64,000 bases of DNA from Bryum argenteum (taxonomy: Eukaryota > Streptophyta > Bryopsida > Bryales > Bryaceae): positions 8,576,001-8,640,000 of the forward strand of contig CM073321.1 of NCBI GenBank assembly GCA_037043015.1. Reading direction: 5' to 3'. Below the pieces are notes generated by a model. That model did no database searches. It saw only the letters and a list, made by a program, of their open reading frames with translations, and was not told where the DNA came from. This document shows positions 1-64,000 of the stretch, piece after piece (position 1 is the first letter of the stretch; every line of letters starts with the position of its first letter). Made by a program: the position numbers and the translations under genes.

Positions 1-1304
1 CCACAGCTCCCTCGCCCTGATGATGTTTGTCGCCCACGTTGGATTTGTATTCATGAAGTGGTTGACCCTGTTGTAGAACGCGGAGATTCTCCGAATGATG
101 GACTTATCTTCGTTCCATACTACGAAGCAGTCCCAGGTCTTGAAAGCGTCCCTGATGCAAGCGTCTACATTGAGCCTGTTTTGCAACTGCTTGGAGGCCT
201 CGACGCAGTGTTGTCCATTCACCATATAGAACTCCCCGTCTTTTATCTCCTCCCAAGATTGGGGTTTTACAAGCTTATACTTTGGAAAGACGCAGAGGGT
301 GTTCTTCTTCTCCTTATCGCACATCTCAATCAAGAAATGCATCGTGTGCTTGACTTTCTCCTGCTCGAGGTTTCAGATGTCCAGGTCTGCAGGGGGGGGG
401 GGAGAAAGAGACGCTCGAAGGGAATCTCGTAAGTGACATCTGAGCCGAAGATGTATGAGTCTTGGCAAAGTGCCCAGTAGTTCTTGAACGCATTCATGGA
501 CTCCTTGTAATCGACAACTTTGTCTACATTGTCGATGGGTACTTCCGTCAAGGCCGACACTAAGCTCGCCTGTTCAATCTCAGTGGGATCGGCTAGGGTG
601 GACTTCTTTGTCGTGACTAATTTGAGCTTCTTTTGTGTCGGCCCCCGCTGAGTTGTGGACGGATTTGCCTTGCGCCTCTTTGATCCCGTCGTCTCAGGAG
701 TCTGATAAAAGATGGACTCGTGGCTGCCGCTATGCATGCTTACTTCCTGCGTCAGAAGAAGGGGCGTCATTTGGATCTTCTTGCGTTGCAGCTTCGCCTT
801 GAAGTTCACCATGGCAGTGACGAGCGATCGGAGACGAGGGGCAAGAATACTTGGGGGCTGCTGATTACCGAGTTTGGTTGTGAATCGAAACTCGCGAATG
901 TGTTGCTCGACATTCTTCGCCAAGGGTTCGTAAGGAGTATTTCTTATACTCTCGACATGAGCCCACACGTCGAAATCAATTTTTGTTGTGTCGTTCATGT
1001 AAGTGAACCTGTAGTCTTGGTCCACAACCGTGTCCTCGTTGGAGTCGTCCACGATGCACGTCACGCAAATTCAGTGCGTGTTGTGGACGAGGACATCAAT
1101 GATGTTCTCCTCCAAATTGACGGGAAGGTTGCATTCTGCTCCCCTTTACTTGGTAACGACAGCCAGCTTGTCCGTGCGCGGTGTGAGGAGCATACTCCAC
1201 CATTCGACATCGTTAGACTCTGTGTGCACCTACATGTCGCCAAATATTTCGGGATCTGCAACTTCGCTGTCCCCTTCAGGAACATATTGATTGAAGAATG
1301 CTGA
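1..1304 (-). pseudogene. Gene 1 of element A: ParB-like domain protein, 5' half, decayed
   Basis: Read on the minus strand, one frame begins LSAFFNQYVPEGDSEV near 1304 and continues to the window edge. It has in-frame stops TAG, TAA and TGA between about 1235 and 1055, then an open stretch of 244 codons (1064-330). A frame change near 390, beside a G run, leads into the ParB-like part. There VNGQHCVEASKQL matches the [D/N]GQH-x-VxAxKQL core seen in elements B, C and D. ParB/Srx-type domains usually carry a G-x-[HR]-R motif at this place; here the arginine is replaced. All three stops can be explained by C-to-T changes in CAG, CAA and CGA codons. Lys/Arg-rich patches in the middle suggest a nuclear protein. 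It is inactive as it stands. Confidence 0.7.
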
Positions 1305-1387
1305 GAGCCTTTCCTTCGGATTGGTTTCTCCTGATGAGATAGAGGGTACAGATGAATATTTATCCAAACGTATTGCAAGGATTAGTA

Positions 1388-2520
1388 TTCAACTCGAGTC
1401 GAGTTGAAATAGCTATCTCATTGTCTCTGTTAGTCTACGATTATCGTTAGCAACTGTCCAAGTAAGTTTTATTCAACTCGAGTCGAGTTGAAATAGCATT
1501 CTATCTCTCTCTGTTAGTCTACAATTATCTGTAGCAAGGAAGTGGGATTCAACTCGATTCGAGTTAAATGTATCCTTCATGGCGTTTTGTGGTTTCTAAA
1601 TACAGAGCTTAGATACTTTCAACTCGACTCGAGTTGAATTAATCGTGAGACTAAATGTTCTTCATTTCAACTCTAATCAAGGTCATCGTATCAACCCATG
1701 TATTTTGTCAAATTCAGTTAGAGGATTGTGCATTACTCTCGTTGAGTTTGACAAGTCAGTTTTTAGATCTATGGATACTCTGTCTGTTTTTAGTAATTTC
1801 TATCATCGAATAATTCAACTCGACTCGAGTTGAATATTATGGTTCTCTTGCAACTGCATGAAATTATGAAAAGATCCTTCCTATTTCAACTCAATTCGAG
1901 TTGGATTATGTTTCTGCTTTATTATGCACTACAGTTATTCAACTTGAGTTGAGTTGAAAATGTACACTGATAACACTTATCTTATTTTATCGATTCAACT
2001 TGAGTCGAGTTGAATAATTGTCTTGTTTAGCACATGCGCATCACTGATTCAACTCGTATTGAGTTGAATATGTTTACTGACACTATAGTAGTAATTCATC
2101 AATTTAACTCGAGTCGAGTTTAATTGTTCGGGCTCCGGCGAGTAAGTAGCATAGGGGAAGAATATCAGTACCCTTATATCTCGTGTTTAGTGGGTTCAAC
2201 TCGAATCGAGTTGAATCGTTCAAGCCTAATCTATCATTCACTGTTAAAGGGATTCTAGGGCAGATATTCAACCTGGGTCGAGTTGAATTCCCCCTTGTCT
2301 GTGAACTTGTGTTTTAACTCTCAGAAACGAGTTGGATAGCTGTTCAACTCGCCAAAAACGAATGGATGGAGAATTCAACTCGGCCGGGGTTGAATCTGAC
2401 TGTAGTCTATAATGTTGGTGGCATGCAAAGGTAAAATAATGTGTTTCCAATTCAACTCCGGTCGAGTTGAACTGCTTATCTTCATTGAATCTTTTGAACA
2501 TCAACACAACTCGGCTACGG
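1388..2520. repeat. Palindrome array A1 (half-site TTCAACTCGA)
   Basis: About 16 copies of an odd-length palindrome: TTCAACTCGA, one central base, then the inverse. Starts include 1388, about 1472, 1549, 1619, 1815, 1884, 1937, 1994, 2047, 2101, 2193, 2266, 2373 and 2449. Spacing is irregular, roughly 50-195 bp. The sequence between copies is unrelated from gap to gap, so this is not a simple satellite. The array lies in the apparent intron between the first and second coding exons of gene 1. No gene is visible in this stretch. Confidence 0.85.
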
Positions 2521-2661
2521 TTCTATCGATCTGAACTGTTCTCTAAGCTAAGTATGTACAAAACTAGTGTTTTGAAGAACATGCGAGCACAAATATCCAA
2601 TGCCAAACTATTCAGCGGAAACTTAGTCACATTGAGCGAGAGTTAAGTATTGAATACTCAC

Positions 2662-2736
2662 CCATTCTGTTGTCTGCTTTCCTGCTAGACTGTGGATACC
2701 GAAATTAATTGGACAAGCCTCGGCTTCGTCCTACTC
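2662..2736 (-). pseudogene. Gene 1 of element A: degenerate first exon with H3-like core SRTK
   Basis: An exon-like segment sits between an acceptor (tttgcttcag, ending at 2737) and a donor (G then GTGAGT, 2661-2656). One frame reads SRTKPRLVQL, which aligns with PRTKQTARIVQM of element B if two residues are missing. No ATG precedes it (AGG stands where ATG would be), and a TAG follows further on. The placement matches the first coding exons of B and C: just after a leader intron and before an intron leading to the ParB exon. It is tentative because only a short stretch is comparable. Confidence 0.4.
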
Positions 2737-3305
2737 CTGAAGCAAACAATGAATGATTGTAAACAATGAATGATTAGAACAAAAAAATTTACAATGACTG
2801 ATTCAAAGCGAATTCTCAACACTAACGCAGATTTAAGTATGAAAGAATCACATAGTAGACCAATTCAATTGCAATTGATTCACAAACCAATGCTCTGGAA
2901 GTGAACATAAGCATTCTAATTATCTAAAATTGCTGGGAAAAACCTCATTGACAACTCTCACCAATTCGCAATTCAACAAGTTTATTAACTTCCTCGAATC
3001 AACCCTAAACAGCTCAAACACAGCCACCTCTTCTGTTTCAACATTCAAATTCCAGATCTGCTCTTAAAAATCAGGGTTCAGAAATTTTATGAACCAGCTC
3101 CAGTAGGCCAGTTTTCTCTCATTTCCTAAATCAGACATCTACACTCAAACTTCTTCCTCATCTTTTCCAATGTAATCACTCGAATTTCAAGGCTCCTGAA
3201 AGCTGGTAAAATTCAACTCCCAAAGTTTGGAAAACTGACAGATTTGACCTAAACTTGCACCACCACACAATGAAATTGCAAACCAATAACAAACAGTGTC
3301 GATTA

Positions 3306-3450
3306 ACTTACAGCAAAGGTTGTGAAGTCCAGGAACGGGCTGCCCGTAATCTTGCCCGGGCCGCCTTTTGCACTGCCCCTGCCTACCCGGGCCGCCTTAC
3401 ACGCTGCCGCCGTATATTGCTTCGGGCAGCAATTTCTTGCCCTTTTCATG
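3306..3450 (-). promoter_or_regulatory. GC-rich leader/promoter block of element A gene 1
   Basis: A minus-strand donor (CTTTGCT then GTAAGT, 3311-3306) follows a GC-rich patch with repeated GGGCTGCCC and CCCGGGCCGCC words (3340-3440). The same kind of GGGCNGCCC block borders the AT-rich centre of elements B (24.64-24.77 kb) and C (55.87-56.05 and 63.78-63.9 kb). I read it as the 5' leader and core promoter region of gene 1. The stretch 2737-3305 would then be the leader intron; I see nothing else in it. Confidence 0.45.
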
Positions 3451-5090
3451 TCTGCCCGTCTCTACACTACACTAAATTCCATTATATTTTTCATTTTTTT
3501 CTAACTATTTTTATTAGTTCATTTTTTTGAAAAGAAGATAAGTTCAATAAATGCCTATTCTAACACTATATGTATTGTATTGTAAAATTTTAGACTCCAC
3601 AACACTTTACAATAGTATATGTAGTATTAGATAAAACGTGTCAGCGAAAATACCATGTTTTGATTACTAAAAAGTTGTGTGTAGTTTTATATTGAAATAA
3701 GATACAAACTTGAAAAAAATACATTATTTAATTGGCAATACCCAAGCACTAATTCAACTTTGATTATGCTCATATCCAACTTCCCATTAGTGAACGTTCT
3801 CCAATCCAATAAGGTCATCATTCACTCGAAAAGGAAGCTAAAAAATTATCCCCTCTCTACCAATTTCTAAGATGTTGTCATGCTCATTATTTTTATTCGT
3901 GACCATCTTATTTTGTTGTTGGTTTTATTTTTAATATTATTACAACATGAAATTTTATTAATAATATAAATAGCTACATATTAAAAATATTATTGGATAG
4001 ATATATAATCGGGTAGGAAGGTTTGAGAGAACGAATTGGACAATATAAATAAGACTGTGAGAGTATATAGATAGAAGATATCTTTCAGAAACATCATGTA
4101 TACTATAGACATGCATCACACATATCATGGCCATACATCACACATATCATCAGCGTACATCATTCATACCAAGGCCATACATCATACATACCAAAAGATC
4201 GTCCAACAGTATTATGTTTTAGAAGTAGATTACTAACTACAAACCGTATATATATTTCTATATACGTATATTTATTTATTTATATATTCATGTATATACA
4301 TATTTGAACTTGTATGCGCATATAGTTGCGCTTTCCTTATTCTAAATTAAGATAGCACAATAAATGCTCAATACGTAGTCAAATTTATCTTATAACATAT
4401 TAGCTGACTGAGTTGAAATATTATATATTTAAAATCTATACTCGTATCTATGTATATATACGTACTTATTTATCTATGTTAGTATTCATTTGTACTCGGG
4501 TGTATATCTATACATACATATTTGAACTCATACGGTCATATAATTGCGCTTTCCTTGTTCTATATTAAGATAGTACAATAAATGCTCAATAAGTAGTCAA
4601 ATTTATCTTATAACATATTAGCTGACTAAGTTTAAATATTATGTATTTAACATCTATACCCGTATCTATGTATATATATGTACTTATTTATCTATTCATA
4701 TACATTTGTACTCGTATATACATGAATTAAATTATTATATATTTAACATATTATGTATATATTGATGTATATTTATATGTATTCATATGTCCATTTATTT
4801 GTACTGTTTTTATTCTATGTTGGTATTCTATGTTTTTTATGGTATTTTTTATTAGTAGTGTACCATATATTTGATTCCATTGATTCTGCGTTACTAAGTA
4901 AAGTATTGTCAATGGAATGTTCTCAATTACTCTAGTTACACTGATTTTGTAATTATTATATTTTATTCAATAAATATATGAGTACAAATTTGTATTCTTT
5001 TCCACAACTCATAAGTATGCATTAAATGTTTAATTTTATGGAGAAAACATGAAGACACATTTGTTTGTAAAAAATTAAAAAACCCATATT
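3451..5090. other. AT-rich spacer of element A
   Basis: Strongly AT-rich DNA without convincing coding potential, lying between the divergent leaders of gene 1 and gene 3. It contains a direct duplication (separate entry) and ATAC/TATA-rich runs. Elements B and C have equivalent spacers. Confidence 0.7.
4270..4710. repeat. Direct duplication, period 218 bp
   Basis: Two diverged copies of about 200 bp. Marker words tttgaact (4303 and 4521) and gcgctttcc (4328 and 4546) are each 218 bp apart. The shared text continues through the aatgctcaat, atcttataacatattagctgact and tatgtatatata segments. Confidence 0.85.
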
Positions 5091-5629
5091 AACGAATGGG
5101 TTTCCCTCCAAAATCAGTTTCCCGCCGAAACATCTTTGCTGCCGAATATTTTCAAAATTCAAAATTAAAAAGTAGAATCCTATTTAGAAGCGCAATCAAG
5201 ACAAAATGTAGGTTGCGACAAAAAGTGTCGGCTTTTTGCACGATACCGGGCGTCAAGGATACTCTCGAGATTCAACGGTTGAGGTCGGGTTGGGGTGCTA
5301 ACTCAGTCTCTCATGTTTCCTTTCACTTTCTCTCACTCTCGTCCGTGTTTTCAAGGTGCGCTTAGTTTGATTTTGTTCCGCTGTACGTGTTCAAGGTTGC
5401 GTGTGTGTTTAGATTGTATTTGAGTTGGTACTGACTGCGTTTAATGTAGTTTCTGATTTAGAGGTTTCAGTATTGTTGAAGAGGCGCATGCTCTTATACT
5501 TTGATTGTGTTTCAAGTTAATACAGTTACTCGTCATGTATTGTTTGACTTCTGTATTAGCTACTGATTGTTGTGCGTGATTTCTTCAGTTGCGAGCCCTA
5601 TTATTCCTCTTGAACTCTGCAATTCGCAG
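5091..5629 (+). promoter_or_regulatory. Leader/promoter region of element A gene 3
   Basis: The base composition rises sharply after the AT-rich spacer. A non-coding leader exon appears to end at 5629 with a good donor (GCAATTCGCAG then GTGAGC). The matching acceptor is gaatttgcag at 6830, nine bases before the ATG of gene 3. Element B has the same arrangement (donor 29,175, acceptor 30,358). Confidence 0.5.
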
Positions 5630-5759
5630 GTGAGCGTGCTTCGGAATTCCTCAATGTTTCAATAGTTACTATATACCATTGAGTTTTAGCTGGTTATGAG
5701 TTCCGTGAATTCCGCCGTTATTTCCGGGTGAATGTGTTCAGCACATTGGTCCATACTGA

Positions 5760-6785
5760 AAAAATTCAACTCGAGTTGAGTTGAATTTATATTGCCATAG
5801 TATGTATGTCTCTTCAATTTCAACTCGAGTCGAGTTAAATTATAATTGAGTCATGATTTCATAATTAGGATGTTATAGTAATAGGTGGTGATATTCAACT
5901 CGAATCGAGTTGAATTGGAAATCATCCAATTGAATGTCATAAGAGGATGTTCCCTTTATGGTGCGGATATTCAACTCGAGTCGAGTTGAATCCCGGTGTG
6001 GATATCCGCCAGCGTTCTTGACATTACATCAGCCAAATTGTATTTAACTCGATTCGAGTAAATGTGAATTTCAATATATTATGAGATATAATGTATATGT
6101 ATCAATAAATCTCAAGGAATCCTAAATGTTGTAGTCATGGGTCTTGACATTCAACTCGAGTCGAGTTGAATTAGTTATCAACCAATGTCATAAGGGAGTG
6201 TTCCCTTTATGGTGAGGATATTCAACTTGAGTCGAGTTGAATCCTAGTGTTGATATCCGGCAGCATTCCACGCATTATATCAGCCAAACAATATTTAACT
6301 CAAATCGAGTTAAATGTGAATTTCCACATATTATGTGATGTAATCTATATGTATCAATATAACTCACAGAATCTGAAATGCTGTAGGCGTAGGACTTGAT
6401 ATTCAACTCGAGCCGAGTTGATTTAGTCATCACCCAATGTCCTCTTGTTTTTCCGTGGGTGTATATTATCTTTATGCATTCCGATGTTTTACTAGAGTCG
6501 TGTCAAAATTGTCGGTTCAATTCTCCGGCCGAGGCACGTGATACTGTAACCGCCCCATTAATATTTAACTCGAGTCGAGTTAAATCAGAATTAGCACATA
6601 GTTATAAATATACTCTTCCGTGATGCTGATTTGCATTAATTATATGTGGGCGTTCAACTCGACTAAAGTTGAATTCATGGACATATTAGCTGACAGAGAA
6701 GTTATTCCAACATCTTCTCTACGTGTAAATAATTCTATTCGATTTCTGTCATTATTGTATTCAACTCGAGTCGAGTTGAAACGCC
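5760..6785. repeat. Palindrome array A2 in the leader intron of gene 3
   Basis: About a dozen copies of the element A palindrome (half-site TTCAACTCGA, with TTTAACTCGA variants), for example near 5764, 5818, 5893, 5969, 6042, 6149, 6220, 6294, 6400, 6561, 6652 and 6758. Part of the array was spread by a tandem duplication of about 250 bp: the word ccctttatggtg recurs at 5952 and 6203 with matching flanks. The whole array lies inside the predicted intron 5630-6830. Confidence 0.85.
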
Positions 6786-6838
6786 ACATATTCTTGTGTT
6801 CCTCAAGTTGCGTCTGTGATGAATTTGCAGGCTCTACC

Positions 6839-9678
6839 ATGGCTGCTCAAGATGTTCAAATGCTTGGTGATTTCTTCTCTGATGAGGAGGTTGTGGAGCA
6901 ACCCGAGGTGCCGGAAAACGTTCCAATGTGTGAAGGTATCCCTCGGCGTCTTTGGGCTAAAAATTCGTTACCCTTTACGGTGACGAGGGTCGCCCTGTAG
7001 CGGAGGGCCTATGTCACAACATCAGTTACTATCTCGTTCTCGGAAGTAACAGTCCACTTGGGTACTCCCGAGTCGCAGTTCAAATCTCGAAGACCCTTGA
7101 TGCCACAGTGGTGCCAGATGAGTGGAGATATTTTGTCAGGGCGTGGCCGTTTGATAAAGTCTTCTATAATGGGTCTAGTCTCAGAGACCATGAGATACGA
7201 CACGATCATGACTCTCGTGTTGCACGTCTTGCGAGTCCTCAGTCATCGCGTAGCCGAAGTTACAACAATACATCTAGGAACCCGCCTCTTGAAACATCCG
7301 TCAAATCCAAATGATTACTAACTCAGAAGTCTATCAATTCTGTCTCAAGCAAAGTATGCTGCACCAGAAACTGCGTTCAGCCCTTCCCGAGGGACAAGAT
7401 CCGATGTTTCCAAGAGCGGATGTATAGTGGAACGACCTACCAATTCAGGTTTCACATGAAGCTTGACGTTCACAGGCAAGTTCATCGAAATGCTGACGGG
7501 AAGAGGGTGGTCACGATTGGAGGAATCGATGTTTACTTGCCTGCGTGGAGACATATTGCTGGAGTGTCCGAGGCAACCTTTCATCGGTTTCAAACGTACG
7601 TGGCCGATGGCGTCATGGCGCATCCCCATGGAAATTTGTCTTTGCTTAAAGCGCGCAAGCACACGTCGCAGGCAAGTGCAATCTTGTGTTGTATCCTGAA
7701 GAACTGTGCGGATCACATGCCGCACCGAATGAGGACATTAAAATCTGGAGAGAAGGTTGTATCCATGATTCTTCCCGCTACATGGAAATGGAAGAGTGCC
7801 ATCGCGGAGATCAACGCCGCAAACGAAGGCTTCGGTTTGAAGATGGTCTCACCATCTTCTCTGAGTAGAATTCGAAAGTTACACTTTCTTCAATTTGATG
7901 CGAAGAAACCCAGGGATAACTTCGCTCGGTGCTCCAAATGTGATCGGTTGCACACACTCCGTCGTGGCTCTATTTCTAGGTCGCAACAAGCGCTACTTTG
8001 GGCAAAGAAGCTCGAGGTACACTTGGCTGCAGCCCGTGCTCATCGGGAGTTATATTATGCAAACAGGTATAGGTCAAAAACCTACCCGCATGAGTGTTTG
8101 ACCATTATGCATGACAAAATGGATCATGCAAAGACCGCTTTCCTTGTCTTTTCTCACAAGAGTAAGGAGCTCGATGGTCTCATGAAGCTACCAGTATCCG
8201 TCATACGGAATGATTGCTCATGGCCACGGAGATGTACGCTACGCACATTACGGTCTAGATATTTTCGCACACGATTCAAATTACACGGTGGGCTCTTTTG
8301 CTAAGCTGCTCCGAGATATAGAGTTGCCACCAAAGTACTCTTCGAGGGAGCTTTTTGTTGGGTCGAGGTCGGCACCTATCTTTGATGCTGTTCTCCAAGG
8401 TGCGGAGACTTGCGTATCGTCACTCTGTCTAGCACCAGCTCTTCCACTTCGAGGGATTCCTCTTCCGCCAATTGTCAAAGTTCAAATGGACAATGCAGCA
8501 GGTGACAACAAGAATAGATATGTATTCTGTTTTTGGTCTCTCCTTGTCGCAAAGAAGATCTTCTGCAAGGTATACGTCAATTTCATGTTGGTTGGGCATA
8601 CCCATGATGACATCGATGCAATTTTTGGGAGGTGGAGCATGTTGTTGAGGAAAGACAATTTCCCCACTATACCGTTACTTATGAAATCTTTCATGGATGT
8701 GGAATCTATTCCAGCCATCCCCCACCTTGTTGAAGAGGTGCCGGATTGTAAAGGATTTATCGATGGGTTTATCAGGGATGGAGGGGAAGCACTTCTTGGT
8801 CATACGAAGGCACAACAATTCAAGTATTTTTGGATTCTACAGGTTGTCCCGTGATGAAGTACAAGGTTTCGTGCACAACAGAAGATTGGTTGCCAAATGA
8901 TACAACCGGAATTAAGTTGTGGAGAGAGGACTCGGAAGGTCATTCTTTGTGGCCACGTGGTGATCCAACTCCTACGACGCATCGTGCAATGAGGGGTGTG
9001 GAGGACATTGTGAAGGGCATTTCTGGATTTATCAAGTATTGGGAGGCAATGTCTGATGAAGATAGAACTGGAGAGTATAGAAGACGCTATGAACATCTTG
9101 TGTTCTATTGGCGCGCTGTGAAGGCAGCACTAGAGGTTCCCATTGAACCATCGAATGTTCTTCGGGACGGATTTTGGCCATTGTCCAGAATAGATGCGAC
9201 TTTGGAGGACCAATTTGCTGAAGATGGCGAACTCCGTGAGGAGTTTGGAGAAGATGAGGCATATGTTGGAGAGATCCGAGATTGCCCTCAACCATCTTTT
9301 CGTGTAGCTCGTGATGTTTATGAAGGATACTTTCTTGCTATTCGGCGTATTGATGGTGACTCACGACCGGTGTGGATTGCTCGAGCGTTGTACGATCTGA
9401 ACATAAACCATGAGCTGCCAAATTGCATCCTTATTCAATTCTTTCGGCCTACATCAAGGGATCGAGATGTGCAAGAGACCTCCAATGGATGGGATTCGGT
9501 CAAAGGATTGCGTTGGAAGGTTGACGGAACTCAACCTCCTTTGTGGGAGAATACAGCTTCATTGATGACTTCTTGGAAGTCAAAGGTGAAGAAGAATACA
9601 ACGGAGTGCACTTTAAAAATTTTGGTGGATCAAATTAAAGTCATTCACGATACTATAGTTGAATTTTCAAATGCTTGA
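6839..9678 (+). pseudogene. Gene 3 of element A: DUF7869-type transposase candidate, broken
   Basis: ATG at 6839 opens MAAQDVQMLGDFFSDEE, homologous to the start of the element B copy. The core includes a Cys pair (CSKCDRL near 7940), GHGDVRYAHYG, VQMDNAAGDNKN and GHTHDDIDAIFGRW, the pattern of the family I know as DUF7869. The Asp residues of DNAAGDN and GHTHDDID would fit an RNase H-like transposase core; that reading is inference. Breaks: a one-base frameshift in the A run at 6959, TGA at 7312 (GGA in the copy at 38.9 kb), a frameshift near 8205, and another in the T run near 8826. The last frame runs to TGA at 9678. With the breaks ignored the product is about 940 residues. It is divergent from gene 1 across the AT-rich spacer. 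Confidence 0.75.
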
Positions 9679-10421
9679 AGGTCTTATATGTATTGAAATC
9701 GTATTTGTGTATTGTAGCAACTACATAGTCATGGCTTTGTCTTACGACTTAGAAATATTAATCTTTTGTTTGAAATTTAAATAATTATAGGCATTTATAA
9801 ATATAGAAGATATGTTAGACCAAATGATCTACAAGGATGTGTGGTTTAGGATGTTGGTAGTATCGACGGAATATGGAATATTTTCAAGTTACTTAGCTTG
9901 CTTCGAGCAACACTTTGTTTGTGGTACTGGGTTTCATTAGAAATTAAAAATACATTGTACGCATTTATGAAAATATATTTCTATACTATATTATAGTATT
10001 GATTTGTTCTTTCCAATTAGTACTTTTGTCGATTGATTTATGTGATTAAAAATGATAACATGTAATTAGTTTGTTATAAAAAAGGTAGTAGTGGTTAGCA
10101 CCACTGATGTTTATGTGTGTCATACATGTCACAGTGAAGGGTAAGTGGCTAACTGGTAGCAAATATTTTCCTACCCGCCGAAGCTCACTTAGCAGTACTA
10201 AGTCATGTGTACATTTTAGCTACTCAAACGAGTCCGATCGGAATCGAACTCGGACCACCTGCGTTATACAAAGACTCCTTCTCATCCAACCACTAAGTTC
10301 ATGACTTGGTGTCCATTTCAAAATTACTCCGGTCTTTATATTAATCAATTGGAAGTCCGGCTTGGAAAGTCCACGATGCACAAACTTTCCCCCATATTAT
10401 ACTATAATTTGAATGGAAACT
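9679..10421. other. AT-rich junction between elements A and D
   Basis: No gene seen. It must contain the right end of element A and the lost left end of element D, but no copy of the family terminal repeat is recognisable. A tRNA-like stretch lies inside (separate entry). Confidence 0.6.
10222..10303 (-). other. Degenerate tRNA-like / SINE-like sequence
   Basis: On the minus strand it carries an A-box-like TGAACTTAGTGGTTGG and, further on, a B-box match GAGTTCGATTCC, spaced as in tRNAs. The T-arm and acceptor stems do not pair properly, so this is not a working tRNA. It could be a tRNA-derived SINE head or an old tRNA pseudogene. Confidence 0.35.
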
Positions 10422-10923
10422 TTAAGATTCATAACTTTCTAAGTTATTTGTGTACAACAAAACATAATTTCTAAAACCTCTCGATTTCATTTTGAGAGGA
10501 ATATTAACTCTCAAATTAATGAATATTTTGTTGATCGTGGTGCAATCATTTTGGCCGAGGACATCAAAAGGATGTTTGCCACCCCTAAAGAGGTGGCCGA
10601 CGACACCCTCACCATTATGCTTCATCATCGAAGTCTAGATTAAGACCTTGTCCGCGATGTCGGAAACCTGCCGGAGAAATTCCCCGACATTTTCCTCGCG
10701 AAACCACTTTAGGACCAATGACAGTGGGAGTCCTATGCGAGCAAATATTGTCCCCCAGAGTGTACGGTGTGGGTCCGGTGTGGTTGGACCTATATGTAGA
10801 ATGGCACAGAACGCCATTCACGTCAAGGACAATGTTCAACCACTTCCTCCGCGGCGGAGGCGGAACGGCTCTCCTAACGATCTCTCTCGCACGCTCGACC
10901 GCTACCTGATCCTTGACAGCTAC
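10422..10923 (-). pseudogene. Gene 2 of element D: FCP1/HAD-like protein, decayed
   Basis: The exon starts after a clear acceptor (cttgctcag, ending at 10,924). It reads RRKWLNIVLDVNGVLC, the HAD motif I region with DxN in place of the usual DxD. A frame change follows, then NVGEFLRQVSDIADKVLI, a TAG where a Trp is expected, and TSMMKHNGEGVVGHLFRG, the FCP1-type motif II region. This matches LNVMLELDGVLC and PGLTGFLRLL in element B. The C-terminal exon found in B and C is missing here, so the gene is truncated on the left. Confidence 0.6.
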
Positions 10924-11589
10924 CTGAGCAAGACAGAAGAAACAAAGAGATTGATCAAGGAGTTACCTCCGGTAATGAAGAAATGGGAGAGCTAGAGAGC
11001 CGGACTGGAGCTTTCAGTCGTCCTGATCAACTCCGGCCTCCCATTTGAGATTGCTTCCAGTTCAAATGAGAGTGGCACGCAAACACTGATTGGTAATTGT
11101 GCAGTATAAACATTGACAAGCAAAGACAATAAGGCATGTATGCGGAAAAAGGCCTTAAAAATAGGCATATCATTATAAACAAGGATATCATAATACATTT
11201 GGAATAGTTTTGCAAGCCGCAGTTGGGACTCGAATCTACTATCTACAGTAGGCAATATGGCGGTACACTACAATATAAGTACGGGAGCAACGGACTTGAA
11301 TGTCGTCCGCCATGAGCACTCAAGAACCAAAGTTGATATCCTATCAACAAGAATAAGATACAAATTAGATACAAAGAGCGGTAAGGAGTTCGGCTACGCT
11401 CCCACGGCATGAGAGACTCTAGTGGGGGCGTGGAATCAATCAAAACAGTAAGGGTCAAAGGTCTGTACCTGATCGTCTGCACCCGGGTCCTGAGAAGGAA
11501 CTTCAGGAGCCGTTTGATGTTCTGAGCTTCCAACCACCAGGTTGTCAACACCCAACTCATAGTTTCTCGAGTTTCTCGAATTCGTCCTC

Positions 11590-13300
11590 CTCCACAGCAT
11601 CGTCGGGTTGACAATCCAAGTCTGCAGGAGCATCTTCAGTTGTTGGATTGACCTCAACACGAGGACCCTCCTGCGATTCTTCCTCAACAATATTGTCGTG
11701 ACGATGATGCTGTACGGCAAGAGATTCTTGTAGTGCAGCCATCTCGGGCACCCAGAGGTCGACATGCCTCTCAACGGTGGATGGAATTGTTGACAAGTGG
11801 CAGAGAGGAGTCAACTCTATGCCTTCCTTGTTTGCAGAGGAGACTGCTCCACTGGTATCATCGACTCGACGATCAAGAGACACAACCAAAGTTGGAGCAG
11901 TCAAATCGGCAGTATGGAGTGATACCGCGGCGCCTTCATTGTCGGCTTGACGAACAGGTAACTCCAGTGCGGTTGGAGCCGCGCAGTCGGCAGTGCTGGA
12001 GGGGACAACAACACCTTCATCGTCGGTACGATGATTAGGGGACTCCACTGAGTTTGGAGCCGCGCAATCTGCAGTGCCGGAGGGGACATCAGCACCTTCA
12101 TCGTTGGCTTCACAATGAGGTGAGCCCGCAGGAGTTGTTCTTGCGCACTCGGCAGCATCGGGTGGAACCGCAGCTCCACCATCTTCAGAGCGATGATCCG
12201 AAGTCGCTTGAAGCGGCTGCTGCTTTGTTGGAGGAGGAGGCGGAGCCGATGTGCAAGGAAGAGGCAGTGGCATATTCAGGACCACGAGCTCAGCAAGAGG
12301 GTGGGACAATGTTGACACGGGAGGCATTGGTGTTGAGGGGGCGGATGTCGACGGAGGAAGCATTAGAGACGACAGAAGGGCGGCACGAAGATTGAGCCTG
12401 GTCTGGCTCAACAGCAACTGCATCTGTGCCATCTGAGCCTGGAGTTGTTCCACTATCTTGTCCAACTCAGCTTGCTTTTGAGCTAACCTCCTGTTTTCGG
12501 CCTTCACCTCCTCCTTCTCCTGAGTCCGCCTGATTCTCTTCGCTTTCCTTTCCTTGTCCTTCTTCCAATATCCCTTTTCAAACTTGATCCGCATGCCGTC
12601 GAGGGCCGTCATGATTTGTACTCCACAGCGTCCGGATCTACATGTTGAGGTCATCCTCGTCTGATGAGTGCGGTTTATCGAACTTGTCATCGCGTGGAAG
12701 ATTGATGATCTCTGAGGGACTCGGCACCCGTTCTTCAACGACTTCAGTCACAACTACATTGTCATCATCACCCACAACTTCGCGTGCCTGCGACTCGGGA
12801 TTATCTTGTCTGCCCTCGGCCCTCGCCAGCTAGACGCCCTATCTGCCTTTGCCTGCGGGGTGCCCGGTTTACCCTCGCCTATGGAATGTCATGTCTGCCC
12901 CTGCTTGCGGAATTCCCTGTCTGCCTTCGCTCCCGGAGGGCCATGTCTCTCCTCGCATGCGTGATGACCTGTCTGCCCACTGCGTCCTGACCATCGAGTC
13001 GACGATCCACAACAACTTGGCCTTCACCACGATTGGCCCCCATCATGCTGAGGCTCTATAGCCTCGCCCTGTTCCACCTGTTCCACCTGTTCCACCCCTA
13101 CACCGCCATGTCGGGTATCCACATCGTCATCTTGTATATTGTCGTCCAGACGATCGACCCTTACAACCCCTGCACCGTCTTGACAGAGATCCACAACATC
13201 GTCCTGTACATCGTCGTCCCAACGATGTGACCCCTGCTCCTGTTCGGAGTTAGGACAAGGTTCCCCGACAGGCTCCTCAGCATCGTCGGACCGACAATCC
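11590..13300. repeat. D-type palindromes embedded in coding repeats
   Basis: Imperfect palindromes with half-sites ATCGTCG/CGACGAT recur through the linker coding sequence: near 11,597, 11,693, 11,858, 11,937, 12,018, 12,093, 12,989, 13,139, 13,208 and 13,281. Several fall at the same place of successive protein repeats, where they encode xxxDDEG-like residues (for example HRTDDEG at about 12,020). Confidence 0.6.
12790..12985. repeat. Minisatellite of about 26 bp
   Basis: Six or seven diverged units, on the minus strand of the type GCAGACAGGGNATTCCGC plus a purine-rich end, for example GCAGACAGGTCATC and GCAGACATGACATTCC. It lies between the two long frames of the element D linker. Confidence 0.6.
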
Positions 13301-14003
13301 TCGACATTCTGAGGACCGCCTTGGACGACCACACCATGTTGTCCCACCTTTATCGCAGCCAAATCGAGGACAACATCATCTTGGACAGCATCCTCATGAT
13401 ATGAATCATAATTATGCACGTCTTCATCCTGTGAGGGCGCCGCCTCTTGGCCTTCCAAGGGATTGTCCCCCAAATGCATAATACCGTCCGCTTGTGCATC
13501 GCCATCCAAATCCTCCTCATCTAAATGATGGTTTTGTTGCGCCTCGTACTCCAAATCAGTCTCCATGTCGATGGGATTCTGAGATGAACTGGCCCCCTGA
13601 ACATCTATTGGTGCGAGGGGGAAAGCTCGCTTCAAATCCATCCTCGAGCAGACTCGGAATGTGTTCGTCCCAAATTGATTGATGCCGTGGATGCCTGGAT
13701 CATTGGTAACATGCGCTCCTACTTCTTCAGGTTGGTGCATTACTCCAAACCCACCTTCGGCTGGAGAGTCTAGATTCATCGGTGGCGACTGAGAAGAGTC
13801 GGAGTGCACTATTAAAGGACCCCGCATGACCGGACGAACGAAATCTATCGAATACGGCGAGTTCGAGTGCTTGAAATCGTTCATGTCAAGCCGTTCTGCA
13901 AGAGCCGAGATTTTGATTTCGCTCTTCACGTCTTCACGGTCTACAAACTCGTGGTAGTGAGCTCCAAACATCTGCCGTATACATGTCACTCTGTTAGATT
14001 ACA

Positions 14004-14175
14004 TAATCGTTGACCCGACGATAAAATTTAAGAACTATTAACGTACAAGACCCGTTACTATAGTAGATAAATAGTTTTAAACCACAGTTATACATGAACT
14101 TAGCGTCGTATTGACGATACTATAAAGCACAGAGTTGAAATAAATAGCTCAAGGTATCGTTGACACGACGATACC
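14004..14175. repeat. D-type palindromes in an intron
   Basis: Copies near 14,004 (ATCGTTGACCCGACGAT) and 14,155 (TATCGTTGACACGACGATA), with a half copy near 14,104. They lie between the donor at 14,199 and the next coding part (from 13,989). The same intron holds palindrome arrays in B (19.6-19.9 kb) and C (49.66-50.1 kb). Confidence 0.7.
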
Positions 14176-14199
14176 AAAGAATGGTATACGAGTGGTTAC

Positions 14200-15184
14200 C
14201 TTTCTAGCGAGGAGGAACTTCGCGCCCGCGTGAATGCTAATGACAATTTCCTTCACTGACGCGCACGCGGCAAGTATCTCGAAATAGAACTCCATGCCGA
14301 GCTCAGTCGGATACACCCGCCATTTTGCCTCCGTATTTCTGGAGGCCACTATAAAGTACAAGCAATTAGCTAATGTCTTATACCTCTTCTTGTCACACTT
14401 CTTCGCAGCTTTTCCTAAATCGCTTCCTTTCTTTTACAGGAAGAGAAGTGTCACGTCCAGTGCGGTCTTCCTGCTGCTGACGCTGTTTATTATTTCCGCC
14501 TTACTCAGTACGTAAGTGGACAGAGACGGCTCATACTAAGGAAGCTCTCTAGCTACAAACTTTGATGCAGCTTTCTGGTCTTCTTTTCCAGACAAGACGA
14601 TGAGCCAGACGTTCGGCTCCAAGATCTTGGGCTCTAGATGATGCCAAAGAAAGTCCAAGAATGGGTCGACGGCTCCGCTCGTCTCGGTCACTGGCAAGCG
14701 TGGGACATTGCGCAAGTCTAGAAGTGCCAGATTCACCTCACGTGAAGTGTAGGTGTAATGGCTGCTCGTGACTAAAGCCTTCGATTTGAAGTCTAGCCCT
14801 CTGATTTGCACACTCTCAAGAGGCTCTTTCGGATGGTACTTCAGCGTCATGAACCTCCTGTACATGTGCACCACCTCTGGATGCGGTTGCTCCAACTCGA
14901 CCGCATTTTTTGTCTTTGCCTCGTTGCGGAGGCGCTTCCTGTAGTACTCCGCGCTAGAATATGTCAAGAGAAAATCCCAGCTCGCCGATGTGAACCGGTG
15001 TCTGATCTTCCACGCCTTCCATGTGGCATCAATAGTGTCGCCGCTGCCGTCGATAAGCTCGAGGGAGGGCTTGATTGGAATGATATCCTCAAGCACAACT
15101 TTCTTGCGGTTCTTTCTCTCCACCCAATCGACGCACGCAAGGTTGTCCGCCACAAGCACTTGAGATCTCCCAACAGTCACTTTT
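14200..15184 (-). pseudogene. Gene 1 of element D: methyltransferase-like core exon, interrupted by element B
   Basis: One frame runs from the insertion point to the donor at 14,199 with two in-frame stops (TAG, TAA) and no shift. It contains CVDWVERKNRKK, IKPSLELIDG, LALLDLRNVPR and TELGMEFYFEIL, then VISIHAGAKFLLA. These equal DLGLIDLRAVPG and FLSIMGGTKPMLAG in B. In circularly permuted beta-class DNA methyltransferases the order is catalytic [DNS]PP[YF], then motif X, then the SAM-binding DxFxGSG motif. DLRxVP and GG/AGxKxxLA sit in that order, but both are degenerate, so activity is doubtful. The exon continues upstream at 33,774. Confidence 0.6.
15181..15184. other. Target-site duplication TTTT, left
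   Basis: TTTT directly before the terminal inverted repeat; its partner is 33,770-33,773. Confidence 0.8.
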
Positions 15185-15212
15185 AACACGTAATTCGTTA
15201 TAATGGGAATAT
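15185..15212 (+). repeat. Terminal inverted repeat, left end of element B
   Basis: A 28-bp perfect inverted match to 33,742-33,769. Close relatives begin at 45,658 (element C left end) and bound the miniature element at 60,627-60,983. Confidence 0.93.
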
Positions 15213-15408
15213 ATACTGATTTTGGTAATTAGGGAGACTTCCATTTAGATCGATTCTGACCTGATTAGTTACCAAATCACCAGGTTTTTACTGATAACGA
15301 TGAATTTTCTCAATATAAAAGACAATACTAGTAAAGATTTCAAAACGCAAGCTAAGAAATATGCTACCCCAAGAGTAAATTGTATTCATATGAAAGCACA
15401 AATACAAT

Positions 15409-16219
15409 TTATTGGTGTAATTGTAGACCTCCAACAGGTAGGCACTAAATTAATCTACCAATTACGACGTGGCGGAGAAGAGGTATCACCAGAAGTATCA
15501 TTCTTAGTGAATCGAGGGTCGTCACTACGAGTGTATTTAGAGAAGGCAGGTTCGTCCATCTCCATAAGCCCACCACTTCTACGACGCTGCGGCACGTCTC
15601 CGTAATAGACGGTGAGACTCGATCGAAAATCGTGTTGGATGAACGCGAGTGTTTGCCCCAAGAGATAAGGAGCAATGAGCCCCAGTATTTGGCAAGGAAC
15701 TATTTAGCTCGAGACGAGCTAAATAGGCACGGGCGTCGACGACGGGGTTGCGGGATACAGCATCACCTTGGGGTGCCGCTACAACCGAGGTCATAACACC
15801 GATTCGATCATTGCCGGTTGCAATAATCGGGTTGAATCTCAATAGGGGACCGTTGACTACACCATCATCGTCATTATCCATGTCCTCCTTCGTGTAGTCT
15901 CTGACCGACGATCGTCCTGAGCAAAGTAGATAAGCCGTCCCCGCATTCGTTCTGAGAAAGTTCTGGAGTCGTCACTTGTAATGGAATCCTCTGAAACCGT
16001 CGAAGGACCAATTACAAGATTCGCTTGCAAAGCACATGATGCATGTGGAGAGAGCTGACGTCCAACAGCAGCAACCTGGTTCATAAACACAACCATATTA
16101 GCAAGTGAGTCCAAGACGCTAAGTGCAATGAAAAAGGTACACAAAATAAGAACGCATATAATCATGTATGTCGAGGGTGGATTCACCAATCGATCTACAT
16201 AATATCTGGATCTAAGCAA
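15409..16219 (-). pseudogene. Gene 2 of element B: C-terminal exon(s)
   Basis: Homologous to 45,916-46,433 in element C: GPSTVSEDS, SRTFSERMRGRLIYFAQ, then VRDYTKEDMDNDDDGVV in a shifted frame, an embedded palindrome encoding LARLELN (about 15,703-15,723), and a terminal VGGLQLHQ followed by TAA at 15,409-15,411. The C copy ends GGLQLHQSVN in the same place. The gene ends 224 bp from the element end. Whether this belongs to the HAD-like protein or is its own small gene is not clear. At least one frame change near 15.88 kb makes this copy doubtful. Confidence 0.5.
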
Positions 16220-16277
16220 TCGTTAAACATAAGCGTTCCTAGGGTAAAAACCAGAACAATACCACTGATAAAAGAAT

Positions 16278-17108
16278 TTAAGGCAAATTCTTCCCACTGA
16301 TTCGGTCCTGATTCCACATATATGGAAGATTACGGCTCAAGAGCATATACAACTCTGAGTCCTTCGACAGTTCATTTTGCGTGGGTCTACGATGGCGCAT
16401 AGTCTCGGCGAAATTTTCAGGACCGTTCAAATGCACGGAAAGACATATCTCGCCTATCCTCTTCAAGAAGTCGGACTTTGGATCCTCGAGACAGGAATGG
16501 TTCCACGGAACAGTGAAAAGTGTGTTCTTTGTGGGAACCGCAATGCAAGTCTCGGGCTTCGAATCGACAATGAGCAAGTTGTCGTCATTGAAATTGGCAC
16601 CCTTCCTAGGATACAACCGCCGTCGAGGATATTTTAAGAGGATGGGATTTGTCGTGCCGGGGTACTTGGCGAATGCGTAATTCTTCAACAACAGATTATC
16701 GCATTGGTTGGAAGCCAAGACAAGTCCAGGGGCAGCGTCTGACTTCGAGAACAAAAAGGAGCAGAGTCCATGTACAACCTTAGGATCTACGGTACTCCAG
16801 ACGTGGACGTGGCAGAACAAATTAAGTAAGCGAAGGAACCCTGTCAACCCGGGACGACAGTAGACGACCCTCCCGGCAACTAAGGTTGGGACGGTGGAGG
16901 AAAACACCGGAGGATTATTGGGATCCGGAAAAGACAGGCACTCGGCAGGCTTTGGGGTAGACACAGAGGCCATCGAACATAGAACCCCATCCAGCTCCAA
17001 CATCACATTCAACCACTTGGGCTTGGACCGTAAAAGACTGCGGGAGATATGCGTAATGGGAAGCTCGGGCGAGATACGCTGTTTGGGATGTTTGGACGGA
17101 CCTGCCTG
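16278..17108 (-). CDS. Gene 2 of element B: FCP1/HAD-phosphatase-like protein
   Basis: The exon begins after the acceptor tcaatgcag. In order it shows KPKWLNVMLELDGVLCS (motif I), VVYCRPGLTGFLRLLN, CHVHVWSTVDPKVV (motif II with Ser/Thr), NPILLKYPRRRLYPRKG, and DDNLLIVDSKPETC (acidic motif III). This is the layout of the FCP1/SCP-type HAD domain, which removes phosphates from phospho-Ser/Thr proteins such as the RNA polymerase II tail. The usual nucleophile DxD is ELD here, ELN in element C and DVN in element D, so catalysis is doubtful and binding or regulation is more likely. The frame is open for about 277 codons, the best preserved reading frame of element B. Confidence 0.7.
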   Translation of the reverse strand, partial: QAGPSKHPKQRISPELPITHISRSLLRSKPKWLNVMLELDGVLCSMASVSTPKPAECLSFPDPNNPPVFSSTVPTLVAGRVVYCRPGLTGFLRLLNLFCHVHVWSTVDPKVVHGLCSFLFSKSDAAPGLVLASNQCDNLLLKNYAFAKYPGTTNPILLKYPRRRLYPRKGANFNDDNLLIVDSKPETCIAVPTKNTLFTVPWNHSCLEDPKSDFLKRIGEICLSVHLNGPENFAETMRHRRPTQNELSKDSELYMLLSRNLPYMWNQDRISGKNLP

Positions 17109-17162
17109 CATTGAGGGAACACGTAACAATGGCAAATGGTATTAAAACAAGAGGGTGTGTAC

Positions 17163-17456
17163 CTTGCAAAATCTTTGAGTATGCAAAGAATCGGCAAAGA
17201 CTGATTGGGTGCGAACCGCCACACCCGAGGTAACATGAGGTGGTTGGTGGGGGATTTTGAAGCAATCGGACGGAACAAGGTATTCAGAAGGGGGGCCTGA
17301 TAGAAAAGGACGAAGTTTAGGGCCTTGTGATGAGAAGGACGCAGACTCACTGAAGATAAAAACTGATTTGAAAGAAAAGAGTCTCAATATTATTGAATGA
17401 TGTTTCAATAAGTACAACGATAATAATTGTACTATGTACAAAAAGCGAAACAGCAT
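17163..17456 (-). CDS. Gene 2 of element B: 5' exon
   Basis: A donor (TTTGCAAG then GTACAC, at 17,162) joins in frame to the acceptor at 17,109, giving SLHTQRFCKAGPSKHPK. Element C has the same junction (about 46,943 to 46,891, AFHKARLSK). Conserved words gcgtcctt, ctatcagg and ccccaccaaccacct occur in both leaders. The true start codon is uncertain: an open frame runs from an ATG at 17,456, but the leader may be partly untranslated. Confidence 0.45.
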
Positions 17457-17483
17457 CCAATAATTTGGAGACTACTCGTCGAC

Positions 17484-17510
17484 CTACTCGCCGCCATCGG
17501 TGCCGGACTC
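17484..17510 (-). CDS. Gene 1 of element B: last coding exon (9 codons)
   Basis: A 27-nt exon after the acceptor cttgtttgacag: ESGTDGGE then TAG. Element C has an identical arrangement (ESGIDDGE then TAG, 47,253-47,279). This marks the end of gene 1 and separates it from gene 2. The upstream donor is at 17,603 (GAG then GTTAGT). Confidence 0.6.
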   Translation of the reverse strand, partial: ESGTDGGE

Positions 17511-17855
17511 CTGTCAAACAAGGAGCGCCGGCTTTAAGATTACTAAATGCAAAAACTTCAAGAGATGAGGGAATAGCAGAGCAAGGAAAGGATAGTAACT
17601 AACCTCTGGATTTGCCGGTGAAGTTATAGCCGTCTCAGTAGCAGCCCCGGGAGAGTCAAGGGAAGGAAGAACATCGGTCGCAGGCACGGGAGAGTCAAGG
17701 GCAGGAACAACTTCGGTAGCAGCCACGGGAGAGTGGGTCGGCGTCGGCGCTGCCTCAATCGGGACATCAGCCTCTTTCGCCGGCTTCTCCGAAATCTCGA
17801 GGGGTATGGGGCGGGGTGCGATCTCGGTTCAAAGAACAATAGGAGGTCTGTGGAG

Positions 17856-17970
17856 GCGCGACGATGGTCAGTTGTGCAGCGCGACGATGGGAGGTTGTGG
17901 AGGCGCGACGATGGTCGGGCCGTGCGGCGCGACGATGGGAGGTTGTGGAGGCGCGACGATGGGCGGTGGA
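17856..17970. repeat. 24-bp tandem repeat in coding sequence
   Basis: Five units of GCGCGACGATGG plus 12 variable bases, starting at 17,856, 17,879, 17,903, 17,927 and 17,951. On the coding strand they give HRRASTTSHRRAARPDHRRA. The unit is absent from the element C homologue. Confidence 0.85.
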
Positions 17971-18875
17971 CTCGCGTCGCGAATCTTTGGCGAGGTTGAT
18001 CGGGGTTGATGGAAGCAATGGGGACAGGAAAACTAGGCAGTTGGGATAAGATATTCCCGAATGACTGAAACATCTGCTCCATCTTGCCTAGTGCCATGCG
18101 GGTCTCGGACTGAGAGCTCAGGAAAGTGGACTCCAATTTCTCCACTCGAGCGATGTCTTCTAACCTTTGCCTCTCTCTTGCCGCTTCTCTCTCTGCTTCT
18201 TCCTTTGCCTTGCGAGCCTTCTGAACCTCCTTCTCTTGCCGCTTCTGAGCTCGCTTCTGATCCTTCGTGAGCAAAGGGGCGACAACTTCCACTTTCACTG
18301 GTGGTTGTGAAGGCTCTCCTTCCTCCGTGAGCAGAGGCATGACAGGAAGAAGAGGATCATCCTCAGCCCTCAAAGGCTTTGGAGAACTAGGCTCTTCCGA
18401 GAAATCATAGAACCGGACTACTTTGGTATCCTCCGGCTCGTCCTCGTACTTCCAAACACCTTTCACTAACCATTTGTCATACTTCCCCTTCTCAATCTGC
18501 CTCCTGGGAGGGCTCCACGGGCGCTGGGGAGAAGGGGCCAATGTAGTCTCCTGCTGGGATGGATCATGAGCCACCTCGTCGTCTAAGGTCATGGCCGCGA
18601 GATCAGCATCATCACCTTGGTCATCGTCATCCCCGTCGCCATCGCCCGCACCCTCATTATCGTCATGGTCTGACGAGTCAGAGCTGTCGGATGATGATCC
18701 ATCCCGTGGCACACGCTCTTGCCCAGGTTCTTCATCGTCTTCGCCAAAGAAATCCCGGTAGATCCCATCGTTCGAGTTCTTTGAACGAACCTCCCTTCGA
18801 AACCCCGGGGGTGGAACCGTGTGCTGAACCGGAGTCCCAGCGGCCCCAATGTCGACGACCCCAGGAGACTGCTCG

Positions 18876-18897
18876 ATTAGCTCGACTCGAGCTAAAT
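18876..18897. repeat. B palindrome inside coding sequence
   Basis: Half-site ATTAGCTCGA around one base within gene 1; the coding strand gives DLARVELI. The homologous codons of element C (48,884-48,904) hold a C-type palindrome instead (LGRIDLN). Confidence 0.8.
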
Positions 18898-19591
18898 CCT
18901 CTTCCGATGGAGGACCACGTCGCAAGCGCCGGAGGGGGGGCTCTCAATGTCCCCAACGACATCGCAGGCCCCAAAGTTGGCTTCGAGCGCCCTCCGTGCT
19001 TGAGGCACAGAAGCGCTCGGACCGAGAAGCCTCTCCCGCTCGCGCCTCAGAAGAAGAACGCTTGGTAGATTCGCGGGGAGGGGCGTGCGTGTGATCGCGG
19101 CCATGTGATGCAGAAGACCGAGCTCGACCGCTTCCACGACCCTGAGACGGAGCACGAGCAGTACCACGACCACGAGGGGGAGCACGAGCAGCACTAGACG
19201 GAATTGCCACCGCAGCCCAGTCAATTGCGGGAGGAGAAACCAGAGGAACAGCTGAATCCATGGGGGAATTCATCCCAGCCGGAGAAGAAGGATCACCTTC
19301 ATCTTCATCCTCGTGCTCAGAAGCGGAAGAGTCGTCGCTTGCAGGCTGGGTGCTCTTCTTCTTAGACATCCTCTTCTTCCCCTTCTTCGTCCCTTCAGCA
19401 GAAGGCTTGGGACCGCGATTCGCTTCTGGATTGACGTATGCTGCGACGTTGATATCGTTGTAGTCGAGATGCTGGTAATCCGACGCAGCATTCGTATAAG
19501 CCTCCTTCTCAGTCTCGCTGATAACAACATATGTCTCAGCCTGGCACATCTGTAAGAAGGCGAGAGAAACATATAAGAAGAGTAAGAAGAA

Positions 19592-19890
19592 ATAGCTCGA
19601 CTCGAGCTAAAAGGCCATGAACAAATTACATTATGAAGAGATATAAGCATGGGAGTGTTTAGCTCGAAGCGAGCTAAATAGGCATGAGAGTGTTTAGCTC
19701 GAGTCGAGCTAAACAGGCATGAGAGTGTTTAGCTCGACTCGAGCTAAACAGGCATGAGAGTGTTTAGCTCGACTCGAGCTAAACAGCCATGAGAGTGTTC
19801 GGCTCGACCTGAGCTAAACGAGCATAAGATCGTTTAGCTCGAGTCGAGCTAAACGAGCATGGGATCGTTTAGCTCGACTCGAGCTAAACG
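19592..19890. repeat. B palindromes, 35-bp tandem array in an intron
   Basis: Eight copies; seven of them start at 19,658, 19,693, 19,728, 19,763, 19,798, 19,833 and 19,868, exactly 35 bp apart. They lie in the intron 19,550-19,933 of gene 1. The homologous introns of C and D carry C-type and D-type palindromes. Confidence 0.9.
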
Positions 19891-19933
19891 AGCTTGTGGA
19901 ATTCAAATTAAAAGAAAGGAGCAATGTACTTAC

Positions 19934-21281
19934 AATTCCAGCCAACATTGGCTTTGTGCCACCCATAATCGATAGAAACTTCCCTCCCGGAGATGAGAAC
20001 ATCTTCAGCACACGACAGTAGAACTCCAATCGGAGCTCGGTATCACTGAGACTAAGGTGGTGTTCTCTGTACGCGCCGGGCTTCGAGTACAGGGGCAACT
20101 CTGGAGCGTAGAATACAGAGGGAATCGCATCCAACACACTCTGAGCATGGCTGCTTTTCTTGACAAGAAAGAGGAGGGGGAGCAAGTGCTTCTCTGAAGC
20201 TTTTCCCTCTGCGATGCCGTTAAAACGCTCGTTGCTGGCCGGCATGTAGTTGGCAGCCTTGCGAGAGTACCCGTCCTTCAACTTCTTGTCGACGTAAACC
20301 ATTGCCTGGCAGTTACGGTCGACGTTGGAGGTGATGAACATCCAAACCTCGGGATTCTTGATGTGAGGATCGGTCACGGTGTCTGCCCACACATCAAGGA
20401 ATTCCTGAAAGTATGGACTCTCTGTGTCGTCCACTCTACTTCCGCTCCCCGGGACAGCTCGCAAATCAATCAAGCCTAAATCACACTTACTTGATTGGTT
20501 CCAGACGTAGTCCTTGTCCCAACTCCCGAATTTAAACTCGGAAGAGTGAAAGAGCCGCGTGTAAACAGTCGGTTCAGGAGGTTGAAACGTCCCTTTGACA
20601 TCCAGGAACTTCTTGAAGAACTCAAATTTGCATATTCCGATATCTCACCGCACTCTCTATTCTTCGTCTGCGCTTTTGGCGGTAGAGGTGAAGAACGAGT
20701 CGCCCGGGACCGAGAGAAGCATGGACATAGTCCGACGAGTCGATTGTATTCCACCTTAAACTTCCTCCAGTTGTCGACGTTGAAGTGCCACTCGGAGTCG
20801 AACAAACCGAGCGAGGGCTTGAGGTTGTGCAGTTCCCTCGCGACAGTGTTCTTCCTCTTCCGATTCTCCACCCACCGCTTTGCACTCATGCACCGGAAGT
20901 ATTTCTTCGCGAGCTTCCTCACGGCCACCTTGGGGTAGGGCAACGTTCGATCCGAGTCTCGTTCGGCAAGTCTTTGCGCCAACACCTCGAGGTTCTCCGC
21001 GTCCAATCGCCCCATCCCCTTGAAGAACTCCCCTGTTCAAGGAGAACTTCTTTGAGGCGGTTTCCCGTCTTTCGCCCGATTGAATGGGAGCTCGGTGTCG
21101 GGGTCGATCGCTCTCCGAGATCGTAGCTGATGATGAACCTCTTCCACAACTCGTAGACGTCGTCGGGAGATGTGATGATGAGGAGCTCGTTGCGAAGGTC
21201 GGACGGTCCGACGATCTTGTCCTTCACGTTATTGTTGTTGATGCTTTGATGAACCTCTTCACCATAGCGGCCCGCGAATGC
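19934..21281 (-). pseudogene. Gene 1 of element B: methyltransferase-like core exon
   Basis: The exon runs from the acceptor gctttctgcag to a donor (GGAATT then GTAAGT). Segments in order: LIITSPDDVYELWKRFI, LPYPKVAVRKLAKKYFRC, RKRKNTVARELHNLKPSL, GLIDLRAVPG (place of catalytic [DNS]PP[YF]), NPEVWMFITSNVDRNCQ, FYAPELPLYSKPGAYRE (like motif X), TELRLEFYCRVLKMFSSP, then GKFLSIMGGTKPMLAG (place of the SAM loop DxFxGSG). The order fits beta-class N6/N4 methyltransferases, which in bacteria and phages are often fused to ParB-like domains. Frame changes near 21,115, 21,000 and 20,565 make this copy non-functional. Element C is the better guide. Confidence 0.6.
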
Positions 21282-21322
21282 CTGCAGAAAGCCAAACTAT
21301 TAAGAAACAACCTATCTTTGTT

Positions 21323-21343
21323 TTAGCTCGAGTCGAGCTAAAA
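21323..21343. repeat. B palindrome in intron after the ParB-like exon
   Basis: One copy in the intron 21,282-21,420. The matching introns in C (51.5-51.6 kb) and D (about 34,175) also carry palindromes. Confidence 0.85.
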
Positions 21344-21420
21344 CGACATCCCAAACACGCGTCGACAGAAAAATGCAACCAAAGCCAACCAGGAAATGCA
21401 AGGATGAGGTAATGTCATAC

Positions 21421-22745
21421 CTCATAACGCTTCCGGTTATCTAATTCAACCGGTGTTTCACGTCGATGTGGCTTCTTGAGCTTCTCAGGGCGGCCATAGT
21501 CTTCCCAGACCTTTCTAGCGCCCATGATGTTCGTTGCCCAGGAAGGTATGAACGTCCCAGCATTGTTCGTCTTGTTCGCCATGGCCGACACGTCCAAAAT
21601 CTTGTTGATGTTGGAATGCCACACAACGTGGGCTTTCCATGTCTGAAGGGCGAGGACCTTCGATTCGTCGACCTTCTTGTCCCGAATCAACTGTTTCGCA
21701 GCCTCAACGTGGTGCTGCCCGTCGATAATTCGGAACCGACAAGATTGGATCAGAACGTCCCAATCCCAAACCTCAGGCGCAGTTGTGATCTTCGGCATTA
21801 TGATGATGGTTTGTCTGGAAGAAACATCAAGAGAATTCATCAAGATGTTCTTGTAATGCGCGATGCCGGCTGGTTCGAGAGATCGCACGATGAACCTTGG
21901 TTCGGAAGGGTCAAGGAGGTCGATCGACACGTCAAGGGGGATTGTCACGACCGAATACATAACACTCTCCACAAAATGTCCCCAAAGTCCTCCGGAGACT
22001 TTGTCGCCTCCTCGTACTTGATGTCCTTCTCGAGACACGGCCACGTTCATGGTAGGGTTCATGAACGCCGTCGCGCCGCTTGGGAGGATTTGCTCCTCTT
22101 TGATCCAGAGCCGAAGAATTCGGGTTAGGACGCTTCATACTCGAACGCCTAGACTTCCCTCGGAGTGCCTAGACCCGACGGAGCATTCCCGGATGGAGCC
22201 GGCAACAGATTCCCCGGCCCTTTCATTGGAGCCTTGCCTTTCTTCTTCGCATTCTCGAAATCGGAGAGAGCCTTCCCGATCTCAAGGCAGTGTAAGGAAT
22301 GTAGGATCCGGCGAAGATTTTCGGAGAAGACCGATTGGGCGGCAATTTCGTGTCGATGTGATGAAGTTGATTGGCATCGACCTTCCCGACCATGAAGCTC
22401 CGGATGAAGTCGTGGGAGAAACGGACTTCATTAGGGGAAACACAATGGTGAAGACGAATCCTTCGACCTCCACCGCTTGAACTTGATCATGAAAATTCAT
22501 CCTCATAGGTAACAAGTTCGATGAAGGCATCGACACAGGGCAAAAACGCCCGTGAGATCCTCGATCGTTGATAAAACAAGAAGTGGGTCTTGTTCAACGG
22601 ACGAATCGACCAAGACTTGATGGAATGTTTCTTGGGGTCCACAATTTTCCCCATTGCGCGTCGAGAAAAATAGCGGCGGATCGTCCCGTGATTCGATTTC
22701 AACTCAGTGCAAGGAATCCCTCCAAGGCTTGCATATTATAAGTGA
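21421..22745 (-). pseudogene. Gene 1 of element B: N-terminal region and ParB-like domain
   Basis: The exon starts after ttattcacag with VTYNMQALEGFL (VPFDMSSIEGYL in C), meets a TGA and a frame change, and continues GKIVDPKKHSIKSWSI, AFIELVTYEDEF and a Lys/Arg-rich stretch. From 22,062 the frame is open: FIVRSLEPAGIAHYKNIL, RQTIIIMPKITTAPEVWDW, FRIIDGQHHVEAAKQL, WKAHVVWHSNINKIL, ANKTNNAGTFIPSWATNI and KRYE before the donor. DGQHHVEAAKQL resembles the ParB/Srx-type motif DGHHRLEAAKxL, where the Arg binds phosphate or DNA; here it is His. The following Asn-rich helices are conserved in all four elements. Only the 3' part of this exon is intact. Confidence 0.65.
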
Positions 22746-22838
22746 CCTGTGAATAACAAAATAATAGAGGGCGAATTAGCTCGATTCGAGCTAAATGGGC
22801 ACAATAGGGGAGAACATAGATCTGAAGTAGACTATTAC

Positions 22839-22943
22839 CTCAGGAGCCGACTCTTGCTGCTCCACTTCCATGTTGATTTCAGACTCGGCAGGGGCATTTG
22901 TAGCCATCTGAACAATTCTGGCAGTTTGTTTCGTTCTCGGCAT
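22839..22943 (-). CDS. Gene 1 of element B: first coding exon, histone H3 tail mimic
   Basis: The ATG lies two bases inside the exon that follows the acceptor ttgaatgacag. The exon reads MPRTKQTAR, then IVQMATNAPAESE and more, 35 codons, up to the donor GAG-GTAATA. Mature histone H3 begins ARTKQTAR, so seven of the first eight residues after Met are identical and the change is Ala to Pro. Cytosolic processing would remove Met before Pro or Ala and expose the mimic at the N-terminus. Element C starts MARTKQTA with the rest of the exon diverged. No histone fold follows. The H3 tail is read by PHD, chromo-like and demethylase domains, so a chromatin-binding role is plausible (inference). Confidence 0.75.
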
Positions 22944-23119
22944 CACTGTCATTCAAACAATGAGAAACAAACTGTAAGATTCACAGGGGCAGTGGCACTT
23001 CCTCATCATCTAGGCTATCGATCCAAGATAAACCATCAAACATGTTTAGATATATTGCCAAGATTATTTACCCCCAGTCGAGCTCAACTGGGTTAACCTA
23101 CTACATGGCAGGAAGGCCA

Positions 23120-23930
23120 TTTAGCTCGACTCGAGCTAAATGGCCCGGACCGCAAACAATGTCGGTCCCATTTAGGACGGGTCGAGCAAAATGGGCTATA
23201 AACTCGTACTGCAGAGCAAGCGAGCTCATTTAGCTCGACTCGAGCTAAATGGACATACTACCCTGTAGCAGGTTTCCTGGCTATTTAGCCCGACCCGGGC
23301 TAAATGGTCACGAACCTGGAACAAGGCCAGGCCCATTTAGCTCGAGTCGAGCTAAATGGGCGTCTTTACTCCTTCAGAGTCAAGCCCGTTTAGCTCGAAT
23401 CGAGCTAAACGGGCCTCGCCACGCCCAGATCCGTTACCATTTAGCCTATGTCTAGCCTAAATGGGATTGGACTACGGACAGAGGAAGTCACCCCATTTAG
23501 CTCGACTCGAGCTAAATGGGCATGTCCCCATACAAGGTCAAGACCATTTAGCTCGAGTCGAGCTAAATGGGCTTGGACTACGACAAGTAGTGGGCCCCAT
23601 TTAGCTCGGCTCGAGCTAAATGGACCCGGACCTTGCGTGGGGTCATGCCCATTTAGCTCGAGTCGAGCTAAATAGGTGACTACCTTGCCAGTAGTCAAGC
23701 CCATTTAGCTCGACTCGAGCTAAATGGGCCTCGACCCCATACAGGTCGAGACCATTTAGCTCGAGTCGAGCTAAATGGGCTCACTACCTGGTCAGAGTCC
23801 AAGCCCATTTAGCTCGACTCGAGCTAAATGGTCTCGACCTCTGATAGTCGGCCCATTTAGCTCGAGTCGAGCTAAATGGGCTTGGCCTGAAACGAGGTCC
23901 GAGACCATTTAGCTCGATTCGAGCTAAATG
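23120..23930. repeat. Palindrome array B1, 16 copies in the leader intron of gene 1
   Basis: Copies start at 23,120, 23,171, 23,229, 23,283, 23,336, 23,389, 23,440, 23,496, 23,547, 23,600, 23,652, 23,704, 23,754, 23,808, 23,856 and 23,908. Most extend to a 31-bp palindrome by flanking GCCCA/TGGGC. Start-to-start distances are 48-58 bp with a mean of 52.5. Spacer text between copies is mostly unique. The array lies in the predicted leader intron (donor 24,233, acceptor 22,946). Confidence 0.92.
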
Positions 23931-23974
23931 GGCTTCGGTTGGCATGGAGAACTATGGCAAAGAATCGAATTAAT

Positions 23975-24050
23975 TGGGCTAAAGTGGCATCGAGCTAAAT
24001 GGGCATCGAGCTAAATGGACATCGAGCTAAATGGGCATCGAGCTAAATGA
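23975..24050. repeat. Tandem single half-sites, outer edge of array B1
   Basis: ATCGAGCTAAATGGGC-like units of 16 bp, about four in direct repeat. Element C shows the same at 55,165-55,250 with its own half-site (ATCGACCTAAATGCACACC). Confidence 0.85.
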
Positions 24051-24233
24051 GCTGGAAGTTCGAATGAGCGCATTCTAGCAGAAAAACACAAATTTTGAAG
24101 CAATGAACACAAATTTGCGTGAAGCCACTACACTTCGAGCAGTATTCGAAAACATTGTGCCCTGCAACGTACAAAACAAGCTCCTAAAGCACAATCTCAA
24201 TGCAAAACCTAAAATTCAGAGGTAAGAACTTAC

Positions 24234-24780
24234 ATGAACAAGCAGGAAACGAGGACGCCCAACAACTTCGTAGAAGAATGCTTTGGAATGCCGAGAGCTC
24301 AAACAAGGCCGAAGATGGAAGAGCAAGCGCAAGAAAGTATGACCGCAGAGAGCTCGCACGATGAGGAGCAAAACCTAAAACAAGAGCATAAAAAGAGAGA
24401 AGCAAAAGCAAATTGCGCGCGAGTAGCACAAATCGGGCAGAGGCGGAAGAGGAGGGATGGCGGGAGAGGCGCGAAGGAGGGCGAAGCGCAGTAGCAAGGA
24501 GCAGAGAGAGAGCACAATGGAGAGAGGAGAAGATTGAAGGAGCGCGCGGAGCTGCGATGCGGAGGAGCTGCGACGCGGAGGAGCGCGAGGAGCCGCGATA
24601 TCAAACGAGAGCCCGAAATGGGGCGGGGACCACAGTCGGCGGGCGCTCCCGCTGCGCGGGCTGCCCGCCGCCGCCGGTTTGCAGGCTGCCCGGCTGCCCG
24701 GGCTGCCCGGGCTGCCCCGCCGCCGATTTTCTGGCTGCCCAGCTGCCCGGGCTGCCCGGGTGGAAATTTCCAAAAAATTT
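24234..24780 (-). promoter_or_regulatory. Leader and promoter region of element B gene 1
   Basis: A minus-strand donor (GTTCAT then GTAAGT) at 24,233 ends a leader exon. Upstream the minus strand is C/T-rich with many GCTCC words (24.40-24.60 kb), then a block of repeated GGGCTGCCC/CCCGG dyads (24.64-24.77 kb), then AT-rich DNA. The plus-strand gene 3 has a mirror-image C/T-rich leader at 28.75-29.0 kb. The transcription start itself is not visible. Confidence 0.5.
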
Positions 24781-27700
24781 TTTATTTTTTATTTTTAAAA
24801 AAAAGCAAGTTCTATTATTTGGGGCGAGATGTATTTCAAAAAAATAAATGGAATCAAAGGAATTTTTGTATGTGAAGTAGGTAATAACGACTCTATAAAA
24901 TTTAGAAATCACCAAAATAATTTCTAAGAAGTCGAAACTAATTTTCCCGATTTAGTTTAGATTACCTCTATGGACTGAACTTTGAATAAGATGTAGAAAA
25001 TATATAGAAGAGAAGAAAAATATTTTTAAATTTTAGGTTAACTAATTATGACCCTAGAAAATAGATGGTGTTATTTAGAAATTTGTGAGAAAGACACATA
25101 TCTATGCTATGAGTTTCTTACAAAAGTTTTAACACATTGGCACTTTGAATAATAAGGTAAAAAATAAATAAAATGCAAAGGAAAAAAGTTGTCCCGAGAC
25201 TAGCTTATAATAACCTTATAAAAATTATAGTACCATAAAATAAATCATAGGAATAAAGTATCTACGTGTCATCATTTAAGTGGAACTTTCCAGAATTTGA
25301 ATAAGCAGGTCAATAAGAAAATGATGGAAAGAAGGTGATTTGAATACGTACAATAGCTTAATAGGACCATATGAATGTGTTGAAAGTGTGAAATATATCA
25401 TAAGACAAATGAAACTATGTCTATAAATTTCATGAGGATTCAAGAACCCAGCATAATTTGAAGTACGAGACGAGTGCTAGTGTATGCGCAAAAAGTGATG
25501 GAGAGTGGTTTTTATAACTTTAAATCATAATTCATGTCATATGATAATTAAAGACAAAATATTAGGATTTGCCAAGAAAGCAATGGAAGTATATTTTTTT
25601 TCCTTTTTTTTTCTGTTTACTTTAAAATTAAATATTTATTTTATTTGTTTTTGGTTAATTTTATATGTTTTTGTTTTCACGCATTGAATTAAAATAGTTC
25701 ATTTCTATTGTTAAAGCTTAAATTAATACGTAAGTAATCAAAATAAAGTGAATAAAGATATTTTTAAATCCTAGAGTAATTATCCTATAAAATGTTAGTT
25801 AAATATGTTTAATTGGTAGGAAAGGAAATTAAAGTTAAGAAACATAGAATAATTCGTGAAATGTAAATAAATAAAACACCAGATTATATTTGTAGTGATC
25901 GAGTTAAAAATATTATATGCTTGGAAAAACTATGTGTAGAAAGAAAATGACGATTGAAGTAAGTAAAAACATTTAATATAGTGGCAAATAGAGAGTGTAA
26001 GATGGTTTTTATAACTTGATTGCTTTACTTGTTTCCCCTGCGCAATTGCTTCCTCTATTGGATCAATATGTTTGTGTCAAAGTAGCGCAACCAATTACAT
26101 CATGCGAAAGGAAATAATCAAGAATGCACCACTATCATGTGATGTGAGCAAATACCGTCATTCTTAAATGTCTTCTCGCAAAGAAAGCTTCTTATAGGGT
26201 CAATCTCATTTTAACGGAATGAGTCTCATTTTGATTGAAATTCTGATATACATAGTTGATATCCTATACGTAAGTATTCTTTCTTAAGTAAAGATAAAAG
26301 TGTTTAATTTCCCAATTGCATTCTAAAAGTAACTTCCTAAAAGTAACTAATTATGAAAGATTTCCAAATCAGCTTCCTTATAAATCATGAAGGTATAATG
26401 TTCAGTGTTGGAAAATAACTTTTTATTTGTTCTTGCATAGGCAAATCTTAGTTTCTTAAGATAGTAAGATACAAGATCACAAAAAAGATATTTTTGGTTC
26501 TAAATAATTAATTTTCATTAGTAAAACGTTAAATGATTTGACCTACATTAAGTACATTTGTAGGCAATAAGCATACTGTTAGCACGGAATAAAATAAAGT
26601 ATATACGCAGAATTAAAATTGCATTTAATTTATGTATGACGAATGCCCATGATTATTAATCTACATATCCTCGTTTAGTAGGGAAATATCCTATTGGAAG
26701 AAAACATTATTAATATTCACATTCAACTATTAGCACTGATAGACATTTTATATTATTAAAAATTTAAAAATACAGTAGATTAGTCTATTGATATAATAAC
26801 TTTTATTTAAATATTAATTAATGTAGTAATATAGTGTATAATAGCATATTCAATAATACTGAATATACCTTATTATAATAAGAAATATATTTTCATATAG
26901 TACAATATGGTTGAACAAAACATATTAGTATATTAAACAGAAATTAATCTCAACTCCTTAATCTTTAATCAAAAATTATTACTTAAGTAAAGAATATTTA
27001 AATAAAAAAGGTATGACGATTTCACATAAATATTGTGTTAGGGTAAACATGGCACATGTAAACAAATAACGAAATTTTAAATTTAATGCAGAACCAACAC
27101 ATTTGATTCTCATAGCTTAATATACAAATCTCCTAAAAATGAATGTGCCATTTGCAACCATTTTACAATAGCAATTATCAGATTGATTCAATGAGCGCGA
27201 GGATTAGCTAAAGTAGCATGAGCGAGGAGTAGCAGCAGAAAACAACGGCGGAATAGCCAAAAGACATGTGCCCGGGGAAAGTGGGAGTGCGCCACGAGAT
27301 TGAATGCGTTGCGAGAGTTCTCTATTAGAGTATAAAATTTAGGCTAACGATTTTAGGAATTAAGGTTTTGGTTATTGAGTTAAAGGTTTAGGTTTAAAGG
27401 TTGATCATTTTTGAACTTATAGAGTGAGGATTGAAAAGTAAACATAGAAGTTACTTATCAGCTTATAAAAAAAAGCGTAAATGCGGATACATTATAAAAT
27501 TTTGAAAATAACTTTAGAATAGTGTAATATATAAAACATCCTAGCATAAGAATTGAAGTAAAATGAATATTATTATGTTTGAATATCACACATAGAATAC
27601 TAAACTTCCAAAAACATATAGTCGACACTCAATTTTAACAACACTGAATTTTAAATCAATAATATAATACTTTAAATATAGTATACTTTAAGTATTATAC

Positions 27701-28555
27701 TTTAAGTAATATACTTAAAATATCTTATTGGAAATAACATAGTTTAAGAAATACGTAATAAACTTATGATTTCTCAACTTATTCACTGTCTAAATACTTA
27801 TATGATATTATATCACATAAATATCTTGAATATTATGTTTATAATGGCCATTTGTAGAATATCACATTCAACTTAATTGAATATCATACGTGATACACCA
27901 CACCTAATTGACTAGAAACTAATCTTATAGAATCACATTTAAATAATTTGAATATAATATTTACTATAATTGTTTCAATGTGTAAAGTATTTATCTTTTA
28001 ATATTACATGTAATTTAGTAAATACAAATCTTACAATTATACTTCACAACACCTATCGATTTTAATCAATTAAGCATAAACGCTAGGCTTAAAGACTATA
28101 AAGTTGTAAAGAATCACCTTGAGATCATGATTATGAAAAAGCGAATCATGAAAAACTCTTTTTAATTTCACGTAATTGGCTTGCAATCATAATACATGCT
28201 CCATGCTTGGAGTTCCAATAAAATAAAAGAGTTGTTTTCACTTAAGTGCATTTCATTATTTCATACTTTTTTGCAAAGTTTAGAATAGAAACTAGACTTG
28301 ATTTGGAGCAAAACCTAAGTGATATCATTCAAAACGGACCTCGGACGAAGAAGATATGGCTATTCAAAGTTATGCTTTCTATTCAAAATGTCGTTTTTTG
28401 ACATTCGGCGCATTAAGAGTTTAACATTCTAGTGCCCGATATGAGATTATTTTGTTCATTTGAGTTTGGGTTATCCATTGTCCTCCCGAATCCGGTTTTT
28501 ATTATTACAATTATGTAATTTCTATTTTTAGAAGTATTACAAATTTCTCCGTGAC
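24781..28555. other. AT-rich central spacer of element B
   Basis: About 3.8 kb of AT-rich DNA with no credible gene. A short GC-richer patch occurs at 27.19-27.33 kb and a dense TA dyad at 27.66-27.73 kb. It separates the divergent leaders of gene 1 and gene 3. Confidence 0.7.
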
Positions 28556-29174
28556 TTAACTTCAAATGATTTTACTGGCCTAAGATGTCCTCGTTCCTCC
28601 CAAATTTCCGAAGATGTCCTCGTTCCTTGCGAAGTTCCCGGTTCCTTGTGAAGTTCCCCGTTTCCCCCCAAGTTCCCATCCACGTCGCTTTTACTCTATA
28701 CCGTTACTGGCCGTATTTGGCGCCCTTTCTATTTTGAGTTCGTGATCTTGTTTGGCGCCATTTCTCTTCCCGCTTGCTCTAGCTCTCTCCTCATTGGCGC
28801 ACTATGCGCTTTCGGCTCCTCTCTTGCTCCGCTCCTGTGCTCTTTCCGCTCCTTTGCTCTTTCCGCTCCTTCGCTCCTGCCGCGCGCTCCTGCTGCTTTT
28901 CCGCTCCTCTCCGGCTCCGCTCCCGCTCTTTCCGCTCCTCTCCGGCGCCGCTCTGTTGCCCTTCGCCTCACCTCCTCCGCACCTTCGCATCTTTGCACTT
29001 CGTCTCTGTACACTACGTTTAGCCTAAACTACCTATTACCATTAGTGCTTCCGGTTTTGCAAATCTGGTTTAGGGTTTAAGACTCTCAGAAGCTCTGGAG
29101 TTGATGCGCGTGGTGCTTTTGAGGATGCCCAAGGCCTTCGTTGAAATACCGCAGCTGTCAAGCACGGCGTGAGG
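28556..29174 (+). promoter_or_regulatory. Leader and promoter region of element B gene 3
   Basis: Short direct repeats GATGTCCTCGTTCCT (two copies, about 28,586 and 28,612) and GAAGTTCCC-like words lead into a C/T-rich tract built of CTCTTTCCGCTCC units (28.78-28.97 kb). A leader exon ends at 29,174 with donor GAGG-GTAAGT; the acceptor is gcattcag at 30,358, six bases before the ATG. Confidence 0.5.
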
Positions 29175-29448
29175 GTAAGTTCGGTCTATATCCTCAATGT
29201 CAATGTATAAGAAGAGATTGTTGTTAATTGGTCATATCTTGCGTTCATCGTGGTGCATTCCTGATAACAATGTGGATATCGTCGGTTTAGTTGTGCACGA
29301 AAATCGAGGCAAAGATACTGTTTTACTTCTGCACAGTTCCCAAGAACGATTTATAGTATTTGCTGTGCACGAATATCGAGGCAGTCTCATATAACATATG
29401 CATGATATGCTCCTGAAGTCCTGTAATGAAGGACTCACTCGAAGACCA

Positions 29449-30261
29449 TTTAGCTCGAGTCGAGCTAAATGGGCTTGATCTGCTACAGGGCAGTCCGCCC
29501 ATTTAGCTCGAGTCGAGCTAAATGGGCTTGCACTGAGTTAAAACTGTACGCCCATTTAGCTCGACTCGAGCTAAATGGGCGTACTGTCCTGTATCAGTTC
29601 AAGCCCATTTAGCTCGACTCGAGCTAAATGGGCTTGCATTGTATCAGAGCAGTTCAAGCCCATTTAGCTCGAGTCGAGCTAAATGGGCGTCAGATTTAAC
29701 TCATCTGCAAGCCCATTTAGCTCGACTCGAGCTAAATGGGCTTAACCTTCATCGGAGTGGTATGCCCATTTAGCTCGACTCGAGCTAAATGGTCATCCGG
29801 TTTTAATCACGTCGTGGTGAGCGTTGAACAAGATTATCTTGAAGACCATTTAGCTCGAGTCGAGCTAAATAGTCATTTAGATAATCGTTTCATCACGCTT
29901 TACCGCGAAGTCATTGATCCTGGATGACTATTTAGCTCGACTCGAGCTAAATGGTCTTTCCTTCGACATGCTTCGGGGTAAACAAAATGTATTTAGATCT
30001 TCAAGAACATTTAGCTCGAGCCATGCTAAATTGTCATCCTGGTTTGATCGCTTCATGGTGAATGGTAAACAATTATTCAAGACCATTTAGCTCGAGTCGA
30101 CCTAAATGTTCATTCGAAAAACTGCTCATCACGCTTACCTCGGCGTTAGCGGCGTGATGACCATTTAGCTCGAATCGAGCTAAATGGTCGACGATATACA
30201 CTTGCATCGTGGTAGTGGTGACTTCTGATCTTGAAGTCCATTCAGCTCGAGTCGAGCTTAA
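29449..30261. repeat. Palindrome array B2, 13 copies in the leader intron of gene 3
   Basis: Starts: 29,449, 29,502, 29,555, 29,608, 29,663, 29,716, 29,769 (53-55 bp apart), then 29,849, 29,931, 30,010, 30,086, 30,164 and 30,241 (76-82 bp apart). The copy at 30,086 is a hybrid: a B left half and a C-type right half (CGACCTAAA). Flanking GCCCA/TGGGC extend most copies. Confidence 0.92.
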
Positions 30262-30364
30262 TGGTCATATATTCTTAATGGTAATAAGCATTTCTGACTG
30301 CACATAGATTTAGCTACCAGTGGTTTCTCATGATTGTTTATTTATTGCTGGCATTCAGGTTATC

Positions 30365-33306
30365 ATGGAATTGAGTGAGTCCGATGGCGAGGATGATTTG
30401 CGGCGTTTTTTTTCGGAGGTACTGGACTTACTTATTTTGCATAATACATCATTGTTCTGAGTTTATCCATTCGTACTAATTCGTCTATGTTTGTGGTCTT
30501 GTAGGACTTGGATGGTCCTTCTGAGCTTGTTCTTCCGGACCATTTAAAAGATTGCCCCGGACTACCCAGAAGTAAATGGGTTACGAAATTTGTGACACTT
30601 CTCAACGATGGTGGCGACGTTGTGGGTGAAGGCATTTGTCAGACTCTGGACGCTGAAAGAATGCTTGAGAGTAATGACGAGCCCTTATGTGAAGATCAAG
30701 TAGTTGTGCAGATCGTGAAGTGTTTGAATTTCGAGTTCATACCTGCTGAGACCATTTATGGAACTAGGAACTGAAGCTCAGTCATGCTATGCATGAGGGT
30801 TGGTCACTACTTGATCATTTACGAGTTGATCGCTTTAACGTCATTGTTTATGCCCGCGATCATCCAAAGAAGAAGGGGGTGCGACCGTATGATTTGGGAG
30901 AACGGAACCAACGGGTTGTGAGGACCAAGAGGGAGGAGGAACTCTTGACGTTAGATTGATCCAACTTAGTTGCAAGCAAGATTTCTTTGCAGCGAAGAAT
31001 CATTACAACCTTTCCCTCGTGAGAAAATTATGGCTCTCCGAAAGCGGATGTACGAGGCGTCGGGTTTTAAATTTAAATCACATTTCAAGATCGATGTTCA
31101 TAATCGTTTTCATCGTGCACCGGGACGGCAAGATGATGGTGACCATCAAGGCATTGATGTTTGCGCGCGTGCGTGCATGGCAACATATTAGTGGAGTTCC
31201 GATTTCCACATTTTACAAAGCGGAAGGCGTAAGCCGCACTGGACTACGTGCTCGGCACCATGGGAATGTTGGTCAAGAAACCTCGATTGCACGTGAAGCA
31301 AGTCGTTGCTACTCTCAAGACATTCATTGACAATGTCACGATCATATGCCCCACCGGTCGAAGATGTTGACATCTGGTGAGAAGGTTGTCTCGCGGTCCT
31401 TGCCATCGTCCTTTAGATGGAAGGATGCCATACCAGGGATCAATGACATCAATGAGAGGTTGGGCTTGAAGTCTATTTCTCAGAGCACACTGAGCAGGAT
31501 TAGGAGGTCAAAATTTTCTGAGTATTCAAAGAAAGCGCCTGGGGACAACTTTGCTCGTTGCTCAACTTGTGACAGGATGGAGACAATGATCAAGTCTATG
31601 GTACCTGATTCATGTGAAGAGAATATGTGGATCAAGAAGCTAGAGGAGCATTTGCATCATCAAGAAACGCATCGTGAGTATTATTATTCAAATCGTTCTC
31701 TTTCTATTCAATGGCCGAGAGATGTCCTCTCAGATAATACATGACAAAATGGATCATGCGAAGACCGCCGTCTGTATTTTCACATAAAACGAAGGCAAAT
31801 GATGCATTAATGAAGCTTCCAATTGTCAGAATCGCATGATTGCTCACGGGCATAGCGATGTCCGATATGCTCATTATGGGCTCGATATTTATCCAAGTGA
31901 TTGCAATCACACTGTTGGATCAATATTAAAGCTTTTACGAGATCTAGAAGGTGTTCCGATCTCATATTCGAAGTCATTATTCGCAAATTCGGGGTCGCTG
32001 CCTTTATTTGAAGCTGTACTGTTCGGAAAAGAAGGGTGTTTAAACTCTCTTCTACCTGAAAGTGAAGTTTGTGGGGTGGCGGAGCCTCTACCTCCTGTCC
32101 TGCATGTGCAACTCGACAACGCAGCTTCTGATAACAAGAATAGATTTATGTTTTGCTTTTGGTCTCTTCTGGTACACATGGGTGTGTTCCGTGAAGTATA
32201 CGTTAATTTCTTGTTAGTTGGACATACCCACGAAGACATTGACGCCCTCTTTGGACGTTGGAGCATGACTCTCAAAGAGAACGACTTTCTCACACTTCCT
32301 CAGTTGATGAAGTCATTTATGGACGCGGAGGCTTTGCCCGTTATTCCTCATTTGATAGAGGAAATACCTGACTTCAAGGGTTATATCAAAGACTACATTG
32401 GTTCCAGAGATGAAATTTTAGTTGGGCATTCGGAGGGTCAGCAGTTCAAGTTTTACAAGCATGACAATGGATGGCCCATGATGCAGTATAAGATGTTATG
32501 CACAGACAAGGAGTGGTTACCTTCTACTGATGGAGGTATAAAATTGTGGAAAGAGGACCGAAGTACGGGGAAACCAATGTTACCTACAGGTGACATGAAA
32601 CCTTTGGCGCCCATTCCTATGAAGAACCGTGATGACATTGTAAAAGGCATTGGAGGGTTTATTAAGATGTGGGAGACTTCAAGTGCGGAGGACATATCGG
32701 GAGAATTTGGTCGGCGTCATGAATTTGTTATTCGCTATTGGCGAGCTGTGAAGCTGGCGTTGGTTGAGCCTATAGAAGTGTCCTCATTTTTGAAGAACGG
32801 TTGTTGGCCTTTAACTCGAGTACCTGCGACACGAGAATTCTTAAATCTTGCGAATCATGAAAGAATATGGGCGTGATCCGCACTTTATCGGACGGTTGTG
32901 TGATAGACCAAGGGAGTCCTTTCGGGTTGGTCGAGATGTTTTTGCTGGATACTTTGTAGCTCTACGGCCAGCTGATGGGGATACTCGTCCTTTCTGGATT
33001 GCTAGGGCCCTGACTGATTTCGATGTTGATCACAACTATCCAGGCTGTATTCAAATGCAATATTTTCAACCTGCATCGAGAAATAGTGTTGTTCAGGAAA
33101 CCTATGCTGGTTGGGATACGAAGAAGACATTCAAATGGAAAGTTGAAGACACTCACATTCCGGAATGGCTTCATGCTGATGCAATTTTTACGTCATGGAA
33201 ATCAAGTGCAAAACTTGGCTCTCGGCGTCCTATTATTTCATTATCGGAGCGTCAAATCGACATCATCAAACAAAGTATTGAGCGGTTCGACGGTGGAGAG
33301 GAGTAG
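30365..33306 (+). pseudogene. Gene 3 of element B: DUF7869-type transposase candidate, broken
   Basis: Exon 1 is 30,365-30,418 (MELSESDGEDDLRRFFSE), the intron 30,419-30,504 has GT-AG ends, and exon 2 runs to TAG at 33,306. Landmarks: CSTCDRM (zinc-ribbon-like Cys pair), IAHGHSDVRYAHYGLDIY, VQLDNAASDNKNRF, GHTHEDIDALFGRW, and a C-terminal PFWIARALTDFDVDHNYPG region shared with copy A. The DN...DNKN and GHTHxDID acidic clusters are the probable catalytic residues of an RNase H-like fold (inference). A frameshift near 30,770 follows TIYGTRN. Others lie near 30.96-31.35, 31.73, 31.79, 31.83 and 32.85 kb. The frame 31,836-32,876 (346 codons) is intact and holds the core. It ends 463 bp before the right terminal repeat. 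Confidence 0.75.
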
Positions 33307-33741
33307 CCTGACATCCCTCTATTTGGGCATGCCCATTTAGCTCTAGTCGAGCTAAATGACCTCGATCTGTTTGAGTCACAATTTATCGTGTGACTTTTTG
33401 TCAATACATTCATCTTTGAAATGGTCGTTCTAGAAGTCCTACCATTCGTAGTTAAGTATTGGTACGGTTTTTATGCCTTAAAGTTAACAATGGAAGTGTT
33501 TGTACATTTCCGGACTTGGTTGTCGATTCCCAGTTTAATTGACTTTATCGTTTTATTGTGCTCTTTTAGCAAATTGCTGTCAGGCTGCATTTTCTCTTGC
33601 TATTATCATCATCTTTTGTATTCAGTTTAGTTCTACTACATGCGCGTTTAGCTCTACATCACGCGCGGTTTGCTCTAAAACATGCACGTTTAGCTCGATA
33701 TATATGTTGGAATTTAGGTCGATTGGTTTTTGAGAGTTTGG
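33307..33741. other. 3' flank of gene 3, element B, with a lone palindrome
   Basis: No gene. A B palindrome (33,336-33,356) lies 30 bp after the stop codon, and degenerate half-sites occur at 33,640-33,710. Confidence 0.7.
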
Positions 33742-33769
33742 ATATTCCCATTATAACGAATTACGTGTT
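33742..33769 (-). repeat. Terminal inverted repeat, right end of element B
   Basis: Perfect inverted copy of 15,185-15,212, followed by the TTTT duplication (33,770-33,773). Confidence 0.93.
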
Positions 33770-33773
33770 TTTT

Positions 33774-34117
33774 GGATATGGTGCCTTCCGTCCCGGAGTT
33801 TCCCCAAGTAGATGCCTTGGCATGATGGTGAAGTCTGTGTCGGTAAACCATCCGCGTCGCCTGAAGAACTCCCGTTTGAGCTTGTTACTCTTGGACTTGT
33901 AGGTCTTCGTCTTGTTGAAAGGCAATTTCGAGACGGGGTTGATTAGTTCGCCGTTAGCATGCTTCTGAAGAAACCTTTCCCAACACTCAAACTTGTGGTC
34001 CGGTAGGGTGATAATCTGAATTTCATTCTTCAGATTGGCTGCAGACTTTATACGTGTCCCATCCGATGTTCTGGTATAGATGTTCTGGTATCTCTCTGTC
34101 ACAGCGTCCGTGAAGCT
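33774..34117 (-). pseudogene. Gene 1 of element D: exon after the ParB-like domain
   Basis: The acceptor tttacgtacgcag leads to SFTDAVTERYQNIYTR, IQIITLPDHKFECWERF, NGELINPVSKLPFNK and GETPGRKAPYPK, where element B begins. In C the same exon reads MGELIDPDTCEPFNR and LPYPKV. The frame is open, and across the insertion it continues in frame into 15,180. Confidence 0.65.
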
Positions 34118-34172
34118 CTGCGTACGTAAATCAGTTAAGGTTAGCATTGTGAAGCAAGAGGAACATCAGCAT

Positions 34173-34193
34173 CAGAGGTATTGTTGACCCGAC
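34173..34193. repeat. D palindrome in intron after the ParB-like exon
   Basis: One copy, TATTGTTGACCCGACGATA, at the same intron position that carries B-type and C-type palindromes in the other elements. Confidence 0.75.
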
Positions 34194-34199
34194 GATAGC

Positions 34200-35662
34200 C
34201 ATTTGAGATCAAATCGTTGCCTTGAACTTGATGACGTTGTGCACCGCCTTGGTACCCCTCGTGATTGCTTCGGAGAATACATCAGTTGGGCGCTTCAGGG
34301 CTATCCAAATATTTCTACACACCACTACCTGGTTTCCCCATGACGGTTGCGCATGGTCCAGGTGGTTGGTGATGTTGTAGAACTTTGAAATCCCTCGAAG
34401 TTTAGTGGCGTCCAAGGTCCAGATGATGTAGGCGTTCCATTTGCGGAGCTCGTTGCGCCAAACCTCTCCACATACTTCTTGCTCGAGCTGTTTTGAAGCC
34501 CAAACGCTATGCTGCCCGTTGATGATCATGAACTTCCTGTCCTTGATCTCATCCCAATCTTCGGGCTTGTTCTTTAGCAGCTTCCCTTTGGAATCCACTG
34601 GAGTTAGGCAGATTTTTTGTCTCTGCTTGACATCGATCATCTGGACAAGTTCTCTGGCGACTCCTTCAACCATGTCCTGATGCAGCGTTCGGATAACATA
34701 CTGATCCTTTGCCAGTATGCACTCATTGATATCTACCTCCATCGGGTTCATATTCAGCAGGAAGCAGTCCTTGTGATTATACGAGAATTCCTTTTGAAGT
34801 TTGCGGTTTTCTCGAACTCCTCCAGCTTCTCATCAGATGTACCGGCTCTAGCGGTCACGTTTGTTAGGGCTGACCCTAAACTCCCCGTAGTTTGAGTTGG
34901 TACTATTGCAGTACTTGGTGCGGCTGCGGTAAGTTTCCTACGCTTGCGGCTCGACCCAGCTCCATTTGTAGAAGGTGGTGCTCTCTTCCTACCCTTAGAT
35001 TGAAGCTGACTCGGCGTTACTCTTCTGCCTGCAGATCCGGAAGGGGTGGACGCCAAGTTCAGGCGTGAATTCGACGCACCCCGATTCGGCTGCACTGGTG
35101 TTCGTCGCGCAGCGGATTCTAAGCAGACATTACCCAAGGCGTATCGATCGAGTGTTTGGAAGATCCTCATGAGTTGATTTGAGATGGACTTTGCAGAGCC
35201 ACTTCGTCCGCTCACATATCCCAACCTGATGAACTCGTTATTCAGGGAGGCCATTTCGGAACCCTCAAATTACGTCATGAGGTTCTGAATATCAAATTTT
35301 CCATGCTCCTTTGTTGTATCAATGACAATAGAGTGGCAGTGATCTTGCTCGAATCCATTCTCGTCCACTGCATGGAGCACGATGACGATGTAGATGTCTC
35401 TGTGGCACTCGATGATGGTCACCTTTTTGTTGTGATTCCATGGTAGATATGTAGATGATTTGTTTGCCCTGTATCGAATGAACACAGAATTCTTGAATCG
35501 ATTGACTCTGAAATTCCATGTTTGGACGTGTGGCCTGAACTGCCAGAGATCTTCATATGTCTCGGCCATTCCCTCGAAAAATGGCTCGTCTCCCAACGGA
35601 TTCACGAACGGCTCAAGGTGATGCAGGGTGACTTTGTAGTCGTATGCTTCGGTTTCCGCCAT
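34200..35662 (-). pseudogene. Gene 1 of element D: N-terminal region and ParB-like domain
   Basis: It opens MAETEAYDYKVTLHHLEPF, continues FRVNRFKNSVFIRYRA and VTIIECHRDIYIVIVLHAV, and meets an in-frame TAA near 35,273. MASLNNEFIRLGYVS follows, then a Lys/Arg-rich nuclear-type stretch (KGRKRAPPS, SSRKRRKL), then a one-base frameshift near 34,793. The last frame (34,751-34,209) holds MIINGQHSVWASKQL and WGNQVVVCRNIW, matching the ParB-like core. The exon end is uncertain: only a GC donor (TTCAAG-GCAACG) is visible. No first exon with an H3-like start was found for this copy. Confidence 0.6.
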
Positions 35663-35746
35663 TTTATCTTTCTGAGATTAGCGTCAAGAATTTGTGTTAG
35701 ACGTTTGACTGCTAGGCAATTAGTTCTGAGCTCATTACAAGCTACC

Positions 35747-36510
35747 TATCGTCGACCCGTCGATACAGTCTTCTCATATCTCTCGAAAATGGAAGAGACG
35801 ATATGAGCGTTTTTAAACACTCTTTTTGAATTAACTTAACAGCTCATTGTCGAACCGATGATGAGCTCTCATGCATTCTCTGGGAGCAAAATAGTGATAG
35901 ATCTCATTTATTTCTTTCCTCTAGTGTCTAAGCTATCTACCTCAAAGGTAGCTATTGTCGGACCAACAATATAGACGTCATGTTGCAGAATGTTATATCA
36001 ATGGCTAACTTCTCTTCTCTAAATTGTACAATTTCACGATACTGAAGGTTATTGTCGTGCCGACAATATCCTTGTTTTTTTTAGATATATATATGTTTCT
36101 TTTGGATTTACATGTTTCTTTCTAGATTTACATGTTTCTTTTTCAATTATAGTATCAACGGCTCCACGATAACTTTCTAACTATCCTCTAGAAAGTTTTA
36201 TTTGTTCATTTTACTACATTTAAGGCCTTATGAAGCCTTGTATCGTCGACGCGACGATAAGGCCATTTGAAGCCTTGTATCGTCGGCCCGACGATAAGGC
36301 CATTGAAAGCCTTGTATCTTCGACCCGACGATAAGGCCATTTGAAGCCCTGTGTCGTCAACCCGACGATAAGGCCATTTGAAGCCTTGTATCGTCGACCC
36401 GACAATAAGGCCATTGCTCTCTAAACTATATTTTGAGTTTGTGGCCTTTTAAATTTATTTTAAATCTTCTTAGTGCTACATTCTATTGTTGTATCGTCCG
36501 CTCGACAATA
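35747..36510. repeat. Palindrome array D (half-site TATCGTCGN)
   Basis: Single copies near 35,747, 35,852, 35,956, 36,050, 36,151 and 36,495, and a tight tandem of five starting at 36,241, 36,278, 36,315, 36,352 and 36,389 (37-bp period, flanked by AAGCCTTG and AGGCCATT). It lies upstream of the first recognisable coding exon of D gene 1, where a leader intron would be. Confidence 0.9.
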
Positions 36511-37570
36511 CTACCATGAGATAATATATCGACGGAATCTCACTGAAACTACTGAAAGGTAGTCTTATATATTTAGAAACCCTAATCCAACTAAAGAATA
36601 GTCACCTTGTGGGTAGACTTCGCCTTTGTCTCGATGATCTTGAGAGATTATACGATTTTGAATCTGTCAGTAAAAGAATACAGTGTTAGAGCTCCCTTTG
36701 AACAACAGGGTCGTAAGAATTGTATGAATTCTATTAGAATATAGCCTGGACTTGCAAAATCAAGCACGTTCTCAGCAGAAATCCTAGAAATTCAAAATTA
36801 TAAGGAAGCATCATCAACAATGAGCAAACAAACTAAAAGAACGGAGGAGGAAGAGAAGAAACCGAATGTTTAGAATCTCTACTAGAATCTCAAACCTGCA
36901 ATACTAAAAAACTGAGAATTACTAGTACAAAATTGTAAAAGATGCTTCAAGCGTACCTCCTGTTGAATGCTAAACCTTGCTAAACCCTAATTGCGTCAAC
37001 TAACGTTAGCAATGGCCAAAGTGCTCCCGAGTCCCGAATCCGGCCAAGTCTCGCCACGCGGATTGTCCTGACTGTCTCTAAGTGCCGGACTGTCTCAGTA
37101 CTCGGCAAGTCCCGCCACCCCGATTGTCTAAGTTCCAATATGAGCAAATCAAACAGAAACGCATCAGAACGGTAATCGAATCTAACAACCCACCGAGTTT
37201 AAGCACATCACTAAGCGAGAAACCAACGACTAAGTGGAGGCGAAAAACTAACCTGCAACGCGCAGAAGAGGTTTCGCTCTACAAACCCTATATGCTTCAA
37301 CCGCCAAAGTGCTCCCGATCCGCAATCGCCGAAGTGCTCCCGAATCACTGCACAAGAACCTGTGTGCAATCCTAAACCAGTGCACGAGAACAAATGCGGA
37401 GGCTAAAAATCGGCGAGAGACCGATAGCGAACATTTACACAGCGAAAGAGAAGAGCGGCTCGAGCTGTGACAAAGGCGGCTGCAACTACACAAGCGAGAG
37501 AGACGAGCTGCGGCAGGCAAGGGAAAATACGACAAGATGAATAGATAAAAGTGAGCAGGAAAGGCGGCGC
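36511..37570. other. Upstream region of element D gene 1
   Basis: No convincing gene. A GC-richer leader-like part lies at 36.95-37.57 kb, with short repeats such as AAGTGCTCCCGA (37,018, 37,307 and 37,331). Confidence 0.5.
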
Positions 37571-37574
37571 GGGG

Positions 37575-37675
37575 GGGTCATCATGCCCCCCATGATGGCC
37601 TCCATGCACATGAAATTATCATGTGCACGGGCATGGTCATGCATGATCATACCCATGCACATGATTATTTCAAAA
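37575..37675. repeat. CATG dyad block
   Basis: Overlapping dyads made of CATGCACATG, CATGTGCACGGGCATG and CATGCATGATCAT words. Position and iterated dyad style match the GGGCNGCCC blocks of the other elements. AT-rich DNA without genes follows to 38.23 kb. Confidence 0.65.
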
Positions 37676-38229
37676 AATAAAATAAAAATTTAGAAAACTA
37701 AATATATAAAATTAACAAATTAAAAATTTAGAAAATTTAGAAAACCAAACAAATTAAAAATTTACAAAACTAAATATAGAACACAAAATTATGCGTATGG
37801 TTTTGCATTCATGTATTTCTATTCTAAGTTTTGTTATGTGTTAGAAAACTAAACTAAATAGGTAGATTAGTTTTAGGTACACCAATTTATATAAATATGT
37901 TAGAAGTTTTTACTGTTTGTAAATATTTTTACATTCTACATGGGTTAAGATGGGGATCCTTCTATAGTATTGGAATCAATACCCTCGGTAATTTTTTGTT
38001 ACCAAAAGTAAAAACTTGTAACATTTTCAATTCTTACAAAAATCTAACAATAATCTACCTAATTAGTGTAGGTGCTTTGGCACTAAGTTTTGTTTCTTAC
38101 GCTTAGTTTTTGAATGTTTGTTGGTACTCATGTTTCAACTAGAATAATATGCTCATTCTCAGTGATAAACCTAGCTATTGTCATGATTCAAATTTCAAAG
38201 TAAAGCAAACAAATATACATTCTCTAGTC

Positions 38230-39112
38230 TACTCTCTACTTAATACTTCATCACGGCTTTTTGAAACTTTTTGACGTTCTTGTCGATAGCAACGTTTAGC
38301 TGCCGTATACCTTCATCGGTGTAGCCGTTGGTGATGTAGTGGATATGTAAGTGTAACTTTCAAATTCTACTTAGAGAAGATGGCGAGACCATCTTCAAAC
38401 CGAAGCCTTTATTTGGAGCGTTGATCTCCGGGATGGCACTCTTCCATTTCCACGTAGCGAGAAGAATCATCAATACAACCTTCTCCCCAGATTTCAATGC
38501 CCTCTTTCGGTGGGGCATGTGATCCGCAGAGTTCTCCAGGATGCAACACAGGGTTGCACTTGCCTGCTACGTGTGCTCACGCGGCTTAAGCTAAGACGAA
38601 TTTCGATGGGGATTCGCTATGACGCCATTAGCGATGTACATTTGAAATCGATGGAAGGTTACCTCGGACACTTCAGCAGTATGTCTCCACGCAGGCAAGC
38701 AAACATCGATTCCCTCAACGATGACCACCCTCTTCCTGTCAGTATTACGATGAACCTGCCTGTGAATGTCAAGCTACATGTAAAACCTGAATTGGTACGT
38801 GGTTGCACTATATATCCGCTCTCGGAAACATCGGATCTTCTCCCTCGAGAAGGGTTGAACGCAGTTCCTGGTGCAGCAAACTTTGCTTGAGACAGAATTG
38901 ATAGACTCCTGAGTTAGTAATCCTTTGTATTTGACGGATGTTTCACGAGGCGGGTTGCGAGCTGTATTGTTGTAACGTCCGCTACAAGATGACTGAGGTC
39001 TCGTAAGAAGTGCAACACGAGAGTCATGTTCGTGTCTTATCTCATGGTCTCTGAGACTAAACCCATTATAGAAGACTTTATTGAACGGCCGGGCCCTGAC
39101 TGAGTATCTCCA
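38230..39112 (-). pseudogene. Inverted, deleted copy of gene 3 (close to element A)
   Basis: Minus-strand sequence is closely similar to element A 7125-7890: NKVFYNGFSLRDHEIRHEHDSRVALL, SVKYKGLLTQESINSVSSKVCC, then the RFYM/MNLPVNVKL region with frame breaks. Where A has TGA at 7312 this copy has GGA, showing that codon was Gly. Homology stops at about 38,350. An open stretch GYTDEGIRQLNVAIDKNVKK then continues to TAA near 38,240; it may be the C-terminus after an internal deletion. The other end stops exactly at a CACTA-type terminus (39,113). Confidence 0.65.
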
Positions 39113-39710
39113 CACTAGTACAAATCCCGGATTTTTTGACTGCATTTTTGACTAGCCAACAGTCAAAAACGGACATGTTTTTTGAACTTGACTAACACTA
39201 TTTTGAGTCAAAAAAGACAAGTCGCTCCGGACATTTTGACTCGCAGTCAAAAACGGACATCTGCGTTCCCATGCGCTACGTTCCCGAAGATTTTTGGGAC
39301 CTCGATTGGGCTGGACTAGGGACTTTCGTTTGAATGACTCGGATTAGTCAAAACACATGACCACAACCAGTCACTAGTCGTCTGGGAATTAAGTGAATTC
39401 GGTTGACTAAGTTTAGTCATGTTGGTAAATACGGTTTACAATACTAGGACTATTTTTAGTCATACGACTTTACACAATTTAGTCAATGAATTCGTTGCCA
39501 TCTATAGGCTGCTGACTGCATGCAGTCATTGTCGCGGTTTTAAGGAGCGTAGATTGTGTGAATATAACTTTGGGGAATCACATAGTGTTTCAGTTTTGAC
39601 TGGTTGGAGTCAATATGGATGACTGCAGCCATTTCGGATGACTGTGTATAGTCAAGAGTAGTGGCGACGTGGTGTCATTGGAGATGACTAATTTCTGTCA
39701 TGTAGTGGTG
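39113..39710. repeat. TGACT/AGTCA subterminal repeat region
   Basis: More than 15 TGACT or AGTCA words, several as dyads (TTTTGACTCGCAGTCAAAA at about 39,228). They recur at 44,720-44,868. Subterminal repeats of this kind bind TNPA in CACTA elements (family knowledge). Confidence 0.7.
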
Positions 39711-39943
39711 AGTTGTTATGTATGACTCGTCACAGTTTTAAGTTAGATACTTCTTCTTGGAGTTCAGATAGATCAGGCTACGAGTATTGCCAAATATCAA
39801 TTAGAAATGCTGCAAAGTTATGGATTTGCAATTGAATCAAAATTTTAGATATATGTTGTTCAAGCCGCATATACCAGATGTTATTTTACAGAGTCTAGAA
39901 TACATGTAAGTTCTGTGCTATAAATCTGTATCGGCTTTCTAAC

Positions 39944-41442
39944 TTAGAGAAAACACTCTAGGTGACGGAGGAATTCGGTTGGCAATGCAATCCACTGTAA
40001 AAGTGCCTCGCCAATCTTAGTCACTAGTGGATGATCAAGGCTGATGGGCTGATAGAGGACGTAGTCGTTGTCGTAGCTTTTCAGGACTTGTACTGATACC
40101 ATACCCTCAGTTAGTTGCCTGCCGTGTAACGTCCCCCCCTCCACGCTGAGCACTTCTCCATCGGCTACGATCTTGTCTTCTTTGCCCTCGTCAACGCTCA
40201 TGATGTGCACTTGGTCACCGGGTTCGTATTGAACGTGCAAACGGTGGAATTGGTGCACATGTTAGAGAAAATTGCTAGAATGCAGTTCCACAAAGTGATT
40301 ATCCCAAGGAGTAATTGCCGGACCTCGGTCAAATTCGTTCGGCGGTGTTTTCCTTCCTCACCCAATTTATTATTGTTTCTCCCCCGGGCCTTCTCCTTTG
40401 CGGTGGCATTGGAATCTGGTGTTTCCTTCGTGGCTGCTTTCTTGGTCTCTTTTGTGGCTGCTTTTTTGGTCTCCTCCAAAGGCTTCTCCTTCCTTCTTTT
40501 GCTCGTAAAGGCATCGGCCCTCTCCTTCATACTCCCTGTTTTGCTTGCAGGGGCAGCGGCAACCGCCTTCTTCTTCCCTGCTTTGCTCGCAGGGGCAGCA
40601 GCCTACTCCTTCCCCGCTTTGCTTGCCGGGGCATCAGCCTTCTCCTTTGCGGTGGCATCGGAATCTGGTGTTTCCTTCGTGGCTGCTTTTTTGGTCTCTT
40701 TTGTGGCTGCTTTTTTGGTCTCCTCCAAAGGCTTCTCCTTCCTTCTTTTGCTCGTAAAGGCATTGGCCCTCTCCTTCATACTCCCTGTTTTGCTTGCAGA
40801 GGCAGGGGCAACCGCCTTCTTCTTCCCTGCTTTGCTCGCAGGGGCAGCAGCCTACTCCTTCCCCGCTTTGCTTGCCGGAGCATCAGCCTTCTCCTTCCCC
40901 GCTTTGCTCGTTGGGGCGTCGGCCTTCTCCTTCCCCGCTTTGCTCGATGGAGCATCGGCTTTCTCCTTCCCCGTTGCCCTTGCTGGGGCATCGGCCTTCT
41001 CCTTCCCCGCCTTCCCAACTGCCTCTTCACCTTTAGTAGGGGAGTTGAGGTTCTTCTCCTTCCCCGCTTTGCTCGTAGAGACAGGGGCCTTCTCCTTCCC
41101 CTCCTTCCCTGCCTTCCCACTAGCCTCCTTATCTTTACGTTGCGGGTCTGCGGTCGTCTTCTGCTTTGCTGCATTCCAGATAGGGTCTAAATCCTTACCT
41201 GTAGTGTCGGATCTTGCTCGAGTCTGGCGTTGCTCCCCGGGTTCTGCTTGGAGCTTCTCCACCTCCGTCATTCTTGGCCGTTTCCGAGCGGCCTTTGGAG
41301 CCGCAGTGTCTTCTTTCAACGGAGTAGGCGAAGTTGATGCAACAATTCCAATGGCGTCGATTTTACGGAGCACCTCCGAGTCCGGTTTGCCATCATCGAC
41401 ATCTGCTTTGGAAGGACGACGCTCAGCTACCTGCGTGCACAA
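39944..41442 (-). pseudogene. TNPA-like protein, C-terminal half
   Basis: The frame begins VAERRPSKADVDDG, passes LRKIDAIGIV and a Lys/Ala/Glu-rich repeat (SKAGKEKADAP units) interrupted by two TAG stops, and continues after breaks with VHIMSVDEGKEDKIVADGEV, LHGRQLTEGMVSVQVL, HPLVTKIGEALLQWIALP. The last part matches the C-terminal domain of plant CACTA TNPA-type proteins (pattern: VAxGxxxS, a VGGxxLG-like turn, LIxPxxxxxTIGEAxxxxIAWP). The repeats were enlarged by a 259-bp duplication. It is the DNA-binding accessory protein of the element, not the catalytic subunit. Confidence 0.6.
40391..40908. repeat. 259-bp tandem duplication in the TNPA-like gene
   Basis: gaatctgg occurs at 40,412 and 40,671 with nearly identical surroundings. 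Each copy carries one of the two TAG stops in SKAGKE-stop-AAAP. Confidence 0.85.
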
Positions 41443-41534
41443 GCACGCATTTGACTGTCAACATCAAATTTCACATTTGGACATATTCAACACGATAAAG
41501 GAAAAACCAAAGTTTGTTTCATCATCACAGATGA

Positions 41535-42880
41535 CTACAAAAAAAAAAAAAAAAAAAAAAAACCGTTTCCAGATGATGCTCCCACCCGGTTAGAAGCTAG
41601 GTCGAGGTCTGCTGAATGTAATGGCGACGGTGTATGGCTCAGTGTGGATTTCGCTACAGCGCGTACTCCGGAGGGCTGGAGAGTTGTTTGCGCTGCATAT
41701 GATGTTTCTGGAATGGGGATTCTGAGATGCTCCATGATGAGCGATATGCTGGCCTCTATACCGGACATGCGAGAGGCCAGGTTCATCTTCGACGCCAAAT
41801 GAGTTACTCGGCTTGATGGTGATCTAGGCTCTAGTCTGCTTCCTCCCGGCACCTCCCTTACCACGTCACTGCCCACCTTCCGCTTTCGGGCCCCTTTTTC
41901 ACGTGCCATTTCTTTCTCTATTTCTTCCCGACTTGGAGATCGCTGAAGCTCCATCGCATGCCACATATCCATCTTGCAGTTGAACATTAGTCAAGCATCA
42001 GCATTGTCACCGCATGGGCTCTCAATCTAATCACAATATGACATAATTAAGTGAGAGCGGCCATTACCAGATTGGCCTTCACGGCCCCTTCCGTGCGACC
42101 AGCCTTGGAGAGTCTCTTCACGTGAGCCCGGTTTGCTTGCATCTTCTCTGCTTCGATGATCTTCTGCTCATCCTCTATGAGTTTCGAAAGATTTACCCAG
42201 TGATCATGTCTAATATGAGGAAGCTTGGGAGATCCTTCTAGCATCAATTTCTTGAGCTAGTACCTTGCACTCTTCAGTTGGCACTTCAACATGGTGTGGA
42301 AAGCCTTATCTGTCACCCTCTGCAAGCCTCCCTTGTACTTGAAGACGTTGTCCACCGATTCCTTCAAAGCCAACAACTTCGCCATATCATGTTGCGAATA
42401 ATTGTCGACGCTGAAGTCTATGTCTCTTTTTTGACCACGCAAGCATGTCAGCCACGTTTGTCGATAATCCGCCACCGGAAATCCCTGGTTGTCCACCTCC
42501 ACAACAAATCTCTTCTACCCCTCGCCTTCTCGGATCGGAAGCACATCCACTTGCTGTTTGAATACTTGCCTCCTCTTGGCCTTCTGAAGAGCATCGTAGG
42601 ACTTGACCGGAGCGGGACTACTTGGGCCTTCGCCGCTGGCTCCTTGAAGCTCACCCTGCCGTGCCTGCATGGCCGCCCTTTTCTTTCGGAGCAGTTGGAG
42701 TTGTTGTTCCTCAATCGCCAAGTCCAAGTCTGCAATCTCATGATCGCGAACGTCCATGTTCTTTGTTGCACTTGGCAGGAAATCCGCCACTTCTCTTCGA
42801 ACATTTGATTCCGCAAACCACTCATTCGGCATTATAAAGTCTAGATGGCAGCCCTCCCCGGACCACGTATCCTCTGACAT
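41535..42880 (-). pseudogene. TNPA-like protein, central Transposase_24-type region
   Basis: MSEDTWSGEGCHLDFIMP opens a frame with a Gln/Lys-rich helix (AIEEQQLQLLRKKRAAMQ). A TAG follows REGEG, then VVEVDNQGFPVADYRQTW, IDFSVDNYSQHDMAKLL and, past an intron-like gap, WVNLSKLIEDEQKIIEAEK and ANRAHVKRLSKAGRTEGAV. The last part fits the plant Transposase_24 pattern (W..., then NKxNRxxxxxxHxxG). A further frame (41,987-41,560) has SPSREEIEKEMAREKGARKR and a polymorphic-looking A run (41,531-41,562). Confidence 0.55.
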
Positions 42881-43000
42881 CTTGGTGGGTATTGTAGCTG
42901 TGATAATATCCGACGCTGAAGGAAACAGCGACGGTCGAGGGGGCCTTGGCGGTATCGTGGTACCTCTAGAGTAAGGAAAGTTCTCCCTCTTCTTTACACT

Positions 43001-43570
43001 CTACTCCTGCGGATTAGTTGCGAGTGTGTCCAATTGAATCGCTGGCTTTGGAGTCTTCTCAGCAGATTCTGGGGTGAACTTGGGTGAAGGTGAAGACGGA
43101 CATGCCCGTTTCACGGGAGGCTCCAACGGTCGTTCCTCCCCTACCGACTTGTTCTCTTCTTCGTCCTCCTCTTCAGCGCTGGATTTTGAGTCCGCGGTGG
43201 ATTCCGACTCCAAAGCGACCTTCTTGCCCTTCTTCGCACCTCTTGGTGGCTCCTTCTTCAACGGTGTCAAAATTTTTGACTCCTCCTTCGTAATCTTGCT
43301 TCGAGACCTCCTCACAGGCGGCGACAAATCCCGTGCAGGTATCAAACGCGTGGACCTTCTGGGCGGACGAATCAGGTCTTCATCAAATACGTTCCTAGAG
43401 TCCTCAAACACATCGATGAGAAGGATTGCAATTTCCTCTAACACTCTAGCAGAAATTTGTGGAAATAAAGCTACATTTTGGAAAATGTGTTGGACTTCTA
43501 GGTCACTGAGATTTGCAAAGGTGCGCAGCACCGCCTGAACTTCTTTACTAGGGAGTAAGGATTTCCGCAT
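43001..43570 (-). CDS. Charged protein segment upstream of the TNPA-like gene
   Basis: 189 open codons: MRKSLLPSKEVQAVLRTFAN, DLEVQHIFQNVALFPQISA, VLEEIAILLIDVFEDSRN, then Arg/Lys-rich and acidic low-complexity text (GAKKGKKVALES, SAEEEDEEENKS). No domain recognised. Probably an exon of the same CACTA gene; splice joints were not resolved. Confidence 0.4.
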   Translation of the reverse strand: MRKSLLPSKEVQAVLRTFANLSDLEVQHIFQNVALFPQISARVLEEIAILLIDVFEDSRNVFDEDLIRPPRRSTRLIPARDLSPPVRRSRSKITKEESKILTPLKKEPPRGAKKGKKVALESESTADSKSSAEEEDEEENKSVGEERPLEPPVKRACPSSPSPKFTPESAEKTPKPAIQLDTLATNPQE

Positions 43571-43709
43571 AGATTAATCAGCATTCAGTGGCAGATGGGT
43601 TGGACTCGTGCTCGAACCTCTTCAATGATGTTGGTGATGACTTCGAAGGGGACTGAATTTTTGCTCTAGACAGCCCTGCAGCAAGCCCCGGGATTACGAG
43701 CTCTTTTAG

Positions 43710-44462
43710 TTAGGCCTGGTTGTGCTCAACGTTCTTCTGTTTGTGGAGCTCGTACGCGCAGGCCGGTGCCGCAACCTCTTTCCTCTTCGGTTGTGCCCAT
43801 TTACCTTGCTTTCTCTTTTGCCTCTTCGACGAGCTGTCAGACGTGGATGTTGAGCTTGTGTCATCTGACTCACCGGATGACTTTGTTCTGGAGTTGGTGT
43901 CGTCTCTGTCGTTGGAGGGGGAGTAATTTTCCGTGTCGTTACCCTCACCGTCCCCCTCGTCACCGTCGGCCTTACCGGTGCCCTGTTTACCCGCAGGCTC
44001 CTCAGCGTCGCTATCTTCAGTGGAGCTACTCCCACAGTCGCCCTCGTCACCCTCGCCCTCGCTGTTGGCTTCACCCTTGCTGACGTCCTCCTTCTCAATC
44101 CGCCCCTTGCCTTCGTCAGCGTCGACGTCCTCACCGTTGCTCTCTTTACCCTCGCCCTCCTCACCGTCGCTATCTTTAGCCGAACTACTCCCACACTCGC
44201 CCCCGTCACCCTCGCCTTTGTCACCCTCGCCCTTGCTGTTGGCTTCACCCTCGCTGACGTCCTCCTTCTCACTCTGCCCCTTATCGTCGTCACTTTGTCT
44301 CTCGTCGCTGTTGTTGCTGCCCTCTTTGGCGTCAGAATTCTCCGATTCGTCGTTGTGATTGCTCTCTGTTGCTGTGACGCTAATTAGCGTCTCCTCGATG
44401 ATCTCTTCTTCTACAACCTTGTCAGTGGCTCCCACTATTGTTGCTCCCTCATTTGAGCGCAT
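43710..44462 (-). CDS. Acidic low-complexity N-terminal segment
   Basis: 250 open codons dominated by Glu, Asp, Ser and Gly (KEDVSEGEANSKGEGDKGEG, repeated), opening MRSNEGATIVGATDKVVEEE and ending in a basic KRQKRKQGKWAQPKRKEV. The opposite strand is also open only because of the repeat. Function unknown; position suggests the 5' end of the TNPA-like transcription unit. Confidence 0.35.
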   Translation of the reverse strand: MRSNEGATIVGATDKVVEEEIIEETLISVTATESNHNDESENSDAKEGSNNSDERQSDDDKGQSEKEDVSEGEANSKGEGDKGEGDGGECGSSSAKDSDGEEGEGKESNGEDVDADEGKGRIEKEDVSKGEANSEGEGDEGDCGSSSTEDSDAEEPAGKQGTGKADGDEGDGEGNDTENYSPSNDRDDTNSRTKSSGESDDTSSTSTSDSSSKRQKRKQGKWAQPKRKEVAAPACAYELHKQKNVEHNQA

Positions 44463-44719
44463 CTCTCTCCAAATCGATCAAAAAACTTCAGTTGTTGCTC
44501 CAAAATGACAGCCATGGCGGAAAATCGGAAAGCAAGGAGAAAGAAAACCATTAGGTGCGTAGGCGGCTATGATCGACGTTGATGTGACTCAATGTGACAC
44601 TCAAATCAGAGAAGATTGCAAATGACGGCGTTACTTTAAATGCAATTAGGGTTGGCAGCCACCTACCTACCTACTCGTAGGCACCCGTGGCTACTACAAA
44701 TAACCGTTGTTTTTTAAAT

Positions 44720-44868
44720 TTGCAGTCATTTTGTTGAGCCTGTACAGTCATCCCCAATGACTAAGATGACTTTGTTGACTATGTGTAGTCATATTGACCC
44801 TTCTTAGTAACCCGTTCTAGTCACATTGTGACTACTTTCAGCTAAGACAGTCATACTCTTAGTCGAGT
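44720..44868. repeat. TGACT/AGTCA cluster between divergent CACTA genes
   Basis: About 12 TGACT or AGTCA words in 150 bp, the same words as at 39.13-39.7 kb, between the minus TNPA-like gene and the plus TNPD-like exon. Confidence 0.75.
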
Positions 44869-44912
44869 GGTTCCTCCAGAAAACGTTTTCTTGCTTATTT
44901 TCATGCAATAAT

Positions 44913-45190
44913 CAATGGACACAATCGCGGAGGGAGCTAGAGGACTTGACATTGTGGCAAGAGGAGGTAAAAGAGGCTAATGCACAGGGACTCACTAGTT
45001 ACTCATGTCCCTGCAAGCAATGCATGGGGGGTAGACGTATGCGTCGGGAGACAATCCAGAAGCACCTGTGCTTGTACAAACGCGATCCCCCGGGCAACTT
45101 AGGAAGGCAGAGAACGACAAGAAGAGGAAGAGGAGGGGCAACCCACAACGGAAAAGATTACACGTGCTTCAAAATCCGAATAAGCCTTTA
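44913..45190 (+). pseudogene. TNPD-like transposase, N-terminal zinc-binding exon only
   Basis: Open text LEDLTLWQEEVKEANAQGL, then YSCPCKQCMGGRRMRRETIQ and KHLCLYKRDPPG. This matches the transposase-associated domain at the N-terminus of plant CACTA TNPD proteins (SCPCxxC, then a HLxxxG-type turn). The catalytic domain is absent, so only a remnant is left. The stretch 45,191-45,430 adds a short AT-rich frame with no recognised domain. Confidence 0.6.
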
Positions 45191-45439
45191 GAGGTTGGAA
45201 AGATGAACCAGATATGTGGACGATGGCCACTTGCGAATCATTCATTGAATGGTGTCACATTGACAAGAAATTCCTTCTGTCACGTCACCATTTTCATCGG
45301 CGCACCAACAAGGGGAGAGAATATATTTAAAATTGTGATTAAACTTGTATCGATCCAAATCCATATTACACCACAAGAGTAACCAAAGAGCTTAAGGGTT
45401 TAAAGTTTAGGGTTTAGTTTAAAAATTGCGAAGACGATT

Positions 45440-45657
45440 TTGGCATTGACATGTTCAACTTCATCATGTGAGAGGAATTGGAGCATGTTATCTTTCGTGC
45501 ACAACAAAGTGAGGAATCGGTTGTCAACTTCCAGAGCAGAGGACCTTATGTACATCTATGCAAACGCCAAACTCGAGCGCAAAAAACGTACAAAATCGCC
45601 GAGAACGTGGTATGAAAATTACTTAGAAGAGGAGGGCTCTGACGAAGAAGAGTATAT
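45440..45657 (+). pseudogene. hAT transposase C-terminal (dimerisation) fragment
   Basis: STSSCERNWSMLSFVHNKVR, then NRLSTSRAEDLMYIYANAKL: the hAT dimerisation signature (S-x-x-CERNWS, H-x-K-x-RNRL). Nothing of the catalytic part is present upstream. The frame runs straight into the left terminal repeat of element C, whose bases supply IRNSL and a stop, so the fragment was cut by that insertion. Confidence 0.75.
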
Positions 45658-45685
45658 AATACGTAATTCATTATAATGGGGATAT
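45658..45685 (+). repeat. Terminal inverted repeat, left end of element C
   Basis: Matches 15,185-15,212 with three or so differences. No right partner is in the window in the correct orientation except that of the miniature element at 60.6 kb. Confidence 0.88.
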
Positions 45686-45915
45686 ATACACAAAATGGTA
45701 AATACGACTTAGAGTAACACAATCGCACTTAGATTGCACCAAGCCAAATACATTACCAAATAATGTAAGTTTATCAATATAGAGAGAAGTATTCTAAAAA
45801 TAAAAGGTACGTTTTATCAATATAACAGAATATTCTCAAAATAAAAAGACGGAGTAATGAATATAAAAACTATACTGAATCAAAAAGAAGAATTCATTCA
45901 TAATACAAACAATGA

Positions 45916-46433
45916 TTAACACAAATTTACTAAAGGAGAAAGGTTTACCGATTGGTGTAATTGTAGACCTCCTAAAGTAAAGCCTAGAAAAATCCAAATA
46001 GTGCTACATGGACGTGCATCACCAAAAGCCTCATTTCTGTCACACTTCCCAACAACTCGGGGATAGTCTCCTTCAAAGGATAGTCCCACACGGCCAATTG
46101 TAGTTCGCAAATTATTTAGCTTCACGGGAGCTAAATCGCAGGGTACACCTAGGTCCGTAGAATGAATTGAGGTATCGGTAATCCGTGCCACGTTGCCTGT
46201 CGTCGTAGCCGGGATGTTATCACGTGAAGCCGCCACAATTCGATTCGGTACATTGACGTAACTATCAACGACATCATCATCATCATCATCCATGACGTCT
46301 TTGGTGTAGTCCACAGCAGATGCCTCATCTCGAGCAAGATATATGTACCGCCCTCGCTCCAACTCCGAGAGTGTCCTCGACCCCTCACTATTGTAAAAGG
46401 GATCTGACATCGTAGAGGGACCCATTGGGGGAA
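45916..46433 (-). CDS. Gene 2 of element C: C-terminal exon(s)
   Basis: An open frame of about 170 codons: GPSTMSDPFYNSEGSRTLSE, ERGRYIYLARDEASAVDYTK, DVMDDDDDDVVDSY, then GVPCDLAPVKLN over an embedded palindrome (about 46,112-46,132, a B-like half-site), and GFTLGGLQLHQ near the end. Element B ends VGGLQLHQ at its stop. The frame is unbroken here, unlike in B. No known domain; an acidic poly-Asp stretch is conserved. The start is not fixed because an upstream exon is likely. Confidence 0.5.
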
Positions 46434-46646
46434 TATCATCCAGAGAGGCACTTCATTGTCCATTGCTGAAAACATGAATATCATAAAAACAAACACTAAA
46501 TCTTTAAAAGGCATTCTAATGATAGACTCACTAGAACAATCGAAAGTGGCAATTCGCAAATCCATGACTACAAAATGGTGATGATCTGACCAGGCATTAC
46601 AATACTAAGTCAAGGAGAAAGCAAAAAAACAAATTTTAACTAATAC

Positions 46647-46891
46647 CGTAAATGAGCAACTACGGTGGGGATAGTTGAGGAAAGAACAGTAGGGTGTTTG
46701 GGATCGGGAAAAATAAGGTACTGAGATGGGGCTTGAGACATAGGGGTAGTGGAACAAAGGACGCCGTTCAACTCCAACACTACATTCAACCGCTTGTGCA
46801 TGGACCGGTGTCCATTGAATGATGGCACAGGCGGTAGGGGTTGACCGAGGGTTGTAGGGAAAGTCTTGCTTGAAGATTTGGACAATCTAGC
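46647..46891 (-). pseudogene. Gene 2 of element C: truncated FCP1/HAD-like exon
   Basis: Acceptor gtgctgcag, then ARLSKSSSKTFP, HKRLNVVLELNGVLCST, YLIFPDPKHPTVLSSTIP, then a donor-like TTACG-GTATTA. It matches the start of the B exon (LNVMLELDGVLCS, FPDPNNPPVFSSTVP). The remaining HAD domain (motifs II and III) is missing, so the enzyme-like fold is lost. A 5' exon equivalent ends at 46,943. The stretch 46,944-47,250 holds that leader and nothing else. Confidence 0.6.
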
Positions 46892-47252
46892 CTGCAGCAC
46901 GACAAATGACAATAGTGGATGATATTAAAACAAGAGTGTTACCTTGTGAAATGCTGAAGCATGCAAATGACTGCTCGGAGTGATTGAGGACCGGACCACC
47001 ACACCAACGCACAGCTCAAGGTGGTCGGTGGGGGTTCTGGTGGCAAGCGGACGAAATAAGGTACTCAGAGGCGCGACCTGATAGAGAAATGACGATATTT
47101 AGCGCCAAGGATGAGGGAGAATGACGCGGACGCAGTGCAGACGCAAGTGATAAAATAAAAAGTCTTTATTTTATTGAATGGGGAGTCACTACATGGTACT
47201 ATCTACAATCGTGGCACACCATCCAATAATTCGAAGACTAACTCGCAAGACC

Positions 47253-47279
47253 TACTCGCCGTCGTCAATGCCGGACTCC
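47253..47279 (-). CDS. Gene 1 of element C: last coding exon (9 codons)
   Basis: ESGIDDGE then TAG after the acceptor ttgttttacag, equal to ESGTDGGE then TAG in element B. The intron (47,280-47,433) holds one C palindrome (47,382-47,402). Confidence 0.6.
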
Positions 47280-47433
47280 TGTAAAACAAGGAGCGTCGGC
47301 TTTAAGAATTATTACAAAATGGAAAATCATACAAACAGAGCAATAATATGAGCATATGCTCATCAACCAGATAAACAGAAATTTAGGTCGACCCGACCTA
47401 AACAAGATTTGCTACAATTGATAAGAAGCTCAC

Positions 47434-49590
47434 CGTGGGATTAGTCGCAGGTACTGAGTCGAGTTCGTTGCTCGCAGAGTCAAGGGAGATTGGGGCACCC
47501 TGAACCGCTCTTTGTGCATCTTCCTGCAAGTCTTGACTACCCTCGGGAACCTTATGCACGCAGGTAGCATCAATAAAAACGGAGGTCACCAAGAGTGAGG
47601 AAGCACCGTCAAGAAGATCTTCATCTGCTCGTCCGTGGTCGCTTGCTTTGTAATCCACGTTGTTGTTTCGGTGGTCTGGCGTCTCGAGCGGATGAACGCC
47701 ATCATTCTCTCCCTGCTTGGCGATATCAGCTTCCGAACGAGATGCCTCACTCATCATCTCCTCAATAACAACGCCAAGTACTGGCGTAGCCGGAGCAGGA
47801 AGAATGCAGGCTGGAACTGCAGGATTCGGAGGTGCTGAGAGTTTGGGTGGAGTTTGGGTGGTGGAAGTCGAAGGCCCACATATAGCCAAAGTAGGGTGAT
47901 TGACGGGGTTGTAGGACGCAAGGGAAAGAGCCACCTGTGCTATCTGAGTCATCAAGATCCTCAAATCGCTCAAATCGCCCGCAACTCTCGAATTTGAGTT
48001 CTCCATATTCGACAACTTCGACTCGACTTTGAGTTGATCTTCACGCCGTTGCTCCTCGACCCTAGCAAGATCCGCAAGTCTTTGCGCCTCCCGTCTTGCA
48101 TTTGCGGCTTCATCTTCAGCTCGTTTGGCGGCCCTTCTCTCTCCCTTTTTCTTTTGACGTTGTGCACGCTTGGCATCCTTCGAGAGTGGAACAATGTCCG
48201 ACTCAATCTTCACTCGCGGTTGTGAAGGTTCACCCTTCTCTTGCGGACCGAGACCAAGATTGATGAGCGGATCGTCAGCCTCCTTTGCTGGTGTGGGGGA
48301 ATCCGGCTCATCCGGGAAATCGAAAAATGTAGTCTCCACCTTCTCAGCAGGGTCGTCAGCGTGAGTATTCCAAACACCCTTCTTCAACAAAGGGAGGTAC
48401 CGTCCGCGTACAGGGGCAGGAGCAGGTAATGCGAGCACAAGAGACGGCGGAGGCGAGGATGATTCTCTTGCAGGTGGTGCAAGCGGGGATGGCTCTCTTG
48501 CAAGTGTCGGAGGCGGCGTTGATCCCCTTTGTACTGCTGGATCCGACAATGGGGCTTGCATAGGAGCCAGGGAGGATACGACATCATCTTTCAAATCCAT
48601 AGGAGAGGGATCGATATTTTTATCCTCGTCAGACCCTGCAGTACCCTCCTCGGCACTCTCTTTGACGTTCTCTTCGTCAAAACTATCGGAAGTAGGCGCA
48701 TCTCTGGGCAACCTCTCTTGCCCGAGAACAAGGTCCTCCTCCGAATGAGACCCGAAAACATCATTTGCAGCCTTGGTGCGGGTCTCTCGACGATGATCAG
48801 AGTTGTCTTCTTCATTATCATCGTCGCTAAGAGTTTCGAGGAGGCCCGTGGAGGCGAGTGTCTCCTCAAGGAGTGTAGGGGGATTTAGGTCGATGCGACC
48901 TAAACCCCCACCGTGGGGCAAGGAGCCGCGACGCTCGACCAATGGAAGAACTTCATCAACCTCGTCATCGTCGGGAAGATTTATCATCAGGTTCCTGTAA
49001 ACAGGATCGATGCTCTGTATGGGCTTAATGCTTAGAGCCCGCACGCCAGAAGGCCCACTAGATGCCAGACCACGACCACGACCACGCTCACCACGACCAC
49101 CGGATGAACGAGCGCGACCTCGAGCAGGAACAGCGGATGCAGGACCGCCTTCATGGCCACCAGACGACAAATTACTACCACGAGCACGGCCACCAGACGA
49201 CGAATTTCTACCACGAGCACGGCCACCAGACGATGGACAACCACCACGAGCAACACCAGCAGACGACGGATCGCCACCACCAACACACGACGGATCCCCA
49301 CCACGAGCACACGATGGTTCGCCATCAGGAGCCACAGCAGGAAAGGATGCCTCACCACGACGAGCACGACCACCAGATGACGATGCCTCTCCACGACCAC
49401 GACGAGCAGATCCGGTAAACCCAGCCCGAGGCGAGCACCCAAACTTCGGACCATGAACCCTATCTGGATTCACATAAGCGTCCTCACAGAAGTCGTTCGG
49501 ATCGAGATTAAAACTACTTTCTTGGACGGCTATGTACTTATCCAACTCATCTTTGTCCTCGTAGACAATATGAGTCTGAAGATTAAGCAT
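47434..49590 (-). CDS. Gene 1 of element C: end of methyltransferase-like fold and charged linker
   Basis: An open frame over the whole exon, from ATG at 49,590 (internal to the protein, after acceptor atttcgcag) to a donor CCCACG-GTGAGC at 47,433. It opens MLNLQTHIVYEDKDELDKYI, continuing the SAM-domain-like fold, then DFCEDAYVNPDRVHGPKFG, Gly/Arg/Ser-rich repeats (SSGGRARG units, RGG-like, possibly RNA-binding), an embedded palindrome (LGRIDLN), acidic stretches, GVWN, FFDFPDEPDSP, and a KR-rich coiled coil with RREAQRLADLARVEEQRRED. More than 700 codons stay open, the longest intact frame in the window. It parallels 17.6-19.5 kb in B. Confidence 0.65.
48884..48904. repeat. C palindrome inside coding sequence
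   Basis: TTTAGGTCG, three central bases, CGACCTAAA; the coding strand gives LGRIDLN. The homologous site in element B holds a B-type palindrome. Confidence 0.8.
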
Positions 49591-49639
49591 CTGCGAAATG
49601 AAAACACAAAGTTAGTCCACGAAGAAGAACAGAAGAGCA

Positions 49640-50110
49640 GATGGGAACTTGACAAAACAGACATTTAGGTGGCATCGACCTAAAAGCCCAAATCAGTGTC
49701 AAGTGTGAAGAACGCCAAGTAAATCTAGTGTACTTTAGATTGAGCGGAAATAAATTGACAAGTAAAACAGAAGAGCAGATGCAAATTTGACAAAAACAGA
49801 CATTTAGGTGGCATCGACCTAAACGCCCAAATCAGTGTCAAGTTTGAAGAACGCCAAGTAAATCTAGTGTACTTTAGATTGAGCCAAAATAAATTGACAA
49901 GTCAAATGGAAGAGAAGATGCGAACTTGTCAAAAACAGACATTTAGGTGGCATCGACCTAAACGCCCAAATCAGTGTCAAGTCTGAAGAACGCCAAGTAA
50001 ATCTAGTGTACTTTAGATTGAGCCAAAATAAATTGACAAGTAAAACGGAAGAGAAGATGCGAACTTGACAAAAACAGACATTTAGGTGGCATCGACCAAA
50101 ACGCCCAAAG
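49640..50110. repeat. 139-bp tandem repeat with C palindromes in an intron
   Basis: Palindromes (TTTAGGTGG...CGACCTAAA) start at 49,664, 49,803, 49,942 and 50,081. The intervening text (AGTGTCAAG, GAACGCCAAGTAAATC, TTTAGATTGAG) is repeated with few changes. It fills the intron between the methyltransferase-like exon and the linker exon. Confidence 0.92.
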
Positions 50111-50125
50111 GAATGACAAACTTAC

Positions 50126-51459
50126 AATTCCTGCAAGCATGGGCTTTGTTCCACCCATGATCGACAGAAATCTGTTTCCTGGAATTGTAAACATTCGCAG
50201 TACGCGAATGTAAAACTCCAAGCGCAACTCGTTGTCGTTGATGCAGAAATCGAACTCCCTGTAAGCTCCTGGTTTCTGATACAGGGGCAACTCCGGGGCA
50301 TAGAATGTCTCCGGAATTTCATCGAATACCTCGGATACCTGGTGGGTTCTCTTCAGAAGAAACAAGAGTGTAATGCGGTGTTTGTCCACGACCTTCCCCT
50401 CCAAGATACCGTTGAGACGCTCATTGTTCGCAGGAGCGTAGTGAACTGCCTTCGACTTGTACAAATCCTTGAAAGCGTTGAAATATACGACGGCCTGGCA
50501 ATGATGATTGGTATTCTCCGTAATAATAAGCTAGACGTCAAGATTCTTGATAGAAGGGTCATACACAGAATCCTTCCAAGCATTCAGGAAGTCCTTGAAG
50601 TAGACATTCGAAATATTGTCCACTGTGCTACTATGGCCCGGGACGCATCTAAGGTCGATAATGCCCAACGCGCATCTTCCGTTGTCCCAAATATACCCAT
50701 TATCCCAGCCAGCGAACTGAAACGTCTCAGCATCAAACATTCTTGTGTGAAGTTCCGGGGTTGGTAGCGAAAAATCCCCTTTCACTTCCAAAAACTTCTT
50801 GAAGAACTCCGCAGCGTACTCGGAGATCTCTTCAGAACTCTTGTTCTTCGTCCGCTTCTGGCGGTAGTCGCTGAAGAACACGTCCCCGGGCACGGAAAGG
50901 AGCATCGACATGGTCTGCCGATTTACGTTGTAATCGAACTTGAAAAGCTTCCACTTTTCAACCACAAACTTGTCGGCACTGTCAAATAATCCCAGTGCTG
51001 GCTTGATGTTGTGGAACTCTCTTGCAACGCATTTCTTCCTCTTGCGCTTTCCAGCCACACCTTTATCGAAACGCACTCCCAGTAGTTCAGCTTCGGTTTC
51101 TTCAAGGACACCTTAGGATACGGTAGTTCCTGGTCCGGAGTCCTATTCAGAAGATGAAGCGCTAGTGTCTTGAAGTCGTGCTCCTCAAATCCAGACATTT
51201 GCCTGAAGGTATCGCGAGTCAAGACGATGTCCTTAGATTTTGACTCCCAGTCAAGAGCCCGGTTAAAAGGCTCGCAAGTGTCGGGGTCGATCAACTCTCC
51301 CATCCCGACTGCAATGATAACTTCGGACCACAGCTGGTATACCTCCTCAGAAGCGGTGATGATTTCTAATTTTTTGAGGAGGTCTGTTGGCTTCAAGAGC
51401 TTGTCGAGGGATTTTGTGTTGATACTCCTGAAGCGTTTCACCATGGCCTCTTCAAAATC
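50126..51459 (-). pseudogene. Gene 1 of element C: methyltransferase-like core exon
   Basis: The acceptor ctttcttcttcag leads to DFEEAMVKRFRSINTK, IITASEEVYQLWSEVI, MGELIDPDTCEPFNR, LPYPKVSLKKPKLNY; a frame change follows near 51,060, then CVAREFHNIKPALGLFDS, VPGDVFFSDYRQKR, FAGWDNGYIWDNGRCAL-GIIDLRCVPG, a TAG where B has Trp (NPEVW), then NERLNGILEGK, FYAPELPLYQKPGAYRE, NELRLEFYIRVLRMF and RFLSIMGGTKPMLAG before the donor. DLRCVP and GGTKPMLAG stand where permuted beta-class methyltransferases have [DNS]PP[YF] and the SAM loop. Two breaks only. Catalytic residues are replaced in every copy, so a binding role is more likely than DNA methylation. Confidence 0.6.
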
Positions 51460-51499
51460 CTGAAGAAGAAAGAGCGACATCAATTCAAGAACATGACGG

Positions 51500-51625
51500 G
51501 ATGATCATTTAGCTCGAATCCAGCTAAACGCACGGAATTTAGGTCGAGTCTAGCTAAACGCACAGAATTTAGCTCGCATCGACCTAATCACCTGAAATTT
51601 AGGTCGCGTCGACCTAAACGCCACA
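51500..51625. repeat. Hybrid B/C palindromes in intron after the ParB-like exon
   Basis: Four successive copies: AGCTCG with AGCTAAA (B-B), GGTCG with AGCTAAA (C-B), AGCTCG with CGACCTAA (B-C) and GGTCG with CGACCTAAA (C-C). All have TTTAG at the left end. Confidence 0.85.
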
Positions 51626-51664
51626 AATCAAGCAGCTAAAATTAGAAGAAAATGCAGGACTTAC

Positions 51665-53019
51665 CTCATAGTTCTTTCGAGCAATAGCTTGCTCGATTGT
51701 TTCCCGACCAGACTTGGGTTTTGCACCACACTTCGCGGGCGACCCGTATTCTATCCAAACACTTCTCGCGGCCAATATGTTTGTGGCCCACGATGGTGTG
51801 GATGTTCCCGCGTTGTTAGTCTTGTTCGCCATGATAGACACGTCCATGATCATCTTCGCGTCTGAATGCCAAACAATATGAGCCCGCCAAGTCTTCAAGG
51901 CGGTAATCTTATCTGCGGAGATTCTAGCCTCCTTGATAAGCTCCTTCGCAGCCTCGACGTGATGCTGCCCATCGATCACACGGAAGTTGCACTTTGACTC
52001 GAGTAGTGCATCCCAGTCCCAAGTCGGAGGAGCCACAGTGATGATGGGCATGATGATGATGGTCTGCCTTGAATTTAAATCGATCGAATTCGTCAGGATA
52101 TTCTTGTAATGCACAACTCCAACGGGCTCAAGCTTTCGGATGATGAACCGCGCATCAGCTTCCCGGAGGAGATCGATGTCCACATTGACAGGAGCCGAGT
52201 CCTTGCCAAAAACGTAACAAGGCTCGCACTTTTCCCAGAAGTCCTTCAGAGTCTTACTTGCAGCATCGTGTCGATGTCCTTCTCGGTTGTGGCATGCTTG
52301 ATTGAAGGATTCATGTACGTAATTATACTGCCTGCCAAATTACTCTTGATTCTCTTGGCCTGCTTAACTGGCAAGAGGTTCGAGTTGCGGCGTTTCCGCG
52401 AAGGCGTAGGAGTTACCTCAATGGAGGCCATACCAGACCGCGCTGTTCCTGACCCGGTACCCTCCTCAAAAGCAGGCATGAGTGCCTTCCTTGCGGGTGC
52501 TTTGTCTTTCGCCTTGCTTCTCCCGTAGTCGTTCTGAGCACTCCAGATATGCATGCAATACTGCTGGTAGGTCTGCACAAATTTCTTTGGAGAGCTCACA
52601 TTCAGTATCCCACCTACAATGTGGTCTACGAGCCCCGCCTCCGTCTTCTCGACCATGTAGCCCTTGATAGTCTCGTGCGAGTATCGCACTTCATTTGAAG
52701 GAAAGACGATGGTGAAGACGAATCTACGAACGTAGGTCACCTTAAGCGTGATTAAAAGGTGAGACTCCTCATAGGTCACCGAGTATATGAAAGTGTCGTT
52801 GCAGAATGGGAGATGGGCAGGATTAGTTCCAGACTGTTGAAACAGGTGGAAAATTCCTTTCTCCTTCGAGTATAAGGACCACAACACAATCGAATTCGGC
52901 TTAGGAGTCTACAACATGCCGTATTGCTCGACGTCCGCGACAGCAGAGGCAAGAACATCAGTGGGCTCGACAACTAGGGGCTCCAGGTATCCCTCAATAG
53001 AACTCATGTCAAACGGTAC
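51665..53019 (-). pseudogene. Gene 1 of element C: N-terminal region and ParB-like domain
   Basis: The acceptor cttttaaatcag leads to VPFDMSSIEGYLEPLVVEP, then a TAG (after QYGML; probably a former Gln), TPKPNSIVLWSLYSKEKGIF, YVRRFVFTIVFPSNEVRYS, a basic stretch (PSRKRRNSNLLPVKQAKRI) and, after a one-base shift near 52,255, LKDFWEKCEPCYVFGKDSAP and VDIDLLREADARFIIRKLEP. Then ILTNSIDLNSRQTIIIMP, FRVIDGQHHVEAAKEL, WRAHIVWHSDAKMIM, ANKTNNAGTSTPSWATNIL and NYE before the donor GAG-GTAAGT. The ParB-like stretch (52,183-51,665) is open. DGQHHVEAAKEL corresponds to the DGHHRLEAAKxL motif of ParB/Srx-type domains, known for CTP or DNA binding in bacterial and phage proteins. Confidence 0.7.
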
Positions 53020-53120
53020 CTGATTTAAAAGAAGCAACGAGAATTAGCTCGAAATGCATGTCTTGGACATGAATTCAGAATTTCAAAAACAAACCATGAA
53101 AGTACAAGAAAAATTCATAC

Positions 53121-53213
53121 CTGATTGTCAAGAGGTTCATCCTGACTACCAGAACGGATGTCCCTCTCTGCGGGAGCGGGAACAATTGTAGCAGTCTGCT
53201 TGGTGCGAGCCAT
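53121..53213 (-). CDS. Gene 1 of element C: first coding exon, histone H3 tail mimic
   Basis: The ATG lies two bases after the acceptor tgctgaattgcag; the exon ends CAG before GTATGA. It reads MARTKQTA, then TIVPAPAERDIRSGSQDEP, 31 codons. The first eight residues equal those of histone H3 (MARTKQTA), including Lys4, which is the methylated residue read by PHD fingers and acted on by H3K4 enzymes. Element B begins MPRTKQTAR and shares IV at residues 10-11; the rest of the two exons differs, so selection on the tail is the simplest explanation. No histone fold follows. What it binds is unknown. Confidence 0.78.
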
Positions 53214-53224
53214 GTCTGCAATTC

Positions 53225-53424
53225 AGCACAATAACTGTGCGTTTAGCAGGCAACTACCTAATAGCTAAGCGATATCAGGCGTCTACCTAACAGCTGTGCG
53301 TTTTGGAGGCAGCTACCTAAAAGATGTGCGTTTAGCAGGCAGCTACTTAAAAGATGTGCGTAAAGAAGGCATCTACCTAACATCTGTGCGTTTGGAAGGC
53401 AGCTACCTAACAGCAGTGTGTTAA
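53225..53424. repeat. C-type palindrome array, inner part
   Basis: Degenerate units of about 31 bp, GTGCGTTTAGCAGGCAGC plus TACCTAAAA, in which TTTAG...CTAAA frame a 21-bp imperfect palindrome. It is the leader-intron array of gene 1, continuing at 54,592 after a nested element. Confidence 0.8.
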
Positions 53425-54591
53425 CCCTTAACTTTCCTTAAAACCCAAAACGGGTTTTAGCTGTTTTGGGCAGCGTAAGTGAAGTAGTAAAAATTGATAT
53501 TTTTTGCTAATTTTTTTATCGGAGGTGGGCATTTTCACGATGAAGATGTTGTAAAAATCTTGGTGTAAAATTCTCATTTTCACGACTTCTATGGCATTAT
53601 TTTGTTTTGGAGTCGAGAAGGGGCAGGACGGGCGGGGCTCTAAGCCAATGGGGGTTGCTGTTAGAAATAGGGCAGTTGTGCGGTTTGAGAGAAGAAATAT
53701 GACATGGGCAGGGGGTTAAGAAGGGGGTTATGGCTAACCCATGATCTGCAAATGGGGGTTGCTCACATGCAATGCTAAATGCTCCCCCCCTCTAGCACTA
53801 ATCTCAATGTAATTTCAATGTATTTCGCATAGGTGGCACCATCCACGACTGAATTTTACTTACACATGCCATAAATGTAAGTCAACTTTGACCAATTGCA
53901 TTTATAACAAAATCTACTTTGATATTTTTATGAATGCATGTAAAGGGTGTAGTGGGGCTAATAAGGGGTCCACCTTTGTAAGGCTCCCCCTTTCTTTTTT
54001 TTCTAATTTTCCTACTGTAAATCTTAAAAAATTCATAACAAATTGAGATTGTAAAATTTTTGAACAAAAGTTGTGCCCAAAATTCACAATCCTATGAGTG
54101 CACCCTCTCACCGTTTACTTTTTCAAAATTCAAAACTCTATAGATACCACCAAGTTTTTTCATATTTCAACTCTAATGGGAGATTTTAGACCCTAAGTTG
54201 GAAAACATTTTTAGTGAAGGTTCTAAAAGTGGAATCTGTTTCCAAGTTTTTGCATGAGCATGAAGAACCCATAAACCTACATGAAAAAAATGTGACCAAA
54301 ATGTTTGAGGTAATCATCATCAATTCGCCCTTTGCACCATTGACATTTTGTCTCCCGGGCAATACCCAAAAAAACATTTGTCGTAACTTTGAACATTATG
54401 ATCTCACAAATGCCAAACATTCAACGGTTGAAATTTGATCAGTTTTTCGAATTAGGGTTTTGTACAAGATCTTACGGTTAGAAGTCAAAATAAAGAAAAA
54501 AAATCTGACTCGTATCGCCGGGAGTACATAGTGGTAGAAAATGGCGGTTTTGAGGTTTCAAGGTTCCAAAAACAACAAGGAAATTTAGGGG
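53425..54591. mobile_element. piggyBac-like non-autonomous element, 1.17 kb
   Basis: Inserted at TTAA (53,421-53,424 and 54,592-54,595) inside one unit of the C array; removing it restores GTGTGTTAAGGAGGCAGC. Ends are CCCTTAACTTTCCTT and, inverted, CCCCTAAATTTCCTT. TTAA duplication plus ends starting CCC are the piggyBac pattern. No transposase gene inside. Confidence 0.75.
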
Positions 54592-55140
54592 TTAAGGAGG
54601 CAGCTACGTAAGAGGTGTGCAATCAGGGGGCAACTTCCTAAAAAGTCTGCATTTAGCAAGGAGCTACCTAAAAAATGTGGGTTTAGCACGCTGCTACCTA
54701 AAAGATGTGCGTTTAGCCGGAAGCTACCTAGAAGATATGCGTTAATAAGGCATGTACCTAACATCTGTGCATTAAGGAGGCAGCTACGTACGAGCTGTGC
54801 GTTAAGGAGGCAGCTACCTAAAAAATGTGCATTTAGCAGAGTCCTACCTAAAATGCATTCGTTTAAAGCGGCTTCATCAAGGTGTGCGTTTTTAGCAAGC
54901 GACTACCTTCAAGTCATGCGTTTAAAGCGACTACCTAAAAGCGGGTTAAGCGGCGGCGTTCGTAAGAGTCATGCGTTTAGGAGGCGACTACCTTGGTCAT
55001 GCGTTTAAAAGCGACTACCTAAAAGCGAAGGTGTTTAAGCGAGGCAACTACGTAAGAGCTGTGCGTTTAGGAGGCAGGTACCTAAAAAGTGTGCGTTTAG
55101 CAGGCAGCTACCTAAAAGCTGTGCGTTTAGCTCGTGAAAT
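54592..55140. repeat. C-type palindrome array, outer part
   Basis: More than a dozen diverged units (TTTAGGAGGCAGGTACCTAAA is the best at 55,067-55,087; the core pattern is TTTAG, 11 bases, CTAAA). The text CAGCTACCTAAAAGNTGTGC recurs. Confidence 0.8.
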
Positions 55141-55164
55141 AGGAAATACCTAATTTTGCGACCT

Positions 55165-55250
55165 AAATGCACACCCATCGATCTAAATGCACACCCATCG
55201 ATCTAAATGCACACCCATCGACCTAAATGCACACCCATCGACCTAAATGC
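55165..55250. repeat. Tandem single half-sites, outer edge of the C array
   Basis: Five direct repeats of about 19 bp, CGACCTAAATGCACACCCAT. It matches the B-type half-site run at 23,975-24,050 in place and layout. Confidence 0.88.
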
Positions 55251-55375
55251 ACGATGTTATTCTAGTTATGTAAAGTGAAGCGCGCGCAGAGGTCGAAAAA
55301 TGCAAGATCAAGTTGGAATTGGAATGCAAATGCGTAAGAAATTGGAATCGCGTATGCAAATTGCGTACTAGCTAA

Positions 55376-56050
55376 ATGGAGAGAGCAAAAACAAGCGCGC
55401 GGTCACGAAACGCTGAGACCCTAGCCGCAAATCAGGGTCGAAACAAGCACGACCTAATCAAAAAGCTGAATGCGGAAAACCCCAATTCAAGCGGAAATTC
55501 AAAAATGAGGCCTCAAATCTGTATTTGCCGAAATCCCAGCTCAAGCGCAGCAGCACAAAGCACAGGAGCAGTAGCACAAAGCGCGCAGGAAGAGCGCGCG
55601 AACGAGGAGGAGGGAGTCGATCGAGCAAGAGCGCGACGAGCAACTGCGGAACAGCAGGACCGCGACAAGGAGGAGCGCGCACAACGCGGGAGGAAAGCGA
55701 CGCGGGAAGAGGGCGACGATGAAGAGCAGCAGAAAGACGGCGACGATCGGCGCGAAGGTGGGAGGAGCTGCGGCAAACGGCGAACAGCAAAATGAGAGAG
55801 CGGGGAGTGTCGGCGGGGCGCTTGCGCGGGAGATGTCGGCCACCCCGCCACGCCGCCAGAAAATGGCCGCGTGGCGGCAATGGGGCGCCCCACGGGCATT
55901 AGGCGGCGCTAAGGCTGCCGCTTTCGGCGCCCACAGGTGCCCACGCCCACAGCGTGATGGGGCGTGCGCCCGGGTGCCTTGGCTGCCCGATCGCCCCTAG
56001 ATGCTCATTTGCCCGTGTGTGATGGGCGTGACTGCTCGGTGCCCTAAATG
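55376..56050 (-). promoter_or_regulatory. Leader and promoter region of element C gene 1
   Basis: GC-rich DNA, C/T-rich on the minus strand, with GCGC-rich words (55.55-55.8 kb) and then GGGCGCCC, GTGCCCACGCCC and GCGCCCGGGTGCC dyads (55.87-56.05 kb), followed by an abrupt change to AT-rich sequence. Frames open here on both strands are by-products of composition. No donor was resolved. Confidence 0.45.
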
Positions 56051-56368
56051 CCCTGGTGCCATTGCGTAGTAGTATTGTGAATGTTTTTTTATTATATTGC
56101 TACAGTTTGTTAAATTCAAACACTCTAATTCACATTATCTATTTTTGTATGTTTTTTTTTGCACTTCCAATACTTACAAAATGTCCAGGCTTATTAATTT
56201 CTTATTCTTAGAATATCCTCTAGACCACATTACTGCACTTTTTGTAATATATATAACCCCAAAGAGTTTAATCAAGCGGATTATGATCGAACCTCAATTT
56301 TGAAGAGCAATCATCAAATTATAAAAGTTACTTTTTTATTTATTTTGTAATATATTCAAAGATGTTAA

Positions 56369-56628
56369 CCCTTAAAGATCCTTAATACAAAATTGTCTAA
56401 ATTATGACAAAGGACCCTCTTCTACTTCAGGCCCGAAAACACTCAATCTAAGCATTAATTAGAAGATCCAATCATAGGATCTTGAAGTGAACTTTACCCT
56501 ATATTCATATGTCAAATCTGAACCGTTAATTTTTTTCCGATTTTGAGATTATAATGGTCAAAGTTGGCTGACCTTTTTCCCTGCGGAAACCCCAAAAAGC
56601 CATTTCGGCTTTCTTGGATCTTCAGGGG
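56369..56628. mobile_element. piggyBac-like miniature element, 260 bp
   Basis: TTAA on both sides (56,365-56,368 and 56,629-56,632). Ends CCCTTAAAGATCCTT and, inverted, CCCCTGAAGATCCAA. The ends resemble those of the 1.17-kb element at 53,425. Confidence 0.75.
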
Positions 56629-58759
56629 TTAAGTTATAAACGCCATTCAATTCAGTAGACTCTAATTGATTTGATAGATTGTTCCGAATTAGCCTTCAAT
56701 GACAAACACAACAAAGTTTTCTTATTGTAACAATATTCGACGTAAATATTATAGGTTCCCATTATTTACTTCTACTTTATTACGAATTTATCATATAATA
56801 TGTGATTTTAGTCAAAGAAAATTGTTTCTAATTACTAACTAAGAAATTACATTTATACCTGATTTGGTTATTAATCAGGTCTAGTTCGTGTTGTAAAATT
56901 TGGAAGTGCATACAATAAAGTATGAACTAATGGTATGCACTTAAGGGAAGAGAACTTTTGTTTTTGGGTTTCCAAGCCTGAGGCATGTATTACCATTGCA
57001 AGCAATTATATGAAATTAAAAATAGTATTTCAATATTTATTTTTTTCATGGTTAAATCTTAGGAAATTCTTAATAACTTTGAAATGAGAAGTTTTTAGAT
57101 TCAAATGATTTTGCTATTGGATTTGCAATGATGTTTTGACAACAGTAAAAATGAAGAATGTATGATACTTGAAAAGCTATATGTCCCTCATCCACCGTTG
57201 GAATTCAACTTAATTTTTTGTGATGACCCTCAATTAGAGTGTAGTCTAAGTGGTAGAAACTTAAACAAGATCGAGAATGTTTTGAACATAATGCATTAAA
57301 TTGATTGATATGAGTCTAATTTTGAGCTATATTTTTTTTTTTAAATGTTCGATAGTTTTTACCATTGCATGGCTTTTATTTCAGCCAAGAAATTGTTTGG
57401 ATGTATTTTTGTTGAGTAAAGGACTCGTAAAAATGAATAGGATCAAGTTGTTCTTGTTGGTGATTATTTCATTGCAATATGTATATTAGTAGCAATTTTA
57501 CATCAAAGTGTAAATAATAAAATTTTGCAGTTTATTTTTTATATTAATATGTTATGATCTTACAATTTATAAGGCCCCAAATTTTGGTCCACACGATCTT
57601 CGATAAGTTTATTACAAGTTTTAGATTAATTTAAAAAATTATACACACCTTAATTAATTATAAAACAAATGATACTTAATTTAGAAACATTGTTCGAATA
57701 CATACAATTCAAAATTTACGATTATTATAGAGTCTTTAAGACAGTACTTTATGATAATTATGTTGTTCATATTGTATAAAACATCTAAGTTTTTCTTCTA
57801 ACTTCTCGAGTTATAATCATTTAAAATCTCGTCATTGCATATAAATAATTACATATAGTTGCGTTATTTGTTTATTTTTGTCAAAATTATATCATTTTTA
57901 TATATGATAATTATTAGTTGGAACACAACTTTCTTAGTTGTTACTAATATATTAGAAATTACACTTCTACTGTAGTTGTTTTTTTAATGTTTTAAATGTT
58001 TGGTATAAAATAGAATACATAAAGGAAGTTTAATAAAAAAATACAAAAATAACACATTTATTACATTTTTCTGATATATTTTGAATGTATAAAGAGTTAT
58101 TACATTTACATTCTACTCTTTCATTTCTTACTTATTTATTATTGTTAGTTATATAAATTGCATTCATAACATTACATATAGATGCGATTCCGTCAATAAT
58201 ATTTTTTGCATTTCTACAAAAAAAAAATTGTTTATATAATATTCATAAGATGATATTTACTTAGCCAAATAATGGTATTTTTATCATCATTTCATTAATC
58301 TATTTTTCCATTATTTTTAAATATTTTGTTCATTTTGTACAGTATGAATCAGAACCGTATAGATCTAATACTGATATGATTTTATATATTAAATTTTATA
58401 ATTTATACAAGCTAATTTTTAGTTTAATCAAAATTTATAATTTTTCTTATTGTCTAATTTGCTATTTTTCTTCTTTGTTTGAAATTTAAATCAATTTATA
58501 TTATTCTTAGATAATAAGAGTAAAATAACTTATTTATTACATAAAAGTATGGATATTTCAATCTTACATTTCTCTAAGATTCTAGTTAGTTAAATTCAAT
58601 TGCAAAATTGGTCAACATTCAGTCTATATCGAATATATTGGCCAGCATTGACAATTTTAATAAGTTTTAAATTAAAAAAATACTGGTAAATTACATTTCT
58701 TCTTTTCGTGAACATGACTTCTTAATTTTTTTTTAGTTTTTATATGCGACAATGCATAT

Positions 58760-58830
58760 CAAACAAGGAACAATATATATCAGATAAGCAACAGTGTATA
58801 TCAAATGAACAACAGTGTATATCAAACAAA
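58760..58830. repeat. Short tandem repeat ACA(G/A)TGTATATCA
   Basis: Four imperfect copies of about 21 bp (CAACAGTGTATATCAAA type). Confidence 0.7.
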
Positions 58831-59656
58831 AACATTGTTTAAGTAATGATAATTCACAATTTAAAATCTAGGAAAGAAAATTGATTTTCTTTATCTTCTT
58901 ATGTTTCAAAATTGGAATTCGCCTATGCGTATTGGTTGTGTCAGAAACACAATCGCAAATCTGGTGAAAAAAACTCTATATTTGCCGATTCTACAGCCTC
59001 TTATCATAGCTGTAGCAATGTTTCAACACTCCTCAACATAGAAGAATGCACAATATATAAGACTTATTGCAATCTTTTCGCACCAAGTTGAAACTCAACA
59101 CAAGTTGAGTGTCGTCTCTCACTTGCTTTAAGAAATGTAAGCAAGTATTAAAGTGCACGCCAGAAGACAAAATTATACATATAGATGCAACATTAAGAAA
59201 ATCATTTATAATCGAATTGTTTCATTCGTTTCGATTTTAATAATCAATCTATCGATTGATGTATTCGCAATCGATGTTAACAACGGATACCGCGTGTGAC
59301 TTTGCTTGCCCAGATTTGAAACTCAAGAAACTCGATACCATTGCTATACAATTCGAAGAGAGTTAGCACCCACTCTACATCAAGCCGGGTTGTCGCTTTA
59401 GGCAGCCCGCGCTTAAAACGCTGAAGACATTACGTTCTGAAGGCATTGCTAAGGATAAAAAGCGCACAACGAGGCTGAGTCTTTTTTACTTTGCAAGCTG
59501 CATTCAAAACAAGATGGATTTGCCAATAGAGTGTTGAGTACATGGGTAGATTGGCAATAATGAGTTATCAGACAGGGGAGATAATATGCATCGCTTAGCG
59601 GTTCAGTACTTGAGGCTCAATTCGTCGTCCATGCTTGTGTGAAAGTCTTCTTGAAG

Positions 59657-59790
59657 TACAGACCCTTCTGCAGTAGTACAGACCCTTCTTGGAGCTTTTC
59701 ACCATGAATTTTGAACGGCATGCTTTTCACCATGAATTTTGAACGGCATGCTTTTCACCATGAATTTTGAACGACATGCTTTTCACATCG
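59657..59790. repeat. Tandem repeats: GTACAGACCCTTCT x2 and a 28-bp unit x3
   Basis: The 28-bp unit TTTTCACCATGAATTTTGAA plus CGGCATGC occurs three times in a row from about 59,696. It is preceded by two copies of GTACAGACCCTTCT. Confidence 0.9.
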
Positions 59791-60626
59791 TTAGTGTCCA
59801 TCGGCTCAGGTGAGCTATACACTGCACCTGAGTGATTAGACTCAATCTCCCGGCTCGCACTCTTTATTGACGGGCTTTTGCAGCTCGAGTTGTTCATCAT
59901 AAACCAGAAAGCAGCAACTTGTATTACTGCTACTCACTGTGAGAAGTGTTGATAATCCAGTTCTGAGATTTTCGGTGCCCACGCATGGCTATAAGTGATG
60001 CAAGATTTGAAAACTGCACAACTCTTGACGTGATACAAAGATGATTGATATCTCGATCAAGAGTAGCAAAACATTTTTTAAATAAGTAAACTAACATACA
60101 CATGATGCTAAGTAATATGTTTGAGTAATTTCTAGACGATAAAGATGAATAATTTCAGTCATAATGCTTTACAAGTTTTATTTGTAATACCTTTTTAGCT
60201 TGCTTGTTAAATTATAAATAAATTTTACTTAATGCTGCTTTTCTATAAATTATATTTTAATAAAGTATAGATAAATATAAATGTACATTGCAGTGTTGCG
60301 TTGTTAATGCATAATGATATATTGTAGAGTACTATAAGATAGTCTTATAGAGAAGTTTATTTATTTAAAAGTATAGTTTCAACAAATAATTTCAAAAGTA
60401 TACTTTCAATAAACGTATATAATTTTAACAATCCTTAATTTGAAGTATGAACATCTTTTATAAAAAGAAATGTCGAAGATTAAGCACAATACTTAAAATA
60501 AATTTAAATTATATTATAATGCTTAGAATACAATATAATAAGGAGTAAAGAGTTTTATATGTTTATGATTCATTATAATTATTACAACGTAAACAATATA
60601 TGATGAAATAAACTCGATTAGGTTAA

Positions 60627-60983
60627 AAGACGTAATTCATTATAATGGTATTATTCACTGAATTTGAAAAATATTACATATTTGACTAAATATGAACAGT
60701 CCACAGTTTACAATTAAGAACAATAGTTGCAAAATATTTCTCAAATCTAAGTTCTATGAAGATTCTCTTCAAATATGTAGATTTTAAGGTCATGGATAGA
60801 GAGATCTCCCCATATTTTAAATCGCTAAATAAGCCGAAAGTCTATATTTAGTTAAATGATGCATAAATGTGGGTTTAGCTTGGGTTAAACTTAATGTATC
60901 CAAACAGTACATTGCGCTCAACTCAAGCTCAATTTTCATCAATTAGATAATCTGAATATTCTCATTATTACGAATTACGTGTT
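60627..60983. mobile_element. Miniature element with the ends of the A-D family, 357 bp
   Basis: It starts AAGACGTAATTCATTATAAT and ends with the inverse of AACACGTAATTCGTAATAAT, close to the ends of B and C. TTAA is duplicated on both sides (60,623-60,626 and 60,984-60,987). No gene inside; a dyad GTTTAGCTTGGGTTAAAC (about 60,873) may be a relic palindrome. It shows that a short internally deleted form can be mobilised. Confidence 0.85.
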
Positions 60984-61235
60984 TTAAGCTTACGTTTAAG
61001 CTAAAGAAGGTTGAGTACCAAAAAATTTCATTTCTTTAATTAGTTTTCATAAATCTTATTCTTATGATTTCACAAGGTCAAATAATTTAAGACATAAGCA
61101 TAGAATAGGTTCAATTTCTCACACAAAGACTTTCTTAAATATTCAAATGTTTATTTAGTTATTTAATCCTCAAGAATGAAAGTTAAAATCTAATATAACG
61201 TCATAAAACAAGTAATACTAATGATAAGAATAAAA

Positions 61236-61395
61236 TGGCTGCCCTGCTTTCTCCAACATGGACTCAGTGAAATTGAACTCTTCGTGATGATGCGGAGTGC
61301 CAACGGCTAGACGGTAAGACCCCGTGCACCTTTACTATAGCTTTGCAGTGACAACCTTGATTGAATGTGTAAGATATGTGGGAGGTGGTGACGTG
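61236..61395 (+). pseudogene. rrn26: Mitochondrial 26S rRNA fragment in the nucleus
   Basis: About 160 bp of large-subunit rRNA domain IV/V: CTCCAACATGGACTCAGTGA, then GAGTGCCAACGGCTAGACGG, TAAGACCCCGTGCACCTTTA and GCAGTGACAACCTTGATTGA. The form GACGGTAAGACCCCGTGCACC is typical of plant mitochondria, not of plastid or cytosolic rRNA. Several C-to-T and G-to-A changes against the conserved sequence (for example GTAAGATATGTGGGAGG for GTAGGATAGGTGGGAGG) mark it as an old nuclear copy. Confidence 0.8.
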
Positions 61396-62514
61396 CAATT
61401 AGATAAGTACATATTAACATAATATTATCTCGTAAAATAAGTCGACCGTACAATACAAATGACATGTATATCTAGTTTAATATAAAATACATATTTATCT
61501 TAAAAATTGGTTATTTTAAATTATGTTTACGTACTTTGTTTATTATTTATCTATGGAAATTTAATTTTTCATTTGTATATGAATAATATAAATTTATATA
61601 AAATTTAAGAATAATTTTAGTTTGTTAAAATATATTATAATTTTTTCTTAAATTTATTTAAGTTAAAATACCTTGACTTTTTTATTTTTTACTGCTGTTT
61701 TTTGGTTTAATTTTAATGATTTTATAGAAAAATTTATGCTCAGTTTGATGATTTTTAAATGGTTTATGTATTTGAAATATACATTGAATTATAACTATTA
61801 TCTCTTGTGAATAAATAAGCTAAAGTCTATATTAAAATTAACAATATTAGATGAATTCATTTTCCGAATTTTAAAAAAAAAAAAAGTTATATGAATGATT
61901 TAGTTTTCAAAAAGTTATAATAATAAATATTTTAAGCCTTTATACTTTATTTAAAGCCTTAATAATCGTTATATCTTTAGATATAATATTTGTTACATTA
62001 TTTTTGGTATCAAAATAATACTAAATTATTTGCTTTTCAATTATGGATATTAGTTTCATTATATTTAGAGTAAGGTATACTAAAGTTAGTATTTAGTAAA
62101 TAAGTATGAACTTATAACAAAATTCTTATTAAATTTGGTGAAGTAGTATATGAATATTTAGCATTCAAACATTTTAAAAGTAGTATTCTAATTTTTGTGT
62201 ACATTTATTTTAAGCGAATTATTCTAATCTAAGTATTTTGGAAAATTACGTTCAGTAACCTACATATATTAGTACTAATAATTTCTAACAGAGGTATTCT
62301 AGGATTAAAATTGTTGTAAGTGCAATATTCAAAGTTTATTACTTAAGTACAAAATATGTTAAGTCTTGTAAATTTACTTATTTACTAGATTTGATGTGGT
62401 ATACTAAAATAAATATTACGTAAATGAAGTTTGATATGATAGGTATAATATTCAAGAATTTCATTAAAAGTTGGTTTATTAATATTTGAATTCAGATATT
62501 TTAAGCGAAATATT

Positions 62515-63735
62515 CTAAGATTTTAATTGAGTTATTTGATGCTCAATATTCGAAGTTTAGTAACTCGTAAAGTATATATACTATTCTAGGTATGGAATAA
62601 TTTAGTTATTTTGAATGTATTATTGTAAGATTTGAATTAGTAGATTGTGTTATTTTAAATTATTTTAATTAATCTATTTTGAGATTGATCTAAAGTGAAT
62701 TATTTAGCACATTGTTAGAAAGTGTAATAGAAAGAGTAGTGAATTACTTATCAGCCTATGTATAATTCAAATCTTAATGCATGATTTTGAAATAAATAAG
62801 TTAGTTGCATTACGGATTTGTTTTTTAATTTTTTATTTAAATTTTATTTCATAAGTAATTTATTTTAATCATTGGAATTAAAGTTTTCAAATTTATTATA
62901 ATATTGAAAAACAGTGGAAATAAAGCTAGAGGCAAGGATAATATAATTAATTTTAATTCATGCGCTAAGTAATTATCAGTTTATGAAGTTTGTTGAAACG
63001 CAAAGGTCAGTCTATGAAAATTTCATTTATACGTGAATCATGTTTTACACGCTGTGATTATAAGTTTAAATAATAAAAAAATAAAGTATAAAATAATAGA
63101 AAAATTGATAATCATACTTACTTACATTATCTCAATAAACCAAATTTATGTGTTGAGGTGTTTTTAAATCAATATGAGAATTAAGACTATTTAGTATTTT
63201 ATTTAGAATCTTTTAAATAGATTAGACAACAAGTACGGGTGTTATTGCAAATACATAAGTAAATAGTGAGTAACACGCGTCTTAGTAAACAATAATCATA
63301 TGAAAACGATAGTATTTTTAAATTACGCATACAACTATCGCGGCTATATGTTATAATTTACATGCAACCACGAAAACATTGAATAAGACAAGATTAGAGC
63401 ACAAAAGGGGTGTTCACCCGAGTTTAACACATGTCATGAGTTATTTGATGTCAAATCTTTGAAGACTAGTATCTCGTAAAATATAAAGACTATTGTAGTT
63501 ATAGTATTCAATTATTTTGAATGTGTTATTCTAAGATTCGATTTGAATTATTACTAAGGTAATTTATTCTAAGATTGATCTATAGTGAATTATTTTGGTC
63601 ATCGTTAGAAAGTGTGATAGAAAGAGTACTAAATTATTTATTAGCCTATGTATAATTAAAATCTTAATCAATGATTTTGAAACAAATAAGTTAGTTGCAT
63701 TACGGAATTATGTCTTAATTTTTTTATTATAATAT
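62515..63735. repeat. Pair of diverged direct repeats, about 280 bp, 0.9 kb apart
   Basis: 62,555-62,840 and 63,455-63,735 share the order GTAACTCGTAAA-like, TTATTTTGAATGT, AAGATTGATCTA, GTTAGAAAGTGT, AGCCTATGTATAATT and AAGTTAGTTGCATTACGGA. They could be old LTRs or a dispersed satellite unit; no target duplication or internal retroelement domain seen. Confidence 0.75.
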
Positions 63736-63770
63736 AGTTGAGACTTAATTTTTTTTTATCATTCGATTTA

Positions 63771-64000
63771 GCTGGAGCAGCGGGCACCCCCGGGCAGCGC
63801 CCCCACGCCGCCACGTCGCGCAGGGCAAAACGGGCAGCCCGCCGCCTGTTGGCGCGAGCTTCCCGCCCAATTTTGAATGGGCTTCCCGCCAGCCAGCCAG
63901 GGGCCCCAGCCGGCTCGCATCGCAAGCCAACCCCCAGTCAGCGCTCTGCCAGCTCCGAGCACGCCAGCCCTCCGCTCCTCGCTCCGCACCGCACAGGCCA
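63771..64000 (+). promoter_or_regulatory. GC-rich block, probable leader of element C gene 3
   Basis: An abrupt change from AT-rich to GC-rich DNA with GGGCAGC, CCCCCGGGCAGCGCCC and GCTCCGCTCC-type words, as in the leader regions of B. Gene 3 of element C is predicted just beyond the window. Confidence 0.4.

Follow-up and report, generated by a model that had tools for sequence, protein, structure and literature searches.

Introduction

The SNAG peptides of SNAI1 and GFI1 form the N-terminus of their proteins, MPRSF..., with a consensus of MPR-S-F-L/V-V-K/R lying before the zinc fingers, and they depart from the histone H3 sequence after residue 2-3. SNAG peptides occupy the H3 cleft of LSD1, and the substitution P2A blocks LSD1 binding (PMC5896174). 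The PHD finger of UHRF1 reads ARTK of H3 and also VRTK of PAF15 (PMC12704277). Influenza NS1 and SARS-CoV-2 ORF8 are viral histone mimics carrying short copies of H3-tail motifs (PMC10208167). In CHARM an engineered unmethylated H3 tail on a DNA-targeting editor activates DNMT3A, the first 12 residues being enough (PMC11875203). In plants, the PHD proteins AIPP2 and PAIPP2, together with a partner, read unmethylated H3K4 (PMC13361950). Histone mimicry is already known from viruses and host regulators. Among the papers listed, judged by titles and the openings of abstracts, no report of a transposon mimic of the H3 tip was found.

Here we describe two related transposons, elements B and C, in a 64-kb window of Bryum argenteum DNA (the whole stretch analysed, 64,000 nucleotides), in which the first coding exon of gene 1 would encode a close copy of the H3 tip. 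As with the SNAG peptides, the proposed free N-terminus of the B protein has a P-R start copying the H3 tail, and the gene of B also starts M-P-R. The SNAG carriers are transcription repressors, whereas here a transposon protein has 7-8 residues matching H3; M-P-R alone is shared, by B only, and zinc-finger families were absent from Pfam scans of the pieces tested. PAF15/PCLAF has a free H3-like N-terminus (VRTK), as is proposed here, but it is a host replication factor in DNA-methylation maintenance with four matching residues. NS1 and ORF8 resemble gene 1 in being short copies of an H3-tail motif borne by a parasite of the genome; they are, however, RNA-virus proteins, and ORF8 copies ARKS, whereas gene 1 has the K4 module at its N-terminus and belongs to a DNA transposon. 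CHARM also has an N-terminal H3 tail on a DNA-targeting protein, placed there so that a chromatin enzyme is engaged, but it is man-made and the enzyme is mammalian DNMT3A. As a mobile element, B compares with inverted-repeat DNA transposons carrying a DUF7869 gene, with which it shares 28-bp inverted ends, hundreds of genomic ends and the DUF7869 gene itself; the term DUF7869 was absent from the papers listed by a literature search.

Results

Elements B and C and their genes

Element B is an inverted-repeat DNA transposon whose terminal inverted repeats occur in many copies. It runs from 15185 to 33769 (18,585 bp, ~18.6 kb end to end; Table 1) and in this copy has TTTT on both sides, within runs of T, as a candidate target-site duplication. 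A 27-bp pattern of the repeat, with <=2 mismatches, occurs in the genome 468 times on one strand and 463 times on the other, and the reversed control 0 times. Contig C1 carries 32 motif-bearing B exons, which were compared with the exact repeats among the matches listed on C1 only. Nine of them lie between exact left and right repeats within 22 kb either side, with repeat-to-repeat spans of 16.2-27.9 kb, while 8 have a repeat on one side and 15 on neither; random positions are flanked by both exact repeats in 0.6% of cases. The right end of element C was not found within the 64-kb window and is probably beyond 64000. Two diverged copies of the terminal repeat, inverted and ~355 bp apart, are present at 60628-60982 and resemble a non-autonomous miniature element.

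Table 1. Positions in the 64-kb window of features of elements B and C.
Feature	Position	Strand	Sequence or evidence
First coding exon, element B gene 1	22839..22943	-	MPRTKQTAR (H3-like) and 26 more variable codons; translation, copies, tree, constraint
First coding intron, element B gene 1, phase 0	22747..22838	-	GTAATA...TTCACAG
Inferred 5' leader intron, gene 1	22946..24233	-	GTAAGT at 24233, acceptor AG 22947-22946; holds palindrome array CATTTAGCTCGA(G/C)TCGAGCTAAATG
Second exon, gene 1 of B	21418..22746	-	IDGQHHVEAAK domain; broken over several frames; profile of exon-2 relatives matches 22735-22490, 22486-22226, 22134-21418
Downstream exons, gene 1 of B	17624..21296	-	Conserved C-terminal domain and low-complexity region; homologous to C 51504-50003, 49611-47401; relatives P0014-P0017
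Second gene of B, NLI-interacting-factor (NIF/FCP1-like) phosphatase domain	15860..17141	-	PF03031 E 1.1e-5, 25.6 bits vs cut-off 21.8
Divergent third gene of B, DUF7869 domain	30363..33306 (start approximate)	+	PF25273 E 7.4e-41
Left terminal inverted repeat, element B	15185..15212	+	AACACGTAATTCGTTATAATGGGAATAT; 28/28 identical to inverted copy at 33742-33769
Right terminal inverted repeat, element B	33742..33769	-	Perfect 28-bp partner of left end
First coding exon, element C gene 1	53121..53213	-	MARTKQTATIVPAPAERDIRSGSQDEPLDNQ
Left end, element C	45659..45679	+	Same terminal repeat, 2 mismatches

The DUF7869 gene of B starts MELSESDGEDD, which is not H3-like, and is a candidate transposase for the element. 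Further copies of DUF7869 type lie at 6961-9675 and 38363-39151 and are mutually 72-85% alike. The phosphatase gene lies 3' of gene 1 in both elements, with pieces in C at 46924-46643 and 46452-45919, and is a possible second hook into host transcription. Palindromic or tandem arrays occur in introns and flanks (23064-23937, 29446-30300, 19613-19931, 53253-55189 and 36184-36416), and in element B the unit CATTTAGCTCGAGTCGAGCTAAATG recurs in the gene 1 leader and in the sequence flanking the divergent DUF7869 gene on its 5' side.

The copy of B in the window is probably dead, as its exon 2 of gene 1 is divided among several frames; some other genomic copies have open frames of 440-502 aa, stop-free in the matched part. 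The best matches of the exon-2 domain were to the ParB-like PHROG 1033 (E 0.043) and to DndB (E 0.15, 11.5 bits vs a cut-off of 29.1), both from the corresponding part of copy L040 and both below threshold, and hence no family match above cut-off places it among ParB-like or DndB-like nucleases. Solved structures gave no credible match to exon 2. By eye only, the C-terminal domain looks like a DNA methyltransferase, and no claim is made for this. Public homologues number 11 for exon 2 and 4 for the C-terminal domain; exon 1 was absent from their predicted proteins, and no relatives were confirmed in viral contigs or prokaryote genomes. Distant relatives of gene 1, with ~29-35% identity, were noted at 34209-35660 and 1-1070, the former beginning on the exon-2 part without an H3-like exon. 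The distant element D of the window has no H3-like exon, its gene 1 reading MAETEAYDYK straight onto the part homologous to exon 2.

The first coding exon of gene 1

The original prediction was of an H3-like exon in B, with a clean acceptor and a donor after codon 35, and of a homologue in C. Both were confirmed, and the B exon was assigned to the minus strand, which the prediction had not given. Read from the DNA, the B exon (22943-22839) starts MPRTKQTARIVQ and its whole translation is MPRTKQTARIVQMATNAPAESEINMEVEQQESAPE. The acceptor AG at 22947-22946 stands two bases 5' of the ATG and the donor GT is at 22838, after codon 35. The next exon continues in frame from 22746 as VTYNMQALEGF, matching MQALEGYLEP of P0006. 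The homologue in C begins MARTKQTATIVPAPAERD at 53213, giving MARTKQTAT, with the same layout as in B.

Counted from residue 1 of the predicted protein N-terminus, identity to H3 is 7/8 in B, where P replaces A at residue 1, and 7/7 in C. The K9 module is absent, the match stopping at residue 8 in B and at residue 7 in C, and the exons continue IVQMA or IVPAP where H3 has KSTGG. Other H3 or H4 tail words in the 64-kb window amounted to six short matches, each 4-5 residues long, and no gene start was assigned to any of them. The run of 7-8 identical residues, and the fact that transposons do capture host exons, would suit an origin of the exon by capture from a host histone H3 gene. However, no likeness to H3 extends past residue 8, the host H3 codons are ATGGCGCGT and ATGGCTCGT vs ATGCCGAGA and ATGGCTCG[CAG] in the elements, and K4 and Q5 are missing in the older-branching relatives described below. 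Capture is rejected on the codons together with these relatives, and we attach next to no probability to it.

For the peptide to act as a free tail it must be the N-terminus of the protein. Of 14 B copies inspected, 12 have a GTAAGT 5' of exon 1, and in three of these the CATGTAAG context is shared. Provided that the GTAAGT at 24233 marks the end of the leader exon, the window copy has no in-frame ATG upstream of MPRTKQTAR. The peptide would be internal or missing if an upstream coding exon were joined in frame or if translation started later, and the frame of the window-copy leader is indeed open for 123 codons upstream of the ATG. Nevertheless, this open stretch lacks an ATG, copy L005 has an in-frame stop there as the third codon before the ATG, and the ATG itself is retained in 51/51 readable exons on the B side (57/63 on the C side, 108/114 in total). 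A peptide that is not N-terminal thus seems very improbable. The starting methionine is normally removed when the residue at position 2 is small. We infer translation of the gene-1 protein from this ATG; its methionine would then be removed, each of the 114 readable exons having A, P, S or T as residue 2.

Copies of the exon in the genome

Across the 25 contigs of the genome (258.8 Mb), the pattern M[AP]RTKQTA matches the DNA exactly at 110 places and the reversed pattern at 0; its occurrence is therefore not chance. Among the 100 sites listed, 12 coincide with matches to host histone H3, these genes having been located with plant H3 as query (98% alike), and 88 have the codons of B, ATGCCGAGAAC, or of C, ATGGCTCG[CAG]AC. 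Contig C1, the largest (44.1 of the 258.8 Mb), holds 66 of the 110 sites, a strong excess, and is perhaps a sex chromosome or another repeat-rich chromosome.

A survey blind to the motif was made by picking copies by the exon-2 domain ~0.9-1.1 kb downstream. The 902 first-look candidates were reduced to 150 scored places, of which 128 were sampled (L039-L166), among them the C and B copies of the window itself. In 117 sampled copies exon 1 could be placed, 65/70 on the C side and 52/58 on the B side; the pieces searched were short and misses may be of place. Dropping L041, L059 and L134, which have indels in or beside the motif, left 114 readable exons from the family members nearest to C and B. 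M[APS]RTKQTA is retained in 66 of these, 34/63 on the C side and 32/51 on the B side. The other exons are partly the result of single-residue decay (MPRTKHTAR, MARTKQTPT) and partly whole subfamilies, namely MARTKMTAT, MARIKSTAR, MARTSTPAR, MARTRTTAR, MARTRTSAR and MARSRITTR on the C side and MPRTRTTAK, MPRTSTTAK, MPRTKTTTK, MARTRPTAK, MARTRITAT and MARTRTIAK on the B side.

The original prediction was to fall if most family copies lacked RTKQTA, and the outcome depends on how wide the family is drawn. Near C and B the majority keep the motif, as counted above. In the wider family of ~900 places (902 or 915 candidates, vs 98 non-H3 motif sites, this being 110 less 12) most copies are without the exact motif.

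K4 and Q5 on the tree

A tree was built from 113 copies, using 203/256 columns of the region surrounding exon 1, from which codons 1-9 had been taken out; the divergent copy L112 was also dropped. Four B copies with a single loss of Q or K (MPRTNQTAR, two MPRTKHTAR and MPRTKETAR) were labelled KQ. The split between B and C has support of 100/100. The 40 KQ copies of C form one clade (100/99), nested in K-M copies (one K-I) with forks of 98/79 and 100/99, and next outward on the C side come MARTSTPAR (94/63), the IKS group and then the SRI, RTS, RM and RTT copies. The 42 KQ copies of B form two clades (100/98 each), a single clade not being rejected (AU p 0.57). These clades sit behind four successive single non-KQ copies, L161, L138, L163 and L141, parted by three starred forks, and leave an unresolved fork from which four further non-KQ copies also branch.

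The KQ label needs 3 changes on this tree, and placing all KQ copies in one clade is rejected (p 5e-47). Inheritance of KQ from the common ancestor of B and C is on these grounds rejected as the simplest history, and an ancestral K-Q is further disfavoured because many separate losses would be needed. Most simply, K4 and Q5 would have been gained separately in B and C, with the reservation that label counts cannot prove direction (gain vs loss) and that the tree groups were named after the data had been seen. The branching order rests on the tree since identity of the domain to B (76-99% for KQ copies, 77-82% for non-KQ copies) does not separate the two kinds; a MARTRTTAR copy on C9 has 61% identity to B and 72% to C.

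The older-branching relatives read MARTRTTAR, MPRTRTTAK, MARIKSTAR and similar sequences. Accordingly RTKQTA, proposed at first for the family, holds in two clades and not family-wide. These relatives lack K4 and Q5, so that a stepwise origin of the match is the simplest, and they show that the exon has some use without the two residues. The starting tail would, most simply, already have been similar to H3 at A1, R2, T3, T6 and A7. The candidate steps RT, KT or KM, then KQ persist as sister subfamilies in one genome. The KQ pair is written AAA CAA in B and AAG CAG in C; the change to Gln takes 3 bases from ACC, as in most B relatives, and 2 from ACG or ATG, as in the C relatives.

Constraint on the copied codons

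Fewer amino-acid changes had been expected at the start of the exon than further on. Changes were counted by parsimony within the two KQ clades (42 B and 40 C copies) and codons 3-8 were compared with the rest of the exon (codon 10 on) by a one-sided Fisher test. The expectation was borne out for codons 3-8: pooled, they took 15 amino-acid and 20 silent changes, while the rest of the exon took 102 and 39 (p = 0.0012), although these counts are small and the tested groups were named after the data had been seen. In C alone the ratios are 4:12 vs 35:16 (p 0.0026). In B alone they are 11:8 vs 67:23 (p 0.12), or 13:8 for codons 2-8 (p 0.19), and are not significant. Site-corrected rate ratios, with a transition bias of 2, are 0.49 vs 0.87 in B and 0.13 vs 0.74 in C.

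The inner branches are informative because they belong to copies that left descendants. On these, amino-acid and silent changes number 0 and 6 in codons 3-8 and 34 and 14 in the remaining codons (p 0.0015); on end branches the counts are 15:14 vs 68:25 (p 0.029). Codon 6 (Q) of B has 3 amino-acid changes and codon 8 (A) has 5, all on end branches, and codons 5 and 6 of the C clade have none. Such a pattern would be expected if working elements are under selection and copies decay once they are dead.

These counts bear on two other accounts of the exon. It could encode a short basic arm used for nuclear entry or for contact with DNA or protein, in which case M[AP]RT[KR]xTA[RK]I[IV] would resemble H3 by accident and KQ would be due to drift or some other reason. 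The older-branching relatives, and MARTRPTAK also, do keep the theme outside the KQ clades without K4 and Q5, and positions 4-5 differ between subfamilies. Against this, both of the most numerous sampled clades reached the exact H3 pair via multi-base changes, while other destinations at the Q codon are mostly single-base neighbours of ACN, and the KQ pair is conserved on the inner branches of both clades. We regard a basic arm as unlikely, though it deserves to be kept in mind. WDR5 accepts A-R-T, and it could be that only this start is functional, as a family-wide ligand of a WDR5-type or similar arginine pocket, with K4 and Q5 incidental. R2 is present in 105/114 and T3 in 101/114 readable exons, including exons outside the KQ clades, but the MAHIKSTAR and MAGIKSTAR copies have lost R2, the whole IKS group has lost T3, and the codons of K4 and Q5 took no amino-acid change within the C clade. 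This account appears improbable.

Discussion

The reading towards which we lean, with some hesitation, is that the N-terminus of the gene-1 protein is a selected mimic of H3 residues 1-8 that engages proteins of the H3K4 module. The H3 residues copied are those to which readers of unmethylated H3K4, LSD1-type demethylases and similar pockets bind. Gene 1 of a ~16-20-kb inverted-end DNA transposon would give a protein exposing PRTKQTAR (B) or ARTKQTA (C) once the methionine is removed. The exposed tail could then enter the pocket of an H3K4-module protein, for example an LSD1-type demethylase or a protein reading unmethylated H3K4, in the manner of the SNAG peptides and of the VRTK end of PAF15. 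The gain would probably be either to bring such a complex to the protein-DNA complex of the element or to occupy it. As a result the element might be kept from silencing or be steered to particular chromatin, this being the least certain step.

A stronger form of the argument, to which we would give not quite even weight, is that two lineages converged on the exact H3 tip because the gene-1 protein must dock into the H3K4-reading or demethylating machinery of the host, for use against silencing or for targeting. The absence of the exact motif from most of the wider family, the use of the exon without K4 and Q5 in older-branching relatives, the lack of significance in B alone, the end of exact H3 identity at residue 7 or 8 and the broken state of the window copy count against mimicry, and the N-terminal proline of B may fit some H3 readers poorly.

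If selected mimicry is the true explanation, this would be a transposon that mimics the histone tail in order to counter silencing or to find its targets, and mobile elements would also fight or exploit chromatin by imitating the H3 tip. Since subfamilies with and without the exact match coexist, the effect on binding of the changes R4 to K, T5 to Q and K8 to R can be tested with short peptides. The origin of a molecular mimic thereby becomes directly testable.
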